A model generated the notes under the pieces. That model was not told where the DNA came from, searched no databases, and saw nothing but the letters and a program-made list of their open reading frames with translations. A DNA stretch of 64,000 nucleotides from Pseudohalioglobus sediminis (lineage in GTDB: Bacteria; Pseudomonadota; Gammaproteobacteria; Pseudomonadales; Halieaceae), in contig NZ_VTUX01000001.1 in NCBI RefSeq assembly GCF_008370495.1, positions 682,001 through 746,000 of the forward strand. The letters are read 5' to 3'. The translations under genes were made by a program, and so were the position numbers. Each line of letters opens with the position of its first letter. The stretch's first letter is position 1. Positions 1 through 64,000 of this stretch are shown here, piece after piece.

Positions 1-1135
1 CGTTACTCAGTTCCTCGGTCTGGTAATAGGCCCCGGCGAGAAACTCGACGAAGCCCCCTGTGGGTGAGGACCACAGCAGTTCCTGGCTGAACTGCTCATG
101 CTCCTCGGTCCGGCCGCGATTCAGAAAGCGCAACGGACTGTAATCGGTGTCGAGTTCATTGGTGAATTCATACTCGGTGTAGGCAGTGATGGAGCGCAAC
201 GTATGCTCACCCAGCGCCCATTCCACAGTCAGTTGCGCAACATTGGACTCGGTATCATCAAACAGGCCAGTCTCTTCAAAACCGAGATCGTACTGTTCGT
301 AATCAAAACCCGCGCGGAAGCCGGGATCGCCAAAGCCCTGGTACAGGGCGGTAGCTGTGGGGCTGGCCAGCGAAATAACCTGCTGCCGGCCATCCACATC
401 ATTGGTGTTGTGCTCAACTTTCAACAGGAAGTTCAAATCCTGGGTGGCGTCCCATTCGAGAACACCACGCACTGAAAGGTTGTCCTGCTGGGGGCCATCT
501 TCACCGCCTTTTGCCTTGTTCTCGACATAACCGTCGTCGTCGTACTTCTTGGCCACCAGGCGTCCACGCAGATTGTCCGTAAACGGACCAGAGACCATGC
601 CGGTGATGCCAAATCCATCCAACTCGGTGCGATAACCCACCTCGAGGAAGGACTCAAACTCGTCTGTGGGCCGTGCTGTAGTGATGTTGATGGCGCCCGC
701 GATAGTATTCTTGCCAAACAGCGTTGACTGGGGCCCCTTGAGTACCTCAACACGCTCAATATCCAGGAATTTGCCCCGTGCACTGCGGCCGCGACCATAG
801 TAAACCCCGTCTATGAAGGTACCCACCGACTGCTCGAAACCGTAGTTGATTCCCGAGCCGATACCGCGGATGAACAACTGGGTGCCTGCGCCACCTTCTG
901 CTACATGGATATTGGGCATATACACGGTGAGGTCTTCAAGACTGCTCAGGCCCCGCTCTTCAATGGCCTCGCCGCTCATCACACTGATGGCGATGGGTAC
1001 ATCCTGCAAGCCCTCGACACGTTTGGTTGCGGTGACCACAACTTCCTCGAGAGCCTGGCTGGATGCCGGCATGCTGGCGACAGCCGACACCGCGGCTATT
1101 GAGAGCGCGAGCGCAGTCCTGTTGAAATGCTGCAT
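1..1135 (-). CDS. TonB-dependent outer-membrane receptor, N-terminal part (cut by window edge)
   Basis: Outer-membrane beta-barrel transporter that takes up a ligand using TonB energy. The open frame runs off the left edge, so only about 378 N-terminal residues are seen. It begins with a signal peptide (hydrophobic stretch ending near ASSQA), followed by LEEVVVTATKR, a TonB-box-like segment, and then the plug domain with the typical VEVLKGPQSTLFGKN motif and a DGVYYGRG loop. Later residues look like barrel strands. The start ATG is at 1135. The plug resembles the receptors common in marine Gammaproteobacteria; the substrate cannot be told. It lies downstream of the guaA terminator in the same direction, so it probably has its own promoter in 1136-1340, although I could not pick a convincing one. 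Confidence 0.9.
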   Translation of the reverse strand, partial: MQHFNRTALALSIAAVSAVASMPASSQALEEVVVTATKRVEGLQDVPIAISVMSGEAIEERGLSSLEDLTVYMPNIHVAEGGAGTQLFIRGIGSGINYGFEQSVGTFIDGVYYGRGRSARGKFLDIERVEVLKGPQSTLFGKNTIAGAINITTARPTDEFESFLEVGYRTELDGFGITGMVSGPFTDNLRGRLVAKKYDDDGYVENKAKGGEDGPQQDNLSVRGVLEWDATQDLNFLLKVEHNTNDVDGRQQVISLASPTATALYQGFGDPGFRAGFDYEQYDLGFEETGLFDDTESNVAQLTVEWALGEHTLRSITAYTEYEFTNELDTDYSPLRFLNRGRTEEHEQFSQELLWSSPTGGFVEFLAGAYYQTEELSN

Positions 1136-1467
1136 GGTTAACTTCCCTACTGTGCTGTTATTTTTATTAGGCACGACACGGCTACGCGCCCGCCTGCGGA
1201 GTGAAAAGACTAGCAAGGGGGCAGCAAATTCGTACAGCGAAATAATTACGCTGAAAAAGAACCCAGGGCGCGCGCCAATGCCCACAACCTCGCCAATGCA
1301 GCGGCGCAGTGGCGGGGAAATCCCCGCCGCCCGGGACAGAACAAAAAACCCACCGCGAGACGCCTCGCGGTGGGTTTCCTGTAATGACTCAGTGCCAGTT
1401 CAAACTGGCTGCGTCACATGAGCCAAACCTCCCGTCTTGCGCAAAAGAGGTCAACTCCGTGGGAAGG
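1136..1467. other. Intergenic region with three perfect inverted repeats
   Basis: This 332-base gap between guaA and the TonB receptor has no convincing gene. It holds an 8-bp inverted repeat at 1311-1328 (GGCGGGGA / TCCCCGCC), the 14-bp guaA terminator stem at 1346-1377, and a 7-bp inverted repeat at 1394-1409 (GCCAGTT / AACTGGC). The left 170 bases must contain the receptor's leader and promoter, but no clear -35/-10 pair stands out. Confidence 0.6.
1343..1377 (-). terminator. Rho-independent terminator after guaA
   Basis: A perfect 14-bp stem (left arm 1346-1359, right arm 1364-1377) closes a 4-base loop. Read on the minus strand, the hairpin is followed by a run of six T (1348-1343). It lies about 90 bases after the guaA stop codon, so it should end the guaBA transcript. 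Confidence 0.9.
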
Positions 1468-3045
1468 TCACTCCCATTCAATCGTAGCCGGGGGCTTGCT
1501 GCTCACATCGTAGGTGACGCGCGATACGCCGGAGATCTCGTTGATAATCCGGTTAGATGCCCGCTCCAGCAACTCGTAGGGCAGGTGTGCCCAGCGCGCG
1601 GTCATGAAATCCACGGTTTCCACTGCACGCAGGGCGATCACGTATTCGTAGCGTCGGCCATCACCCACCACGCCCACCGATTTGACTGGCAGGAACACGG
1701 CGAAGGCCTGGCTGGTCTTCTCGTACCAGCCTTCCTTACGCAGTTCCTCGATAAAGATGGCATCTGCCTCACGCAGCAGGTCAGCGTACTCTTTCTTTAC
1801 TTCACCCAGGATGCGCACACCGAGGCCCGGCCCGGGGAAGGGATGGCGGTACACCATGTCGTAAGGCAGCCCCAGCTCCAGGCCGATCTGGCGCACCTCG
1901 TCCTTGAACAGCTCGCGCAGCGGCTCCACCAGCTCCAGTTCCATATCCTCAGGCAGGCCACCCACGTTGTGATGGGACTTGATCACGTGCGCCTTGCCGG
2001 TCTTGGCGCCGGCAGATTCAATCACGTCAGGGTAGATGGTTCCCTGCGCCAGCCACTTCACGTCCTGTATGCTCGCGGCCTGCTCATCGAACACCTCGAT
2101 GAAGGTATTGCCGATGACTTTGCGCTTTGCTTCCGGGTCAGCCACTCCCTTGAGCTTACCGAGGAACAGCTCTTCGGCATCAGCCCGGATCACCTTGACG
2201 CCCATATTGCGGGCGAACATATCCATGACATGGTCACCCTCGTGCAGCCGTAACAGGCCGTTGTCAACGAACACACAGGTAAGCTGGTCGCCTATAGCCC
2301 GGTGCAGCAGGGCCGCGACCACGGAGGAGTCCACGCCGCCGGACAGCCCCAACAGGACCTTGTCGTCGCCCACTGTGGCGCGTACCCGCTCTATGGCATC
2401 CTCTACAATATTGGCCGGCGTCCACAGTGCTTTGCACTCGCACTGCTCCAGTACAAAATGCTCGAAAATGCGCTTGCCCTGCAGGGTGTGCGTCACTTCC
2501 GGGTGAAATTGGATACCAAAAAACGGCTTCTCCCGGTGCGCCATGCCGGCGATAGGGCAACTTTCGGTTTCTGCGATCAGCTCGAAATCCGGTGGCAGCT
2601 CGACCACTTTGTCTCCGTGGCTCATCCACACATCGAGCAGTGCATTGCCGGCATCGTCAATGTGGTCGCGAATATCGTGCAGCAAGCCACCATTACCAAC
2701 CTGCCGTATCTGTGCGTAACCGAATTCGCTCACCGGCGAACCCTGCACCCTGCCACCGAACTGCTCCGCCATGGTTTGCATGCCATAGCAAATTCCCAGC
2801 ACCGGCACGCCCAGCTCAAATACCAGGCTGGGAGCCCGCGGTGAGGCATCTGCGGCCACTGATTCCGGACCACCCGAGAGAATGATTCCGCGGGGATTGT
2901 ATTCGCGGATCTCCTCTTCGCTCATGTCGTAGGCGCGAATTTCGCTGTATACCCCGACCTCGCGCACGCGGCGCGCAATCAGCTGCGTATACTGGGAGCC
3001 AAAGTCCAGTATGAGTATTTTCTGGGCGTGGATATCTGCGCTCAT
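1468..3045 (-). CDS. guaA: GMP synthase (glutamine-hydrolysing)
   Basis: Converts XMP to GMP using ATP and glutamine, the last step of guanine nucleotide synthesis; cytosolic. At 525 residues it matches the E. coli enzyme. The class I glutamine amidotransferase domain comes first, with nucleophile Cys86 in LGICYGMQ and the later FHPEVTH His/Glu pair. The ATP-pyrophosphatase domain follows with the P-loop [11 protein letters not shown], and then the C-terminal dimerisation domain ending PPATIEWE. The frame is open 27 codons further upstream, but the ATG at 3045 gives the normal N-terminus ([16 protein letters not shown]) and has AGGAA seven bases before it. It follows guaB in the same direction across a 162-base spacer, forming the usual guaBA operon. 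Confidence 0.98.
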
Positions 3046-3152
3046 GTCTGTTCCTGAATTGGATGCTTGTTGCGGGACTGCGTACTCGACCTCGGCCTCA
3101 TCGCGCCCTCGCAGGCTGGGGCCCACAATACTCGACTACACGCCGCTGGATT

Positions 3153-3189
3153 CCGCCATGGCGGACCACCGCCCGCGCGGGAATGGCGG
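3153..3189. repeat. Palindromic, REP-like spacer element between guaB and guaA
   Basis: Two perfect palindromes lie side by side: CCGCCATGGCGG at 3153-3164 and CCCGCGCGGG at 3172-3181. In addition CCGCCAT (3153-3159) can pair with ATGGCGG (3183-3189), so alternative hairpins are possible. The look is that of an intergenic REP/BIME element inside an operon. No second copy was noticed by eye in this window, so REP identity is an inference. Confidence 0.45.
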
Positions 3190-3207
3190 CAGGCCCCTGG
3201 TAAATCT

Positions 3208-4677
3208 CTACCGCACCGGATAATTGGGGGCTTCCTTGGTGATGGATACATCGTGCACATGGCTCTCGGACATGCCTGCAGCAGTCACTCGCACGAACTC
3301 GGGGCGCGTGCGCATGGTGTCCATGTCGGCGCTGCCGGTGTAGCCCATGGCAGACCTTACACCGCCCATCAACTGATGCACGATAGCCGTGACCGGGCCT
3401 TTGTAGGGCACGCGCCCTTCAATACCTTCTGGCACGAGTTTCTCAGCGCCTTTGCTGGCGTCCTGGAAATAACGGTCCGAGGAGCCCTGGGTCTTGGACA
3501 TGGCGCCCAGTGAGCCCATGCCGCGATAGGCCTTGTACGTTCGCCCCTGGTAAAGCTCTACCTCTCCTGGAGCTTCCTCGGTGCCCGCGAACATGCTGCC
3601 CATCATCACCGAATGCGCCCCGGCAACAAAGGCCTTGGCGATATCGCCAGAGAAGCGAATGCCGCCGTCCGCTATCAGTGGCACGCCCCTTGGTGCGAGT
3701 GCCTCGGCCACATTGGCAATGGCAGAAATCTGCGGCACACCGATGCCGGTCACAATCCGCGTGGTACAGATGGAGCCGGGGCCGATCCCCACTTTGACGG
3801 CATCGGCGCCCGCTTCGGCGAGTGCCACGGCGGCCTCTGCGGTGGCGATATTGCCCCCGATCACCTGCATGAAGGGATAGGCCGCCTTGATCATGCGTAC
3901 CCGGTCGATCACGTTGCGCGAGTGGCCGTGCGCTGTGTCCACAACGAGCACATCCACTCCGGCGTTGATCAGCGCCTCGACACGATCGTCTGTGTCCGGG
4001 CTGGTACCGACAGACGCTCCAACGCGCAATTGGCCGTAGGAATCCTTGCACGCGTTGGGAAAGCTCTCTGCCTTGTCGAAGTCCTTGACGGTGATCATCC
4101 CTTTCAGGTCGAAGGCGTCATTGACCACGAGAATTTTCTCAATGCGATGGCGATGCAGGAGCCCCTGCACCTCTTCGGCACCGGCGCCCTCTTTCACGGT
4201 GACCAGTTGGTCCCTGGGGGTCATGATATCCGACACCAGTTTGGTGTGGTCTGACTCGAACCGCAGATCACGGCGCGTGACGATCCCCACCAGGTCCTCG
4301 CCATTGAGCACCGGCACCCCGGAGATGCCGTGCGATGCGGTCAGCTCCAGCAGCTCGGCTATGGTGGCTGACTGTTGAATAGTGATGGGGTCCTTGACCA
4401 CGCCACTTTCAAACTTTTTCACCTTGCGCACCTGCTCGGCCTGATCCTCCAGGGACATGCTCTTGTGGATAATGCCGATGCCACCTTCCTGGGCCATCGC
4501 GATCGCCAGACGGGATTCCGTCACGGTATCCATGGCCGCGGAGACCAGCGGGATGTTGAGCTCGATTTCACGCGTGAGCCGGGACTTCAGGCAAACGTCT
4601 GTCGCCACGACTTCCGAGTAGCCTGGCAGTAGCAGGACATCATCGAAGGTCAGGGCTTCCTGGGCGATACGCAGCAT
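3208..4677 (-). CDS. guaB: IMP dehydrogenase
   Basis: Oxidises IMP to XMP with NAD+, the committed step toward GMP. At 489 residues it is one residue longer than the E. coli enzyme. The barrel begins right after [16 protein letters not shown]; a pair of CBS domains is inserted at about residues 95-205 ([21 protein letters not shown] and the second copy). The catalytic loop GPGSICTTR with its nucleophilic Cys and the DGGIRFSGD phosphate site are present. The frame is open 30 codons upstream of the ATG at 4677, but that part crosses the promoter and is not family-like. It is first in the guaBA operon and divergent from xseA. Confidence 0.98.
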
Positions 4678-4717
4678 TGGGGGCGTCTCCGGCTGGCGGG
4701 TTAAAATTAAACGTGCA

Positions 4718-4747
4718 ATTATAGCTTTCCGGCTCGCCTCCAGTAAA
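4718..4747 (-). promoter_or_regulatory. Putative sigma70 promoter of guaBA
   Basis: On the minus strand a perfect -10 box TATAAT (4723-4718) is preceded, after an 18-base spacer, by TTTACT (4747-4742) as a -35 box matching four of six. Transcription would begin about 35 bases before the guaB ATG. This spacer also carries the 5' end of the divergent xseA gene, so the two are likely to share regulation. Confidence 0.6.
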
Positions 4748-4759
4748 TAGAAGTTCACT

Positions 4760-6133
4760 GTGACCAACCCGTTTCACAACGCCTCGCAACCCGTCGCGCT
4801 CACCGTCAGCCAGCTCAACCGCCAGGCCCGCAACCTGCTGGAGAGCCACTTCGACTTTGTCTGGGTAGAGGGGGAAATAAGCAACCTGGCGGTACCGTCA
4901 TCGGGCCACTGGTACTTTTCGCTCAAGGACGGCAGCGCGCAGGTGCGCTGCGCCATGTTTCGTGGTCGCAACCAGCGCGTGCGCTTCGCGCCGGAAAACG
5001 GTGACCACATCCGCCTGCGCTGCCGAGTCTCGCTGTACGAGGGGCGGGGAGAATTCCAGCTCATTGTTGAACACATGGAACTGGCGGGCGCCGGTGCCCT
5101 GCAGGCAGCCTTCGAAAAACTGAAGGCGAAACTGCTCGCGGAAGGGCTGTTCGACAGCGCACGCAAACGCGCTTTGCCAGAGCATATCGCCCATCTCGGC
5201 GTGGTCACCTCACCGACCGGTGCCGCCATACATGACATCCTCACGGTGCTGCAGCGCCGCTGTCCTGCCATCGAGGTATCGATCTTTCCGGTGGCGGTTC
5301 AGGGCGAAGCCGCCGCCGGTGAGATCGCCGCAGCGATCGCCCGGGCCAACCAGCTGCAGCGAGACGGCAAGATACAGCTGGACGCCCTGATCGTCGGCCG
5401 GGGCGGCGGTTCGATGGAAGACCTGTGGGCGTTCAATGAGGAGATTGTGGCACGCGCCATCGCCGCCAGCACCCTGCCGATCGTATCAGCGGTCGGCCAT
5501 GAGGTGGACTTCACCATCGCCGACATGGCGGCAGACCAGCGCGCCGCCACGCCGTCCGCAGCGGCGGAAATGTTGAGCCCCGACCAGCAGGAACAACGCC
5601 AGCGCCTGCTTCAGCTGGAGGCGGAACTGGTGCGCCAGATGCGTCGCCGGCTGGCTGACAGCTATACGCGGATCAACCACCTGCGGGCGCGCCTCAAGCA
5701 CCCGGGCGCCCTGCTGCGGGAGCAATCGCAGCGCCTCGACAGCGCTGAACAGCGACTGCTGCGTGCCCAGGCCAACCTGCTGGCGCAAAAGCGCGGCGAG
5801 CTGCGCCTGATCGAATCGCGGTTTCTCGCCCGTCATCCGGGCAAGCGCGTCCAGCAAACACAGAAAGAACTCACGGCCCTGCAAACCAGGCTACAGGGTA
5901 CCATGCGCACGAGGCTGCTGGAGGGGCGGGAACGGCTGACGCATCTGGCCAGGCTGCTGGACTCGCTGAGCCCACTGAACACCCTGTCCCGTGGTTACGC
6001 CATTGTCAGCAGGCCTTCCGGAGCCGTGGTCACCCAGGCAGAAGATGTGCAGGTCGGCGACACCCTGACGGCGCGGCTGGCGCGAGGCCAGCTGTCGGTC
6101 ACAGTGACCGATACGGAAACGAGTGAGGAATGA
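4760..6133 (+). CDS. xseA: Exodeoxyribonuclease VII large subunit
   Basis: Large subunit of the single-strand-specific exonuclease VII; cytosolic. It has 457 residues against 456 in E. coli. The N-terminal OB fold (about residues 10-105, [10 protein letters not shown] and [10 protein letters not shown]) binds DNA. The catalytic domain carries [14 protein letters not shown] and the conserved [14 protein letters not shown] and [11 protein letters not shown] motifs. A long coiled-coil region follows, and the protein ends with the family's short C-terminal segment (LSRGYAIV). The start is GTG at 4760 with a weak ribosome-binding site. It is the first gene on this strand and divergent from guaB; the small subunit xseB is not next to it. 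Confidence 0.97.
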
Positions 6134-6178
6134 CAGACAACGGCGACTGGCATACCCGCCAGGCGCACGCCAGGGGAA

Positions 6179-6826
6179 CTAGTATTTGGCGGGCAGCCGC
6201 GTGTTGATGATGATATGCCGCCCCTCAAAGCGAATGTACTCGCCGATGGTGAGGTCCTTGAGGATACGTGCAACCATTTCGCGAGAGGCACCCACGCGGT
6301 CAGCGATGTCCTGCTGGGTCAGCTTCTCAGGAATATACAGCGTGCCATCGCCACGCTCTTCCGACAGATCCATCAGCACGTTGGCAACACGGCCATAGAC
6401 ATCCTGCAGCGCCAGGCTCTTCACATCGGCGGTGAGCTTGCGCACCCGCTGGGCCAGGTTCCTGATCAACTGGCGACCAATATTGGGATGCTCATCAAGC
6501 ACCCGATTGAAATCGTCCTTGAAGATGATGCAGAAGCTGGATTTTTCTACCGTGCGCACGGATGCCGAGCGGGTGGAGTCGTCAAGCAGGGCCAGCTCAC
6601 CGAAATAATCCCCGGCGCCCTGGGTATTCATGATGAATTCCTTGCCGTTCTTGTCAGAGCAGTAAACTTTTACCTTGCCGCTTTCGATAATGAACAGCGA
6701 GTCCGCCGGATCATTTTCGTGAATCACCACGGTGTTTTTCGGGAAAGAGCGGCTTGAACTGCTTGCCGCGAGCGCATCCAGTTCTTCCTGAGAAAGCCCC
6801 TGAAATATCTCTACTTGCTGCAACAT
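6179..6826 (-). CDS. CRP/FNR-family regulator, CRP-like (cAMP-binding residues largely kept)
   Basis: Likely cyclic-nucleotide-responsive transcription factor of 215 residues. The cyclic-nucleotide-binding domain (about residues 10-125) keeps the phosphate-binding pattern of E. coli CRP: GEL with Glu77, then Arg86-Ser87. On the C-helix Thr132 aligns with CRP Thr127, but the next position is Ala rather than Ser. The helix-turn-helix at about 169-191 reads LTQQDIADRVGASREMVARI, with the Arg-Glu-x-x-x-Arg (182, 183, 187) pattern that in CRP reads TGTGA half-sites. There is no N-terminal Cys cluster as in FNR. The ATG at 6826 has AGGTG in front. It is convergent with xseA and divergent from a cyclase gene, which suggests a local cAMP or cGMP circuit (inference). 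Confidence 0.9.
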   Translation of the reverse strand: MLQQVEIFQGLSQEELDALAASSSSRSFPKNTVVIHENDPADSLFIIESGKVKVYCSDKNGKEFIMNTQGAGDYFGELALLDDSTRSASVRTVEKSSFCIIFKDDFNRVLDEHPNIGRQLIRNLAQRVRKLTADVKSLALQDVYGRVANVLMDLSEERGDGTLYIPEKLTQQDIADRVGASREMVARILKDLTIGEYIRFEGRHIIINTRLPAKY

Positions 6827-6954
6827 CTGTGCACCTGACCCCTTTGCCCGCCCTGGCCCCTGAACCTGTGCGCTCAATAGTAACCCAAACTTTCACAAAA
6901 GCGCACCATCGGAGCGCAAAAAACGCCGCCTCAGCAGACTGACGCCGCAATACC

Positions 6955-6979
6955 CTAACCGGTTAGACCCCGTTATACT
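6955..6979 (+). promoter_or_regulatory. Palindrome plus -10 box upstream of the cyclase operon
   Basis: The perfect 12-base palindrome CTAACCGGTTAG (6955-6966) lies seven bases before TATACT (6974-6979), a good -10 box for the gene starting at 7014. No good -35 is visible; the palindrome covers the spacer and touches the expected -35 position, as an operator would. Confidence 0.4.
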
Positions 6980-7013
6980 CAGCGCTGGCATCAAATCAGG
7001 ATACCGTCACCCA

Positions 7014-8459
7014 GTGTCTTCAGGCCCCAGGCAAACCAGCGCCCCGTGGAGCGACTTGTTGCTGCGCAACATGGCGGAGTTGCGCGAGCAGTACAACGCG
7101 GCGAGCGCGCAGCTGGAAGCACACTCCCGGGACGATTTCGAGAAGCTGTTTGACGGCGCGGGCAAACTCAACGAGATGCTGCGCGACCCCGACAGCAACC
7201 GCCATGACGTCATGAATGTGCTTTCGGCGATTCGCGGCTACAGCGAGATGCTGCGCGAGGACCTGGGCACAGTACAGCCCGATATCGATGCGGCCTTGTC
7301 ACGGCTGTTAAAAGCCGTGGATTCCGCAAACAACGAATCAGCCAGCACCGACCAGCCTGCCCGCGCTCGCCGCACCATCACCTCGGAGCCCGGCTTCATT
7401 CTCGCGGTGGATGACCTGCAGGAGAACCGGGAGCTCGCAGCGCGGTATCTATCCCGGTCCGGCCATATCGTGGTTACTGCCAGTGGCGGCGAAGAGGCGC
7501 TGCGAACCCTCGACCAGGCCGATGTCGATGTCGTGCTGCTGGACCTGATGATGCCGGATATGGACGGGCACGAAGTGTTGCGGCGTATCAAGGAGCATCC
7601 GGAATGGCGGGCCACGCCGGTCATTGTCATTTCCGGGCGCCAGGACATGGATGGCATCATCGAGTGTATAGAAGCCGGTGCCGACGACTACCTGTTCAAG
7701 CCCTTCAATCCTGTCCTGCTACAGGCGCGCATCAAGGCTGGGATAGAACGCAAACGCTGGCACGACCGCGAAGAGCTGTACCGGCAACAGCTGGAGCGCA
7801 ACGAGAAGTTTATCCGTGCCACCTTTGGCCGCTACCTGTCCGATGAGATCGTCACCGATATCCTCGAGCGCCCCGAGGGACTCGAACTCGGCGGAGACCT
7901 GCGGCGGGTCACCATCATGATGTCGGATATCCGCGGCTTCACCACTATCAGTGAGCAGCTGGCCCCGGCCCAGGTGGTCACCCTGATCAACCGCTACCTC
8001 GGCGCCATGACCGACATCATCATGGCCCACCAGGGCACCATCGATGAGTTTATCGGCGATGCCATTCTCGCGGTTTTCGGTGCTCCGCAACGACGGGACG
8101 ACGACGCCGACCGCGCCGTGCGCTGCGCGCTGGCGATGCAGGATGCCATGGCCGATATCAATCGGCGCAATCGCGAGGAGGGCCTCCCGGAAATCAGTAC
8201 CGGCATAGCGCTCAACACCGGCGACGTGATTGCCGGCAACATCGGCTCCGAGCGCCGCAGCAAGTACGGATTCGTCGGTCACCCCATGAATGTCACCTCT
8301 CGCATAGAAGACGCCAGTGATGGCGGGGAAATCCTGATCGCGGCCAGCACCCTGGAGGCCCTGCAAGGGGATTACCGCACCGGCCCGGGCCGCGAACTGA
8401 AGGTCAAGGGCATCGATGAGCTGCTCACCGTCCATCCGGTACTGGGAGAGCAGCTGTGA
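7014..8459 (+). CDS. Response regulator with DHp-like N-terminus and class III nucleotide cyclase output
   Basis: A 481-residue three-part signalling protein. Residues about 60-100 resemble the dimerisation/phosphoacceptor helix of a histidine kinase (H64 in HDVMNVLSAIRGYSEML) with no ATPase domain after it. Residues 127-245 form a receiver domain with acidic pair D133/D134, phosphoacceptor D177 (LLDLMMPD) and K229. Residues about 290-475 form a class III adenylate/guanylate cyclase with both metal-binding Asp residues, D305 in SDIRGFT and D349 in FIGDAILAVFG. The place usually held by an adenine-specifying Lys is Glu345, so ATP versus GTP use is uncertain. The start is GTG at 7014. The stop overlaps the next gene's GTG. 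It probably makes a cyclic nucleotide under phosphorelay control. Confidence 0.88.
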   Translation: MSSGPRQTSAPWSDLLLRNMAELREQYNAASAQLEAHSRDDFEKLFDGAGKLNEMLRDPDSNRHDVMNVLSAIRGYSEMLREDLGTVQPDIDAALSRLLKAVDSANNESASTDQPARARRTITSEPGFILAVDDLQENRELAARYLSRSGHIVVTASGGEEALRTLDQADVDVVLLDLMMPDMDGHEVLRRIKEHPEWRATPVIVISGRQDMDGIIECIEAGADDYLFKPFNPVLLQARIKAGIERKRWHDREELYRQQLERNEKFIRATFGRYLSDEIVTDILERPEGLELGGDLRRVTIMMSDIRGFTTISEQLAPAQVVTLINRYLGAMTDIIMAHQGTIDEFIGDAILAVFGAPQRRDDDADRAVRCALAMQDAMADINRRNREEGLPEISTGIALNTGDVIAGNIGSERRSKYGFVGHPMNVTSRIEDASDGGEILIAASTLEALQGDYRTGPGRELKVKGIDELLTVHPVLGEQL

Positions 8460-8827
8460 ACGGCGTCATCCTGCTGGTGGAAGACAACGAACTCAACCGT
8501 GACATGTTGATGCGCCGTCTCAACCGGGCCGGGCTGGAGGTCATTCCTGCAGGGGATGGCCAGCAGGCATTGGACATGATGCGCAGCGAACAGCCGGCAG
8601 TGGTGCTCATGGATATGAACCTGCCCGTCATGGACGGCTGGACCGCCTGTCGCCAGGCCCGGGAAGACGCCTCCATCAGCCATATTCCCATCATTGCCCT
8701 CACCGCTCATGCATCAGACGCCGACCGGCTCAATGCACTGGAGGCAGGCTGCGATGATTACGCCACCAAGCCGGTGGATTTTCCCGGCCTGCTGATCAAG
8801 ATAGCCAAACTCACCGACCCCGATTGA
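8456..8827 (+). CDS. Single-domain response regulator (CheY/DivK-like receiver)
   Basis: A 123-residue stand-alone receiver domain. Acidic residues at 9-10 (VEDN), phosphoacceptor D53 (LMDMNLPVMDG), T83 and K105 are all present, so it should accept a phosphate. No output domain follows. Its GTG start overlaps the stop of the cyclase gene (GTGA), and the kinase gene begins 16 bases after it, so the three are one operon. The likely role is to carry phosphate between the kinase and the cyclase protein, or to compete for it (inference). Confidence 0.9.
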   Translation: MNGVILLVEDNELNRDMLMRRLNRAGLEVIPAGDGQQALDMMRSEQPAVVLMDMNLPVMDGWTACRQAREDASISHIPIIALTAHASDADRLNALEAGCDDYATKPVDFPGLLIKIAKLTDPD

Positions 8828-8843
8828 GAGACACAGGAACCCC

Positions 8844-10373
8844 ATGAGCCTTCGCCGTCGATTAACGCTGTCGCTGGTCACCATCCTGATCCTGTTCTCG
8901 ATCAACGTGGGCACCCATTTCTGGGGCAGCTTCGCTCGTAACGAAAGTATGGAGGCCTACCGCAACTCGGTGACAGCCGCCCAGCTGTCCACCGAGGTAG
9001 AGCAACTGCTGAACGACAAGCGGCAAACCATCCTGGTGCTGGATACCATCAGGGACAACACCGACGATGAACTGGACGAGGGCGAACTGCTGCAGGCCCG
9101 GGAGCAGCTCGAGGCCATTCGCCAACGCATACGCCAGTTGGGTCGCGTCAGCCACGATGTGACACGCCTGCATTACGATCGCCTGCAGGAAAGCAGCAAC
9201 ACATTGCTCGACCAGTGGATGGCGTTTTATGAAAACTACAACAACCCGGAATTCGGTTCCGAAGTCAATGACCCGGTCCCCTACCTGCAGACCAGCGAAC
9301 ACCTGAAGGAACTGGAGCAGCGCCAGGCCTTCATTTCTGTACAGCGTGCCAACATCATCGACCGCACCATCGCTCTGACCGACCGCATCACGGTTATCGG
9401 TTTTATCGCCTCAATCTTCCTCACCGCCATCCTCGGGTTTTTCCTGGTCCGCTACACCAACCGCTCATTGAAGCACCTCAAGCGAGGCACAGAACGCATC
9501 GGTAGCGGTGACCTCAATTACCGCATAGACAACATCGATGACAGCGGCGAACTGGGCGACCTGGCCAACGCCTTCAATGAAATGTCAGAGAAGCTGCGCA
9601 ATGCCATGTATGACGTCAGCAAGGCGCGCGACTCGGCAGACGAGGCCAATGCCGCCAAAAGCATTTTCCTGGCCAATGTTTCCCACGAACTGCGCACACC
9701 CCTGAACGCCATCATCGGCTATTCGGAAATGCTGCACGATGAGCTTTCAGACGAGAATGCGCTGGACCGCCAGCAATTCCAGCAGGATCTGGAGAAAATC
9801 ATCCGCTCCGGACGCCAGTTGCTGACCCTGATAAACGATATTCTGGACCTGTCCAAGATTGAAACCGGCAAGATGATGCTCTACTGCGAAACCTTCCAGC
9901 CGGGTGACCTGCTGGAACAGGCCTGCGATGCCATCCGGCCGCAGCTGCGCGAGCGCAACAACACGCTGCATCGCCCCGATACGGGTGAACTGCCAACCCT
10001 TTACAACGACGCCACCAAGTTTCGGCAGATTTTCACCAACCTGCTCAGCAACGCCTGCAAGTTTACCGAGAATGGCCAGATCACCGTTACCGCGAGGGAG
10101 CCTGCAGAGCATCCCGGGTGGGTAGAAGTGTCAGTCCGGGATACCGGAATCGGCATGAACGAGGAGCAACAGCAGCTGGTATTCGAAGCCTTTGTCCAGG
10201 CCGACTCTTCCACCAGTGCCAATTACGGTGGCACTGGCCTGGGGCTGTCGATCTGCCGTGACTATTGCGAACTGATGGGGGGCAACATACAGGTGGAAAG
10301 TGCCCCGGGAGAGGGCTCGAAGTTTACTGTGCTGCTCCCGTCTGACCCAGAGTTAGCTCTCGAAGCCGCTTGA
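8844..10373 (+). CDS. Membrane histidine kinase (HAMP, HisKA, HATPase)
   Basis: Sensor kinase of 509 residues at the inner membrane. TM1 is at about 10-30 and TM2 at about 182-204, with a mostly helical periplasmic region of 150 residues between. HAMP spans about 205-257. The HisKA domain holds phosphoacceptor H281 in VSHELRTPLNAIIGYSEML. The ATPase domain has the N box (NLLSNACKFTENG), G1 (DTGIGM) and G2 (GTGLGLSI) boxes. It has no receiver of its own, so the two receivers just upstream are natural partners. Its last 50 bases overlap, tail to tail, the lipoprotein gene on the other strand. The ligand is unknown. Confidence 0.93.
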   Translation: MSLRRRLTLSLVTILILFSINVGTHFWGSFARNESMEAYRNSVTAAQLSTEVEQLLNDKRQTILVLDTIRDNTDDELDEGELLQAREQLEAIRQRIRQLGRVSHDVTRLHYDRLQESSNTLLDQWMAFYENYNNPEFGSEVNDPVPYLQTSEHLKELEQRQAFISVQRANIIDRTIALTDRITVIGFIASIFLTAILGFFLVRYTNRSLKHLKRGTERIGSGDLNYRIDNIDDSGELGDLANAFNEMSEKLRNAMYDVSKARDSADEANAAKSIFLANVSHELRTPLNAIIGYSEMLHDELSDENALDRQQFQQDLEKIIRSGRQLLTLINDILDLSKIETGKMMLYCETFQPGDLLEQACDAIRPQLRERNNTLHRPDTGELPTLYNDATKFRQIFTNLLSNACKFTENGQITVTAREPAEHPGWVEVSVRDTGIGMNEEQQQLVFEAFVQADSSTSANYGGTGLGLSICRDYCELMGGNIQVESAPGEGSKFTVLLPSDPELALEAA

Positions 10374-10926
10374 TGGCTTCCTCGCGTTTTTGCAGGTCTT
10401 CCTTTAACGCCTCGTTGCTTTCCCGCAACTCACGCACCCGGCGCGACATGACCAGGAAGCCGTCCAGCGACTGACGGGCGAGCAGGGTCTGCTGATGCAG
10501 CGCCATGGCGCGCCAATCCTGTTCGTTCAGGTCACGGAAGCGCTTGCGCGCCTCCTTGGGGTCGTAGATCGGGCTCTCGGGCAGGGTCAGCATCAGGGCA
10601 AGCGCGATATCCGCCTCCCAGTCTGCCACGGCAGAGGACTCCAGCCGACGATAGCGCTCGAAATAGGATTGCGCTTCCGCGTAATCGGCAACGGCCAGTG
10701 CCGCATACCCTTTCTCCAGAAAGGTGTAATCTGCCTCGCTGCCGTCCTCGCCCACTGCATCGCAGACACAGTCGGTCTCTGCGGGCAGGTTGAGGGTAAT
10801 TTCAGGGGCTGCTTCCACGGGCTGCTGTTCCTGCTCGGGCGCCGGCTCTACCGGGGCCTGGGCACAACCCTGCACGATAACCAGGGCAATCGCCATTCCT
10901 AGTCGCGTCAAATCACTGGTGCGCAA
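10324..10926 (-). CDS. Putative lipoprotein, QseG/YfhG-like in layout
   Basis: A 200-residue protein with an N-terminal lipoprotein signal (IVQGC, Cys21 as lipidation site), a Pro/Glu-rich linker, a middle region of helical TPR-like segments, and a C-terminal coiled coil (VRELRESNEALKEDLQKREE). This layout is like that of QseG, the lipoprotein that works with a two-component system in enterobacteria, but the likeness is general and the gene here is convergent with, not inside, the kinase operon. Its last 50 bases overlap the 3' end of the kinase gene. It lies upstream of lysS only in the sense of neighbourhood; a promoter in 10927-10994 would be separate. Confidence 0.7.
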   Translation of the reverse strand: MRTSDLTRLGMAIALVIVQGCAQAPVEPAPEQEQQPVEAAPEITLNLPAETDCVCDAVGEDGSEADYTFLEKGYAALAVADYAEAQSYFERYRRLESSAVADWEADIALALMLTLPESPIYDPKEARKRFRDLNEQDWRAMALHQQTLLARQSLDGFLVMSRRVRELRESNEALKEDLQKREEAIKRLRELTLGQTGAAQ

Positions 10927-10994
10927 GCGGTAGTCTCCATTCTCGGCTGGTTGGGAGTGTAGCCTATTCGCGTCGCGCTGAGCACCCTGAGATG

Positions 10995-12488
10995 CTACTC
11001 AGGTCGCATATGTGGGAACAAGAGCACATCCCGGATAGACGGGGAGTCGGTCAGGAACATGACCAGTCGGTCGATACCGATACCCTCGCCCACCGTGGGC
11101 GGCAATCCATACTCCAGGGCGCGGATATAGTCCGCGTCAAAGTGCATGGCCTCGTCGTCTCCCGCCTCCTTCTCGGCGACCTGTGCCAGGAAGCGCTCCG
11201 CCTGGTCTTCAGGGTCGTTGAGCTCGGAAAAACCGTTGGCGAGTTCGCGGCCGGCGACAAAGAACTCGAAGCGGTCGGTGACAAACGGGTCGTCGTCGTT
11301 GCGGCGTGACAACGGCGACACTTCCGTCGGATAACGGGTAATAAAGGTGGGCTGGTCCAGCCGATGCTCCACAGTCTTCTCGAAAATCTCGATCTGCACC
11401 TTGCCCAATCCCCAGCCCGGCTTGACCTCGATCCCCAGGCCCTCGGCGAGGGCCCGCGCAGCGGCATCGTCCGCCAGGTCGGAGGCAGAGACATCCGGGT
11501 TATATTGCAGTATCGCGTCGAACACGGAAAGACGGGCGAAGGGCTGCGAAAAGTCGTATTGCTCGCCCTGGTACTCAATCGTGGTACTGCCCAGCACCTC
11601 CAGGGCCAGCTTGCGCAGCATATCCTCGGTAAGGTCCATGGCGTCTTCATAGGCCGCGTAGGCCCAGTAGTATTCCAGCATGGTGAATTCGGGGTTGTGC
11701 CGGGTAGACAGCCCTTCGTTGCGGAAGCTGCGGTTGATTTCAAATACGCGCTCGAAACCTCCCACCGTAAGCCGTTTCAGGTACAGTTCCGGTGCGATGC
11801 GCAGATACATATCCTGGTCGAGGGCGTTGTGGTGCGTGACGAAAGGTCGCGCCGTGGCGCCGCCGGGTATCACCTGCATCATCGGGGTTTCCACTTCCAT
11901 GAATCCGCGCTCCATCATGTAGTCGCGAATAAAGGCGATGATCCTGGAGCGGGTGCGGAAAACCTCACGCGAGCGGGCATTGACGATAAGGTCCACATAG
12001 CGCTGGCGATAACGCATTTCCTGGTCCGCCAGGCCATGGTACTTGTCGGGCAGCGGGCGCAAGGCCTTGGTCAGCAGCCGCGCCTGTTCCATGTTGATAT
12101 AGAGGTCACCCTTGCCGGATTTCTGGATGCTGCCGCTGGCGCCAATAATGTCGCCGAGATCCCAGGACTTGATCTCATCCAGGGTCGCCTCGTCCAGGCC
12201 CTTGCGATCGATATACAGCTGTATCTGGTCCGTCCCGTCCTGAATCAACAGGAACGCCCCGCGATTACGCACCAGGCGGCCGGCCACGGCATAGTGCTTG
12301 TCCAGCGCCTCAAGCTCGGCCTTGGATGATTCGCCATACTCGCGTTGCAGCTGCCCGGCTTCGGCCGTGCGGCGAAAATCATTGGGAAAGGCATTGCGCT
12401 GTTGGCGAATTTCGTCCAGTTTGCCCCGGCGCTCCGCTATCAGCTTGTTCTCGTCCTGCTGCGCGGGTGCTTCCTGCTCTTTACTCAT
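10995..12488 (-). CDS. lysS: Lysyl-tRNA synthetase, class II
   Basis: Charges tRNA-Lys; cytosolic. The 497-residue protein has an N-terminal OB-fold anticodon-binding domain (about residues 60-150, [11 protein letters not shown]) and a class II catalytic core. Motif 1 (FMEVETPMM), motif 2 ([18 protein letters not shown]) and motif 3 ([13 protein letters not shown]) are all present. The ATG at 12488 gives [10 protein letters not shown], as in many homologues; an in-frame GTG three codons upstream is also possible. It follows prfB across a 102-base gap, the same order as in E. coli. Confidence 0.97.
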
Positions 12489-12590
12489 ACGGATCACTTC
12501 TCATTGTCTGTGTACGGCCCCGGTTGCCAAAAGCTTCGGGGACATCAAAACGCCCTGCACCTACCCGCTGGACCCGGGTGTGGCTGAGGG

Positions 12591-13689
12591 CTACAGCCCG
12601 CTTTTCAGCGAAGCTTCTATAAACTGATTGATCGAACCGTCCAGCACGGCCTGGGTGTTACTGGTTTCCACGCCGGTGCGCAGGTCCTTCACCCGCGAGT
12701 CATCGAGCACATAGGAGCGGATCTGGCTACCCCAGCCAATGTCGGCCTTGCCGTCCTCCATTGCCTGCTTTTCCTCACTGCGTTTGAGCATCTCCATTTC
12801 ATAGAGCTTGGCACGCAGCAACTTCATGGCGTTGTCCTTGTTCTGGTGCTGGGAGCGCTCGGTCTGGCACTGCACGACGATGCCGGAGGGGTTATGGGTA
12901 AGCCGCACTGCCGAATCCGTCTTGTTGACGTGCTGGCCACCGGCACCCGAGGCGCGGTAGGTATCGACACGCAGGTCAGCAGGGTTGATCTCGATCTCGA
13001 TGTTGTCGTCGATTTCGGGGGCAACGAAGACCGAAGAAAACGAGGTGTGGCGGCGGTTCCCGGAATCGAACGGCGATTTGCGTACCAGGCGGTGCACGCC
13101 GGTTTCGGTGCGCAACCAGCCAAAAGCGTACTCACCCTCGAACTTGATGGTGGCGCTCTTGATGCCGGCCACGTCACCGGCCGACACTTCTATCAGTTCT
13201 GTCTTGAAGCCGTTGGCCTCACCCCAGCGCAGGTACATGCGCAACAGCATCTCGGCCCAGTCCTGGGCCTCGGTGCCACCGGAGCCAGCCTGGATATCGA
13301 GAAAGGCATTATTGGCGTCCATCTCACCGCTGAACATGCGCCGGAATTCCAGCTGCTCCAGCTGTTTTTCCAGGCTGGCGACATCGGCTTCTATCTCGGC
13401 AACCGTGTCCTCGTCATCCTCGGCCGCCGCCATTTCCAGCAGGTCGGACGCGTCACCGGCCCCGGCCTCCAGCGTCTCGATCGTATGCACAATCCCCTCG
13501 AGTGAAGAGCGCTCGCGGCCCAGTTCCTGGGCGCGCGCGGGATCATCCCAGACACTGGGCTCGGACAGCTCGAGCTCTACTTCTGCCAGCCTCTCCTTCC
13601 GATTGGCGAAGTCAAAGATACCCCCTCAGCACGTCGGTGCGCGCCTCGATATCTTTCAGTTTTTGCAGCAGGGGGTTGATCTCTAGCAT
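12591..13689 (-). CDS. prfB: Peptide chain release factor 2, expressed through a programmed +1 frameshift
   Basis: Recognises UGA and UAA and triggers peptide release. Translation starts at the ATG at 13689 and meets an in-frame TGA as codon 26 (13614-13612). Shifting +1 there joins the frame that runs to 12591 and gives 365 residues, the same as E. coli RF2. The stop-recognition tripeptide SPF (RKSPFDSGN) and the catalytic GGQ (GAGGQHVNK) are present. The larger downstream frame alone lacks the normal N-terminus, so this should be one coding sequence with ribosomal slippage, not a pseudogene. It is upstream of lysS in the same direction. Confidence 0.97.
13611..13626 (-). promoter_or_regulatory. 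RF2 autoregulatory frameshift site
   Basis: On the minus strand the sequence AGGGGGTATCTTTGAC is seen, with a Shine-Dalgarno-like AGGGGG three bases before the slippery CTT and then TGA-C. This is the classical RF2 site: when RF2 is scarce the ribosome slips +1 at CTT and reads GAC, making more RF2. Confidence 0.95.
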
Positions 13690-13774
13690 TGTCTGGCCCG
13701 GTTCGGTCAAAAAAGGCCGGGCATTTTACCGTAGGCGTCGTCCCGGGCCTAGCCCGAATATTGGCTGCGGGGCG

Positions 13775-14578
13775 CTAGGACAGGTAACTGCACCAATCAC
13801 TCCAGCTGCCGGCGTACAGACAGGCATCGTCACGGCCCAGCAGAGCCAGGGCGAAAAGGTTGACGCAGGCGGTCACCCCGGAGCCGCAATACACCACCAG
13901 ATCGTCGGCATCCAGGCTTGCACCCCATAAACGACGCAGCGCCTGTTCATCGCGGACAAAGCCATTGTCATCGGTCACTGCCTGCCAGGGGTGATTGATA
14001 GCGCCCGGTATGTGCCCCGCCACCGGGTCGATCGGCTCCTCCAGGCCGGCATAGCGCACAGCCTCACGGGAATCCACCAGTAAGGCGCCAGCGGCCTGTC
14101 GATCCCGCACGGCGTCAATGTCACAGCATGCGGTATAGGCTGCCGGTGCCCAGTCGGTGCTGCGCGCTGGCGGCGATTCGGTCTGCAGCGGGCCACCCAT
14201 GGTCTCCCAGGCCTGAAAACCGCCATCGAGCAGGCGCGGCGGCCGGCAACCCAGGCTGCGCATCAGCCACCACAGGCGAGCGGCAAAGGCAAAACGTGAT
14301 GCGTCGTAGGCGACCACCTCGGTCTCCGGCCCGATGCCGCAGCGAGCAAGGGTCAACTGCAACGCCGCGGCGTCGGGCAGCGGGTGGCGCCCGCCGTGGG
14401 CGCCGGGCGGGCCCGACAGGTCGTGATCGAGATCGAGATACTGCGCGCCCGGTATGTGCCCCGCCGCATAGAGGCGGCGGCCCTCGGCGGGGTCCGCCAG
14501 TGAAAACCGGCAGTCAACAATAACCGGCGGCACACCCGCGGCGAGCGCCTCAGCACTTATCAGCATGTCCTCGCGCAC
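13775..14578 (-). CDS. sseA: 3-mercaptopyruvate sulfurtransferase (two rhodanese domains)
   Basis: Transfers sulfur from 3-mercaptopyruvate to thiol or cyanide acceptors. The 267-residue protein has an inactive N-terminal rhodanese domain and an active C-terminal one with Cys231 in CGSGVTAC. The CGSGVTA loop is the hallmark of mercaptopyruvate sulfurtransferases, while thiosulfate enzymes usually have CRKGVT. The CH2-type segments AGHIPGAQYLDLD and AGHIPGAINHPW appear in both halves. ATGs at 14578 and 14566 are both possible starts. It is divergent from the DUF2244 gene and upstream of prfB, with an 85-base spacer. Confidence 0.9.
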   Translation of the reverse strand: MREDMLISAEALAAGVPPVIVDCRFSLADPAEGRRLYAAGHIPGAQYLDLDHDLSGPPGAHGGRHPLPDAAALQLTLARCGIGPETEVVAYDASRFAFAARLWWLMRSLGCRPPRLLDGGFQAWETMGGPLQTESPPARSTDWAPAAYTACCDIDAVRDRQAAGALLVDSREAVRYAGLEEPIDPVAGHIPGAINHPWQAVTDDNGFVRDEQALRRLWGASLDADDLVVYCGSGVTACVNLFALALLGRDDACLYAGSWSDWCSYLS

Positions 14579-14668
14579 CCTTCGTTCTCCATTACCGCGG
14601 CCAGCAGATACGATAGTAGGCTAGCCGCGTAAATTTCACTAGACTAGCCCCATCAGGGAGAACACACC

Positions 14669-15172
14669 GTGGTTACCAGCACACGCTCAGCAGGCAGGTT
14701 GATGATCGTCGCCCGACCCAACCAGTCGGCCTCATGGCGCAGTAACCTGTATGTCCTGCTGGCGATATCGGTACCTTCGCTTGGCGCCGCCATCGGTTTC
14801 ACCGCCATGGGGGCATGGCCCATACTCCCGTTTGCCGGCCTCGAGTTGCTGGCTCTGGCTGCCGCCCTGTACTACGTAAACTGGAAGCTGCAGTATCGCC
14901 ACGTGATTACGCTGAGCGAAGACAGCATCCGTATCGACAAGGGGCACTACCATCCCCGGCAGAGCTGGCAGTTTCGCCGCCAGGTCACCGGGCTGTCTGT
15001 TATTCCCGAAAAACACCCCTGGGAGAGTCCCGCCCTGACGGTTCACGACCGGCAACAACGCGTCAGCGTGGGTGAATTCCTGAATCGCGATGATGCCCTG
15101 GCCCTGTTGGAATTACTGCGCAAGGAAATCCGTGTGGACAGCTACAGCGCCACCGGTGACAGGCACTTCTAG
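14669..15172 (+). CDS. DUF2244-type membrane protein
   Basis: A 167-residue protein with two adjacent membrane helices (about residues 27-70, NLYVLLAISVPSLGAAIGF and ILPFAGLELLALAAALYYV) and a small soluble C-terminal domain (VITLSEDSIRIDKG, RRQVTGLSVIPEKHPWES). This layout fits the DUF2244 family, whose function is not known. The start is GTG at 14669; a later ATG at residue 12 (RLMIVARPNQS) is also possible. The downstream crotonase gene is convergent, so this is probably a single-gene unit. Confidence 0.75.
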   Translation: MVTSTRSAGRLMIVARPNQSASWRSNLYVLLAISVPSLGAAIGFTAMGAWPILPFAGLELLALAAALYYVNWKLQYRHVITLSEDSIRIDKGHYHPRQSWQFRRQVTGLSVIPEKHPWESPALTVHDRQQRVSVGEFLNRDDALALLELLRKEIRVDSYSATGDRHF

Positions 15173-15192
15173 TGCCTGCCGGCTTCCGCCTC

Positions 15193-15969
15193 TCAATCGA
15201 TATCCCCAAAGTCACCGTGACGTCCCTTGCCACTGGCAAACCGCGCAGCCCCGCGCACCGTTTCCCTGGAATCAATCACCTGCATGCCGCGCCTGAATTC
15301 ATTAGCCATCGCGGCAGGGAAATCCAGGTCCCACTGCTCGTAAGCGCTCATGCGATCTGAGCGCAGGCAGTTTTGCGGAAAGCTCGCCAGTTGTTCGGCC
15401 AGCGCCAGGGCATGCTCCAGCGCGCTGCCATCCGCCACCACGCGATTGGCCAGCCCCATAGCCTGGGCCTCCGGCGCGGACACAGGCCTGCCGGTCAGAA
15501 TCAGGTCCAGCGCGCGACTGTGACCAATCAGGCGCGGCAGTCTCACGGTACCACCATCTATTAATGGCACCCCCCAGCGCCGGCAGAACACCCCCATCAC
15601 CGCGCTTTCCTCCACGACCCTGAGGTCACACCACAGGGCCAGTTCGAGACCGCCGGCCACGGCGTGACCGGATATCGCCGCCACCACCGGCTTAGACAGC
15701 AGCATCCGCGATGGACCCATGGGCCCGTCACCGCTCGCCTCCAAAGGGTTGGAGCCGGACTCTGCCGCCACCGCTTTCAGGTCAGCGCCTGCGCAGAAAG
15801 TGCCATGAGCACCATGAAACACCGCCACTTCGCTGCTGTCGTCGGCATCAAATTCCCGGAAAGCCGCCGCCAGCGCTGCGGCAGTGGCCCCATCTACCGC
15901 ATTGCGCACCTCGCGCCTGTCCAGGGTGACAACCGTGATCGTGCCATGCCTGGTGCTGGTTACCGTCAT
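15193..15969 (-). CDS. Enoyl-CoA hydratase/isomerase family protein (crotonase)
   Basis: A 258-residue crotonase-fold protein acting on an acyl-CoA. The oxyanion-hole segments are visible (GAHGTFCAGADLKAV and SGHAVAGGLELAL). Glu109 aligns with the first catalytic Glu of enoyl-CoA hydratase. The second catalytic Glu, normally in the P-E-I segment, appears to be Cys129 here (VMGVFCRRWGVPL), so ordinary hydration of crotonyl-CoA is doubtful; isomerase or other crotonase chemistry is as likely. It is convergent with the DUF2244 gene. The alignment was by eye. Confidence 0.85.
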   Translation of the reverse strand: MTVTSTRHGTITVVTLDRREVRNAVDGATAAALAAAFREFDADDSSEVAVFHGAHGTFCAGADLKAVAAESGSNPLEASGDGPMGPSRMLLSKPVVAAISGHAVAGGLELALWCDLRVVEESAVMGVFCRRWGVPLIDGGTVRLPRLIGHSRALDLILTGRPVSAPEAQAMGLANRVVADGSALEHALALAEQLASFPQNCLRSDRMSAYEQWDLDFPAAMANEFRRGMQVIDSRETVRGAARFASGKGRHGDFGDID

Positions 15970-16187
15970 ATATTGCGCTCCTCGTTACTGTGGCAAACGT
16001 AAAACCCGCCAGTGGCCGGGTGATGGTGCATGGCCGGGCCGCTACTGCCGCCCCCCCTGCCGTCAATGCTTATTGCCAGGGTATCGGGTAGAATCGTAGG
16101 CATCCGTAACCAGCGCTGCACCGCGCAAGCCTCATGCGCCGTTTTTGTTTACTGCATTCAGCAGCCCACCAGCACACAGAGTAGAAC

Positions 16188-17513
16188 ATGACCCATTCCG
16201 ACAAAAAGACGATCGGCTTTGTCAGTCTAGGCTGTCCCAAGGCCCTGGTCGACTCCGAGCGTATTCTCACCCAGCTGAAAATCGACGGTTACGATATCGT
16301 ACCCAGCTATGAAGATGCCGAGCTGGTGGTCGTCAACACCTGTGGCTTTATCGACAGCGCCAAACAGGAATCGCTGGACGCAATCAGCGAGGCGATCAGT
16401 GAAAACGGCAAGGTGATCGTTACCGGCTGCATGGGCAAGGGCGAGGACGCCAGGAGAATCCAGGAACTGCACCCCAAAGTGCTCAGCGTCAGCGGCCCGG
16501 CCGCCTACGAGGAGGTAGTGGGCGCGGTGCATCAATACGTGCCGCCATCCACGCGGCATGATCCGTACACAGACCTGGTGCCGCCGCAGGGCGTCAAGCT
16601 GACGCCGCGACACTACGCCTACCTGAAGATTTCCGAGGGCTGCAACCACCGTTGCAGCTTCTGCATCATTCCCGATATGCGCGGTGACCTGGTCAGTCGC
16701 CCGGTGGGAGATGTCATGGACGAGGCGGAACGACTGGTGCGCGCCGGCGTTCGCGAACTGCTGGTGATCTCGCAGGACACCAGCGCCTACGGTGTCGACA
16801 CCAAATTTCGCACCGGCTTCTGGCAGGGGCGTCCGCTCAAAACGCGCATGCAGGAACTCTGCGAGGCGCTGGGCGAATTCGGCGTCTGGGTACGCCTGCA
16901 CTACGTCTACCCCTACCCCCACGTGGACAAGGTGATTCCGCTGATGGCCGAAGGCAGGATTCTGCCCTACCTGGATGTGCCACTGCAGCATGGTAGCCCT
17001 GAAGTCCTCAAACGCATGAAGCGGCCTGCGGCGGCCGAGAAGTCGCTGGAACGTATCGCGGCCTGGCGCAACATCTGCCCGGATATCACCCTGCGCAGCA
17101 CGTTTATCGTCGGCTTTCCCGGGGAGACCGACGCCGACTTTGAAATCCTGCTCGATTTCCTGCGCGAAGCCAGGCTCGACCGGGTCGGCTGCTTCCAGTA
17201 TTCACCCGTCGCTGGTGCCAGGGCCAATGCCCTGCCCGACCACGTCCCCGAGGAGCTCAAACAGGAACGCTGGGAGCGTTTCATGGCCATGCAACAGGAA
17301 ATCAGCGCCAGTAAACTGCGCGAGAAGATTGGCTCGACTATCGAGATCCTGATTGACGAGGTGGACGACCAGGGTGCCGTGGGGCGCTCGGCCGGTGACG
17401 CCCCGGAAATTGACGGCAGGGTATTCCTCGACGGTGCAACTGACCTGCAACCCGGCGACTTTGTCGAGGCCGAGGTCACGGCCGCGGACGAATACGACCT
17501 CTGGGCGGGCTGA
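16188..17513 (+). CDS. rimO: Ribosomal protein S12 methylthiotransferase
   Basis: Radical-SAM enzyme that adds a methylthio group to an Asp of ribosomal protein S12. It has 441 residues, the same as E. coli RimO. The N-terminal UPF0004 domain has three cluster cysteines (Cys16, Cys52, Cys81). The radical-SAM domain has CNHRCSFC (Cys152, Cys156, Cys159) and the C-terminal TRAM domain follows (about 375-441). The [12 protein letters not shown] start and the [13 protein letters not shown] segment are RimO-like rather than MiaB-like. The rsmE gene starts eight bases after it and the two are probably cotranscribed. Confidence 0.96.
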
Positions 17514-17520
17514 GGCACAG

Positions 17521-18228
17521 GTGAACCTGCTGCTATTTACACCGGAGGAGCGGCGCCCGGACGGCACCGTTGCCGTTGGCGACCGCCGGCTGCAACACCT
17601 GCGCGAGGTACATGGCAAGAAACCCGGCGAACGCGTGCGCGCAGGCGAACTGGGCGGGCTGATGGGTGATGCGGAAATCGTCTCGCTCAGCGAGAACGAG
17701 GCCCTGCTGCGCCCTTCCCTGCACACCTCGCCACCGGGGAAACTCCCGCTGATACTGGTGGTGGCGCTGCCGCGCCCCAAGATGCTGCGCCGGGTCCTGC
17801 GCTCGGCCGCTGAGCAGGGCGTCGCGGAGATCCGCCTGCTACACAGCTACCGCGTGGAGAAGAGCTACTGGCAGACACCCGTGCTGAAAGAGGCCACCAT
17901 TCGTGAATACCTGCTCCAGGGCCTGCAGCAATCCCGTGACACCATTTTGCCCAGGGTGTCCTGCGAGCGCCGCTTCAAGCCCTTCGTGGAGGATACCCTG
18001 CCGGGGCTCACCCGGGGCCGGCGCGCGTTGCTGGCGCACCCCGGTGACCACCCTCCCTGCCCGCGCGGCATCGCTGCGCCCACCGTGCTGGTAATCGGCC
18101 CGGAGGGTGGTTTCATTCCCTATGAGGTGGAGAAACTGCAACAGGCCGGCTGCGAGACCGTCAGCCTGGGCCCGCGCATTTTGCGTGTGGAAACCGCGGT
18201 CACGGCACTGGTGGCAAGACTGTTCTAG
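17521..18228 (+). CDS. rsmE: 16S rRNA m3U1498 methyltransferase
   Basis: SPOUT-family enzyme that methylates U1498 of 16S rRNA with S-adenosylmethionine. The 235-residue protein has an N-terminal PUA-like domain (HLREVHGKKPGERVRAGE) and a C-terminal knot with the SAM-binding loop VLVIGPEGGF and LGPRILRVETAV. The start is GTG at 17521 with GAGG eight bases before it, shortly after the rimO stop; the frame is open further upstream inside rimO but that part is not family-like. It is convergent with the TonB receptor gene. Confidence 0.95.
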   Translation: MNLLLFTPEERRPDGTVAVGDRRLQHLREVHGKKPGERVRAGELGGLMGDAEIVSLSENEALLRPSLHTSPPGKLPLILVVALPRPKMLRRVLRSAAEQGVAEIRLLHSYRVEKSYWQTPVLKEATIREYLLQGLQQSRDTILPRVSCERRFKPFVEDTLPGLTRGRRALLAHPGDHPPCPRGIAAPTVLVIGPEGGFIPYEVEKLQQAGCETVSLGPRILRVETAVTALVARLF

Positions 18229-18250
18229 CCCCGCAGGCGCGGCGGACTCG

Positions 18251-18268
18251 GGGCGGCAAAAGCCGCCC
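18251..18268. terminator. Hairpin between convergent rsmE and TonB receptor genes
   Basis: A perfect 7-bp GC-rich stem (GGGCGGC / GCCGCCC) with a 4-base loop AAAA lies in the 61-base gap between two convergent genes. There is no U-run on either strand, so termination efficiency is uncertain. Confidence 0.4.
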
Positions 18269-18289
18269 GCAGGGCCCGCGTTGGCTTAC

Positions 18290-20755
18290 CTAGAAACGGT
18301 ACTGCACCTCGGCGCCATACATCCGCGGCGGATTGGCGACAATGCCACCGTTGCCCTGGGACTCGACCAGCGCGCCACCGCCGATGATGTAGTCCTCTTC
18401 AGTCAGGTTGCTGCCCCACAGGGCGGCCGTCCAGTTGCCGTCCGGTGAGAACCAGGTGACGCGTGCGCTGAGATCGTACTGCTTGTCCTCAAGCCACAGG
18501 CCACTGCGGCAACTGGCGGAATCGAAACAGTAGTCGATGTCGAACTTCCAGCTGGCCTGCAAACGCGGCTCAACCAGGCCCCACGAGGTCTGCCAGCTGT
18601 ACTGCACCGCCAGCATATAGCTTTCTTCCGGCAGCCTGGGCAGGTTTTCGTCAGAGCGATCATTGGGACATTCATCGACCTGTATCACCGTGAGGTCCGA
18701 CCGCGAGCAGCCCGCTGGCGTCTCCGGCGTGTCGCCGACAGTCAGTTGCACGTCATCGAATTCCTCGATATCACCGTCGTTGATGGCCGCGTTGAAGGTC
18801 ACCAACCAGTTTTCAGCCGCCAGCCAGGTGGTCTCCAGTTCGATACCCTGAATGGTTGACGATTTTGCATTGATGGTGGCCGGCGCGGGTGAGCCCGTAC
18901 CCGGGTTCACCACCAGTGTAGTGAGCTGGCGGTTGGTGTAGTCCGTGTGGAAGATGGCACCATTCACCCGCAGCCTGCGATCCAGCATATCAAGCTTGAA
19001 ACCGAACTCGATGTTCTCCACTTCCTCGGGCTCGAATTCCTCGAGGTCCCCGCCAGGTGCCTCGGAAAGACCGCCGGAAAGAAAACCCTCACTGTAAGTC
19101 AGGTAAAGGGAGCCGTAATCAATGACGTCACCTTCACCGAACAGGTATTGCAAGCTGGCCATCGGCGTCACATCACTGTTGGACACCGACTTGGTGGGCT
19201 CATCGACAGACACAAAGTCAAAGTTGGGGTTGTAGACGAAGTCCGGGCGATCTACCACGTAGAGGCCGCCACCCACCGGGATAACCGGCCCGCCATTTGC
19301 GTCAAGCGTGCCGGCAACGGGCGCGAACAGTTCCCGGGTAAAAGTGCGGTCTTCATCGGTGTAGCGCACACCGAGGGTGGCGCGCCAGTGATCATTGAAT
19401 TCCCACTCGACCTGGCTGAATACCGCCCAGGCCTCATTCTCCGCGATTTTCAGGTTCGCTTCCGCGCTGATGAACAACAGATTGCTGATGGCGGGGTCGT
19501 AAGGCCCCAGCAGCGTCACAGCACGCCTGTTGTCCGTCTCTTCCTTGAACCAGTACAGGCCGCCAACGTATTGCAGGCGATCATCAAAGGCGCTGCCGAC
19601 CAGCTGAAATTCCTGGCTGTACTGGTCAGTTTCAGCGGGAGTGCTGAACGGGTGAATTGAATTGGTGCGGTGCAGGAAGGGGATGGCCGTGTTATCGAGA
19701 TCATCGTTCTGCTCTGCCTCGGTATAGCGCCAGGCGCTGATACTCTTGAGCGTCATGTCATCATTCAGCGCCCACTCCGCAGTCAGCGCCGCGCCCATGT
19801 TTTCTGCCTCATAGACAGAGCCCAGGTCGGAAATAACCTTGCGCGGATCGCCGCCGCCGGCATTGGCCGAGTCAGCACAGAAGTCCGCGTAATTGCGACC
19901 TGTTGACGGTACCACCGCGAGGACGTCAAACAGTGCTTCCTGCCAGCCAAGATATCCAGGGACCTTGACGCACTTCTGCGGGCGCGCGGTCTGCTGGGTC
20001 TGGCCCCAGTTGAGGTTGAGATCCAGTGTGAGGTCTTCGCTCGCCAGCCATCGCGTCTGCCACATCACGCTTTGGCGGTCTTCGTCGATGTAGTCGTCGC
20101 CATCGAAGAGGTTCTCAACGTAGCCGTCACGCGAACGATGCGTGGCCGAGAGGCGGGTGAAGATGCTGTCGGTCAGCGGCACATTGAGGACCAGGTCAGC
20201 GTCGAGCCGGTCGTAATTGCCGACCCGCAGCCCGACCATGCCCTCGAATTCATCCTGTGGTCGGTTACTGGTGAACACCAGGGCGCCACCCGTCGTGTTC
20301 TTGCCGAAAAGGGTACCCTGGGGGCCTCGCAGCACCTGCACCGACTGGATGTCATTGATGTCCAGCAGCGCCCCGTCGGGCCGGCCCACGTATACGCCAT
20401 CGATGTAGATACCGACACCGGAATCAATGTTGGCGCCCGAGTTGCGCTGCCCCACACCGCGAATGTAGATATTGGCCAGGCCCGCATTACCGTTGCCTGC
20501 CGCCACTTCGATATTGGGCACCACGGTGTTGATATCCGCCAGGTTTCTCACACCCTGCTCACGCAGGGCCTCGGAACTCAGCGCGGTGACCGCCACAGGC
20601 GTCTCCTGCAGGCTTTCGACGCGCTTACGCGCGGTGACAATAATTTCTTCCAGCACCAGATCCTGGGCGATTGCAGTGGAACCGGTGAAGGGAATAGCGA
20701 CGACGGGAATAACACTGGCCAGAATAGTCCTGCGCCAACAGCTAGTTGCAGACAT
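18290..20755 (-). CDS. TonB-dependent outer-membrane receptor
   Basis: Outer-membrane receptor of 821 residues. A signal peptide ends near STAIAQ, then LEEIIVTARKR forms a TonB-box-like region. The plug has IYIRGVGQRN and VQVLRGPQGTLFGKN, and the 22-strand barrel ends with the typical C-terminal aromatic YGAEVQYRF. The ATG at 20755 has GAGG five bases upstream and is preferred over the GTG two codons earlier. A sigma70-like promoter is seen at 20855-20827. It resembles the receptors of marine heterotrophs; the ligand is unknown. It is divergent from a CBS-domain gene. Confidence 0.95.
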   Translation of the reverse strand: MSATSCWRRTILASVIPVVAIPFTGSTAIAQDLVLEEIIVTARKRVESLQETPVAVTALSSEALREQGVRNLADINTVVPNIEVAAGNGNAGLANIYIRGVGQRNSGANIDSGVGIYIDGVYVGRPDGALLDINDIQSVQVLRGPQGTLFGKNTTGGALVFTSNRPQDEFEGMVGLRVGNYDRLDADLVLNVPLTDSIFTRLSATHRSRDGYVENLFDGDDYIDEDRQSVMWQTRWLASEDLTLDLNLNWGQTQQTARPQKCVKVPGYLGWQEALFDVLAVVPSTGRNYADFCADSANAGGGDPRKVISDLGSVYEAENMGAALTAEWALNDDMTLKSISAWRYTEAEQNDDLDNTAIPFLHRTNSIHPFSTPAETDQYSQEFQLVGSAFDDRLQYVGGLYWFKEETDNRRAVTLLGPYDPAISNLLFISAEANLKIAENEAWAVFSQVEWEFNDHWRATLGVRYTDEDRTFTRELFAPVAGTLDANGGPVIPVGGGLYVVDRPDFVYNPNFDFVSVDEPTKSVSNSDVTPMASLQYLFGEGDVIDYGSLYLTYSEGFLSGGLSEAPGGDLEEFEPEEVENIEFGFKLDMLDRRLRVNGAIFHTDYTNRQLTTLVVNPGTGSPAPATINAKSSTIQGIELETTWLAAENWLVTFNAAINDGDIEEFDDVQLTVGDTPETPAGCSRSDLTVIQVDECPNDRSDENLPRLPEESYMLAVQYSWQTSWGLVEPRLQASWKFDIDYCFDSASCRSGLWLEDKQYDLSARVTWFSPDGNWTAALWGSNLTEEDYIIGGGALVESQGNGGIVANPPRMYGAEVQYRF

Positions 20756-20826
20756 GAGCACCTCGAGTATTTAGTATTATCGTTGTAACCACTTACGCGA
20801 CGCGCAACTAACACACCGCTTACAAA

Positions 20827-20855
20827 TTTATACGCGTTAGCCTCCCGGCGCTCAA
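20827..20855 (-). promoter_or_regulatory. Putative promoter of the second TonB receptor
   Basis: On the minus strand TTGAGC (20855-20850) and TATAAA (20832-20827) are spaced by 17 bases. The inverted repeat TTGAT-GGTG-ATCAA at 20863-20876 lies just upstream of the -35 box and could be an operator. Confidence 0.45.
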
Positions 20856-20946
20856 GGGTTTTTTGATGGTGATCAAGGCGTTCCGGTATCGTCACGGATA
20901 CTGTTGGACCCAGATTTAATCAATCCGCCAATGTTAAGGAATTCGA

Positions 20947-21420
20947 ATGTTTAGTGTGGCTGAAATCATGACCCCCAACCCCTTCACGCTGGGGCCCGAC
21001 GAGAGCCTGTCGACAGCGCGCCGCCTGATGTCAGAGAAGCATATACGCCACATCCCTGTTGTAGACGACGCGGGCGCGCTCGTCGGCATCGTATCGCAGC
21101 GCGACGTACTCGCAGCCGCTGATTCCAGTGTCCTGCCCGACACCGAAGCCCACCTTGAGGAAGAGCGCTACGTGGCGCTGTCTGCCATCATGACTTCACC
21201 GGTGCAAACTGTTGAAGAAAATGCCAGCCTGCGCGGAACGGCCCTGCAGCTGCTGCAGAGCCGCACGGGGTGCATGCCGGTGACGCGGTCGGGCAAGCTC
21301 GTGGGCATTATCACCGATACCGACTTTATCAGCATCGCCATCAACCTGATGGAACAACTGGAACAGGCCGAACCGGATCTCTACGACTTCGACGAAGGTT
21401 TCAACGACGGGGAGATATAA
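20947..21420 (+). CDS. CBS-domain pair protein
   Basis: A 157-residue protein made of two CBS domains: residues about 1-60 (VAEIMTPNPFTLGPDESL, HIRHIPVVDDAGALVGIVSQ) and about 75-135 (LSAIMTSPVQTVEENASL, GCMPVTRSGKLVGIITDTD). CBS pairs bind adenosine nucleotides and act as energy sensors. No partner domain is fused, and the acidic tail (DLYDFDEGFNDGE) is of unknown use. It is divergent from the TonB receptor and convergent with msrA, 12 bases apart. Confidence 0.88.
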   Translation: MFSVAEIMTPNPFTLGPDESLSTARRLMSEKHIRHIPVVDDAGALVGIVSQRDVLAAADSSVLPDTEAHLEEERYVALSAIMTSPVQTVEENASLRGTALQLLQSRTGCMPVTRSGKLVGIITDTDFISIAINLMEQLEQAEPDLYDFDEGFNDGEI

Positions 21421-21432
21421 CCCCGGTAGCGA

Positions 21433-22089
21433 TCAGGCCCGGGCCAGACCCTCGGGGCAGCTGACCCCGGTGCCACCAAGCCCACAATAACCGCCGGGGT
21501 TTTTCGCCAGGTACTGCTGGTGATACTCCTCGGCAAAATAGAAAGTGGGGGCAGGCAGGATCTCGGTTGTAATATCACCGTAGCCCGCCGACGCAAGTGA
21601 TTGCTGGAACTGCTCACGCGAGGCTTCCGCCTGCCGGGCCTGCTCGTCGTCATAGGCGTAGATACCCGAACGGTACTGCGTGCCAAGGTCATTGCCCTGG
21701 CGCATCCCCTGGGTCGGGTCATGCCCTTCCCAGAACACCCGCAGCAACTCCGCATAGCTCACTTGTTCAGGGTCGAAAACCACGCGCACCACTTCGTTGT
21801 GGCCGGTCTTGCCCGTGCACACTTCCTGGTAAGTGGGGTTGGGTGTATACCCGGCCGCGTAGCCGGCGGCCGTGGTGAAAACACCGGGCTGCTGCCAGAA
21901 CATGCGCTCCACGCCCCAGAAGCAACCCATACCAAACATCGCCATTTGCAGGCCCTGCGGAAACGGTTCCCGCATCGGGTTACCGTTCACGAAGTGGGTA
22001 TCGGGGACGGCGATGGGCTCATCGCGCCCGGGCAAAGCACTCTGGGCAGTCGGCATGCTGTGCTTGCGACGAATATCGAACAAAGACAT
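21433..22089 (-). CDS. msrA: Peptide methionine sulfoxide reductase A
   Basis: Repairs oxidised methionine (S-sulfoxide). The 218-residue protein has the catalytic GCFWG motif with Cys56 and conserved C-terminal cysteines ([15 protein letters not shown]) that recycle it. The N-terminus [10 protein letters not shown] and the ALPGR segment match the long E. coli-type MsrA. The frame is open 25 codons upstream but the ATG at 22089 is chosen on family length. Confidence 0.96.
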
Positions 22090-22262
22090 AAGAAGCGCTC
22101 CCGCTTTACTTGCAATTAGGAAAACATGGGATACAGTAGACCCTCTCCGCGACGATAAATTCAAGTCACCGGGCTTTTCGCCACCCCTCGCGTTTCATAT
22201 CTGTGTCATAAATACGGATTAGCCTGAACTCAGGCGCAAGCGAAAACCATCGCAAGGGCCCG

Positions 22263-22487
22263 GTGACATACAAACAGACAAAGAGTGAGAATACCGTGCA
22301 ATACGAAGAATTTAACGCCAGGGAGTTTTGCAGCCGCAAACTCTGGCAAATGATAAATGATGAATGCGACAGCGCAATCAACGAATGCCAGTTGGAGCAG
22401 GCAGTAGCTGAACTGGCCAACCGCAGGCACTACCTGGAAGAATTGTCCCGTATCGGTAAACTGGGAGAATCTGTCCACAACGCCTGA
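22263..22487 (+). CDS. Small protein of unknown function
   Basis: A 74-residue acidic, probably helical protein with two to three Cys. I do not recognise it. GTG at 22263 has AAGGG just before it; GTG at 22296 (giving MQYEEFNAREF) is also possible. The codon use looks coding, with a helix such as LEQAVAELANRRHYLEELSR. It is in the same direction as, and 33 bases from, the VWA gene. Confidence 0.55.
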   Translation: MTYKQTKSENTVQYEEFNAREFCSRKLWQMINDECDSAINECQLEQAVAELANRRHYLEELSRIGKLGESVHNA

Positions 22488-22520
22488 TCGGGCCGCGCTG
22501 AATGGCAGCGACACGCAGAG

Positions 22521-23207
22521 ATGGCCAAACTACCCTCCCGCACCGCCACCTCATCAGAAATCAGCGCGTTCCTGCGCAAGCGCGATGTCATCAGCACCGT
22601 GCGCCGACGCCAGCCCCGCTTGCTGTTCGGCATGGATGCAACCGCCAGCCGCCAGCCCACCTGGGATCGCGCCTGCCACCTGCAACGTGAAATGTTCGTC
22701 GCCGCCAGCGCCAGCAGCAGCCTGAGAGTGCAACTGTGTTTCTTCCGCGGCTTCCATGATTTTCATGCCGGCCCCTGGACCAGCGACTCAAAACAGCTGG
22801 CACAGGAAATGGGCCGTGTTTACTGCGAGGGTGGGCACACCCAGATCCAGCGGCTACTGCGCCACGCACTGGCGGAGCATCATAAAGACCCGATAAAAGC
22901 CATGGTCTTCATCGGCGACGCCATGGAAGAAAACCCCGACACCCTGTGCCAGCTGGCCGGCGAGTGCGGCATGCGTGGCCTGCCTATCTTTATTTTCCAG
23001 GAAGGGCAGCTGGCCGAGGCACAACAATGCTTTCGCAGCATGGCCAGGCTGAGTAAAGGTGCCTGGGCGAGTTTTGACAACAGCAGCGCCGAGACCCTGG
23101 CGGCGCTTCTCGGCGCGGTTGCCAGCTTTGCTGCCGGCGGCTTGGCGGCACTTGAAAACCAGACCTCCCGTGGTGCTAAACTGCTGCTTGAACAACTGAA
23201 AAACTGA
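22521..23207 (+). CDS. VWA-like (von Willebrand A) domain protein
   Basis: A 228-residue soluble protein. After a Ser/Thr-rich N-terminus comes [17 protein letters not shown], in which DATAS (39-43) looks like a metal-ion-dependent adhesion motif (DxTxS). [13 protein letters not shown] and IFIFQEG fit the later VWA strands. The fold call is by motif; the role is unknown. The next gene, a membrane J-protein, starts eight bases after it, and htpX is further along, so it may take part in a membrane-protein quality-control unit (inference). Confidence 0.75.
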
Positions 23208-23215
23208 GGGCCATT

Positions 23216-23932
23216 GTGCCGAGACTTCTACTACTGGCGGCAATCGCCGTTGTCCTGTACATACTGTTCAAGCGCGCACAGGCGGCGCCGCCCCACAAGC
23301 GGCGCGGCGAATACATCAAGCTGGGCCTGGGCATCGCCGTGGTTGGTGTCATCTTGCTGGCACTGGCGGGCAAGATGCACTGGATTGGCGTGGCATTAAC
23401 CGGCGCCCTGGTGGCACTGCGCTCACTGGCACCCACCTTGATCAGGCTGTCCCCCATGCTGGCAGCCAAGTTTGGCCAGGCACAGGGCGCTACAGGGGCC
23501 GGGCAAAGCTCCACCGTGGCCACGGCGATACTGCGCATGCAACTTGACCACGACAGCGGCGATCTGTCCGGCGAAGTACTGCAGGGGCGCTACGAGGGCT
23601 GGCGACTGCAGGATATGGACCGGACTCAGCTGGAAGAGTTGCTGGCCTACTGCAGGCAGGAAGACGTGGACTCGGTGCAGCTGCTGGAAAGCTACTTGCA
23701 ACAGCGCTTTCCAGGCGAAACCGAGTTCGACGCGAAGCAGCCCCCGCCCGAGGACCAGAGCGGCATGACCAGAAAGGAGGCGCTGGCAATCCTGGGGCTG
23801 GACGAGACCGCCAGCGAGGAAGATGTGATCCAGGCACACCGTAAACTGATGCAGAAGATACATCCGGATCGCGGCGGCAACGATTATCTCGCAGCCAAGA
23901 TCAACCAGGCCAAGGATCTGCTACTGGGCTGA
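23216..23932 (+). CDS. Membrane-anchored J-domain protein
   Basis: A 238-residue inner-membrane co-chaperone. Hydrophobic segments at about 3-18 and 37-70 anchor it; the middle part (about 100-175) is soluble, and the C-terminus carries a J domain ([22 protein letters not shown]) with the HPD motif at about 216-218 ([10 protein letters not shown]) that activates Hsp70 ATPase. The layout is like Pam18/TIM14-type or DjlA-type proteins. It starts with GTG at 23216 after GAGGG. It probably recruits DnaK to the membrane. Confidence 0.85.
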
Positions 23933-23943
23933 TAACGGACTGC

Positions 23944-23973
23944 TTGGCAGGGCCGTACCCTAGCGCTTACACT
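23944..23973 (+). promoter_or_regulatory. Putative promoter before the small gene and htpX
   Basis: TTGGCA (23944-23949; five of six) and TACACT (23968-23973; four of six) with an 18-base spacer lie just before the gene at 24005. Confidence 0.4.
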
Positions 23974-24004
23974 CCACGCGAAATTTGCAGAGGACCTGTA
24001 GTCG

Positions 24005-24313
24005 ATGACTGATGTGTATGTAATCCGCAACCAACTGGGCCACTACTGGGGCAAGAGCAAAGCCTGGGTAACCGGCGCCGAGCCGAAAGCCGTGTTGCGC
24101 GTCAGGCACGAGGATGAAGCACTCAATACGCTGTTCGAACTGTCCGCCAAAGACGTGGAACTGCGCGGGGAGATTATCAGTGCGCCATTGTCGGAACGCG
24201 GCGAACCGGTCATCGAGCCCAGCGAGGTCCCCCTGCCGCCCGATGAAACCGCCGCCGAGGTAGCGGAACCGGAGGCAACGGACACGGTCGAACCGATGCC
24301 CAAAGACACGTGA
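24005..24313 (+). CDS. Conserved-looking small protein, function unknown
   Basis: A 102-residue soluble protein. Residues about 1-60 look like a compact domain (YVIRNQLGHYWGKSKAWVTG then a helix with AKDVELRGEI). The tail is rich in Pro, Glu and Thr and looks disordered. I do not recognise the family. It has no signal peptide or membrane segment. It is 16 bases upstream of htpX in the same direction, so it is probably cotranscribed with it. Confidence 0.7.
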   Translation: MTDVYVIRNQLGHYWGKSKAWVTGAEPKAVLRVRHEDEALNTLFELSAKDVELRGEIISAPLSERGEPVIEPSEVPLPPDETAAEVAEPEATDTVEPMPKDT

Positions 24314-24329
24314 GAGGCTGATTGACAAC

Positions 24330-25211
24330 ATGCGGATTCTACTTTTTCTTGCCACCAACATGGCGGTGCTGGTACTGGTCAGCACCGTGTTCAATTTACT
24401 GGGACTGGAAGGCATTCTCGCTGCCAACGGGGTCGACCTGAACCTGCAGGGATTGCTGATTTTCTGCGCACTGTTCGGCTTTGGTGGCTCGCTGATTTCC
24501 CTGTTCCTGTCCAAGTGGATGGCAAAACGGGGCACGGGCACCTACATCATTGAACAGCCGCGCAACCGCGACGAACAATGGCTTGTGGACACCGTGCGCG
24601 AGCTCGCAGCAGAAGCCGGCATCGGCATGCCGGAAGTGGGGATATTCCCCTCGCAGGCGGCCAACGCATTCGCCACGGGCTGGAATCGCAATGACGCACT
24701 GGTAGCGGTCAGCGCAGGGTTGTTGCAGCGCTTTCGTCCCGAGGAAGTGCGCGCAGTCATGGCCCATGAAATCGGCCACGTTGCCAATGGCGACATGGTG
24801 ACCCTCAGCCTGATACAGGGCGTGATCAATACTTTCGTCATGTTCCTCGCCCGGGTTATCGGCCACACAGTCGACCGGGTGGTATTCAAGACCGAGCGCG
24901 GATACGGCATTGGCTACTATGCGGTAACCATTGTGACCGAGCTGGTGCTGGGCTTCCTGGCCAGCATGATCGTGTTCTGGTTTTCGCGCTGGCGAGAATA
25001 CCGTGCCGATGCAGCGGGCGCGGCGCTGACCACCAACACGCACATGATCGCCGCGCTGCAGCGACTGCGTGAAGAGCAAGGCATGCCCCAGGACCTGCCC
25101 GGGGAACTCACTGCTTTTGGCATCAGTGAACAGATCAAACAGGGGTTCGCGGGCCTGTTGCGCTCTCACCCTCCCCTGGAAGATCGTATCCGCGCGTTGC
25201 AGGCAGCCTGA
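24330..25211 (+). CDS. htpX: Membrane protease HtpX
   Basis: Zinc metalloprotease of the inner membrane that degrades damaged membrane proteins. The length, 293 residues, is that of E. coli HtpX. Two N-terminal membrane helices (about 3-30 and 40-62) precede the catalytic domain with HEIGH (His146, Glu147, His150); SRWREYRADAAGA supplies the third zinc ligand. Two more hydrophobic segments follow (about 155-215). It is convergent, with no gap, with the EthD-like gene. Confidence 0.97.
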   Translation: MRILLFLATNMAVLVLVSTVFNLLGLEGILAANGVDLNLQGLLIFCALFGFGGSLISLFLSKWMAKRGTGTYIIEQPRNRDEQWLVDTVRELAAEAGIGMPEVGIFPSQAANAFATGWNRNDALVAVSAGLLQRFRPEEVRAVMAHEIGHVANGDMVTLSLIQGVINTFVMFLARVIGHTVDRVVFKTERGYGIGYYAVTIVTELVLGFLASMIVFWFSRWREYRADAAGAALTTNTHMIAALQRLREEQGMPQDLPGELTAFGISEQIKQGFAGLLRSHPPLEDRIRALQAA

Positions 25212-25925
25212 TCAGGCCAGCGGCTTCAGCAGGTACTCGCTCATGGGGATAACATCGATGCGATCGAAGTCGATGAACCGGGCACAGCTCTCTATCATTG
25301 CGGTAGAGCGTTCTGCCAGTCCGGCATCATCGCCTTCATCCACCGCATAAAAAGCGTAGTCAGACGCCATGGCTTCGGGCGGGAAATACTCCTCAATCAT
25401 GGCGTCCAGCCCGGGGGCGGCATAGCTCAGGCCGCGAACGATGACGTTCTGGCGATAGCCGAAAGTCGACTGCGTTGCAATGGCCACAGGCGTATGCCGT
25501 TGCTGCCAGTTCACCAACCATTCCGCCTCCGTGAGCCTTGGCGGGCGCTGCAGAAACACCACGTGACACATGCCATGGAGCCGCTCACCAACCTCGGCCG
25601 GGTGCGCAGTGTTGGCGATGGGTTCGGATTCCGTCACCAGGTAACAGCTGTGCCGCGCCGACTCACGGGCCAGCACCTCCTCCACGGCGCCGCGTTGCTG
25701 CGCCGCCGCATCCAACCACACCGACACCATGGCGTCCGGCAGTGGGTCCGTTGCCGCCATGCGGCGCGATGCTCCCGCTGCCACAGCACTGTCGGCGACC
25801 GCCAGTCGCGCTCCGCGCACGCCGGCGACACTCACCAGGGTGTCAGCGCTGCCAAGCAGGCGGTCACGGAAATCGTCAGCGTCGAGCGTGTCACGCTTCC
25901 AGAGCGGGTAAATCAGTTTTTCCAC
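25212..25925 (-). CDS. EthD-like dimeric alpha-beta barrel protein
   Basis: A 237-residue protein with two ferredoxin-like halves. The second half shows WLVNWQQRHTPVAIATQS, like the EthD family's W-x-x-H-x-P-h pattern. EthD-type proteins act in degradation or polyketide-like chemistry but no specific reaction is implied. The GTG at 25925 (VEKLIYPLWKRD) has AAGGA eight bases before it and is preferred over the upstream ATG. It is divergent from the DUF1499 gene. Confidence 0.7.
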   Translation of the reverse strand: MEKLIYPLWKRDTLDADDFRDRLLGSADTLVSVAGVRGARLAVADSAVAAGASRRMAATDPLPDAMVSVWLDAAAQQRGAVEEVLARESARHSCYLVTESEPIANTAHPAEVGERLHGMCHVVFLQRPPRLTEAEWLVNWQQRHTPVAIATQSTFGYRQNVIVRGLSYAAPGLDAMIEEYFPPEAMASDYAFYAVDEGDDAGLAERSTAMIESCARFIDFDRIDVIPMSEYLLKPLA

Positions 25926-26055
25926 CGGGCAGGTCCTTGATTTTATTGCTGCTGCCCGCAAGTAAAGCAGATAGCGCGAAACGGCTCAATCAATAGCCTC
26001 GCACCACCTCAATGGGGGTAGTATTCTTATACCTCAACTGGAAAAGGATGTGGAT

Positions 26056-26772
26056 ATGACTGCGCAAGAATCAACACCCAGGCTGGTTAACTGGATCGGC
26101 TACCTCGCCTTGACGCTGCTGTTGGCGCTGCCGCTAGCCGTGATTACCGTGCGCGCCGGCGTCTGGCAACAAGGCCTGATGCTGTATGCGCTGAGCTGCC
26201 TGGGCGCAGCGGTGCTGCTACTGCTGTCCGTCATCCTGATGCTGCTGCCAAAGTTTGCCCCATGGCGCAGGGCGCTGGCATCGCGGGCACTGTTCGCCTT
26301 GCCCGGCACCGTGTTGCTGCTTTCCCTGCTCGGAGGGGGCGATCATCCGCCTATTCACGATATCACCACCAACACCCAGGATCCGCCGCAGTTCGTTACC
26401 GCCGAGCAGCAGCGAGGCAAAGGCAGTAACAGCCTGGAGACAGCCCCGGAAACACTGGAGGCACAGCAGGCGGCCTATCCGGACCTGGAAACGCTGGTAA
26501 CCGAACTGGCAATCGAAAGCGCCTTTAACCGCACTCGCGAGACCGCCCTGGAGCTGGGCTGGGATATCTATCACGAGGACATCAATGCGGGCGTGATTGA
26601 GGCGGTAGACACCACCGCGATAATGGGTTTCAAGGATGATATCGTCATCCGCCTGCGCACCAATGCACAGGGCACCCTGGTAGACCTGCGCTCGGTATCC
26701 CGCGTGGGCGTCAGTGACCTCGGCGCAAATGCCGAGCGCATACGCAAGTTCCAGAACGCTTTCAGAGACTAG
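26056..26772 (+). CDS. DUF1499-type membrane protein
   Basis: A 238-residue protein. Three hydrophobic segments occur at about 12-35, 45-72 and 85-100 (LIVLLLSVILMLLPKF and the next). The C-terminal half has the DUF1499 pattern (PPIHDITTN, IEAVDTTAIMGFKDDIVIRL, VDLRSVSRVGVSDLG). The family's function is unknown. The ATG at 26056 has AAGGAT seven bases before it; a GTG at 26050 is too close to that site. The protease gene starts ten bases after it. Confidence 0.85.
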   Translation: MTAQESTPRLVNWIGYLALTLLLALPLAVITVRAGVWQQGLMLYALSCLGAAVLLLLSVILMLLPKFAPWRRALASRALFALPGTVLLLSLLGGGDHPPIHDITTNTQDPPQFVTAEQQRGKGSNSLETAPETLEAQQAAYPDLETLVTELAIESAFNRTRETALELGWDIYHEDINAGVIEAVDTTAIMGFKDDIVIRLRTNAQGTLVDLRSVSRVGVSDLGANAERIRKFQNAFRD

Positions 26773-26782
26773 GAGCCCCGCT

Positions 26783-27835
26783 GTGAGCTGCCGCCAACTT
26801 ATCCTGGCTCTACTGCTGCTGTGCCCGTTAATGGCCATCGCTGCGCCGCTCGACTACCTGAGCTTCGCTACCGAAGACGAAGCCAACACCACGGAAGTTT
26901 TCAGCAAGGCCAGCCCTTCTGTTGTCTACGTCACCAATACCGCCCTGCGCCGGGACCTGTTTTCCCTCAACGTGCAGGAGATTCCGCGCGGCTCCGGTAC
27001 GGGTTTTGTCTGGGACAAGAGCGGACTGGTGGTCACCAATTACCACGTCATCGCCGGCGCCCACAGGTTGATCGTCACCCTGAATGACCAGCGCGAGTAC
27101 GCAGCAGAGGTCATCGGTGTCGCGCCGGAAAAGGATCTCGCGGTGCTGCGCATCAAGGAGCCGCCGGACAATCTGCAGAGCCTGCCACTGGGCGACTCCT
27201 CGGAGCTGTCCGTGGGCCGCAAGGTGCTGGCCATCGGTAACCCATTCGGTCTGGATACCACGCTCACCACGGGTATTGTCAGCGCCCTCGGGCGCGAGAT
27301 CCAGGCGCCCGGCGGGCGCACGATACGCGGCGTCATCCAGACTGATGCGGCCATCAATCCAGGCAATTCCGGCGGCCCGCTGCTCAATTCGCTGGGGCAA
27401 TTGGTCGGGGTAAACACTGCAATATATAGCCCCAGCGGGGCCAGCGCCGGTATTGGCTTCGCCATCCCGGTAAACACCGTGAAGGATGTGGTGCCCCAGC
27501 TCATTGCCTATGGCAAGGTGCTGCGACCCATCATCGGCGTGGAACTGGCGAGCGACAGCTGGATACGCCGCTATCGTATTGAGGGCGTCCCGGTGGTTCA
27601 CGTTTATCCTGGCTTGCCTGCAGCCAGCGCGGGGATGGTGGGCGCTCGCCGTATCTCGCGCCTCGAGGTGCAACTGGGTGACATTATCACCGGCATCGAC
27701 GACCGGGAGATTCGCTCAAACGATGATTACCTGGATGCGCTGGAAAGCCATAAGCCCGGCGATACCGTTACCATTCATACCCGACGCAAGGACCGCGAGC
27801 TCAGCTTCGAGGTGAAGCTCACCGAATCGCAATAG
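26783..27835 (+). CDS. Trypsin-like serine protease of the DegS/HtrA (S1C) family
   Basis: Periplasmic or membrane-tethered quality-control protease. The 350-residue protein starts with a hydrophobic segment (residues about 5-20, ILALLLLCPLMAIA) that may be cleaved or act as an anchor. The protease domain has His88 (NYHVI), Asp118 (EKDLAVL) and Ser196 (GNSGGPL). A single PDZ domain follows at about 255-345 (VPVVHVYPGLPAASAGM). One PDZ and a short N-terminus fit DegS/AlgW-type more than DegP. The GTG start at 26783 has AGGAG seven bases upstream. Whether it cleaves an anti-sigma factor cannot be told. Confidence 0.92.
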   Translation: MSCRQLILALLLLCPLMAIAAPLDYLSFATEDEANTTEVFSKASPSVVYVTNTALRRDLFSLNVQEIPRGSGTGFVWDKSGLVVTNYHVIAGAHRLIVTLNDQREYAAEVIGVAPEKDLAVLRIKEPPDNLQSLPLGDSSELSVGRKVLAIGNPFGLDTTLTTGIVSALGREIQAPGGRTIRGVIQTDAAINPGNSGGPLLNSLGQLVGVNTAIYSPSGASAGIGFAIPVNTVKDVVPQLIAYGKVLRPIIGVELASDSWIRRYRIEGVPVVHVYPGLPAASAGMVGARRISRLEVQLGDIITGIDDREIRSNDDYLDALESHKPGDTVTIHTRRKDRELSFEVKLTESQ

Positions 27836-27847
27836 CGCGACGCGGCA

Positions 27848-28597
27848 CTACGACAGTGTGCCGCCGTCCACGCGGATATCCTCGCCATTGATATGCGCGC
27901 CATCTGCCGAAATCAGCATCATCACCACACCCGCCACCACCTCTGGACCCATCGGGCCACACAGCGAGGAGATTCTGGGCATGAGACTGTAATCCATGGT
28001 CTTGGGAAATTGCAGTCCATCGACCATACCTGTCTTGATGTCACCCGGGCAGACGCAATTGGCGCGTACGCCACGCTTGGCATATTCCACGGCAATGCTG
28101 CGCGTGAAGGCGAGTACGCCGCCCTTGCTCGCCGCATAGGCAGCGCCGCAGGGCAAGCCCGACAGTGCAGCGGTGGAGGCGGCGTTGACGATGCTGCCAC
28201 TGCTTTCCATGAGATGCGGCAACACCTCGCGTGTCAGCAACATGGTACCGGTCAGGTTGACATCGATGATGGTCTGCCACTGCGCCAGCGTCATCTGCTG
28301 TGTATCTTCGAAACGCAGCACACCGGCCATATTGACCAGCGCATCCACGGCGCCCAGCTCCTCAACACACGCCGCCACGCTGCTGCGGACTGCGTCCTCT
28401 GCGCTGATATCGCAGGCCCCGCCAGCGGCCTCTGCGCCGGTCTCGCGCAACTCTGCAAGCAGGCTTTGCAGGGCCTCTTCGTCCCTGTCGAGGGCGTAGA
28501 CTGCAGCGCCCTCGGCCCCTGCCCGCAGCGCGCAGGCACGCCCGATTCCATTGCCTGCACCCGTTACCAATACGACCTTGCCTGCCAGACGCTGCAT
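27848..28597 (-). CDS. Short-chain dehydrogenase/reductase
   Basis: NAD(P)-dependent oxidoreductase of 249 residues with a Rossmann fold. The cofactor motif is TGAGNGIG (residues 12-19), the active-site residues are Asn114, Ser141, Tyr154 and Lys158 (YAASK), and NMAG replaces the more common NNAG. Asp37-like residues after beta2 (ALDRDE) suggest NAD preference. The substrate is unknown, but it is divergent from an acyl-CoA dehydrogenase pair, so an acyl or steroid-like hydroxyl compound is possible. Confidence 0.9.
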   Translation of the reverse strand: MQRLAGKVVLVTGAGNGIGRACALRAGAEGAAVYALDRDEEALQSLLAELRETGAEAAGGACDISAEDAVRSSVAACVEELGAVDALVNMAGVLRFEDTQQMTLAQWQTIIDVNLTGTMLLTREVLPHLMESSGSIVNAASTAALSGLPCGAAYAASKGGVLAFTRSIAVEYAKRGVRANCVCPGDIKTGMVDGLQFPKTMDYSLMPRISSLCGPMGPEVVAGVVMMLISADGAHINGEDIRVDGGTLS

Positions 28598-28749
28598 CCG
28601 CTTTCCCCTTTATTATCAGACGCTTGAATATGCCGAGCGGCCCCGCCGCGGTCAAACCCGGTGGTATGCGGCAGTGAACCTGACGCACCTAAACTCTCCC
28701 GCCACAGGGCCTGTCCCATATTGTCATCCGGGCTGACTTATTAAGCCAT

Positions 28750-28764
28750 TGCCATTCGATGGCA
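28750..28764. promoter_or_regulatory. Inverted repeat in the divergent SDR / acyl-CoA dehydrogenase spacer
   Basis: TGCCAT-TCG-ATGGCA is a perfect 6-bp inverted repeat in the 251-base spacer. It could be an operator for either gene; no -35/-10 pair is convincing. Confidence 0.3.
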
Positions 28765-28848
28765 CACCAGTACCCTGAGCTCTCTTCAAGCGGGCAGCCA
28801 GTAGCATTACACTAGCGCTGCCTGTCCAGGCATTCACCCGGAGATACT

Positions 28849-30063
28849 ATGACCGCCGCTATCAGGAGAGAAAGTGTGCAGGACCTCGAGCAGTTTCGAA
28901 TAGAAGCCCGCCAGTGGCTACAGGACAATTGCCCGGAATCGCAGCGCCAACCGATCACGCCGGAGGAACAGTTCTACGGCGGACGCAATGCCCGTTTCCC
29001 CAGCGAGGACGCCCGCCTGTGGTTTGAACGCATGCGCGATCGCGGCTGGATCTGCCCGGAGTGGCCGGCAGAGTACGGCGGTGGCGGCCTCAGCCCGCAG
29101 CACGCCAAGATCATCAAGGAAGAGATGAAGGCCATTCGCGCCCGCACGCCACTTTACAGTATCGGCATCTGGATGCTCGGACCCGCGCTGCTGGAGTTCG
29201 GCAGCGAGGAGCAGAAACAACAGCATATCCCCGCGATAATTAACGCCGAGGTGCGCTGGTGCCAGGGCTATTCCGAGCCGGGTGCCGGTTCGGACCTGGC
29301 CAGCCTGCAGTGCCGGGCCGAGGACCAGGGCGATCACTTCCTCGTCAATGGCAGCAAGATATGGACCACCGGTGCAGACAAGAGCGACTGGATATTCTGC
29401 CTGGTACGCACCAACCCCGACGTAAAGAAACAGGAGGGTATTTCCTTCCTGTTGATCGATATGGCCGATCCGGGCGTCAGCACCACGCCCATTGAGCTGA
29501 TCAGCGGTGAATCCGAGTTCTGCCAGACCTTCTTCGACAACGTGAAAGTCCCCAAGGAAAACCTGGTCGGCGGACTCAACCAGGGCTGGAGCGTGGCCAA
29601 GGCCCTGCTGGTGCACGAGCGCAAGCTCATGTCCGAACTGGGCAGCGATTCACCCCGGGAAGTCCTGGCGCCCAACGCAGCGGCACGTGAATACCTGGAG
29701 ATGGTAGACGGCAAGGTCGCCGATGCGCAGCTGCGCATGGACCTGGTCGACTACGACATGGAAATGCATGCCATCGGCCTGACGCACTTCCGCACTTTTG
29801 AGGAGAAAATCGCCGGGGAGCGCAGCGCTGCCCCCCTGGTGATGAAGTACGTAGGCACGGAAGCGGAAAAAACCAAGAGTGAGCTGCTACTGGCTATCCT
29901 CGGCTCACAGGGCCTGGGCTGGGAAGGTGAGGGCTTCTCCACTGCCGAGCTCGACACGCTGCGGCTCTGGGCCATGTCGAAGGCGATGACCATCGCCGGC
30001 GGCTCATCAGAAGTGCAGCTGAATGTTATTGCAAAGAACGTCCTGCAATTGCCCCAGTCATAG
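28849..30063 (+). CDS. Acyl-CoA dehydrogenase, first of a pair
   Basis: FAD-dependent enzyme that makes an alpha-beta double bond in an acyl-CoA. The 404-residue protein has the three-domain acyl-CoA dehydrogenase fold: helical N-domain, beta-barrel middle (GYSEPGAGSDLASLQ, WTTGADKSDWIF), helical C-domain. The C-terminus has AGGSSEVQLNVIAKNVL, the FAD/dimer-contact pattern, but the QxHGGxG flavin motif is replaced by ILGSQGLGWEG. The next gene shows the reverse, which suggests a heteromeric enzyme. The ATG at 28849 has GGAGA upstream. The two genes are nine bases apart. Confidence 0.92.
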   Translation: MTAAIRRESVQDLEQFRIEARQWLQDNCPESQRQPITPEEQFYGGRNARFPSEDARLWFERMRDRGWICPEWPAEYGGGGLSPQHAKIIKEEMKAIRARTPLYSIGIWMLGPALLEFGSEEQKQQHIPAIINAEVRWCQGYSEPGAGSDLASLQCRAEDQGDHFLVNGSKIWTTGADKSDWIFCLVRTNPDVKKQEGISFLLIDMADPGVSTTPIELISGESEFCQTFFDNVKVPKENLVGGLNQGWSVAKALLVHERKLMSELGSDSPREVLAPNAAAREYLEMVDGKVADAQLRMDLVDYDMEMHAIGLTHFRTFEEKIAGERSAAPLVMKYVGTEAEKTKSELLLAILGSQGLGWEGEGFSTAELDTLRLWAMSKAMTIAGGSSEVQLNVIAKNVLQLPQS

Positions 30064-30072
30064 GAGGTATTT

Positions 30073-31212
30073 ATGGCTCTGGTACTGAATGAAGAACAGC
30101 GTTTCCTGCAGCAAAGCGCGCGCGAGTTTCTCGGTGATAACGCACCGGTGGCGTCGTTACGTGCACTGCGCGACAGCAGGGACCCCCTGGGTTACTCCTC
30201 ACAGCTTTGGCAACAGATGGCAGAGCTGGGCTGGGCCAGCATTATCCTGCCCGAAGAATACGGAGGGCTGGACTTTGGCTTCACCGGGCTGGGCCTGGTC
30301 ATGGAGGAAGCCGGCCGCACACTGACCGCCTCGCCACTGTTTGCTTCTGCTGTGGTCGGAGCCTCTGCCCTCCTCCTGGGCGGCAGCGAGACGCACAAGC
30401 AAAACCTGTTATCGCAGGTGGCCGCAGGTGAACTCACGCTGGCCCTGGCGCTGGAAGAATCACCGCATCACCGACCCACCCGCATTGCCACCAGCGCCAC
30501 CGCCGACGGCGATGGCTTCCTGCTCAACGGCTGCAAGACTTTCGTGGTGGACGGCCACAGTGCCGATCAACTGCTGGTCGTCGCCCGCAGCAGTGGCGAC
30601 AGCAATGGGGCCGATGGCCTGAGCCTGTTCCTGGTGCCGCGTGACGCTGCGGGTGTCAGCATACAACGCACCATCATGGCCGACAGCCGCAATGCAGCCA
30701 ACATCACCCTGGAGCAGGTCAGGGTGAGTGCCGAGGACCTGGTTGGCGAGCTTGACCATGGCTGGCAGGTGCTCGAGCCGGTACTCGACCGGGGGCGCAT
30801 CGCGCTGTCCGCTGAGATGCTTGGAATTGCCCTGGAGACATTTGACCGCACAGTCGAGTACCTCAAGGAGCGGGAGCAATTCGGCGTATTGATCGGCAGT
30901 TTCCAGGCGCTGCAGCATCGCGCGGCGCACATGCAGACACAGCTCGAACTGAGCCGCTCGGTGGTCCTGCAGGCATTGTCAGCCGTTGATGACACCCCGG
31001 AGCAGGTGCCCTTGATGGCCAGCCTGGCCAAGGCCAGACTCAATCAACTGGTGAAACTGGTGACCAATGAAGCCGTGCAGATGCACGGTGGCATCGGCGT
31101 CACCGATGACCTGGAAATCGGCTTTTTCCTCAAACGCGCACGGGTTGCCATGCAGATCTTTGGCGATACCGGCTTTCACAAGGACAGATACGCCACGCTC
31201 TGTGGCTACTGA
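30073..31212 (+). CDS. Acyl-CoA dehydrogenase, second of a pair
   Basis: A 379-residue acyl-CoA dehydrogenase homologue. It has the QMHGGIGVTDD flavin-binding motif but lacks the GGTxEIQ-type C-terminal segment, ending instead in VAMQIFGDTGFHKDRY. With the upstream gene it forms complementary halves of one FAD site, as known for heterotetrameric enzymes of steroid side-chain degradation. AGGAGG lies before the ATG at 30073. It is part of an apparent operon with the gene at 31226. Confidence 0.92.
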   Translation: MALVLNEEQRFLQQSAREFLGDNAPVASLRALRDSRDPLGYSSQLWQQMAELGWASIILPEEYGGLDFGFTGLGLVMEEAGRTLTASPLFASAVVGASALLLGGSETHKQNLLSQVAAGELTLALALEESPHHRPTRIATSATADGDGFLLNGCKTFVVDGHSADQLLVVARSSGDSNGADGLSLFLVPRDAAGVSIQRTIMADSRNAANITLEQVRVSAEDLVGELDHGWQVLEPVLDRGRIALSAEMLGIALETFDRTVEYLKEREQFGVLIGSFQALQHRAAHMQTQLELSRSVVLQALSAVDDTPEQVPLMASLAKARLNQLVKLVTNEAVQMHGGIGVTDDLEIGFFLKRARVAMQIFGDTGFHKDRYATLCGY

Positions 31213-31225
31213 CAGGTAAACAACA

Positions 31226-31564
31226 ATGGATAACACCGCCAAAATCGCCACCGTCCACCGCTACGTGGAAGCCTTTGAAAAGTCCGACATCAGCATCATC
31301 CGCGACATGTATGCACCAGACGCGGTGGTGGAAGACCCGGTCGGCAGCGAGCCCCATGTCGGCATTGATGCGATTGTCGCGTTCTACGAAGGCGCACTGG
31401 CGGCCGGAGCCAAGCTGGAACTGACCGGCGAGGTGCGCTGCGCGGGCAACGCAGCAGCCTTCCCTTTCAAAGTCATCATGCCCGGCATGGAGATTGCGCC
31501 CATCGACGTATTTGAGTTCAACGACGAGGGAAAAGTGCAATCGATGAAAGCGTACTGGGGTTAA
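31226..31564 (+). CDS. Ketosteroid-isomerase-like / SnoaL-like protein
   Basis: A 112-residue NTF2-fold protein. The three catalytic residues of delta5-3-ketosteroid isomerase have counterparts: Tyr13 (HRYVEAF), Asp37 (VVEDPVG) and Asp94 (APIDVFEF). The length and the C-terminal SMKAYWG also fit that family. True ketosteroid isomerase activity is plausible but unproven; the fold is used for many ligands. It follows the two acyl-CoA dehydrogenases by 13 bases. Confidence 0.85.
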   Translation: MDNTAKIATVHRYVEAFEKSDISIIRDMYAPDAVVEDPVGSEPHVGIDAIVAFYEGALAAGAKLELTGEVRCAGNAAAFPFKVIMPGMEIAPIDVFEFNDEGKVQSMKAYWG

Positions 31565-31592
31565 CCACCCCGCCAGCGGGCGAGCTGCATGC

Positions 31593-33911
31593 TCAGCGCT
31601 GGATATTGCCTTCCAGACCCTGTATCTGCTCCTGGAAATGCCAGGGCGACAACAGTACCGCGAGCTTGTTGGCCGGCACCGGTGGGCTGAACAGGTAGCC
31701 CTGTATCACCGTCGCACCGCTCGCAGTCATGAAGTCATACTGCTCCATTGTCTCCACGCCCTCGGCCACCAGCTTCAGCCCCAGGCCCTGGGCCATGGCA
31801 ATAATGGCGCGCACCAGGCTGGCCCCCTGCTCACTCTCTATGGCGTCGACTACAAAACTGCGGTCAATCTTCAACTCGTCCAGCGGGAACCGACTCAGGT
31901 AACTCAATGAAGAGTAACCGGTTCCGAAGTCGTCAATCGACAGGCTGACACCCAACTCTCGCAGTTCCGCCAGCGCCTGCACCGAAGTGCTGGTGTCGCC
32001 CATGACGACGCCCTCGGTCAACTCCAGTTCCAGCACCCCCGGGTCGACGCCGGTCTCCTGCAAAATGGTCCTCACCTTGCGGCTGAAACTGGGCGTGAAC
32101 TGCAGCGCAGAAACGTTGACCGCCACCTTGGGGAGTAGCACGCCGTCTTTGGCGAAGCGCTTGATCTGGTTACAGGCCTCGCGAATCGTCCATTCGCCTA
32201 TCTCCGCAATCAGCCCCATCTCCTCTGCCAGGGGAATGAAACGAAATGGCGGGATCAGGCCCTGCTCAGGATGCTGCCAGCGCAACAGCGCCTCTGCACC
32301 CACCACCTTGCCACTCTGCGTATCCACCTGCGGTTGGTAAAACAGCACCAGTTCATCGTGTTCCAGCGCCTTGCGCAGGTCATTTTCCAGGGCCAGGCGC
32401 TCAAGCCCGGCATCTTCCATGGTCGAGTCATAAAACAGGAATGCGGCCTTGCCCGCTGCCTTGGCGTGATACATCGCGGTATCGGCACAACGCAACAACC
32501 CCTCAACGTCATCGGCATGGTCTGGCGCCAGTGCAATACCAATACTGGGTGTTACCACCAGCTCGTGGCCCTCAATCAGCATCGGCTCGGTGAGGGCAGA
32601 CATCAGGCGCTCTGCTACCGCTGCTGCAGACTCCGCCTTGTCTATCTGGTTGAGCACCACGGTGAACTCATCGCCACCCAGCCTGGATACGTCGATTTTC
32701 GCCGTGTTATCCACATAGTGTGCTACCACGTCACTCTCGCGCACACAGCCGGACAGGCGCAGGCCGACCTCGCGCAACAGCAAATCACCAGCGCTGTGCC
32801 CGAGGGAGTCATTGATACGCTTGAAATTATCAAGATCGAGAAACAGCAGGGCGAGCATCTGGGAATTACGCTTGGCCAGCTTCAGCAACAAAGACAATTG
32901 CTCAGTAAACAGTCGACGATTCGGCAGCGATGTCAGGGCATCATAGTAGGCCATTTGCCGCAGGCGGTTCTTGGTCTTGGTCACCTGCTTGACCGCCCGG
33001 TTGAGCTCCTGGTTGCGCCGGGACAGCTGTTCGGTGCGCTCCTCTACTTTCATCGACAGCAGCTGGTGATCCACGTCCCGCTCCCGCTTGTAAGAGCTGA
33101 CGTCGGCGATAACCCGATTGATAATATTGGCGATATCCCTGATCTCGCCACTACCGCTGACACGCACAGGGTCTTCGAGGTTGCCCGAGGAGATGCCATC
33201 GGCAACCCGCGCGAGATGGGAAATGGGGGCAGTGATGCGTCGTGTAAAGGCAAGACTCAGGGCCAGGCAGATCAGCGCGAACAGAAGGCAGGCTCCCACT
33301 ACCAGTAACAGGCCGGGTAATACCTGCCATAGCAGGTCGCGCTGGTTCACTGCCAGCTGCAGGTAGCCAATCACGTGGCGGGCTTTTTCCGCTGCAGGCC
33401 GGGAGGCGGCAAGCAGGAAGTCCTCCTGGCTGGTTTCGCGCAACAGGGGGTTGATGGCCGATATCACGGGCACCGTCAGCTGAAAGTACCGGTCGGAGCC
33501 GAGCACCGCGCCAAGCAGGCCCTCGCTAACCGGTCTGCCGGCGCCATCAAGACTGGACAGCCCCACGTCGGCCAACGACAGACCTTCGCGCAGGCGGGAG
33601 AGTGGCAGCACAGAATCCGCTGGCCCGGGTGGTCGGGACACCAGGATTTCGCCCTCTGTGTTATAGACCAGACCGTAATGGACCGCGGGATGCTCGAGCA
33701 GGCCGCCGAGCGAGGAAGCCAGCGCATCCCGTGCGTCGAAAAACAGGTACAGGGCGACATCCGGCCTGCCGGTTGCCTCGTCTACCAGTTGCGTGAGCAG
33801 GCGATCGCGCTCCAGGCGATACTCCCGAATGCTGGCGAAACCACTTACCAAGAGGCTCATACTGATCACGATGGCAATGACCAGTGCATTTATTTTTGCA
33901 GCTATCGTCAC
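31593..33911 (-). CDS. Membrane GGDEF-EAL protein (cyclic-di-GMP turnover)
   Basis: A bifunctional-looking protein of about 772 residues. An N-terminal TM segment (about 5-25), a periplasmic sensor region with low complexity, a second TM (about 200-225) and HAMP (about 225-280) precede a coiled coil. The GGDEF domain carries the intact motif RLGGDEF, and the EAL domain has EALLRW, DDFGTGYSSL and the ELxxTE-type residues, so both catalytic parts look competent. GTG at 33911 has GGGA six bases upstream; GTG at 33914 and TTG at 33926 are alternatives. It is convergent with the KSI-like gene. Confidence 0.93.
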   Translation of the reverse strand: MTIAAKINALVIAIVISMSLLVSGFASIREYRLERDRLLTQLVDEATGRPDVALYLFFDARDALASSLGGLLEHPAVHYGLVYNTEGEILVSRPPGPADSVLPLSRLREGLSLADVGLSSLDGAGRPVSEGLLGAVLGSDRYFQLTVPVISAINPLLRETSQEDFLLAASRPAAEKARHVIGYLQLAVNQRDLLWQVLPGLLLVVGACLLFALICLALSLAFTRRITAPISHLARVADGISSGNLEDPVRVSGSGEIRDIANIINRVIADVSSYKRERDVDHQLLSMKVEERTEQLSRRNQELNRAVKQVTKTKNRLRQMAYYDALTSLPNRRLFTEQLSLLLKLAKRNSQMLALLFLDLDNFKRINDSLGHSAGDLLLREVGLRLSGCVRESDVVAHYVDNTAKIDVSRLGGDEFTVVLNQIDKAESAAAVAERLMSALTEPMLIEGHELVVTPSIGIALAPDHADDVEGLLRCADTAMYHAKAAGKAAFLFYDSTMEDAGLERLALENDLRKALEHDELVLFYQPQVDTQSGKVVGAEALLRWQHPEQGLIPPFRFIPLAEEMGLIAEIGEWTIREACNQIKRFAKDGVLLPKVAVNVSALQFTPSFSRKVRTILQETGVDPGVLELELTEGVVMGDTSTSVQALAELRELGVSLSIDDFGTGYSSLSYLSRFPLDELKIDRSFVVDAIESEQGASLVRAIIAMAQGLGLKLVAEGVETMEQYDFMTASGATVIQGYLFSPPVPANKLAVLLSPWHFQEQIQGLEGNIQR

Positions 33912-34085
33912 CACAATTCCCGGCAACCTCGTTTGCTGTTCTTGTCACGTCCCAGAGCACAGTATCAGCGATTGGGCATAAAACCCCAAGCCTGCATAAC
34001 TGCACTTTTTGCCCAATATTGCTGGTTGCGTAAAACACCCTGTGATTCAATCATCGTCAACAGAAAAACAAGGCGTGTTAGACAC

Positions 34086-34613
34086 ATGTCAGAATTCCAG
34101 ATGACACATGTGGCCCTGGTTGGTGCGCGCATCCAGAGCTTTCAACCACTGGGCTTCCACAGCCGCAGTGAGCTGACCATGCGCCGTGCGCTGCCCGAGC
34201 CCGGTGCAGTGCTGATGCAGCATATGGACCAGGCCGAGTTGCGCGCACAGTTCGCACGACAACTCCCTATCTGGGTGCACAATGTCATTACAGATCATGG
34301 ATTCCCCGGCCGCCAGCGGATGCTGATGCACCTGCGACGCTTCGAGGGTGAGTTGCGCGACAATCGCGACAATGAAGTGGTGGCGGAAGTGCTGAATGCC
34401 GGTTTCCGCAATCGCCAGCTGGATCCGCTTCACCTGCCTGCCAGCATGCCCCTGCGCCAGCGCTGCAGCATGCTGATGAACGTTGAGACCTGGCAGGAAA
34501 GCTACCGCCAGCTGGAGCAGGCGATGGTGGACGTGCTGAGCGAAGAAGTTGAAGCGATCGATACCTGGCTGGCAACGGCGGAGCCGGAAATCGACCACGC
34601 CGTCGCCGTATAA
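34086..34613 (+). CDS. Hypothetical protein
   Basis: A 175-residue, Arg- and Met-rich soluble protein that I do not recognise. The ATG at 34086 begins MSEFQMTHVALVG. Helical segments such as LRAQFARQLPIWVHNVI and LRRFEGELRDNRDNEVVAEV are seen; there is no signal peptide. It sits alone, divergent from the GGDEF-EAL gene and convergent with the next gene. The frame is open further upstream but that part overlaps the other strand's gene and is not convincing. Confidence 0.6.
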   Translation: MSEFQMTHVALVGARIQSFQPLGFHSRSELTMRRALPEPGAVLMQHMDQAELRAQFARQLPIWVHNVITDHGFPGRQRMLMHLRRFEGELRDNRDNEVVAEVLNAGFRNRQLDPLHLPASMPLRQRCSMLMNVETWQESYRQLEQAMVDVLSEEVEAIDTWLATAEPEIDHAVAV

Positions 34614-34619
34614 GCGAAC

Positions 34620-34955
34620 TCAGGAATCAGCCGGGCGGCGCTCCGCTGCCGACTTACCCGTTACCATACGCACGGTACGCTGGCAGGTATCCAGCCACGG
34701 CATGACGGTATCTGTTTTCAATGCACGTACAAAACCGCCTTCACCCTTGCAGGAAATGCTGGTCTTGTTGGGGGTCCAGTCACCCTCTTTCGGGCGCGGC
34801 TTGCGCGAGCTGTAGTACCACAGGCCGCGTCGGTCCTGCATGATGTAGTTGGCATCTTCAGGTAGGTAGACTTTCTTACCGTCGATAACGGCGAACACTT
34901 CCAGTTCACCATCGGTGCTTTGTTCCAAGACTGCTGTAGGTGTAATTGTCAACAT
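34620..34955 (-). CDS. Hypothetical protein
   Basis: A 111-residue basic protein with a beta-rich N-terminal half (LEVFAVIDGKKVYL, NYIMQDRRGLWYYS). Not recognised. GGGAG lies before the ATG at 34955 and a good promoter lies at 35086-35058. It is convergent with the 34086 gene. Confidence 0.6.
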   Translation of the reverse strand: MLTITPTAVLEQSTDGELEVFAVIDGKKVYLPEDANYIMQDRRGLWYYSSRKPRPKEGDWTPNKTSISCKGEGGFVRALKTDTVMPWLDTCQRTVRMVTGKSAAERRPADS

Positions 34956-35057
34956 GGCTGACTCCCTGACTTTTTATCCCATTCCCTCTAAATGTGGGCG
35001 TCCCCTGGCGCGAAGCCTGAACCCACCTCACTGAGGCATTTGCCTCGTGTGTGATCA

Positions 35058-35086
35058 GTTATAAGGGGGAATCAGGGGTGCGACAA
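35058..35086 (-). promoter_or_regulatory. Putative promoter of the gene at 34955
   Basis: On the minus strand TTGTCG (35086-35081) and TATAAC (35063-35058) are 17 bases apart, in a relatively AT-rich spacer. Confidence 0.5.
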
Positions 35087-35128
35087 CGGCATATCGGCCA
35101 AATTTTTAACCAATGATAGAAACAAGGC

Positions 35129-35182
35129 AAAAAATGGCCATATTTTTTTAAGACGCAGGGAAATTAGCGGCGAAATCGCCGC
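35129..35182. terminator. Two inverted repeats after the chemosensory operon
   Basis: GCGGCGA / TCGCCGC (35167-35173 and 35176-35182) is a perfect 7-bp repeat just after the last gene of the operon. An AT-only stem, AAAAAAT / ATTTTTT with the 6-base loop GGCCAT, lies at 35129-35148. The pair may act as a terminator for the chemosensory operon; neither is a classical one. Confidence 0.4.
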
Positions 35183-35199
35183 CGCTGTGCCAAATTTTG

Positions 35200-35601
35200 T
35201 TAGCTTTGGCTACTGATAATGTGGATATGGGGAGGGGAATCGGCGCTGGGCTCCAGCAATTTGAGGCGCGCGGGCACACCGCTGGCGAGTAACTCGGCGG
35301 CCTGCTCCACGGAACTCATCAACATATGCAGCGAGAGCGACGCCCTGGCTTCACGGCTACCGAGCATCTCGACAAATCCTGACACATCCTGCTGGGGCAG
35401 GTAGCCCAGCATGACCGCGTTGGTCAGGTAATCCCGGATGATCTGGCGATTGACCTGGTCCTGGAGATACACCTGGTAGCCATCGTCCCCGAACACACGC
35501 ATCAGCACATCCCGATCGTTTTCGTCGAGATCCACAGAAGTGAAAGGCGGTGTTTCACCAAATGCGGTATCGATCTGTTCTACCAGTTTATCCAGTCTCA
35601 A
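35200..35601 (-). CDS. Unknown protein, last gene of the chemosensory operon
   Basis: A 133-residue, mostly helical acidic protein (MRLDKLVEQIDTAFGETPPF, SLHMLMSSVEQAAELL). Not recognised; no CheW, receiver or Hpt motif. It begins 29 bases after the CheW-like gene's stop, on the same strand, and is probably cotranscribed, so it may be an accessory of the array (inference). Confidence 0.65.
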   Translation of the reverse strand: MRLDKLVEQIDTAFGETPPFTSVDLDENDRDVLMRVFGDDGYQVYLQDQVNRQIIRDYLTNAVMLGYLPQQDVSGFVEMLGSREARASLSLHMLMSSVEQAAELLASGVPARLKLLEPSADSPPHIHIISSQS

Positions 35602-35630
35602 GTATTTTACTCCCGGAGGATCGGCGCGAC

Positions 35631-36074
35631 TCAGGCTGACGCGGCGCTATCAATATTAACAGCCAGACGTTGCAGTGCCGGTAGATCCGGCACCTGGTAG
35701 GTCTGGCCTTCGAGTTCAAATGCTGCCAGGCAATGCTCCTGGACGGCGTCCGGCCGGTCCTGGCAGTCTGATTCCTGCAGGTCACGCATGGCCAGACCGC
35801 GACCGCGCAGGGCCACACCCCAGTAGTCGTAGCCCGGCCCACTGACACCAAGGATCACAGCTACCAGCCCGGTACCGCTCTGGGCGTCCACCCAGGGTGC
35901 CTCGCCGTCAGCGCCGAAGTCCAGCACAGGGATATCAACATCACGCCACCTGACCTCGCCCGGGGGCTTGCCGCCATCGGCAGGCAGGGTCAGGATTTCA
36001 CCCAGGCAGTTCTGCGGAATCGCCCAACGCCTGTTGGGCGCGCAGGGCAACAACACACACATACGTTCTTTCAT
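35631..36074 (-). CDS. CheW-like protein (ChpC-like)
   Basis: A 147-residue CheW-fold adaptor that would couple receptor to kinase. It begins MKERMCVLLPCAPNRRWAIP and has WRDVDIPVLDFGA and YDYWGVALRG, as in ChpC-type CheW proteins of Pil-Chp clusters; the full CheW consensus is weak. It starts four bases after the kinase gene's stop. Confidence 0.75.
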   Translation of the reverse strand: MKERMCVLLPCAPNRRWAIPQNCLGEILTLPADGGKPPGEVRWRDVDIPVLDFGADGEAPWVDAQSGTGLVAVILGVSGPGYDYWGVALRGRGLAMRDLQESDCQDRPDAVQEHCLAAFELEGQTYQVPDLPALQRLAVNIDSAASA

Positions 36075-36078
36075 GACC

Positions 36079-39000
36079 CTAGCTCAGTTCCAGCCGATGG
36101 CCAGTCAATTCGTTGATCTGGCCAATCAGCATGCGGAAATTGAAGGGCTTGCCCATGTATCCATTGCAGCCCGCCTCTTCAGCCATAGTACGGTGCTTGA
36201 TCCCGGTGCGCGAGGTCACCATGATCACCGGAATGTGGCTGTAGCGCGCCGACTTGCGGATCTCGCGCAGGGTCTGAATGCCATCTTTCACCGGCATCTC
36301 AACGTCGAGCAGGATTACATCGGGCAGATGCTCCGTGGTATTGAGCCAATCGATCGCCACCGCCCCGTTCTCGGCCGTAGCGGTCTCTATACCCACTGTT
36401 TCCAACTGGCTGGTCGCCACCATGCGCTGGGTGCGCGAATCATCGACCACCAGCGCGAGGAACTTCTCTTCCTCGGGCTGATCGACAGCCACCAGGGTGC
36501 CCTGGCCGTCAGCGAAACAACTCACCAGCACGTTCAGGTCCAAGGCGACAACCGCCTCACCATCTGCGGTGGTGGCAGCACCGGCGACGCCAGGAACAGA
36601 GGCGAACTGTGCGCCAAGCGAACGGATAACCAGTTCCAGTGCTTCCTCTACGTCGTCAATGGCAATTGCCATGTAGCGCGCGTCCGAGCCGGCAATGATG
36701 ACCGGCACATTGTGACGCCAGGAGGCGCGGTCCGGCAGGTTGCCACTCTGGCACAGCGTGCCCAGGTATGCGGGCTCACATTCCATGCCAGACATGAGCA
36801 GCTTGTCACCGTTCTCGACGGCGTTGAAAAAGTCATCGACGGATACTTCATCCACCGCTACCAGCCCGCCCAGGGGAATGGCATAGGAGTTGTCACTGGC
36901 AGTTACCAGCAGCGCACCATTGACGGTGACGTTGGCCGGGACTCGGATATGGAAGGAGGTGCCCTTGCCGACCTCGGATTCGATGCGTATGTCGCCGCCC
37001 ATTTGCTGCAACTCGCTCATAACGATATCCATTCCGACTCCGCGCCCGGATATCTGGCTCAAGGTCTGCGCAGTGGAGAAACCCTTGTGGAAAATCAGGT
37101 TGCGCGCCTCGTCGTCGCTCAGTGAGTAGGCGTCCACATCCAGCCCCTTGCGAATGGCAGACTCGCGCATGGCATCGGGGTCGATGCCGCGGCCGTCGTC
37201 CGAGAGCACGATAACCGAGTCAGCGCCGGACATGCGCACGTCCACGGTAATCTGCCCCACCGAAGGTTTACCCTGCGCAGTGCGCTCCTCTGTTGTTTCA
37301 ATACCATGGTCCAGGGCGTTACGTACCATGTGCTCCAGTATGGTTTGGCAGCGTGCATAGTCATCGCGGTCCAGGGTACCGACCTCGTTGGCCACACGGA
37401 AGGCAACATCCTTACCCAGATCATTACTCACGGTGCGCACCAGGCGTCGAAGCCCCGGCATCAGTCGCGATACCGGCACCACTCGTGCGGCGCGGATGGT
37501 AGAGCCTATCGAGCCGATAACCGAGGACTGCTGCTTGAGCAGCGCCTCCGCCTGGGCATTGTGTCGGCTCGCCACTTCGATCAGATCGGCGAGATCCTCG
37601 ACACCCTCGCGCAGGATATTGGCCGCTTCCTGGAGTTCGGAGTACTGATCCATCTCCAGTGCATCCAGATCGCTGGCCCGGGAAGCGCCCTTGGCCCCGG
37701 CGTTGAACAGCGTACGATCGGCGATATCGGCAATGTGGGCGCGCACAGAAGAAAGGCGCCCCATCAACTCTGCGGTCGCGCGCTTGTTGCGATTGGTGCT
37801 TTGCGCAGTGCGCACACCCAGTTGCTGGGCCTGGTTGCTGAGGTTCAGCAACAGATCCAGTTTTTCCGAGGTGATGCGAACCGACTGCTGTGCAGCCAGT
37901 GCCCTGGCACCTTCGTCCGCCAGGCGCTTGTCTTCTTCCCTGCGCCGCTGATCCTTTTCCGGGCGGGCCACAGGAGCCGGCTGTACCGGCGCGGGTTCGG
38001 GCTGCGCCGCCTCGGCAGAAGTCACCTCGGCCGCAGCATCCGCTTCCTGAATGTCATCTTCCTGCGCCGGCACTTCCGCTTCATGGCCGGGGAACTCACT
38101 GAGGATATCCCTACGCTGGTCCTGTACGAAGTCCATGCCGCGTACCGCGGCATCAAGCCATGCATTAACGATGCGGAAGTAGTTGTGCTCCTCACCGGAT
38201 GCGGCACGCGGCATGCGCTCCAGCAAGGTCTCGAAGTTGTGGATGAGGGTGCCGTAGAAGTGCAATCCGACACCTTTGGCGATTCCCTTGATGGTATGCA
38301 GGATGCGCGTTACCTGCGTGTAACTCTGCTCATCGGCCGGGCTGGCTTCCCAGGCACTGACAGCATCTTCCAGCTTCTCAAGTTCAGAGGAGCCCTCCTC
38401 TATGAAAGCGTCAAGGAATTCCGCGAATATCTCGCCGCTACCGGGGCTGCTGTAGTGGAACTCAATACCCTGCGGAATACACCAGGACATATCTTCAGCG
38501 GTCTCGGCGACTTTCGGTATGGCAACGTCTGCCGGCTCTGTGCTTTCTGCTTCTGCAGCAACCAGCTCTTCGTTGGCGGATGTATCGACAAAGGCTTCAA
38601 CTTCAACGCCACATATCTCACCCGGCAACTCAACCTCAGAACCGAGGTCCTCAATCAGTTTGTCGATATCCTCAGCAGAAGCACCCTGCAACTCTTCCTC
38701 TTCGGAAAGCTCTGCTTCGAAGATATCCTCCTCGAATACCTGCAGCAGAACACTGTCGTCCTCTGCGCTCGTATCCGCGGCATCCGTAGCTGCGGCAGCC
38801 AGTGGCAGATCCCCTGCCGCCTGCTCATCCAGAGATAACTCGTCAACCGGCAGCACCAGTTCGTCCGCGCTGCTGACGACTTCCAGTGTCTCCAGCGATG
38901 TGTCGGTGTCGAAGCTGATTGCGCCTTCATCCACAAGCACGTCTTCAAGTTCCACAGCAAAGTCGTCGCTGCCGAAATCATCGAAAATGGCGTCTATTTC

Positions 39001-40635
39001 ATCATTCTCAGGCGACCAGGCTTCCGCTGTCGAAGCGACGTCCAGATCTTCCCCGAAAATATCCTCGCCGAAACCAGCGGGTTCAACCACGCTGAGCACC
39101 GGCGGCGTGGAAGCTGAATCAGCTTCTGTAACGGGCTCATCGAGGAACAGGCGATTACAGGTCTCACCAGTCTCGGCATCAGCCAGGCGCAGCATCACCG
39201 CGTCCAGCTGGGCCGTGTCCAAGCCTTCGAGCGCGGCCGGTATGCTGCCGCAGATGGCAACCACGGGCTCATAACCCTGTGCAGCGGCCGCCGCGCGTGT
39301 ATCGCTGTCTGTGGCGATCGATACGTCTGCCACAACGGCGTTACCGGGGCGACCCAGAGACACCAGGCGGGCACTGACTGCCGCATTTACTTCTTCCATG
39401 AAATTCGTCACACGTGGCGTGATCGCAACCATCAGGTCGTCGTCGAAGCCCTCCATGGCAACGAAGTCTTCGTGGAGGTCGAGATCGCTCTCCAGTTCAG
39501 GATCGACCGAGAATACCGGTGCCTCCAGTTCAAGCGACAACTCTTCCAGTTCCAGGTCGCCCGCTGCCAGATCGCTGCCGGCGATCAGGTAGTCATCGAA
39601 GGCCTCTTCGCCCTGAGGCGCGTCCACGCTGGCGACGTATGACTGCACGTCTGCAACCGGCAGGTCGGCCAGCAGTTCGTCATCGGCCAGGGGTTGCTCA
39701 ATGGCTGCAATCTCCCGGTCTTCGCTGTCACCCGGCTGCTCAAGGCCGGATTCGATCTCGATACTGTCTTCGCAACTCAACGACAGGGCATCGTCGTCCA
39801 GCGCTGCCGCCTCAGGCTCCTGCGGATAGGCCGCGACAGCGTCTTCTGCCACCAGCTGATCCAGCTCCTGCGCCATCTCTTCCTGCGCACTCTCTTCCTG
39901 AGCGCTAGCAGAAAGCCTGGCCGCCTGGGCGAACAGGTCGTCATTTTCCGCCTCTTCCGTGCCGGCATCCTGTATCGGCAGCATCGGCTCATCAGCTGCC
40001 GCAACCAGCGCATCAGGCTCCAGTGGTGCCTCCTCTTCGCTCTCATCTGCTCCGGTGGCAACAGCCTCTGTGTGCTCGACAGTCTCTGATACGGAAGCCG
40101 TCTCTTCTGTCGTGGGCGCCAGGTCGGGCCCTGACTCGGGTGCCGCCGCAACGGGTTCCTCTCGCACCACGCGCTTGACGACCAGATAGGCATCACCGAT
40201 ATCATCTTCGTCGGCCAAGCCAAGTATGTCGCTACCGTCATCCACGGCCGCGATGGCCGGTTCTCCGTTTTCATCCGTATGACGGGAAAACTCGATGGCC
40301 ATCAGACCGTCGAAAGCGGCCTGTTCATCCTCTGCATCAGCGCCGGCACCTGGCGCGCTGCTGTCGCCTTCCTCTGACAGCACAATTTCCTCGGCAATAT
40401 ATGTATCGAGGTCATCTGCACCGGCCCTGCCCCGGGTCATGGGTCTTGCGGCCACTTCGGCTTCATAGGCACTGAGCGTTGTTTCAGTGACCTTGCCGTC
40501 GATTTTGAACAGGTTCTCTTCGGGCTCGTCGCGGTCCATTTCCATCAACCACGTGAGCGTGCTCTCTTTGGAGCTCTCGAGTGTATCGGCCAACGGTTCT
40601 GCCGAAGTTACGGGATTTTCTTTGTCAGAATGCAC
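36079..40635 (-). CDS. chpA: ChpA-like hybrid CheA kinase, C-terminal part (Hpt, kinase, CheW, receiver)
   Basis: A 1518-residue chemosensory kinase. Residues 1-740 are very acidic and mostly look disordered, with one more compact block (about 400-485). An Hpt domain has H780 in HTIKGIAKG. The kinase core has its N box (EHMVRNALDHGIE, about 1105), G boxes (DDGRGIDPD; GRGVGMDIV) and the CheA ATP-lid. A CheW-like regulatory domain (about 1230-1370) and a C-terminal receiver with D1444 (LLDVEMPVKDG) complete it. GTG at 40635 has GGAGAG upstream. The Pseudomonas ChpA is one chain; here the N-terminal Hpt portion is encoded by the preceding gene. Confidence 0.93.
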   Translation of the reverse strand: MHSDKENPVTSAEPLADTLESSKESTLTWLMEMDRDEPEENLFKIDGKVTETTLSAYEAEVAARPMTRGRAGADDLDTYIAEEIVLSEEGDSSAPGAGADAEDEQAAFDGLMAIEFSRHTDENGEPAIAAVDDGSDILGLADEDDIGDAYLVVKRVVREEPVAAAPESGPDLAPTTEETASVSETVEHTEAVATGADESEEEAPLEPDALVAAADEPMLPIQDAGTEEAENDDLFAQAARLSASAQEESAQEEMAQELDQLVAEDAVAAYPQEPEAAALDDDALSLSCEDSIEIESGLEQPGDSEDREIAAIEQPLADDELLADLPVADVQSYVASVDAPQGEEAFDDYLIAGSDLAAGDLELEELSLELEAPVFSVDPELESDLDLHEDFVAMEGFDDDLMVAITPRVTNFMEEVNAAVSARLVSLGRPGNAVVADVSIATDSDTRAAAAAQGYEPVVAICGSIPAALEGLDTAQLDAVMLRLADAETGETCNRLFLDEPVTEADSASTPPVLSVVEPAGFGEDIFGEDLDVASTAEAWSPENDEIDAIFDDFGSDDFAVELEDVLVDEGAISFDTDTSLETLEVVSSADELVLPVDELSLDEQAAGDLPLAAAATDAADTSAEDDSVLLQVFEEDIFEAELSEEEELQGASAEDIDKLIEDLGSEVELPGEICGVEVEAFVDTSANEELVAAEAESTEPADVAIPKVAETAEDMSWCIPQGIEFHYSSPGSGEIFAEFLDAFIEEGSSELEKLEDAVSAWEASPADEQSYTQVTRILHTIKGIAKGVGLHFYGTLIHNFETLLERMPRAASGEEHNYFRIVNAWLDAAVRGMDFVQDQRRDILSEFPGHEAEVPAQEDDIQEADAAAEVTSAEAAQPEPAPVQPAPVARPEKDQRRREEDKRLADEGARALAAQQSVRITSEKLDLLLNLSNQAQQLGVRTAQSTNRNKRATAELMGRLSSVRAHIADIADRTLFNAGAKGASRASDLDALEMDQYSELQEAANILREGVEDLADLIEVASRHNAQAEALLKQQSSVIGSIGSTIRAARVVPVSRLMPGLRRLVRTVSNDLGKDVAFRVANEVGTLDRDDYARCQTILEHMVRNALDHGIETTEERTAQGKPSVGQITVDVRMSGADSVIVLSDDGRGIDPDAMRESAIRKGLDVDAYSLSDDEARNLIFHKGFSTAQTLSQISGRGVGMDIVMSELQQMGGDIRIESEVGKGTSFHIRVPANVTVNGALLVTASDNSYAIPLGGLVAVDEVSVDDFFNAVENGDKLLMSGMECEPAYLGTLCQSGNLPDRASWRHNVPVIIAGSDARYMAIAIDDVEEALELVIRSLGAQFASVPGVAGAATTADGEAVVALDLNVLVSCFADGQGTLVAVDQPEEEKFLALVVDDSRTQRMVATSQLETVGIETATAENGAVAIDWLNTTEHLPDVILLDVEMPVKDGIQTLREIRKSARYSHIPVIMVTSRTGIKHRTMAEEAGCNGYMGKPFNFRMLIGQINELTGHRLELS

Positions 40636-40667
40636 GTTTGCTCTCCATTATTTTTTGTCTGGGTCGC

Positions 40668-43079
40668 TTACTGGCCCAGGTTTTCGGAGACAGGCGCACC
40701 AGCCGCGCCACCGTGTACTTGGTCATCCACTTCGGGCATGCCGTCGGCGAGATCCTCGCCGGCACCTTCCGCCATGCGGAAAGCGCGATCTGTGAGCGTG
40801 CGCACCGGCGCAGCATCCCAGCTACCTGCATCTTTGTAGGATGCGATCAGTGCGGGTAACTCTCGCACCACGTCCTGTAGCAAAGCCTGCACGGCGCCGG
40901 ATGCTTCCAGGTCACCATCCAGAACCCTGTCCAACAGGTCCTGCATCGCCCAGCCAAGCTCACCAAGGATATTGGCGCCAACAGCGCGGCCATTACCCTT
41001 GAAGGTGTGGAAGTGGCGACGAATGTCACGCAGCAGCTGGTTGTTTTCAATATCCTCGAGCCAGGCCGGAGTCAGGCGGCTGATTTCGTCGACGATCTCT
41101 TCTGACTCTTCGAAGAACACCTCGCGAAACTCTGCCGGTACCTCGGCATCCTCGACATAGTGCTTAGGCTCGGTCCAGCTTGCTGTCGACACCTCGGCGC
41201 CGGCAGACAGGCCGCTGGCGTATTCATCCAGCTCGGCTGCGCGTTGCTCGGCAATGGCGAGCATGTGCGAGGTGTCATCCAGCGGGTCGATCACAGAACG
41301 CTGCAGGTGCAGCTCCAACTGCGCGAAGGCCTCGGCGAAGCAGCGGAACGCATCATCCTCGCGTACCTCACCCGCTTTGCTGGCGGCGGACAGCCAGCGC
41401 TGGCAATGCTCGATAATCTGCGCTTCACGTTCCATTCCGGCAAAGCCCAGCGCGCCGGATATTTCCGCGAGCAGCTCCAGGGACATATCGATCGCCTTGC
41501 GATCAGCGATGGTCTCCTGCTCGTTCAGGAAAACTTTGGCGAGATCGAAGAGGTGATCCAGGTCAGGCTTGCCCGCATCAGCATCGCGTACGGCGCTGCG
41601 CAGGTCTTCATGGCCCTGGTCGGTTTTATTCAGGTAGCGATTCAGCGCCACCGTCAGGCGCAGTGTGCTCTGCTCATCATTGGGCTTGCGGGCCAATGCG
41701 CTGGCAAGTTCCTTGCGGCGCAGGATCTGGTGCATGTAGTTCTCAACCAGGCCCATGTGACTGAAGGTGGCGTTGACCACGCTTTCACGCAATTCAAAGT
41801 CGCGACTGGAAAAAGAACTGGACAAGCCATGCTCGAGTTTGTGCTCGATATCCAGCTTAACGTCGACAATGCCGCGAATGATTTCGTTAATCATCTGGTT
41901 CAACTGCATCGGCGACTCGTTGTACACACCGCGGTAAAGCTTCTCCAGCCGGCTGGCTACCGATTGCAGCGAATCCGCGTGCGCCATCTGGCCAGCGGCT
42001 TCCAGGCGGTAGCCGGTGGCCTCGATGCCATCCAGCGCCTGCGCGGCCATAGCCACGTCACCGGTGCGTGCCGCTGCTGCCAGGTCCTGCGAATTAAGGT
42101 AATCCACCACGCCATTGAGTTGATCCAGAGCCGAGCTCAGGGCAGTGACCAGGGCATCCACGTGGATCAGGCCGCGATTAGCCTCTTCCAGCGTGCTGTC
42201 ATCGACCGCAAACACCTCGCGTATTTTCGAGATGTGCAGGGGCTTGGCTTTGCAACTGGCTATATAAAACAGCATCTGTTGCTGCAGGCTGTCGTAGTCA
42301 ACCGATTCATCGACACGCGCACCATTCTCTCGCGCGTACTTGATCATGAAGGCGCCCGACTTGAATATCTGCGCGATACACTCGTCAGGCACAATCAGGC
42401 CACCCGCCATACCTTCGCAGATACCGACCATGGTGAACCAGAAGCGCTCGGGCTGTGTGCCAGAGAACATGGTCTGCATCCGGCGCGAGATACGGGCCAC
42501 TGTTTTCATGCTCTCGACCATGTTCTTGCGGCGCAGGCCCATCTTGGCCATTTCCAGGTACAACGCCAGCATCACATTCGCGCGATTGCGTACTTCCTCG
42601 TCATCCGCAGGCGCGGCACCGGCCGTTATGCCCTGACCCTCCGGGATATCCATGTGGAAGAAGAACGCACGCGGACGCGGCCTCTCACCTATCCAGCGAC
42701 GCAGGTCATTCACATGCTGCTCAAGGCCCTGTCCGGTATCTGCGCGCGCATTCTGCGCATGCGCCAGGTAAGCCGGGAGCACCTTCAGTGCCTGCATCAG
42801 GCCACCCATGGTCAATTTGCGGCGTTCGCCAACCACCTTGTCCTTGTACAGGTAGTTGAGGCTGCGCTCCATTTCCAGGGTGAGCATCTCACCCTTGCGC
42901 ATACCCAGGGCCCTGAGGGTCGAGGTGATCTGGTGTACGGCCCACATGCATTGCAGGAGCGGGCGCTTCTGGTTGGGATCATTACTGTATTCCACCAGTG
43001 ATGCCTCGGCATTTTCGGCCTGCCGGTTCATCAGTCCCACTACCCATTTCAGGGCGACGATGTCAGTTTTACTGGCCAC
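40668..43079 (-). CDS. chpA: ChpA-like protein, N-terminal part (Hpt modules)
   Basis: An 803-residue helical protein that matches the N-terminal Hpt region of ChpA. The last Hpt has a classical phosphoacceptor, H691 in FHTFKGNGRAVGA. Near the N-terminus MWAVHQITSTLRALG looks like a degenerate Hpt. There is no kinase or receiver domain. GTG at 43079 has GGAGG seven bases upstream. It stops 32 bases before the start of the kinase gene, which has its own good ribosome-binding site, so this is a true two-gene arrangement rather than a simple frameshift. Confidence 0.85.
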   Translation of the reverse strand: MASKTDIVALKWVVGLMNRQAENAEASLVEYSNDPNQKRPLLQCMWAVHQITSTLRALGMRKGEMLTLEMERSLNYLYKDKVVGERRKLTMGGLMQALKVLPAYLAHAQNARADTGQGLEQHVNDLRRWIGERPRPRAFFFHMDIPEGQGITAGAAPADDEEVRNRANVMLALYLEMAKMGLRRKNMVESMKTVARISRRMQTMFSGTQPERFWFTMVGICEGMAGGLIVPDECIAQIFKSGAFMIKYARENGARVDESVDYDSLQQQMLFYIASCKAKPLHISKIREVFAVDDSTLEEANRGLIHVDALVTALSSALDQLNGVVDYLNSQDLAAAARTGDVAMAAQALDGIEATGYRLEAAGQMAHADSLQSVASRLEKLYRGVYNESPMQLNQMINEIIRGIVDVKLDIEHKLEHGLSSSFSSRDFELRESVVNATFSHMGLVENYMHQILRRKELASALARKPNDEQSTLRLTVALNRYLNKTDQGHEDLRSAVRDADAGKPDLDHLFDLAKVFLNEQETIADRKAIDMSLELLAEISGALGFAGMEREAQIIEHCQRWLSAASKAGEVREDDAFRCFAEAFAQLELHLQRSVIDPLDDTSHMLAIAEQRAAELDEYASGLSAGAEVSTASWTEPKHYVEDAEVPAEFREVFFEESEEIVDEISRLTPAWLEDIENNQLLRDIRRHFHTFKGNGRAVGANILGELGWAMQDLLDRVLDGDLEASGAVQALLQDVVRELPALIASYKDAGSWDAAPVRTLTDRAFRMAEGAGEDLADGMPEVDDQVHGGAAGAPVSENLGQ

Positions 43080-43141
43080 TACTAAACCTCCGGTTCTAGT
43101 ATGCACAGGGACGGGGCATGGACCCGATCAATCCCCAGCTC

Positions 43142-45241
43142 TTATAGAGAAGCTCGTGCTTTCTCGGCGCTTTCAAGCGCACTCATTTCTTCTTCGCGAT
43201 AGACCTGGGTCGCAGCGCGTATGCTCTCCAGTTCGTTCACATCCCCTTCAGACTCGACCGCTGCCTGGTACGCACTGTTACCATCGATGCGGAACTGGCC
43301 AAGATTCTGTGCCGCTTCACGCATTGAACGCTGCAGCGAATTGACGCCTTTTTGCGCTGTTTCGTTGAGCTCGCTGATTTCCAGGTTACGCTCACGGATC
43401 TCTGCCATGGAACTGCTCATATGCAGCGCGTTCACCGCAGACTGTCCGGCGGCATCATCCACGTTGCGGATAATCTCGCTGATGGCGTCCGAGCCGGCGT
43501 TGATTTCCTCAAGGGAGGTATCGAGACGGTCGATATACTCGAGAATGGTGACAACCGTACCCACCGTGTTTTCCATACTCGCGAGGTTATCGGCAGACAT
43601 GTTCTGCAGCATGCGCACCTCGGAAATAATCTTGCGACCCTCTTCCTCGGCTTCGCGCAGCAGGTCTGCAATAGACTCGGCAATGCCCAGGAAAGGACGG
43701 CCATATTCGCCTGCCTTCTCCGCCTCGATACGGGTATTGATCGCAACAACCGATATCTTGGTGTTCAGGGCCTGGATATATTCCGCGGCGGCGGTAACGG
43801 ACTGAATCAGTTCACCCTGGCGCTTGGCAGACTTGGACGTCTCCTGCACTGACTCCCGCACGTCCGCTGAGGCCTTGGACATGTCCTGCGTGAGTTCATA
43901 GCCGCGTGCAACGGTCTTACAGTTGCGCTCCGAAGTCTCGGATGCTTCCGCTGTCGACTGCTTGATCTCTTCACTGGTGCGCACCATCTCAGTGGCAGTT
44001 TCCGTGGACTCCACAACTGAACGGGTCAGCTCACGCCCCTTCTCGACCTGTGCCTGCGCGCTGGCGCCAATACTGTCAATCGCATCCACGGCGGCCTCGA
44101 AAGGCATGCGGATGTCGCGGATCAGCGCGCACTGGTTTTGCACAGCCTTGTTCAGGCCCTGGGCAATACCACTGGTGACCGAGTTTTGTTCTGTCGCAGT
44201 CACCGTGAGGTCACCCTTGGAGACCTGCTCGAGTACGGTATTCACTTCAGCGACGCCACGCGCGGTATAAACTTCGCGACGACGCTGGCCAACCAACAGT
44301 ACGATCAGCAGACCAAGTGCCAGCAGCCCCGGCGCTACGAACAGTACCAGCAGGTTACCGGCGCCGTAGAGCCGGCCAACTGCCAGGTTGGACACTGCCG
44401 GCTGCAGTGCCGCAATTGCATCGTTGAGTGCGATACTGTTTTCGGCAATGGCTTGCCGTGCCAGTGCTGCCTGGCGCAGCTCAGTAGACGCGCCGGTAAT
44501 GCGGTCGACCGAAGTGGATACGCCAGAGAACATACGGAATGCGTTGCTCAGTGCCTCGATGGCAGAGGTGTTGGTCACCTTGTTGATACCAATCAGTTCG
44601 TCGCCCCGGGTCAGGCCCTCGATGATGCGGAAGAAATCTGCCGCATCGGAGCTGAACTCGTCGGCTGCCACCTGGCTGTTGCTGCCACCTTCAAGCGTAC
44701 GATCCACGTTCCTGAGCATGCGTTCAAGCAACCAGGGCGCTTTTTGCGCGGCTATCAGTGTCTCGGTGGACACATTCTGTCGCTGCAATACCGTCACCAC
44801 CGAGGTCAGTTCCCGCTGCATGGGTTTGACATTTTTCTCCAGCTCTGTGGCCACACCCTGGACAAACACGACCCTGGGGGAAGCATCCACCAGCGTCTGG
44901 GAAGCCCGCTTGATGGGCTGCCAGCTGAGATCCACCATGCTGATTTCGTCGTTCAGCTCAGGCGCATCAAACACGGCCAATTGCGTTTCAAACTGGGCCA
45001 CTCGCTCAGACAGCCGTGCAAATGCCTGCTCCTGACCGGACCGCGTATCCTGTGCGCTGATTGCAACCTGCCGGGCCAACGTGGCCAGCTCATCGGCCGC
45101 CGCGGTATATTGCCCTTCTTTACCCGACTCCTTCTGGATGACGAAGAAGCTGTAGGCTACCCCACACAGGCAGGCCACTATGCCGACCCCCATCAACAGG
45201 GTGCGCATTTTACCGGCGCTTAATCTGTCGCTCTTAATCAT
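43142..45241 (-). CDS. pilJ: PilJ-like methyl-accepting chemoreceptor
   Basis: A 699-residue receptor. Membrane segments at about 12-35 and 315-340 bracket a periplasmic PilJ-type helical domain. HAMP and a long cytoplasmic coiled coil follow. The signalling tip reads AINTRIEAEKAGEYGRPFLG, which is different from the usual ALNAAIEAARAGE-G-RGF; the E-x-GR core is kept but flanks differ. The ATG at 45241 overlaps the pilI stop by eight bases. No CheR or CheB gene is in the cluster. Confidence 0.85.
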   Translation of the reverse strand: MIKSDRLSAGKMRTLLMGVGIVACLCGVAYSFFVIQKESGKEGQYTAAADELATLARQVAISAQDTRSGQEQAFARLSERVAQFETQLAVFDAPELNDEISMVDLSWQPIKRASQTLVDASPRVVFVQGVATELEKNVKPMQRELTSVVTVLQRQNVSTETLIAAQKAPWLLERMLRNVDRTLEGGSNSQVAADEFSSDAADFFRIIEGLTRGDELIGINKVTNTSAIEALSNAFRMFSGVSTSVDRITGASTELRQAALARQAIAENSIALNDAIAALQPAVSNLAVGRLYGAGNLLVLFVAPGLLALGLLIVLLVGQRRREVYTARGVAEVNTVLEQVSKGDLTVTATEQNSVTSGIAQGLNKAVQNQCALIRDIRMPFEAAVDAIDSIGASAQAQVEKGRELTRSVVESTETATEMVRTSEEIKQSTAEASETSERNCKTVARGYELTQDMSKASADVRESVQETSKSAKRQGELIQSVTAAAEYIQALNTKISVVAINTRIEAEKAGEYGRPFLGIAESIADLLREAEEEGRKIISEVRMLQNMSADNLASMENTVGTVVTILEYIDRLDTSLEEINAGSDAISEIIRNVDDAAGQSAVNALHMSSSMAEIRERNLEISELNETAQKGVNSLQRSMREAAQNLGQFRIDGNSAYQAAVESEGDVNELESIRAATQVYREEEMSALESAEKARASL

Positions 45242-45800
45242 TGCTTTGTTCCTCGCGTGAATAAGGGTCATTAGCTGCGGCGTTTGACAGGTCTTCGTCC
45301 GCAATCAGTTTGTCAATATCAAGTACCGCCAGGAATCGATCCTGGTCGGCAAATCCGCCGAGCGTGTACTCGGCAAAATCGGGATCCACCGGGATAGCCA
45401 TGTCGCGTTGCTCAACCGGGAACTTCATGTCGCGCTCGAGCCCACTCAGGGTGATACCAAAGTAGAATCCGGGGCGGCGCAGCACCATGCAGTAATCCCG
45501 GGCTCGCCCGGAGTAGGGGCGCTGTCGAAAAAAGACGTCGCCACTGATAATCGGAATCAGGCCGCCCATGTGCGAGCCGACACCCAGTACCCAGGGCTTG
45601 GTGCCCGGAATCGCCATAACGTTGGGTGTTTCAATAATCTCTTCGAGCTCGCCCTCGCCGATCAGCAGCGGCACGCCGGCGATGCTCAGGCAGGTGCCAA
45701 ACCACTGCATGCTGTCGAGCAGTTTCACCGGCGCTTCCACCGCCTCGTTGCGATAGCGAAGCTCGAGCTGGTCAAGAGCCTGTAGGGCGAGGTTAGCCAT
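45234..45800 (-). CDS. pilI: PilI-like CheW protein
   Basis: A 188-residue CheW-type adaptor. LDSMQWFGTCLSIAGVPLLI begins the CheW fold, and IPGTKPWVLGVGSHMGGLIP is close in pattern to the LPGVKTWVKGVANVRGRLLP of Pseudomonas PilI. It lies between the receiver gene and pilJ, its usual place in Pil-Chp clusters. Spacing is four bases to the receiver gene and an overlap of eight bases with pilJ. Confidence 0.85.
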   Translation of the reverse strand: MANLALQALDQLELRYRNEAVEAPVKLLDSMQWFGTCLSIAGVPLLIGEGELEEIIETPNVMAIPGTKPWVLGVGSHMGGLIPIISGDVFFRQRPYSGRARDYCMVLRRPGFYFGITLSGLERDMKFPVEQRDMAIPVDPDFAEYTLGGFADQDRFLAVLDIDKLIADEDLSNAAANDPYSREEQSND

Positions 45801-45804
45801 CGAA

Positions 45805-46215
45805 TCAGGCAGCCCGACGCTGCTTGGTGTGATTGAAAATCAACTGGCGCAGGACGCTCTCGGGCGGAATCTTGGTCACGTGGGCAGTGGCACCGCGGGC
45901 CTGCCCTTTGGCGATATCAAAGATGCCGTCCGAAGACGAAAGCATCACCACCGGGGTATCACGCGTATCTTCAGCATTACGGATCAGGGTGCAGGTCTGG
46001 TAGCCGTCGAGTTCCGGCATGGTGATATCCAGGAATATCAGGTCGGGCTTGAAGCGGCGGAGCATGCCCAGCGCCTTGTAGCCATCCTCGGCACATTCGA
46101 CTTCGCAGCCCATGCCTTTGAGCGTGTGCGACATCATCATCCTGATGGTCTTGGCGTCGTCAACGATGGCTATCTTTACGCCGCTGATGTCCATCTCTTC
46201 GAGTTGTTCGTTCAT
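45805..46215 (-). CDS. pilG: PilG-like response regulator
   Basis: A 136-residue single receiver domain. Acidic pair D19/D20, phosphoacceptor D63 (FLDITMPELDG) and K115 are present, and DGYQTC-LIRNAED and MLSSSDGIFDIAKG match PilG closely. There is no separate PilH receiver in the cluster. In Pseudomonas PilG acts on pilus extension and cAMP synthesis. AGTGAGGG precedes the ATG, and a CRP-type site lies 24 bases upstream of it. Confidence 0.88.
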   Translation of the reverse strand: MNEQLEEMDISGVKIAIVDDAKTIRMMMSHTLKGMGCEVECAEDGYKALGMLRRFKPDLIFLDITMPELDGYQTCTLIRNAEDTRDTPVVMLSSSDGIFDIAKGQARGATAHVTKIPPESVLRQLIFNHTKQRRAA

Positions 46216-46239
46216 TTTGCCCTCACTTCGAGTCAGTAT

Positions 46240-46255
46240 TGTGAGTCAGGTCACA
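46240..46255. promoter_or_regulatory. Perfect CRP/Vfr-type site upstream of pilG
   Basis: TGTGAGTCAGGTCACA fits TGTGA-N6-TCACA exactly on both half-sites. It lies 24 to 40 bases before the pilG ATG. A weak promoter, TTGCTG with AATACT 18 bases away, is upstream of it, so the site may lie downstream of the start of transcription. Confidence 0.6.
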
Positions 46256-46304
46256 TGGGTTATTGCCAGCACAGTATTTCGATGACTGGGTAGCCTCAGC
46301 AACC

Positions 46305-46325
46305 AAAAACTGGAGTTTTCTCCAG
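46305..46325 (-). terminator. Rho-independent terminator between the 46.4-kb gene and pilG
   Basis: On the minus strand CTGGAG (46325-46320), a loop of four A, CTCCAG (46315-46310) and five T (46309-46305) form a short classical terminator that separates the upstream gene from the chemosensory operon. Confidence 0.7.
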
Positions 46326-46425
46326 AAAGCGCCGGCTTTTCGTGACGTACGCCACAAAAAGGCGCCCGGAACGCGCAACTTGTGAATAATTCAGGTGTTT
46401 TCGCCGGTTGGCGGGGGCCAGGAAA

Positions 46426-46442
46426 AGCGGCAAAAAGCCGCT
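46426..46442 (-). terminator. Weak hairpin at the stop of the 46.4-kb gene
   Basis: A 6-bp stem AGCGGC / GCCGCT with a 5-base loop overlaps the stop codon; it is followed by only TTTCC on the minus strand. Confidence 0.4.
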
Positions 46443-47017
46443 CAATCGCTGGGGAACATGTAGTTCCTGAAGGGTTCCAGATGGCCCGGCTGGAAGTCCT
46501 GGGCCTCGTAGATATTGAATTTGTGCATCAGGCCTAGGCAGCGCTGGAAGGCCTTGTCTGCATCGTAGCTCGAAGGGGGGATACCGTACTCTTCTGTTAC
46601 CTGGGCAAAGATCAGCGAGGCAATTTCACGCCTGGCCTGGTCCTTGCGATACATGGCGTGGTTGACCGGCGAAGACACGACAGGCGACCCATAAATCAGG
46701 AACGCCTCCCAGCGCTCCACGTCCTGGCCTTCATCCAGCTGCGCAACCAGGAAGCGCACCATATTGCGCAGGTCCTCCCGTGGCGGCAGCACATCTTTCT
46801 GCAGCCATTTGCGAATATCGGCCTCGCGCCAACCGCTGTTGATCGCCAACACTCCCAGAACGCGCCCCTCAAATTGCGAGGGTGCCACGCCGGCCAGGTC
46901 CCAGAGCATGTTGAGGCGCGCCGAGAAACCGAGGCTGGGCGGCAGTTTGTCTTCCGCCAGCGCAGCATATTCCTGCGCGCAATCCTCGAGATTCTTGCTG
47001 TTCCTGTCTTCAGCCAT
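46442..47017 (-). CDS. Hypothetical protein
   Basis: A 191-residue soluble protein, not recognised. It has a possible helix-turn-helix-like stretch (about 70-95, SGWREADIRKWLQKDVLPPR). The ATG at 47017 is the first good start; an earlier start is open but not convincing. It begins 67 bases after the stop of the AAA+ gene on the same strand and may be cotranscribed with it. Confidence 0.6.
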   Translation of the reverse strand: MAEDRNSKNLEDCAQEYAALAEDKLPPSLGFSARLNMLWDLAGVAPSQFEGRVLGVLAINSGWREADIRKWLQKDVLPPREDLRNMVRFLVAQLDEGQDVERWEAFLIYGSPVVSSPVNHAMYRKDQARREIASLIFAQVTEEYGIPPSSYDADKAFQRCLGLMHKFNIYEAQDFQPGHLEPFRNYMFPSD

Positions 47018-47084
47018 GGTCACTGTGACTCCCGGGTCCCGGCTGCACGCGAAGGGCAGCATTCGCGCATAGTGTGGACACGCG

Positions 47085-49646
47085 CTAGCTTTCCTGCAAC
47101 TGTTGCTTGAGGCGTTTCTGGAATGTCGGTGTAGACACCCCCATAACCCTGGCCTTTTCTGCCATGGTCAGGCCCGAACACTGCTGCGCGATCAGTGTCA
47201 TCAGCATGGATTCGGCGATCTGCTGCGGCGGGCTTTCGCCAGGCGCCAGTTCCATAACCCATTGGCTGACCAGTTCGCGAGCCGACTGCCACAGCAGGCT
47301 GGTTTCGCGCTCTGCATCGCGCTCCCTGATCTTGGGCAGCCAGCGACCGATGTTGCGTGTGCGCGTCTGCAGGAATTCCGCCGCCCCGCGCGCATCGCCG
47401 CCACTGCGCTCGAGCGCGGCTTCAATAATTTCATCATCCAGCCAGCTACCGATTGGTCGCAATGCCTCGGTTTCCAGCATTGCCGCCAGAGCCTGGCCGA
47501 GCGCCAGTCGCAGCGCTTCCTCGGCTGATGGCAGGTATTCAGTTTCGACCTCGGTGGTCTCACTGCGCGCTTCCAGGAAGGAACGGTCGGTGCGCGCCAG
47601 CGCCTGCCCGTCAGCGGAAATACCGACGAACAGGCCGAGATCCACCGGTGTCACCCAGTCTTTATCCGTGCGTGCCAGCGCCTCCTGGATCACGGTGCGC
47701 ATCTCGCTGATATTGCCGGGCCACTTGTGCTTGAGCAGCGCCTGCTCCGCGTCCGGCGTGAAGCCCAGCACGCGCCGGTCCGACTGCGCGCTTTCCTGCT
47801 CGAGAATTTTGTGCGCCCAGCGCAATACTGCGCGTGGCCGCTCCCGCAGGGGAGGCACCGGAATCGGATATCCGGCGAATACGCTCGCCAAACGCGCATC
47901 CAGATCGCCCTTAGCGGCCAGTCGCTGCGGGCTCTCCGGCAACAACGCCACATAACGATTCGGCGCCAGGTAGCGGCTTTCACCCTCTTCCGTGGCGGTG
48001 CGTGAAGCCAACTGCCGGGCGAGCCTGGCCTGGATTTCAGGGTGCAGGAGCTGCGGTGATTTAAACACCAGCGTGCGTCCGCTACCGCGATGCAGCTCCT
48101 TGCTGATTCGCGACCACGCCTCGCGCCGATTGCGGAAACTGCGGCAATCGAGGCGCACCATGTCATCGGGCGCACCACCGGCCTCCGAATGGATCACCTG
48201 CGCCACGTACATCTTCCCGGTGCCGCGCTCCCCCACTACCGCAACCGGCAGATCAACCCGCGACAGGAACACGGCCTGGTCGATCGCTCCTTCCATGTTA
48301 TCCAGCACGTAGCCTTCAATGCCTTTCTCCATTTCGCGCGCCACGGGCATCACCGGGCCTGGCTCGGCCAGCGGGCCACCGCTGTGCCGGGTGGCGGCGA
48401 TTTTTTCGCCCAATTGCTGCAGGGCACTGGTCCCGGGCCGAAACCCGGGGCCTGTGTTCTGGCTGTCCTGCAAAACCAGGCAGCCCTGTAACCGGCCCCT
48501 GCTGCGCAGTGGCAAGGCCACGCAATTTTCGCCCAGGGGCCGTTCACGCCCGTCCAGTGCGGACGTCTGCAGTGCCCGCAGGGCTGCCTTGAGGTCTTTT
48601 GGCAAACGTCTCTCCGCCAGCACACTGGTGCCGCCGTCGTCGACCGCAACCGCACACAGTAAATCGAGGCTATCGCCACTGCCCACGCGCAGTAAGGCCG
48701 CCAGCGCCAGGCCGCCCTGGGACAGGGTCAACTCCAGCGCACGCTCGCTGTACTCTTCCAGCCGGCGGATACTGTCCTGCAGGGTGAGCAGTTCGGTAAG
48801 GTAGCGGCGCGCGCCCGCATCGACTTCGGCATCGCGAAATACGCCGGTTGCAGTCAGTGCGCGCGCAGCCTGGCCCAGGGGATCCCAGGGGCTGGAAAAA
48901 CGTATGCGTTCATCACCTCCCGCCTGGGCCTGCAGCAACGCGGTGTTGGCGCCAACCAGGGCAGTGAGGGCGGGCTGCTCACGCAGGCGCTGTGACAACC
49001 CGATACAGGCCCGGGCGCATTGCGCGCCGCCCTCCAGTCCGGCAAGCCCCTGGTGCAGGTGTGACAGCAGTGCCCTGCACACGTCCAGCGCGGCCTCGGG
49101 CTCAAGCCCGCGCAGGATTACCGTCAGTGTCGCGCCTTCCGGCAGCCCCAGCCAGTCGCCCTCCCGGAGCAACTGTTCCAGGCCACAGCGCAACTCCATC
49201 ATCAGGCCTTCCATCTCCGGCATGCCCCAGGTAGGGCTGAACTCCAGACGGTCGACACCGAGCACCGCGACCACGTCGTCATAGCCAATATGCTCATCCA
49301 CCGACAAACCCCATGGCAACGATAGCGGTCGCAGAAACAGGAGCCCGGCAGGAACACCGCCCCACTGTTGCGGCACCATCATGCCACCCATCAGGTAATC
49401 CCCGTCGGCACCGGCCCCAACCACGAGTGGCGGCAGAAAAGCCGCCACCCCGGCGGCAAGCGCGCGGTCTACTACCGCGGTACTGTCCCCGGCCACTGCC
49501 AGCGCATCACGCCAGTCGCGCCCCTCCAGACCCTCCGGCGTGACAAAGGGCAGCTCGCCATAGCTGCACAATACCGTGCCGCTATCGCGGGAGATAACCA
49601 GGAGGCAGCTGCCAATGCTGCGGTAGTGTTGTTCCAGAGTATTCAC
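47085..49646 (-). CDS. Divergent NtrC-like AAA+ protein with two Fis-like HTH segments
   Basis: An 853-residue regulator-like protein. The N-terminal third (about 1-420) has no match I know. The AAA+ part starts with Walker A GERGTGKMYVAQ (about 472-483). The expected GAFTGA loop and the Walker B DE are missing: the line corresponding to GTLFLDEI reads GRTLVFKSP. The arginine-finger-side motif PLRERPRAVLRWA is kept. Two helix-turn-helix-like stretches follow: LDDEIIEAALERSGGDARGA and SGLTMAEKARVMGVSTPTFQ. GTG at 49646 is preferred; ATG at 49697 is an alternative that would read through the -10 box. Confidence 0.75.
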   Translation of the reverse strand: MNTLEQHYRSIGSCLLVISRDSGTVLCSYGELPFVTPEGLEGRDWRDALAVAGDSTAVVDRALAAGVAAFLPPLVVGAGADGDYLMGGMMVPQQWGGVPAGLLFLRPLSLPWGLSVDEHIGYDDVVAVLGVDRLEFSPTWGMPEMEGLMMELRCGLEQLLREGDWLGLPEGATLTVILRGLEPEAALDVCRALLSHLHQGLAGLEGGAQCARACIGLSQRLREQPALTALVGANTALLQAQAGGDERIRFSSPWDPLGQAARALTATGVFRDAEVDAGARRYLTELLTLQDSIRRLEEYSERALELTLSQGGLALAALLRVGSGDSLDLLCAVAVDDGGTSVLAERRLPKDLKAALRALQTSALDGRERPLGENCVALPLRSRGRLQGCLVLQDSQNTGPGFRPGTSALQQLGEKIAATRHSGGPLAEPGPVMPVAREMEKGIEGYVLDNMEGAIDQAVFLSRVDLPVAVVGERGTGKMYVAQVIHSEAGGAPDDMVRLDCRSFRNRREAWSRISKELHRGSGRTLVFKSPQLLHPEIQARLARQLASRTATEEGESRYLAPNRYVALLPESPQRLAAKGDLDARLASVFAGYPIPVPPLRERPRAVLRWAHKILEQESAQSDRRVLGFTPDAEQALLKHKWPGNISEMRTVIQEALARTDKDWVTPVDLGLFVGISADGQALARTDRSFLEARSETTEVETEYLPSAEEALRLALGQALAAMLETEALRPIGSWLDDEIIEAALERSGGDARGAAEFLQTRTRNIGRWLPKIRERDAERETSLLWQSARELVSQWVMELAPGESPPQQIAESMLMTLIAQQCSGLTMAEKARVMGVSTPTFQKRLKQQLQES

Positions 49647-49652
49647 TGCGCC

Positions 49653-49682
49653 AGTATAGGTTAAGTATCGCAATGGTGTTAC
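49653..49682 (-). promoter_or_regulatory. Putative promoter of the AAA+ gene
   Basis: On the minus strand GTAACA (49682-49677) and TATACT (49658-49653) are separated by 18 bases. Transcription would start at or next to the GTG at 49646, so the mRNA could be leaderless. Confidence 0.4.
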
Positions 49683-49770
49683 ACGGTTAGCCGCCATGCG
49701 TCGCAACGCCGGCGGTGCTATGCTCGTGTCCTCAAGGCTAAAGCATGACCTGCTGCAATTGGAGGTAATT

Positions 49771-50670
49771 TTGAACAAAAAGGCAGTTTACTGGACGCTG
49801 TTTGTGCTGGTCGTCACGGCAATGGCTCTGATCCAGTTTATCCCCTCAGCGCCGGTGCACATACCCGCGCAGTTGCCGCCGGAACAGCGGGCGGCAAATC
49901 GCCTGCTGGCATTCGAGGGTATCCATAACTTTCGCGATCTCGGCGGCTATCGCACGGCCGATGGCAAACAGGTGAAATGGGGCAGTCTCTATCGCTCCGC
50001 CAATCTCAGCGAGGCCAGTCGCGCCGACCTGCAGGTACTTGCGGACATGGACCTGCATGCGCTGGTTGACCTGCGCTCGCAGGCGGAACGCACAGAGGAA
50101 CCTGACAGGCTGCCGCAGCCGACAGGCTTCAAGGTCGTGGAGATACCGGTACTGGACGGCGGCGCCGAGGGCCTTGCGGACGAAATCACCGCGCGCATAG
50201 AAGATGGAACCATCGAAGCTTTCGACGCCGAGGGGTTTATGCTGGCAGCTAACCGGCAGTTTGCTGATGAATTCACCCCCCAGTTTACCGAGTTCATGCA
50301 GATCGTGGTGCAGGCGCGAGGGGAACCCGTCTTATGGCATTGCACAGCCGGCAAGGATCGCGCCGGCTTCGCGGCGGCCATTCTGCTGCGTGTCCTTGGC
50401 GTACCACAGGAGTTGGTGCTGCAGGACTACGTTTTAAGCAGGGACTACAGCCTGCAATCACACCGGCGTGAACTGATGCTGCTGAAGTTGTTCAAGGGCG
50501 ATGCAGTCGCCGAAAAGGTTTCCACGCTGCTGGGCGTCGAAGAGGCCTGGCTGCAGGCCGCTTTCGATGAAATCGACGCACGCTGGGGTGACTTTGACAG
50601 CTACGTCTCTGCGGGCCTGCAATTGAGCACAGCGGACGTGGCCACCCTGAGAGCGCACTTACTGGAATAA
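49771..50670 (+). CDS. Membrane-anchored tyrosine/serine phosphatase-like protein
   Basis: A 299-residue protein with an N-terminal anchor (residues about 5-27) and a dual-specificity-like phosphatase domain. The P-loop is HCTAGKDRAG with Cys191 and Arg197, and NFRDLGGY is the usual N-terminal motif of this family. It probably acts outside the cytoplasm on phosphoprotein or phosphoinositide-like substrates. The start is TTG at 49771 with a full GGAGGT in front. It is divergent from the AAA+ gene and 3 bases upstream of cardiolipin synthase. Confidence 0.88.
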   Translation: MNKKAVYWTLFVLVVTAMALIQFIPSAPVHIPAQLPPEQRAANRLLAFEGIHNFRDLGGYRTADGKQVKWGSLYRSANLSEASRADLQVLADMDLHALVDLRSQAERTEEPDRLPQPTGFKVVEIPVLDGGAEGLADEITARIEDGTIEAFDAEGFMLAANRQFADEFTPQFTEFMQIVVQARGEPVLWHCTAGKDRAGFAAAILLRVLGVPQELVLQDYVLSRDYSLQSHRRELMLLKLFKGDAVAEKVSTLLGVEEAWLQAAFDEIDARWGDFDSYVSAGLQLSTADVATLRAHLLE

Positions 50671-50673
50671 GCC

Positions 50674-52113
50674 ATGAATCTCGAACTGATCGCACAAGCG
50701 GTGGGTATCGGCCTGCTGGTCATGTATGCCGCTGCAGTGATCAGCGCGCTCGAGGCCATACTGAAGGCCCGGACTCCCCAGGGTGCGATTGCATGGACTA
50801 TATCACTGCTGACCTTCCCGCTGGTCGCACTGCCGATGTACCTGATTTTCGGGCGCAACCGCTTCGACGGTTATCTGGAAAAGCGCAACGAGATAGAGCG
50901 TGAATCACTGCGCCTGATCCAGCGCACCAGCGACAATATCGAGGAACACCTGGTACCAGTCAATGCGGACAGTCCCATGTATGCCAGCTTGTTCAACCTC
51001 GCGCGTATGCCCGCCACGAGGGGCAATCGCCTGCAGTTGCTGATAGATGGCGAGGCTACCTTCGATGACATTGCTCGCGGAATGCGGGCAGCGCAGCGCT
51101 ACATACTGTTTCAGTTCTATATCATCCGCGACGACCAGCTTGGCAGGCGACTGGGCCGCGTCCTGGCCGACAAGGCGCGCGACGGCATCAAGGTATACCT
51201 GCTTTACGACGAGATCGGCAGTCGCCAGTTCGAAAAATCGCGGTTGTTGAAACAGCTGCGCACTGCCGGCGTCGAGGTTGCACCGTTTAATACCCGGCAG
51301 GGACGGCGCAATCGTTTCCAGCTGAATTTCAGAAACCACCGCAAGGTTGTCGTCGTGGACGGCAAGCAGGCCTGGATCGGCGGCCACAACGTGGGGGATG
51401 AATACCTCGGTATGAACAAGCGCATCGGGCACTGGCGCGACACCCACGCGCGCGTGGAAGGGCCAGCGGTACTCGGGGCGGAGCTCGCCTTCGCCACAGA
51501 CTGGCTGTGGGCGACACGCAGCCACATGCAGGTGGACTGGAACTTCAGTCGCGGCGCTCCGGGGGACAGCACCGTTCTGGTGTTCCCCTCGGACCCCGCC
51601 AGCGAGTACGAGGAAGCCGGACTGATGTTTCACCAGAGCATTGTCGCCGCGACCGAGCGTATCTGGATTGCCAGCCCCTATTTCGTGCCGGACCGCGGCA
51701 TCATGTCGGCACTGCAACTGGCTGCCCTGCGCGGCGTGGACGTGCGGATCATGATTCCCGATGAACCGGATGGCCCGGTGGTGGCACTGGCCAACTGGGC
51801 CTTTACCCGGGAGCTACTGGCGTGTGGCGGCAAGGTTTACCGTTACCAGGGGGGGTTCATGCACCAGAAAGTGTTATTGATGGATGACCAGCTCGCCGGC
51901 GTGGGCACCGCCAATTTCGACAACCGGTCCTTCCGTCTCAATTTTGAAATCACGCTGCTGGTGAATGACCCGACATTCGCGGCTCAGGTAGAAACCATGC
52001 TGGAGCAGGATCTCCAACGCAGCCGCCAGGTAGGGCTGGAAGAATTCGACAGCAAACCGGTCTGGTTTCCATTGGGAATGGCCATCGCACGCCTGTTTGC
52101 ACCGGTGCTCTGA
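50674..52113 (+). CDS. cls: Cardiolipin synthase
   Basis: Makes cardiolipin from phosphatidylglycerol (PLD superfamily); inner membrane. The 479-residue protein has two N-terminal membrane helices (about 5-30 and 40-60) and two HKD motifs: NHRKVVVVDGKQAWIGG (from about residue 221) and MHQKVLLMDDQLAGVG (from about residue 396), each followed by the second Asn/Asp pattern (GHNVGDE; GTANFDNRS). The gene follows the phosphatase at three bases spacing, which suggests a lipid-related role for both. It is convergent with the transporter gene. Confidence 0.95.
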   Translation: MNLELIAQAVGIGLLVMYAAAVISALEAILKARTPQGAIAWTISLLTFPLVALPMYLIFGRNRFDGYLEKRNEIERESLRLIQRTSDNIEEHLVPVNADSPMYASLFNLARMPATRGNRLQLLIDGEATFDDIARGMRAAQRYILFQFYIIRDDQLGRRLGRVLADKARDGIKVYLLYDEIGSRQFEKSRLLKQLRTAGVEVAPFNTRQGRRNRFQLNFRNHRKVVVVDGKQAWIGGHNVGDEYLGMNKRIGHWRDTHARVEGPAVLGAELAFATDWLWATRSHMQVDWNFSRGAPGDSTVLVFPSDPASEYEEAGLMFHQSIVAATERIWIASPYFVPDRGIMSALQLAALRGVDVRIMIPDEPDGPVVALANWAFTRELLACGGKVYRYQGGFMHQKVLLMDDQLAGVGTANFDNRSFRLNFEITLLVNDPTFAAQVETMLEQDLQRSRQVGLEEFDSKPVWFPLGMAIARLFAPVL

Positions 52114-52118
52114 TTCCT

Positions 52119-53468
52119 CTACCCGGTCACCCCGACCACAAAGATAACCAACAGCGCCGGTGGCACCACAAACCGGATAAGGAAATACCAGAGACTGTGG
52201 CCTGCCGCGCCCAGCGTAGGCAGTTCGTCACGCGATGATTCACGGCTCATCATCCAGCCGGCAAATACCGCGATAAACAAACCACCGAGCGGCAACAGTA
52301 TCTGGTTGGAGAAGTAATCCATGATGTCGTTGAAATTGCGCCCACCCATACCGAGATCGCCGATAACGTTGTAAGACATCAGGCTGATAATACTGAGCAC
52401 GCCGACAGAACCGACTACGAGCAGTGCGCTCTTGTGACGGGCGATGCCAAAACGTTCCTCCACCCAGGCGTTCACCGACTCCACCAGGCCTACCATTGAA
52501 GTAATCCCGGCAACGGAGAGCATGACAAAGAAGAGCACACTGAACACCCAACCACCGGGCATCTGCGCGAAGGCCACGGGCAGCGTCTGGAAAATCAGGC
52601 CGGCGCCGGCCGCCGGGTCCAGGCCGTAGTTGAATACGGCCGGAAAAATCACCAACCCGGCCAGCAGTGCCACTGCGGTGTCAGCGACAACGATGATCAA
52701 TACCGATTGTGAAATGGAGATGCTGCGGGGCAGGTAAGAGCCGTAGGTCATCATCCCGCCCATCGCCACACCGATGGAAAAGAAAGCCTGGCCGATCGCG
52801 GCGAGCACTGTGGTCGGGCCTATCTTGCTGAAGTCCGGCGTAAACAGCCAGGCGATCGCCTCACTGAAGCCACCGGCAAAAACGTTGTAGGTCGCCAGGC
52901 CAATCAACAGCAGGAACATCGCCGGCATCATCACCCGCACTGCGCGCTCGATGCCGTCCTTGACGCCGGAGTAAATGATCAACCCGGTAATGGCCAGGCC
53001 CACCAGCGTCCAGAACAACATGCCAAGGTTATCCTGCAACACGCCGCCAAACGCGACCTCGGCCGCCTGCGCGTCAACACCGACAAACCCGGTTGTAATG
53101 GCTTTGTAGAGGTACCAGAGCACCCAGCCTACCACCCCGGCATAAACGACCTCGATAGTGTACGCGGCAAGCAGGCCCATGCCGCCGACGATCTTCCAGC
53201 CCTCGGAGCGCTGGTTTTCACGCGCGACCGCGGCCATGGCGTTAGGCGGGCTGCCCTGCCCCCGGCGTCCGATCATCAACTCTGCCATGAGGATCGGCAC
53301 ACCGATGAAAAACGCGCAGGCCAGGTAGATGATGACAAAGGCCGCACCGCCGTTTTCCCCGGCCACGTAGGGAAAACGCCAGATATTACCCAGACCAACG
53401 GCGAAGCCGACCGAGGCCATCAAAAATGCAAAGCGGGAGGACCAGTGCTCAGCGCCCGGTGCAGCCAT
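52119..53468 (-). CDS. Sodium-dependent transporter (SNF/NSS family)
   Basis: Secondary transporter of 449 residues with about 11 to 12 membrane helices. GLGNIWRFPYVAGENGGAAF at the N-terminus is the NSS signature (Na+/substrate site in TM1). The substrate is probably an amino acid or a similar small molecule, but this cannot be told. It is convergent with cls and 38 bases from the aminopeptidase gene, with which it may be cotranscribed. Confidence 0.93.
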   Translation of the reverse strand: MAAPGAEHWSSRFAFLMASVGFAVGLGNIWRFPYVAGENGGAAFVIIYLACAFFIGVPILMAELMIGRRGQGSPPNAMAAVARENQRSEGWKIVGGMGLLAAYTIEVVYAGVVGWVLWYLYKAITTGFVGVDAQAAEVAFGGVLQDNLGMLFWTLVGLAITGLIIYSGVKDGIERAVRVMMPAMFLLLIGLATYNVFAGGFSEAIAWLFTPDFSKIGPTTVLAAIGQAFFSIGVAMGGMMTYGSYLPRSISISQSVLIIVVADTAVALLAGLVIFPAVFNYGLDPAAGAGLIFQTLPVAFAQMPGGWVFSVLFFVMLSVAGITSMVGLVESVNAWVEERFGIARHKSALLVVGSVGVLSIISLMSYNVIGDLGMGGRNFNDIMDYFSNQILLPLGGLFIAVFAGWMMSRESSRDELPTLGAAGHSLWYFLIRFVVPPALLVIFVVGVTG

Positions 53469-53506
53469 GGCGATTCTCTCCTGTTGTGATTGTTATGGGG
53501 CGGAGT

Positions 53507-55288
53507 CTACAGGGGACGGGTGGCCTGTTCCAGCCAGTGGCGGTCCGCCTCGGGGAGCAACGGCCCGATTTCCTCCAGCACCCGCTGGTGATAGCCGTTG
53601 AGCCACGCGGTCTCCGCATCAGTGAGCAGCGAGGTATCCAGCAAGCGCCGGTCGAAAGGCACCAGCGTCAGCGCTTCGAACTCATACACCGGCACGTCGC
53701 CCTCAACCGCAGACTCCCGCACTACCACCAGGTTTTCACAACGAATACCGTAACAGTCATCTTTGTAATAGCCCGGCTCATTGCTCACGATCATTCCCGG
53801 CTGCAAGGCCCAGGCGTTACCAGCCTTGGCGATACGTTGCGGACCTTCGTGCACGCTGAGAAAAGCGCCGACACCGTGACCCGTGCCATGGTCGTAGTCG
53901 TAGCCCTGCTGCCACAGGAACTGCCTCGCGAGCGCATCCAGTTGCGTTCCCGTGGTGCCCTCGGGAAAACGGGCCTGATCCAGTGCGATGTGCCCTTTCA
54001 GCACCAGGGTAAACATGCGCCTGACTTCCTCTCCCGGGTCGCCGATCGCCACGGTGCGGGTAATATCGGTGGTGCCGTCGAGATACTGGCCACCGCTGTC
54101 GACCAGGTACACCGAGCCCAGCGTCAGTTGGCCGGGCTGCGGCACATTGCGGTGGTTGTAGTGACACATCGCCGCGTTGCCGCCGGCAGCGGAGATGGTG
54201 TCAAAAGAGGGGCCCTGGTAGTGTTCGCCGCCTTCGCGGAAGCGCGCCAATTGATCCGACAACGCCGCTTCATCGTGCAGCCGACCTGCGTCGACCTCTG
54301 CGTCCAGCCAGGCGAGGAAGCGAATTTCCGCCGCCGCGTCGCGGCGATGCGCCTGACGCGCACCCTCGACCTCGGTCGCATTCTTGCACGCCTTGGGCAG
54401 CAACACGGGGTCCGTACCCGCCACCAGGGTGGCGCCACCGGCCTGCAGGGTCAGTTGCGTCCAGGCGTTCGCAGCTTCTGCATCCGCCAGCACGCGTTTG
54501 CCTGAATAACTCCTGAGCGTGTCCTCAGCCGCGCTTTCCGGCAGCAAGCGAACACCCTCACCGACGTGCCGGTCAAATCCCGGGGGGATACGACCGGGAT
54601 CAACAAACACGGTCACATCGCCATTGCATTCCAGCAGGGCAAAGCTCTGCAGGATCGGCAGACAGGGAATATCGGTGCCGCGCACATCCAGCAGCCAACT
54701 CACGGAATCCGGTGCAAAAACCAGGGCCGCGTCAGCACCCTGCTCGCTGATACTCGCAGCAATTTGCGCGCGCTTCGCCGCGGAATTGCTGCCACTGAAG
54801 GCTTCACCAAGCAGCAGGGCTGGCTGCACCAGGGGTTCGGGACGGTCATGCCAGCACCTGTCTACCAGGTTGTCGGTGTCGGGCACCAGCGACAGTCCTG
54901 CGGATTCCAGCGTGCTTCCGGTCTCCCTGAACCAACTGAGGCTGTGCATGCGCGGATCACAGACCACCCTGTCACCATCCTGCAACTGCTGTGTCAGCCA
55001 GCGGGCGTAGGGTTCCTGAATCAGGTGGTGGTATTCGAACAGTTCCGCAGAGACCTCGTTACGCACCTGCACGGTGTAGCGACCATCGACGAAGATGGCG
55101 GCGCGATCCGGCAGCACGACAACGGCACCGGCGGAGCCGGTGAAACCCGAGATCCAGCGCAAGCGTTCGTTGTGGGCAGGGATATACTCCCCCAGGTATT
55201 CATCGGCACGCGGCACGATGAGGGCGGCATAGCCTGCGTCGGCCATCAGCGCACGCACAGCCGCAAGACGCTCGGCAATAGTGTTCAT
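53507..55288 (-). CDS. pepP: Xaa-Pro aminopeptidase (M24B)
   Basis: Removes the N-terminal residue before proline. The 593-residue protein has two creatinase-type N-terminal domains and a pita-bread catalytic domain. Metal ligands appear in order: Asp (VDSGGQY), Asp (TTDITRT), His (GTGHGVGAFLSVHEGP), Glu (SNEPGYY) and Glu (CENLVVV). The length fits long eukaryotic-type APP1 forms rather than E. coli PepP (441 residues). The symbol is therefore only approximate. Confidence 0.88.
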   Translation of the reverse strand: MNTIAERLAAVRALMADAGYAALIVPRADEYLGEYIPAHNERLRWISGFTGSAGAVVVLPDRAAIFVDGRYTVQVRNEVSAELFEYHHLIQEPYARWLTQQLQDGDRVVCDPRMHSLSWFRETGSTLESAGLSLVPDTDNLVDRCWHDRPEPLVQPALLLGEAFSGSNSAAKRAQIAASISEQGADAALVFAPDSVSWLLDVRGTDIPCLPILQSFALLECNGDVTVFVDPGRIPPGFDRHVGEGVRLLPESAAEDTLRSYSGKRVLADAEAANAWTQLTLQAGGATLVAGTDPVLLPKACKNATEVEGARQAHRRDAAAEIRFLAWLDAEVDAGRLHDEAALSDQLARFREGGEHYQGPSFDTISAAGGNAAMCHYNHRNVPQPGQLTLGSVYLVDSGGQYLDGTTDITRTVAIGDPGEEVRRMFTLVLKGHIALDQARFPEGTTGTQLDALARQFLWQQGYDYDHGTGHGVGAFLSVHEGPQRIAKAGNAWALQPGMIVSNEPGYYKDDCYGIRCENLVVVRESAVEGDVPVYEFEALTLVPFDRRLLDTSLLTDAETAWLNGYHQRVLEEIGPLLPEADRHWLEQATRPL

Positions 55289-55333
55289 ATGGGCGTATCC
55301 AAAAGCGAAGAAGCGCCAGATTCTACCCGAAAT

Positions 55334-55347
55334 TGCCGGTTCCGGCA
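55334..55347 (-). terminator. Short inverted repeat between rubredoxin and pepP
   Basis: TGCCGG / CCGGCA with a two-base centre lies right after the rubredoxin stop. On the minus strand only ATTT follows, so it is a weak candidate terminator. Confidence 0.3.
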
Positions 55348-55363
55348 GCGTGTCGAGTGGTGT

Positions 55364-55543
55364 TCACTCCTCGTAGAGATCGAAGTCGGCTTTGGAAATA
55401 CCGCAGTCCGGGCATTCCCAATCCTCCGGGATATCCTCCCAGCGTGTCCCGGGAGCGATGCCATCTTCAGGCAGTCCCTCGGCTTCGTCATAGATAAAGC
55501 CACAGATGACACATTCATACTTCTTAAAATCGCCGTCACTCAT
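55364..55543 (-). CDS. Rubredoxin
   Basis: A 59-residue iron protein for one-electron transfer; cytosolic. The four iron ligands are Cys11, Cys14, Cys44 and Cys47 ([15 protein letters not shown] and [13 protein letters not shown]). Residues [15 protein letters not shown] are the usual core. GGAGAGG precedes the ATG. Its neighbours are gspN upstream and pepP downstream on the same strand, so a link to alkane oxidation or oxygen defence cannot be drawn from context. Confidence 0.95.
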
Positions 55544-55632
55544 TCAATGCCTCTCCATGTAAAAAAAACCGGTTTACCGGCCATGCCATACCGCTCGCGC
55601 CTTCCAGTAATACGGGCCGGATGCGGCAGGGC

Positions 55633-56379
55633 TCAAAGACTGCCTTCGAGCTGCAGCCTGTAGTTATCGCCATCCGGTCGCGCAAGCAGTTGCAGGGCCT
55701 GGCGCAACTGCGGGTCATCGAGCCCGGGGCCAGACAGCTGCATATCGAGCCGGTATTCGGCTCCATCCAGTGAAGCCGCCCCCTCGGCCTGCACATCGCC
55801 CGATAGCGTGATAATGCCGGCATTGAGGAGCCCCGCCTCCGGTGTACTCAAGTCCGCGGCATAGCTTCCCAGCGGTCGGCGCCCCTGCGGGGTCAACCAA
55901 CCAGCATTCTGCCAGACCACTCGACCATCCGCTTCCTCAGGCAGACCCTGTCGGATCACCAGCAAAGGCAACTGCAAATTCACAGATCCGGCCAGCGAAA
56001 CCGGCAGGTAGCGGCGCAGCACACCGGCGTCAAAAACCGCATCGACGTCTTCGAGTGTTACATCCTCGGCACCACTGAGCGTCACCCGGGCGCGCAGGGT
56101 TTGCCGACCCCACTGGCTGTCCAGCGTCAGGCGGGGACTGAAGACGAACAGGGACATTGGCGACAGCTGCCAGTGCAGCTGCCCCAGGTGCAGCCACTCG
56201 TCGCCTGAGGCAACCAGGGCGCGAGCCGCCGTACCCCGCCACAGCGTGCCGCTGACGCCCTGCAACAACACCCGATCAGCGGGCAGCACCTGCAACACCA
56301 GCCTGGCCGGCGCTGTAGCCAGCAACACGACAACCAATGCCAGGCCGACCAGCAGCCAATACCAACGCCGTGAAACCAT
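55633..56379 (-). CDS. gspN: Type II secretion protein N
   Basis: Accessory inner-membrane protein of the secretion system. It has 248 residues, an N-terminal membrane helix (about 6-28) and a mostly beta periplasmic domain (VLLQGVSGTLWRGTA, SPMSLFVFSPRLTLD) typical of GspN. Its ATG shares one base with the gspM stop. It is the last gene of the operon. Confidence 0.88.
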   Translation of the reverse strand: MVSRRWYWLLVGLALVVVLLATAPARLVLQVLPADRVLLQGVSGTLWRGTAARALVASGDEWLHLGQLHWQLSPMSLFVFSPRLTLDSQWGRQTLRARVTLSGAEDVTLEDVDAVFDAGVLRRYLPVSLAGSVNLQLPLLVIRQGLPEEADGRVVWQNAGWLTPQGRRPLGSYAADLSTPEAGLLNAGIITLSGDVQAEGAASLDGAEYRLDMQLSGPGLDDPQLRQALQLLARPDGDNYRLQLEGSL

Positions 56380-56855
56380 CAGCCTGCCTGTGCCAGACGG
56401 ACAGTGGCGTTTACACGGCCGGGGCTCCCGGCCTGGGTGATGGACGCCTCGCGAACAAGCAGGCCCTCACGGTACTCCATCTGGTGCAACCAGGCGACCA
56501 GGTCATCAAAGGCGGCATTTTCTAGGCGCACCTGCACTTCACCTCGACTGTTGGGCTGTAATCGGTTGACCTGCAGGCTGAAGCTGCCGGTGGAGCGGTT
56601 TATCAGGCTGGTCAGGTTACGTCGGGCTGCGCCACTGCCGGCGCCTGTTTCGCGCGCCTGCAGTATCTGTGAAACCAGCATATCCACGCGCTGCAGCGAC
56701 TCGGCTACACCCTGGTTCTGCTGCGCCATCTGGTCTTTTGCCCTGTCCAATGGCGCCACCAGCACCATGAACAATAGATATACGCCAACCGCCAACGCCA
56801 TCAGCAGCAGGCTCAGCTGTTCTCGCTGGGTCAGGCCGGCAAACCACTGTTTCAT
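56379..56855 (-). CDS. gspM: Type II secretion protein M
   Basis: A 158-residue inner-membrane platform protein. One N-terminal helix (about 13-35) is followed by a periplasmic coiled coil and a ferredoxin-like domain (LTSLINRSTGSFSLQVNRLQ). It overlaps gspL by four bases (ATGA) and gspN by one. Confidence 0.87.
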   Translation of the reverse strand: MKQWFAGLTQREQLSLLLMALAVGVYLLFMVLVAPLDRAKDQMAQQNQGVAESLQRVDMLVSQILQARETGAGSGAARRNLTSLINRSTGSFSLQVNRLQPNSRGEVQVRLENAAFDDLVAWLHQMEYREGLLVREASITQAGSPGRVNATVRLAQAG

Positions 56856-58051
56856 GAGCCCTCCCCCACACGCAGGCGCGCACGCACCTGATCGCCCTGG
56901 GCGCTGCTGTTCTCCAGCGTCGCCTGCAAGCCGTTGGCAGCGAAACCTGCGCGGATGCGCTCCACTGATTCGTAATTGGCGGCCAGCAGATTCAGGCGCA
57001 TCTCCTGTGCCTTGTCGTTATAGTTGATACTCACAATGCTGCCCTTGCCCTCGGCAACGACATTGCCCACGCGCGCCATCATACTGACAAAACCACTGCT
57101 ACCCGAGCTGCCGCTCAGCGTGTCGAGTTGTCGGCGAAGCTGTTTCTCCGCATCGACCACCGCTCCCCGGGGCATGGCCTTGCGATAGGTTTCCTGTACC
57201 GCCGTACGCAAGGCCAGGTTCTCTGCCCGCAGCTGTCGGTACTCCATGTAGGTGGACAACATGTGCACGCCCACAGCGACCGCGAACAACACCGCCACCT
57301 TGCGCCAGTCCTGCCACCAGCGCCGCAGTGGCAGTCGCACCGCCCAGTCACCCTGGCGCAGGTTCAGCGTCGGCTCGGGCAGTTCGGCAATGAGCATGGC
57401 GGCGTAGAGGTCCCCGCGGCGCCACTGCACGCGATCCCGCAAGTCTGCTGGCAGCAGTTGCGTGTCCGCCTGCTGGTCCTGGCCATACAGCACGATTTTT
57501 TCCGGAGCCGGGCCGGCCTGTTCCAGCGCCTGCAGCAACAGCGGCATCATCTCGCGCTCGGCGCCAAAGCCGGCGCAGGGACCGCTGCGCACAATGGCGT
57601 TGTGATCCTCGAGCACGACACACCATTCGCCAGGCTGCCAGGGCAACAGCAACGGCTCCGGCAGCCACTGGTTGACACCCTGGTAAGGCGCAAGCTTCGC
57701 TGTAAAAGCCTCCATGGAGGCCTGCCTGCACACCGCCACGGCGTAGTCCAGTTCACCGAGCGCACAATGGGCAAAGTGCAGCTCGCCAATATCTTCAGCC
57801 AGTTCTTCTTCCAGGGTGAAGGGGAGGGATTTATCGAGGTGGCGGCGCTCTTCCGGGGCGATCTGCAACGATAACAGCCGCACTTCTGCCGCCGGAACGG
57901 CAAACACGGGCTGCAGGCTGCGCTGCGCCAGTTGGTTGCGCAGCGACTCCCTTGCCTGTTCGCTATCCAGCCACTGGGGGCCGTCACTGGCGCCCGGTGG
58001 ATACCAGGCCAGGCGCCCTTGCAGCAAACGGATTACAGCGACTTCTCGCAA
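56852..58051 (-). CDS. gspL: Type II secretion protein L
   Basis: A 399-residue platform protein linking the ATPase GspE to the inner membrane. The cytoplasmic domain (about 1-250) has the actin-like fold pattern; a membrane helix (about 250-270, VAVLFAVAVGVHMLSTYME) and a periplasmic ferredoxin-like domain follow. It seems to start with TTG at 58051, overlapping the end of gspK by 19 bases; other starts are weaker. Confidence 0.88.
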   Translation of the reverse strand: MREVAVIRLLQGRLAWYPPGASDGPQWLDSEQARESLRNQLAQRSLQPVFAVPAAEVRLLSLQIAPEERRHLDKSLPFTLEEELAEDIGELHFAHCALGELDYAVAVCRQASMEAFTAKLAPYQGVNQWLPEPLLLPWQPGEWCVVLEDHNAIVRSGPCAGFGAEREMMPLLLQALEQAGPAPEKIVLYGQDQQADTQLLPADLRDRVQWRRGDLYAAMLIAELPEPTLNLRQGDWAVRLPLRRWWQDWRKVAVLFAVAVGVHMLSTYMEYRQLRAENLALRTAVQETYRKAMPRGAVVDAEKQLRRQLDTLSGSSGSSGFVSMMARVGNVVAEGKGSIVSINYNDKAQEMRLNLLAANYESVERIRAGFAANGLQATLENSSAQGDQVRARLRVGEGS

Positions 58052-59109
58052 GCTTCTTCTCTCTTCGGTTGGGGGAGCGACACACGCGCGTCGGCGATAC
58101 GACTGAGCACGCTTACCTGCCGGTCCTTGCGCTGCAGCACACTGTACAAGCGCTGGTTCCTGCCGGCAACTTCAACCCGTGCCCGCAGCAAAAAATACGC
58201 CGATTGCTGGCCCAGAAGTCCGGCCATCTGCGTCTGCAGCGCCTCTTTGTTGTCGGCCAGCACCGGATGGGAAAGGAAATCATCCAGATCGGCAAAACCA
58301 TTCTCACAGCGGTAATCGACCAGCGCCAGGCCCTGGTCCACACTCAGGGGGGCCAGTTCGTCCCGCGGCGCGATGGAGCGTAACACCACAGATGGCGCAG
58401 TATGGATATTGAGCTTCCCGCCCGACTGTGGCCAAACCGTCACCCAGGGCTGCAGGGCCTGGTAGAGTTCTTCAGTCATACCCTGCACGGCGCGCAATTC
58501 ACTGATACTGGACATGGGACGATTGGCTACCCGGTAGGCGGGGGTCAGGCCGGCGTAGATGTCGTCTTCGGCACCTTCCTGACGTGGTTGCGTGTCGGCA
58601 TCCACCCAGTCGCTCACGGCCTGGGTAATGGCAATGGCCTGCTGCTGGTCAATTTCCGGGCCGGCAACCGCCTGTAACAGTCGAATAAACTGGGCCTGGG
58701 CTACAGTGAAACGGGGCGCGCCCGAGCCACCTTCCCGCGGCTCTGCCAGCAGGTTCAGGTTGAAGCGACCCTGCAGGTCCTCAAGTTCGCCAGCCAGCCA
58801 GCCGCCCTCTTCCAGCGGGTACGGCACCTCTTCCCGAGCCCACACGTCCTGCAGCGTATCCTGCGGCGCATCGGCCTTGGCATCAGCGTCGTAATCTGCG
58901 AGCAGGGCCAGGGTGGCAAGACCCTCGGCGCCGCGCAGATAGGCCCGGGACTGCTCGGCGATAAACAGGTTTGAACCGCGCTGGTAGAGGCGGGAGAAGT
59001 CGCTCTCCATGGCCACCACCAGTGCCGCACAGAGCGCAAAGATGAGCATGGCGGCGACCAGCGCTGCGCCCTGCTGCCTGCCGCGACTGCTAGAGCGGGG
59101 GTAACGCAT
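58033..59109 (-). CDS. gspK: Type II secretion minor pseudopilin K
   Basis: A 358-residue minor pseudopilin at the tip of the pseudopilus. The N-terminus RQQGAALVAAMLIFAL is a prepilin-type signal; the Glu5 found in other pseudopilins is absent, as is usual for GspK. The large periplasmic part contains the family's helix-hairpin-type segments. It overlaps gspJ by 20 bases. Confidence 0.9.
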   Translation of the reverse strand: MRYPRSSSRGRQQGAALVAAMLIFALCAALVVAMESDFSRLYQRGSNLFIAEQSRAYLRGAEGLATLALLADYDADAKADAPQDTLQDVWAREEVPYPLEEGGWLAGELEDLQGRFNLNLLAEPREGGSGAPRFTVAQAQFIRLLQAVAGPEIDQQQAIAITQAVSDWVDADTQPRQEGAEDDIYAGLTPAYRVANRPMSSISELRAVQGMTEELYQALQPWVTVWPQSGGKLNIHTAPSVVLRSIAPRDELAPLSVDQGLALVDYRCENGFADLDDFLSHPVLADNKEALQTQMAGLLGQQSAYFLLRARVEVAGRNQRLYSVLQRKDRQVSVLSRIADARVSLPQPKREEACEKSL

Positions 59110-59743
59110 AGATACGCCTCATCTCACCCCAGTCGCTGAGCACCAACCTGACCTCCACCGCCATGGGCGCGCTGACACCGGCGCCGGGGCGGGAGCTGTC
59201 GGCTACCCAGTTCTCCGGCCAGTTGCGGGTATCCAGCTCGGTGCCGGTACCGAGACTGCGCGCATTTTCCGGGCTGTCCAGAAACAACACCCGGATTTCC
59301 TCCACCCCTTGCAACAGCTCCGCAGAAAGCGGCTCGGTCTCCCCGGCGCGGTCCAGCACCGGGTAACTGTCGCGCCACAGTGTCTCCTCTTCCAGGCGAT
59401 AGTTGACACGCTGCAACTCCGGGCGGGCATGCCCGAGCGGGTTGTGCCAGCCGGCGCGGGTCAGGCTGAGCGGGAACCGCGCTGCCATACCGCCCTGCAA
59501 CGCGGGTTCCACGTCGCCGAATTCGTCGCGCACAGGCCGCGGCACAAACTGGTCAAGATCCCGGGAAATCATCATCCATGCCCGATTGATCTCATACACC
59601 CGCTCCGCCGTGGCCTGGGTATTTTCCACGCCGTTGAGCACGGTGGTGAAACTGGTATAGGCAATCGTCGAGACTACTGCGGTGATCGCCAGGGCAATCA
59701 GCACCTCTACCAGCGTGAAGCCTTTTTCCGTATCAACCATCAT
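59090..59743 (-). CDS. gspJ: Type II secretion minor pseudopilin J
   Basis: A 217-residue minor pseudopilin. The prepilin signal EKGFTLVEVLIALAITAVV is clear, with Gly-Phe cleavage and Glu5. The gene overlaps gspI by 11 bases and gspK by 20 bases. Confidence 0.93.
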   Translation of the reverse strand: MMVDTEKGFTLVEVLIALAITAVVSTIAYTSFTTVLNGVENTQATAERVYEINRAWMMISRDLDQFVPRPVRDEFGDVEPALQGGMAARFPLSLTRAGWHNPLGHARPELQRVNYRLEEETLWRDSYPVLDRAGETEPLSAELLQGVEEIRVLFLDSPENARSLGTGTELDTRNWPENWVADSSRPGAGVSAPMAVEVRLVLSDWGEMRRIYALPPL

Positions 59744-60158
59744 CCGGGGCCGCCTCCGTTGCAGACTCCACCTTCAGGTCGGCGGGCAGGAAGGCAACCA
59801 GTGTATACAGTGGCTGCTCCGCATCGCCCTCATCCAGGGCGACGTCGATTTCCACGCGGTAGAAAAGTGGCACCTCGGTGAGGGAGCTCTCCACCCACCA
59901 GTACCAGTCCCGCTCAGCCATGCTTGCGACACCGCTGTCGCGGCCGCGCAGCAGGTCCCGGCGCGCGTAGGCCAGGATGCGGAGTTCGGCGAGTTTATTG
60001 GCCGCCACGGCGTGCGCCATGGACTTGTCACGCAGATACCCGGTGGCATCCACCTGGCGGCTGAGCGCCACCATCAGCGCGGGCAGCGCCAGGGCCACAA
60101 TGGCCAGTGCCACCATCACTTCAACCAGGGTGAAGCCTGCAGTTTTACGCCCACTCAC
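59733..60158 (-). CDS. gspI: Type II secretion minor pseudopilin I
   Basis: A 141-residue minor pseudopilin. Its prepilin signal is TAGFTLVEVMVALAIVAL. It overlaps gspH by four bases and gspJ by 11. Confidence 0.93.
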   Translation of the reverse strand: MSGRKTAGFTLVEVMVALAIVALALPALMVALSRQVDATGYLRDKSMAHAVAANKLAELRILAYARRDLLRGRDSGVASMAERDWYWWVESSLTEVPLFYRVEIDVALDEGDAEQPLYTLVAFLPADLKVESATEAAPDDG

Positions 60159-60721
60159 GGCAGCACCTCGTCATCCAGCTGGCCGCGACGCAACAGCCGG
60201 AAATTGCCAAGCAGGTCCCACTCCATGCGCCACAGCAACTCACCGGTTTGCGCATCGCGAATATCCAAGATGCCGGGAACGGTTTCGCCACTGGAATAGA
60301 ACACTATCTGCGGGGTGGGGTTTTCCGAGACCGGGACCAGGGACTCCGGCTCCTGGATCACGCCATCGATCTCAAGTTGAACTTCCAATCCGGGCGGCAA
60401 CGTGGATGATGCGAACACTTCCCTGCCATCGTCGGGGCTACGCCATCCGGTCGGCCCCTCGGCATACCAGTCGGCGTGATAGCGCCACTCGCCGGCCTCG
60501 TCCTCCATGCGCAGCCGGAGACCGTGGTTGATGCCGGTAAACTGGGCTTCATCAAGTGCGTAATTGGCGCTGTCTGCCAGCCCCTCAACCGCCGCCTTGA
60601 GCAGTATGTCGCGGTCGCCGGAACCGATATTAAGCGTGACCAGTGAGGTAACCATCACGATTACGAACAGGGTAACCAGCAATTCCAGCAGGCTGAAACC
60701 CTGCTGCCGGCGGCAACGCAC
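60155..60721 (-). CDS. gspH: Type II secretion minor pseudopilin H
   Basis: A 188-residue minor pseudopilin starting with GTG. The prepilin signal is RQQGFSLLELLVTLFVIV. The stretch LLKAAVEGLADSANYAL fits the first helix and linker. It is two bases from gspG. Confidence 0.92.
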   Translation of the reverse strand: MRCRRQQGFSLLELLVTLFVIVMVTSLVTLNIGSGDRDILLKAAVEGLADSANYALDEAQFTGINHGLRLRMEDEAGEWRYHADWYAEGPTGWRSPDDGREVFASSTLPPGLEVQLEIDGVIQEPESLVPVSENPTPQIVFYSSGETVPGILDIRDAQTGELLWRMEWDLLGNFRLLRRGQLDDEVLP

Positions 60722-60723
60722 GC

Positions 60724-61161
60724 TTACTGTTCCGTATTTTTCCAGTTACCGATATCGGCATTCTGGTCCTCGCCGCCGGACAGACCGTCAGCACCGAGAC
60801 TGTAGATATCCACCTCGCCGTTTTCCCCCGGGCTGAGGTAGAGGTAAGGCCTGCCCCAGGGATCCAGGGGCACTTCCGGAAGGTAACCACCCTTCTTGAA
60901 ATTGCGCGGCACCGGATCCAGCGAACTGGGCTCCACCAGCGCTTCCAGGCCCTGCTCGGTAGTCGGATAGACGTAGTTATCGAGACGGTAGATCTTCAGC
61001 GCCGTCTCTATCTGCTTGAAATCCGCCTGAACTTTCTGCACTCGTGCCTCATCGGCCCGGTTGAGCACCGTGGGCGCCACCACGCTGATGAGCAGCCCCA
61101 TGATGACCAGCACCACGAGGATTTCCACCAGCGAGAAGCCACCATTCCTGTAAGCTTTCAT
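60724..61161 (-). CDS. gspG: Type II secretion major pseudopilin G
   Basis: The 145-residue main subunit of the pseudopilus. The prepilin signal is GGFSLVEILVVLVIMGL. The body carries the GspG signature (DFKQIETALKIYRLDN, YPTTEQGLEALV, DPWGRPYLYLSPG) and the calcium-site-like SLGADGLSGGED loop. Confidence 0.97.
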   Translation of the reverse strand: MKAYRNGGFSLVEILVVLVIMGLLISVVAPTVLNRADEARVQKVQADFKQIETALKIYRLDNYVYPTTEQGLEALVEPSSLDPVPRNFKKGGYLPEVPLDPWGRPYLYLSPGENGEVDIYSLGADGLSGGEDQNADIGNWKNTEQ

Positions 61162-61165
61162 ATCG

Positions 61166-62386
61166 TTAATTCACCATTGTATTCAGATCAAATATAGGCA
61201 GGAGAATCGCCAGCACAATCAGCAGGACCATTCCTCCCATCACCACCACCATCAGTGGCTCAAACAGGGCCATCATCGTGCCCAGGGTCATTTCCAATTC
61301 ACGTTCCTGGTTGCTCGCCGAGCGTTCCAGCATGGTCTCGAGGTCACCGCTGGCCTCCCCGCTGGCAACCATGTGCACCATCATCGGCGGGAAGCGCCCG
61401 CTTTGTTGCAGCGCCCGGTTGAGACTACTGCCCTCGGCGACAAGTTCCGCCACGGCAATACTGTCATCGCGCAACACCAGGTTGGTCAACACCTGCCCGG
61501 CAATACGCAATGCATCCAGCAGGGGCACGCCACTGGCCATCAGGATACTCAGCGTGGAAGCAAAACGGGCCGTATCCAGGGCAATAATCAATCGCGACAG
61601 CCCGGGCACCTTCAGCAGAAAGCGGTGCCATCGGCGGCGCCGGGACTCTTTCCGCAGGTAGCGGCGTGCCAAAAGCAGGGAGGCCACCAGGCCGAGCAAC
61701 ACCCAACCACCCCAGGCGCGGAAAAAGTCGCTGCTGGCAATCAGCACCCGCGTCAACCATGGCAGCTCCCGACTGGAGTGCGCGAAAATACCCACCAGTT
61801 CAGGGACTACAAAGATCATCAGCGCTACTACCACGGCGATCGCCACGCCAACGAGTATGAAGGGGTAAATCATCGCCATCTTCAGCTTCTGGCTGGTGTA
61901 CTGGCGCTGCTCGGTGTAGTCAGCCAACTGCTCGAGCACCGGACCGAGGAAGCCCGCATGCTCACCCGCGGTGACCATGGCACGATACATTTCGTTGAAC
62001 ACCTGCGGGAACTCCGCCATGGCGTAAGCGAGCGTGTAGCCCTCGGAAACACGCGAGCGCACCTGCAGTAATAACGCCTTGATTCGGGCGCTGCGATTCT
62101 GCTGCGCCGCGGCCTGCAGCGCCTCGTCCAAAGGCAGGTTGGACTGCACCAGCGTCGACAATTGCCGTGTCACCATCGCCAGGTCGCTGACGGAAATACG
62201 CGGCTGCAGGAAGCGGGGCCGCCATGCCGGGCTGTTGGCGGCGCTGCGATTGGCCTCCGATACTTCCACCGGGCGCAGCTGACGGGACCGCAACTGCCCG
62301 CGAACCTGGCGCTCGGAGTCACCCTCGAGAAAACCCTTGACCAGTTTGCCCCGGGTATCGAGTGCACGATAGCGATAAGCGGTCAC
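61166..62386 (-). CDS. gspF: Type II secretion platform protein F
   Basis: A 406-residue inner-membrane protein that assembles the pseudopilus. Two repeated helical domains (about 70-195 and 270-395) and three membrane helices (about 170-192, 222-240, 377-397). MVTAGEHAGFLGPVLEQLADY and MVASGEASGDLETMLERSA are the repeated GspF motifs. Confidence 0.96.
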   Translation of the reverse strand: MTAYRYRALDTRGKLVKGFLEGDSERQVRGQLRSRQLRPVEVSEANRSAANSPAWRPRFLQPRISVSDLAMVTRQLSTLVQSNLPLDEALQAAAQQNRSARIKALLLQVRSRVSEGYTLAYAMAEFPQVFNEMYRAMVTAGEHAGFLGPVLEQLADYTEQRQYTSQKLKMAMIYPFILVGVAIAVVVALMIFVVPELVGIFAHSSRELPWLTRVLIASSDFFRAWGGWVLLGLVASLLLARRYLRKESRRRRWHRFLLKVPGLSRLIIALDTARFASTLSILMASGVPLLDALRIAGQVLTNLVLRDDSIAVAELVAEGSSLNRALQQSGRFPPMMVHMVASGEASGDLETMLERSASNQERELEMTLGTMMALFEPLMVVVMGGMVLLIVLAILLPIFDLNTMVN

Positions 62387-62399
62387 GGCCTGACTCCGA

Positions 62400-63920
62400 T
62401 CAGCTCACCGAGGTCACGCGCATCACTTCAGCAAGGCTGGTTTCACCCGCGAGTATGCGTCGACGCCCGTCGGCCTGAATGGAGGGGTAGAGCTGCCGGG
62501 CGTGAGCCAGCATGTCCTGCTCGCTGGCGCCCTCGTAGATCAGGGTGCGCAGTGTGTCATCCACTTCAATCAGCTCATAGATGCCGGTACGCCCGCGATA
62601 GCCCGTGTAATTGCAGCGTTTGCAGCCCTTGGCTTGGTACAGGGTGATCGCCTCGCCGCCGGCGTCCACCTGCAACAGTTCCCGCTCCGCTTCCGTGGCC
62701 ACCTCGCCTTCACGGCATTCCTGGCACAGCAGGCGCACCAGTCGCTGTGACATCACCGCAAGCAGGCTGGAAGAGACAAGGAAAGGCTCGATGCCCATAT
62801 CCTTCAGGCGGGTGATGGCGCCGATCGCGGTGTTGGTATGCAGCGTCGACAGCACCAGGTGACCGGTTAACGACGCCTGCACCGCGATCTCACCGGTTTC
62901 CAGGTCGCGGATCTCACCGACCATGACCACGTCCGGGTCCTGGCGCAAGATGGCGCGCAGGCCGCGCGCAAAGGTCATGTCGACCTTGGCATTGACCTGG
63001 GTCTGCCCCACCCCGGGCAACATATACTCCACCGGATCCTCAATGGTGAGGATATTGCGTGAGGTCTGGTTGATGTGGGCGAGGCCGGCGTACAGGGTGG
63101 TGGTTTTACCCGAACCGGTAGGACCGGTAACCAGGATGATACCGTGCGGGCTGTGCAGGTGGCGCTGATAGGCCTCGAGAACCTGTTCGTTCATGTTCAG
63201 CTGCTGCAGCTTCAATTGCCCCGCAGCGGTATCCAGAAGGCGCAACACCACGCGCTCGCCGTGCGCCGAGGGAATCGTGGACATGCGGATATCCACGGAG
63301 TGGCCGGCAATACGCACTGAGATGCGGCCGTCCTGCGGCACCCGTTTTTCCGCAATGTCCAACTTGGCCATCACTTTCAGGCGGGACACCAGCAGCGGCG
63401 CCAGCGCGCGCTTGGGAGACAGCACCTCGGCGAGCACGCCATCGATGCGATAGCGGACACTGAGGCGGTCTTCGAAAGTTTCTATGTGTATGTCGGAGGC
63501 CTGCTCCCGCACCGCCTGGGAGATGATGGCGTTGATCAGGCGAATTATGGGCGCGTCATCTTCCGCTTCCATGAGGTCACCGGATGCGGGAATTTCCTCG
63601 GCCAGCCGGGACAGGTCGACATCGGCGCCGATGTCTTCTGCCATCTGCACTGCCTCGTTGTTGTCGCGCTGGTAAGCCAGGGTCAGGCGACGCTGAAACT
63701 CGTTCGCATCGACCTCTTCCAGGGCAAAGGCGTCGCCGAGGAAGCGCCGTAACTCAAGCAGCACCTGCAGGTCAGGCTGCCCCTGTGACAACACTCTGGG
63801 TCCATCGCTGCTATCCAGCAACAGCACACCCTTTTGCTGCGCAAACGCGAAGGGCAGACTGCGCCGCCCCACTGGCTGGTCTTCCAGTGGCGGCGCGACG
63901 ATTTCTTCAACCGGCGTCAC
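62400..63920 (-). CDS. gspE: Type II secretion ATPase E
   Basis: A 506-residue cytoplasmic ATPase that drives secretion. Walker A is GPTGSGKTTTLYAGL (about 265), the Asp and Walker B boxes follow (VGEIRDLETGEIA), and the zinc-binding four-cysteine motif is CQEC...CKRC in the C-terminal part. The GTG start overlaps the gspD stop (GTGA). Confidence 0.96.
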   Translation of the reverse strand: MTPVEEIVAPPLEDQPVGRRSLPFAFAQQKGVLLLDSSDGPRVLSQGQPDLQVLLELRRFLGDAFALEEVDANEFQRRLTLAYQRDNNEAVQMAEDIGADVDLSRLAEEIPASGDLMEAEDDAPIIRLINAIISQAVREQASDIHIETFEDRLSVRYRIDGVLAEVLSPKRALAPLLVSRLKVMAKLDIAEKRVPQDGRISVRIAGHSVDIRMSTIPSAHGERVVLRLLDTAAGQLKLQQLNMNEQVLEAYQRHLHSPHGIILVTGPTGSGKTTTLYAGLAHINQTSRNILTIEDPVEYMLPGVGQTQVNAKVDMTFARGLRAILRQDPDVVMVGEIRDLETGEIAVQASLTGHLVLSTLHTNTAIGAITRLKDMGIEPFLVSSSLLAVMSQRLVRLLCQECREGEVATEAERELLQVDAGGEAITLYQAKGCKRCNYTGYRGRTGIYELIEVDDTLRTLIYEGASEQDMLAHARQLYPSIQADGRRRILAGETSLAEVMRVTSVS

Positions 63921-64000
63921 TGAGGCGCCGCCCCGGTTTCGGCATCCTGCTTTATCTCCTCAAGCTGCTGCACCTGATCTTCCCACTCCGGCAGTACCGG
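63917..64000 (-). CDS. gspD: Type II secretion outer-membrane secretin D, C-terminal end (cut by window edge)
   Basis: Only the last 27 codons are in the window: a Glu/Gln-rich tail (EDQVQQLEEIKQDAE) that stops with TGA at 63919-63917. The position directly before gspE and the stop-start overlap show it is the end of gspD; the sequence alone would not. Confidence 0.75.
   Translation of the reverse strand, partial: PVLPEWEDQVQQLEEIKQDAETGAAPQ

Follow-up and report, generated by a model that had tools for sequence, protein, structure and literature searches.

A conserved enhancer-binding-like protein without key sigma54-activator motifs is a candidate regulator of a Pil-Chp-like operon in Halieaceae

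Our analysis of a 64,000-nucleotide stretch of Pseudohalioglobus sediminis DNA (the window) points to a pseudo-enhancer-binding protein (pseudo-EBP) that we regard as a rather likely, ATP-hydrolysis-independent regulator of its chemosensory operon, acting at a sigma70-type promoter. The gene, which like all features described below lies on the minus strand, spans 47085..49646 (853 codons plus stop) and encodes an 853-aa protein with the layout PAS - degenerate GGDEF - GAF-like - inactive AAA+ - HTH - HTH. The longest listed open reading frame starts at a TTG at 49778 and would give 897 aa; the GTG at 49646 is the better fit to the homologs. In alignments, shorter homologs of ~720–730 aa lack the GAF-like region, and there are core-only versions of ~420–500 aa, which in some genera consist of AAA+ plus HTH.

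The inactive AAA+ domain (residues 445–671; 47634..48314) was delimited by Pfam, by alignment to NtrC1 and by structure comparison. Pfam matches comprised Sigma54_activ_2 (2.5e-8), AAA_lid_14 (3.1e-11) and a Sigma54_activat match (9.3e-6) confined to residues 450–504; the AAA+ sigma54-interaction fold was also recovered by profile matches to NtrC1 and PspF and by VIA-align, in which residues 448–673 matched NtrC1 (1ny5) with Z 23.4 and rmsd 2.6 over 224 aligned residues. The initial annotation had read an intact Walker A motif, a Walker B acid pair replaced by KS and no GAFTGA loop, and each of these readings was borne out. Walker A, GERGTGK (residues 472–478; 48213..48233), is intact, with GTGK present in 33/33 homologs. 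The Walker B D-E is K529-S530 (48057..48062), as 'TLFLDEIG' of NtrC1 aligns with 'TLVFKSPQ'; the lysine is invariant in all 33, and position 530 is serine in 28, tyrosine in four and cysteine in one. The stretch before Walker B that bears GAFTGA in NtrC1 is 14 residues shorter in pseudo-EBP, and a C501–K529 spacing of 28 residues, together with P531, is common to all 33 aligned homologs. Additional losses that had not been listed earlier affect residues to which we assign sensor I, arginine-finger and sensor II roles by alignment: ATN of NtrC1 is replaced by LLP, arginine occurs at positions 583 and 589 in 0/33 homologs, and the sensor II arginine is S647 (47706..47708; GNVREL to GNISEM; serine in 30 and threonine in three homologs). 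With the contact loop and most ATP-hydrolysis residues absent from all 33, the missing motifs rule out an active sigma54 activator, in agreement with the initial conclusion. The AAA+ domain is under purifying selection, with dN/dS of 0.03–0.14 in the five pairs computed.

When the family was assigned by named relatives, pseudo-EBP orthologs were present in 36/61 Halieaceae genomes, in 0/36 genomes from other families of the order, and in 0/368 other genomes sampled from the class, with at most four candidates scored per genome. The partner protein described below, U206, was detected in 10/390 genomes of the order, all in one family (f1), and these counts led us to reject a wide distribution of the pair. 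Relatives of the type REC-PAS-GGDEF-GAF-AAA+-HTH-HTH are encoded in the family genomes G015, G026, G038 and G052 (loci L081, L082, L083 and L158–L161), in which neither a pseudo-EBP ortholog nor U206 was found. They are homologous to pseudo-EBP in the N-terminal module (G015, G026, G052; E 9e-17 to 3e-13) and in the C-terminal module (G015, G026, G038; E 3e-22 to 6e-20, versus 0.003 for the best ordinary enhancer-binding protein searched). GESGTGKE, GAFTGA, DEIG, ATN and GNVREL are intact in the three relatives whose AAA+ domain was read (L081, L082, L083); L082 and L083 have a receiver domain, and L081 is truncated by the end of its contig. Since these relatives match its architecture and retain the motifs in the three read, pseudo-EBP is probably derived from a sigma54-activator type.

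The large N-terminal region had initially been described as unknown, a description that did not hold, as PAS and GGDEF domains were recognized in family members. A PAS-like domain (residues ~1–108; 49323..49646) was placed by family matches and alignment: PAS_4 matched 5/33 members (best 9e-5), a PAS domain was also located at residues 8–109 of L058, and Pfam did not recognize PAS in the window copy. Residues ~109–275 (48822..49322) correspond to a degenerate GGDEF domain, a region present in 19/33 members; 13/33 members matched PF00990 with E no higher than 0.1 (best 9e-6), and the family profile matched solved GGDEF domains at best at 1.4e-6. By itself the window copy had no GGDEF match in Pfam, and its predicted structure has pLDDT below 50 across most of this region. 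The domain shows dN/dS of 0.06–0.15 (five pairs computed). The GG(D/E)EF signature of active diguanylate cyclases is lost, being EGATL in the window copy and kept in 0/19 homolog rows with the domain; five residues before it lies an I-site-like RxxD, R161-E-G-D164 (49155..49166), which we take to occupy the GGDEF I-site position. An R..D at this spacing, as in c-di-GMP receptors of the degenerate-GGDEF type, is kept in 18/19 homologs that have the domain. Based on the alpha/beta pattern of the predicted structure, residues ~276–420 (48387..48821) are probably a GAF domain, with pLDDT blocks of 74–89 over residues 281–420; this part matched neither PDB sequences nor Pfam and is the least constrained of the protein by dN/dS. 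VIA-align matches were dominated by the AAA+ domain, and two longer mixed alignments alone extended outside residues ~447–699; the lack of other matches does not imply that the remaining parts have no fold.

Two Fis-like HTH stretches had been proposed at the C-terminus, of which the first stands and the second shows only a weak Xre-like match. The first (residues ~739–775; 47322..47432) is placed by predicted helices and a weak HTH_8 match, at E 0.008 in the window copy, below the Pfam cut-off, and at E 0.1 or better in 14/33 members. The second (residues ~820–850; 47097..47189), with an invariant S-x-P-T, was delimited from the model, conservation and the Xre-like match. R764, R768, W769, S838, P840 and T841 are invariant in 33/33, and dN/dS of the HTH region is 0.10–0.27 in four unsaturated pairs.

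Downstream of pseudo-EBP, an operon encodes a PilG-like response regulator (45805..46215; Response_reg 3.9e-23), a PilI-like CheW protein (45234..45800; CheW 8.5e-13), a PilJ-like chemoreceptor (43142..45304; MCPsignal 7.4e-9), an Hpt protein similar to the N-terminal portion of ChpA (40668..43106; Hpt 2.5e-13) and a CheA/ChpA-like histidine kinase with Hpt, CheW and receiver domains by Pfam (36079..40635). Pil-Chp is a surface-sensing system, and Pfam and synteny place the PilG, PilI, PilJ and ChpA-type genes in the same order as in the Pseudomonas type; the window operon differs in that ChpA is divided over two proteins and in that the operon is preceded by the pseudo-EBP/U206 pair. The Hpt protein aligns inside single open reading frames of 1782–2066 aa in five related genomes, and the two loci of this kind that were opened (L149, L150) contain neither pseudo-EBP nor U206. 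Among 34 loci with the pair, PilG is present in 32, and Hpt and CheA in 31. Genomes G022 and G049 (550 and 260 contigs) have the split ChpA type, yet pseudo-EBP and U206 were undetected; PilT matched in 60/60 genomes and did not discriminate. In G036 the pair adjoins gyrB, with 0 chp genes within 20 kb, and no Hpt match was found in G036 or G050 (70 and 60% complete); because of these cases, the chp operon may not be the sole role of pseudo-EBP.

U206 (206 aa; 46442..47062) belongs to a family without a Pfam or NCBIfam match. It was found in 36/36 genomes having a pseudo-EBP ortholog, and its gene lies directly downstream of pseudo-EBP in 34/34 loci. The N-terminal half may form an Xre-type HTH: its low-confidence model gave weak top matches, none better than E 0.5, several of them to Xre-type DNA-binding proteins (Stl, C.EcoT38IS, lambda repressor). 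No structural match was obtained at E 0.001, Pfam matches of 29 members included no Xre or other HTH family, and the PDB sequence search gave no match up to E 10.

Between U206 and pilG lies the palindrome CTGGAG-AAAA-CTCCAG (46310..46325), a candidate operator by its conserved position, in register with a conserved sigma70-like pilG promoter (TTGCTG, 18 nt, AATACT; 46273..46302) that a stricter consensus promoter scan did not call. The family form is CTGGAG-W4-CTCCAG, and the aligned loci read palindrome, 7 nt, TTG, 17–18 nt, AATACT, a layout held even where the U206–pilG gap is 0.7–3.8 kb. At up to three mismatches the palindrome occurs at this place in 23/32 loci; the weaker sites rest on position, because matches at 2–5 mismatches occur elsewhere within each of the 32 loci. 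Exact copies were present in 20/120 family genomes (reversed control 0/120), with the promoter layout beside 17 of 22 copies, and the window's genome has no other copy at one mismatch or fewer. Six of the 32 loci (G017, G023, G033, G039, G048, G059) miss the palindrome and keep the gene pair and the operon genes; in palindrome-less genomes the HTH regions of both pseudo-EBP and U206 are altered, a pattern that L074 does not fit, and these changes did not discriminate between the two proteins as reader of the palindrome. A genome-wide regulon was rejected, as the inspected hits away from pilG (L113, L114, L115, L116, L121, L122, L151, L155) lacked the promoter layout. At L154 (G455) an exact copy with a T-run resembles the promoter layout in part (TGGCGG, 18 nt, TAGAGT); no obvious close gene lies on its strand, and it is upstream of a divergent msrA-like gene ~0.1 kb away, so that this copy may mark a second target.

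Several other explanations were weighed against regulation by pseudo-EBP. That the protein is a recent pseudogene or a decaying sigma54 activator is extremely improbable: many catalytic residues are missing, one copy is fragmented (L080) and one has an in-frame stop (G050), but the replacements are identical in kind across 33/33 homologs from many genera. The initial annotation had proposed checking whether the losses are conserved, and recent decay is refuted because the Walker B and GAFTGA losses, like the others, are fixed in all 33 and the AAA+ domain is under purifying selection. Of the two roles it had suggested, a DNA-binding regulator or a scaffold built on an inactive ATPase fold, the former is favored, as judged from sequence, because both the tandem HTH region and the palindrome at the adjacent operon promoter are conserved. 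A chemosensory-array scaffold, in which the AAA+ fold would be an oligomerization platform with U206 and the HTHs relics, would suit the tight linkage to the PilG, PilI, PilJ, Hpt and CheA genes and the dispensability of the sensory domains seen in the core-only versions, and DNA binding by pseudo-EBP is itself a prediction. We consider this unlikely, given the six invariant HTH residues, the low dN/dS around them, the conserved palindrome at the operon promoter and the retention of the pair in G036 without neighboring chp genes.

Whether the palindrome is an operator, and of which protein, bears on the same question. It could be the intrinsic terminator of the upstream transcript, since its 6-bp stem, 4-nt loop and T-run were scored as a terminator-like hairpin by the terminator scan. 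However, among 168 stem pairs at 28 sites, 25 are broken, 0 compensated and two wobble (19/156 broken and 0 compensated once G016 and G058, with their uncertain register, are left out), the promoter-side arm is perfect in 23/28 sites versus 19/28 for the other arm, and the spacing to the -35-like TTG stays at 7 nt (8 in G016) at distances to U206 from ~0.1 to >3 kb, all of which makes a terminator improbable. A rather doubtful alternative is that U206 reads the palindrome, with pseudo-EBP as its sensor or co-regulator. U206 is the better conserved of the two (54–92% identity to the window copy in 28 homologs, versus 34–75% in 32 for pseudo-EBP), its model gave the Xre-type matches noted above, and the HTH regions of both proteins differ where the palindrome is missing; on the other side stand the lack of a structural match at E 0.001 and the tandem HTH of the partner, an equally good candidate.

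For regulation by pseudo-EBP we propose that a REC-PAS-GGDEF-GAF-AAA+-HTH-HTH sigma54 activator was the ancestor, which would then have lost the contact loop and ATP-hydrolysis residues to become a transcription factor that serves an ordinary sigma70 promoter, mainly the one driving the Pil-Chp-like operon following it. Its tandem HTH region, by itself or together with U206, would bind the palindrome and set the level of the chemosensory proteins; the P-loop may still bind nucleotide or hold the oligomer without turnover, and the PAS/GGDEF/GAF part, where present, may tune the protein, perhaps with c-di-GMP. As a tentative extension, pseudo-EBP could represent a new transcription-factor class: a pseudo-AAA+ protein with an invariant Walker B lysine that senses c-di-GMP via the degenerate GGDEF I-site in long forms and acts in one complex with U206 on a single operator, linking c-di-GMP, through a sigma70 promoter, to how much of a pilus-type chemosensory system is made.

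With an AAA+ fold, no GAFTGA and a C-terminal HTH, pseudo-EBP fits among the GAFTGA-less relatives of enhancer-binding proteins. In the passages cited, R. capsulatus NtrC, HupR, TyrR, DhaR and VpsR are described as having no working GAFTGA (PMC10274813, PMC3162934, PMC9303241), all but VpsR reportedly work at sigma70 promoters (PMC10274813, PMC3162934), and VpsR is reported to act in vitro together with c-di-GMP and sigma70 RNA polymerase (PMC9303241); a passage in one of the cited sources also terms VpsR sigma54-dependent. GAFTGA is lost or deleted in pseudo-EBP as in R. capsulatus NtrC, HupR, TyrR and DhaR; in the long forms PAS-GGDEF-GAF stands in the place of the receiver domain of R. capsulatus NtrC, and the invariant Walker B lysine and lost sensors of pseudo-EBP may set it further apart from this group. 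Vibrio cholerae VpsR (7v2b) has the same enhancer-binding-protein fold and likewise no normal GAFTGA; it was among the structure matches (VIA-align Z 21.4, rmsd 3.5, 224 aligned) and the profile matches (E 1.9e-17). Its N-terminal domains differ, and pseudo-EBP in addition has lost its sensors and arginine fingers and shows operon linkage to Chp genes. We know of no tandem HTH in VpsR. Among the papers listed in our literature searches, none deals with the pseudo-EBP gene or its Chp link, judging by title or abstract start.

U206 defines a highly conserved 206-aa family with relatives not found in Pfam, NCBIfam or PDB sequence searches, and a predicted regulator and candidate operator can now be named for a Pil-Chp-like operon. 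One family holds both a sigma54-activator type with intact motifs and a relative that shares its architecture, with an ATPase that was disabled and then conserved, and having both side by side therefore allows a direct test of what the AAA+ fold does without hydrolysis.

The gene for pseudo-EBP, an NtrC-like AAA+ protein lacking GAFTGA and ATP-hydrolysis residues, lies at 47085-49646 (-) as a frame of 853 residues, with the longest ORF of this frame starting at 49778. Within 49646-49682, 7 nt separate the end of a -10-like TATACT from the probable GTG start, and the transcript may therefore be leaderless. Pfam identified the middle of the protein as an NtrC/PspF-type AAA+ domain. In a structure model (mean pLDDT 67; mostly 70-90 for AAA+ and HTH, falling below 50 across most of residues 108-275), residues 448-673 matched NtrC1 with Z 23.4 and rmsd 2.6 over 224 aligned residues. 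Alignment to NtrC1 revealed an intact Walker A (GERGTGK); K529-S530 occupy the Walker B D-E position, sensor I and both arginine-finger positions are altered, S647 replaces the sensor II arginine, and the GAFTGA region is shorter by 14 residues. The roles named are those that these positions have in NtrC1 and PspF.

Homologs were sought in 97 genomes, 61 from Halieaceae, the family to which Pseudohalioglobus belongs, and 36 from other families. Matches at E ≤1e-20 occurred in 40 genomes, every one in Halieaceae; 36 of these matches are counted as orthologs (E 4.4e-79 or better), and the remaining four matches (G015, G020, G026 and G038) are different proteins. Relatives include Pseudohalioglobus lutimaris, Mangrovimicrobium sediminis and strain HTCC2148. 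No ortholog was detected in the 36 genomes of other families, nor was pseudo-EBP found in a class-wide sample of 368 other genomes. Thirty-three orthologs were aligned, leaving out G039 (fragmented), G050 (in-frame stop) and G060 (cut by a contig end). The initial annotation had proposed an inactive ATPase fold, with recent decay as the alternative, and our alignment showed the losses to be conserved: all 33 homologs share K529, with an identical spacing of 28 residues from C501, together with G475-T-G-K478, D500-C501 and P531. Position 530 is Ser in 28, Tyr in four and Cys in one, and the sensor II position is Ser in 30 and Thr in three. Rough NG86 estimates of dN/dS, with most dS above 1 among the five pairs, were 0.03-0.14 for the AAA+ domain and 0.06-0.15 for the GGDEF region. 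The HTH region gave 0.10-0.27 in four pairs, the fifth being saturated, and the GAF-like part 0.28-0.46 in three, the other two being saturated. Judged from these sequences, the AAA+ losses are old and selected, since they are fixed in 33/33 homologs and dN/dS is low.

The N-terminal region is present in 19 of the 33 homologs, the other 14 being core-only. At E ≤0.1, Pfam GGDEF matched 13/33 members (best 9e-6) and PAS_4 five, with neither matching the window copy alone; the family profile matched solved GGDEF domains (best 1.4e-6). The window protein has EGATL as its GGDEF signature, preceded by five residues and R161-x-x-D164, at what we take to be the inhibitory/receptor site of diguanylate cyclases. 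This RxxD is kept in 18 of the 19 proteins having the region, the exception being L086. Two relatives with intact AAA+ motifs, L082 and L083, carry RGTD or RTSD, five residues and then GGNVF or GGAVF at the same spot, a spacing that supports our alignment of the GGDEF region. From the model, the stretch separating GGDEF from AAA+ may be a GAF-like domain, and one homolog, L059, retains a receiver-domain remnant (E 2e-4).

Canonical AAA+ motifs were found in L081 (G038; cut at a contig end), L082 (G015) and L083 (G026). The latter two match, in sequence, models of REC, PAS, GGDEF, AAA+ and HTH_8, and their C-terminus carries another HTH-like segment; a fourth relative, in G052, was recognized by a module match. 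The C-terminal-module profile of the pseudo-EBP family matched proteins of G015, G026 and G038 at E 3e-22 to 6e-20, and the best ordinary enhancer-binding protein searched at 0.003. The N-terminal-module profile matched proteins of G015, G026 and G052 at 9e-17 to 3e-13, and none of the ordinary enhancer-binding proteins searched. Neither a pseudo-EBP ortholog nor its partner U206 was detected in these four genomes. Because of the module matches to relatives with intact motifs, an apparently functional type of sigma54 activator is probably either the ancestor of pseudo-EBP or a descendant of the same ancestor. A receiver-AAA+-HTH protein of G020 (L084, 9936-11756), which keeps the Walker B D-E and lacks GAFTGA, is by its motifs a separate GAFTGA-less enhancer-binding-protein relative.

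U206 (46442-47062, -) belongs to a family of about 200 aa located directly 3' of pseudo-EBP in all 34 loci examined and present in 36/36 genomes with an ortholog. The window member had no match in Pfam or NCBIfam, 29 members gave only scattered chance-level Pfam matches (E 0.03 or worse), and no PDB sequence matched up to E 10. Downstream of the pair, PilG is encoded in 32 of the 34 loci, Hpt and CheA in 31, and PilI and PilJ in 30; an Hpt match occurs in 33/36 ortholog genomes. At a contig edge in G054 (L147:1-1034), a fragment homologous to the tandem-HTH module is followed by a divergent U206 (37% identity). In G036 (L148:9316-11222), the pair lies between recF-gyrB and a lytic-transglycosylase-like gene with glyQS, as named from the protein sequences. 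No chemosensory (chp) genes occur within 20 kb of it, and the pair may therefore serve some function outside chp.

In the window, the ChpA-like function is apparently split (36079-43106) between two proteins, an Hpt protein of 812 aa and a CheA-type kinase of 1518 aa. In five related genomes (G013, G015, G025, G038, G052) the Hpt region is part of a single ORF of 1782-2066 aa, and G002, G003 and G014 have both kinds. Neither of the two single-ORF loci opened (L149, L150) contained pseudo-EBP. G022 and G049 have the split type and no detected pseudo-EBP/U206 pair. PilT-family genes are present in the window's genome and likewise in 60/60 genomes. Read from translation alone, two ORFs follow the CheA gene, one for another CheW-like protein (35631-36074) and one of 133 aa without a recognized family (35200-35601). 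Downstream of the operon, 31593-33926 encodes, on the same kind of reading, a GGDEF-EAL membrane protein whose GGDEF signature is intact, possibly a local source or sink of c-di-GMP.

Upstream of pilG, the palindrome CTGGAG-AAAA-CTCCAG (46310-46325), a candidate operator, is followed by 7 nt, TTGCTG, 18 nt and AATACT. Among the 32 loci with pilG, 23 had up to three mismatches, three had 4-5 and six had 6-7, scored as absent. Since the best matches elsewhere in the same loci have 2-5 mismatches, it is their constant location that supports the weaker sites. We tabulated 28 sites (the 32 loci minus the six, plus G044 and G455). In a sequence scan the hairpin scored as terminator-like; a strict promoter scan did not call the pilG promoter. 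Of 168 arm pairs, 141 were consensus, two wobble, 25 broken and none compensated (19/156 broken without G016 and G058, possibly out of register), and the promoter-side arm was perfect in 23/28 sites. The distance from palindrome to TTG, measured by eye, was 7 nt in 27/28 sites and 8 in G016. As arm changes are uncompensated and the promoter distance is fixed, we favour a DNA site over a terminator. The palindrome is unique in the window's genome at ≤1 mismatch. Exact copies occur in 20/120 family genomes, compared with 0/120 for the reversed control; within G000-G060, they occur in 16/36 genomes with an ortholog versus 1/25 without. The promoter layout accompanies 17/22 exact copies (G464 and G466 counted by layout, next gene aside) and is missing or incomplete at those of G001, G035 and G052 and at the second copies of G006 and G455. 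The latter (L154:8742-8757) has a T-run and, in part, the layout of a promoter; it lies 5' of an msrA-like gene in divergent orientation and possibly marks a second target in G455.

Use of sigma70 is known for other relatives of enhancer-binding proteins that lack GAFTGA (PMC10274813, PMC3162934), VpsR being one (PMC9303241). Within the literature searched, the invariant Walker B lysine appears new, as do the combined loss of sensors, an architecture that includes GGDEF, the partnership with U206 and the linkage to Chp. In the simplest account, a tandem-HTH regulator, predicted to bind DNA, would act at a sigma70-like promoter to set how the chemosensory operon is transcribed; its non-hydrolysing AAA+ domain is predicted to hold it assembled or nucleotide-bound, and U206 is its putative constant partner.
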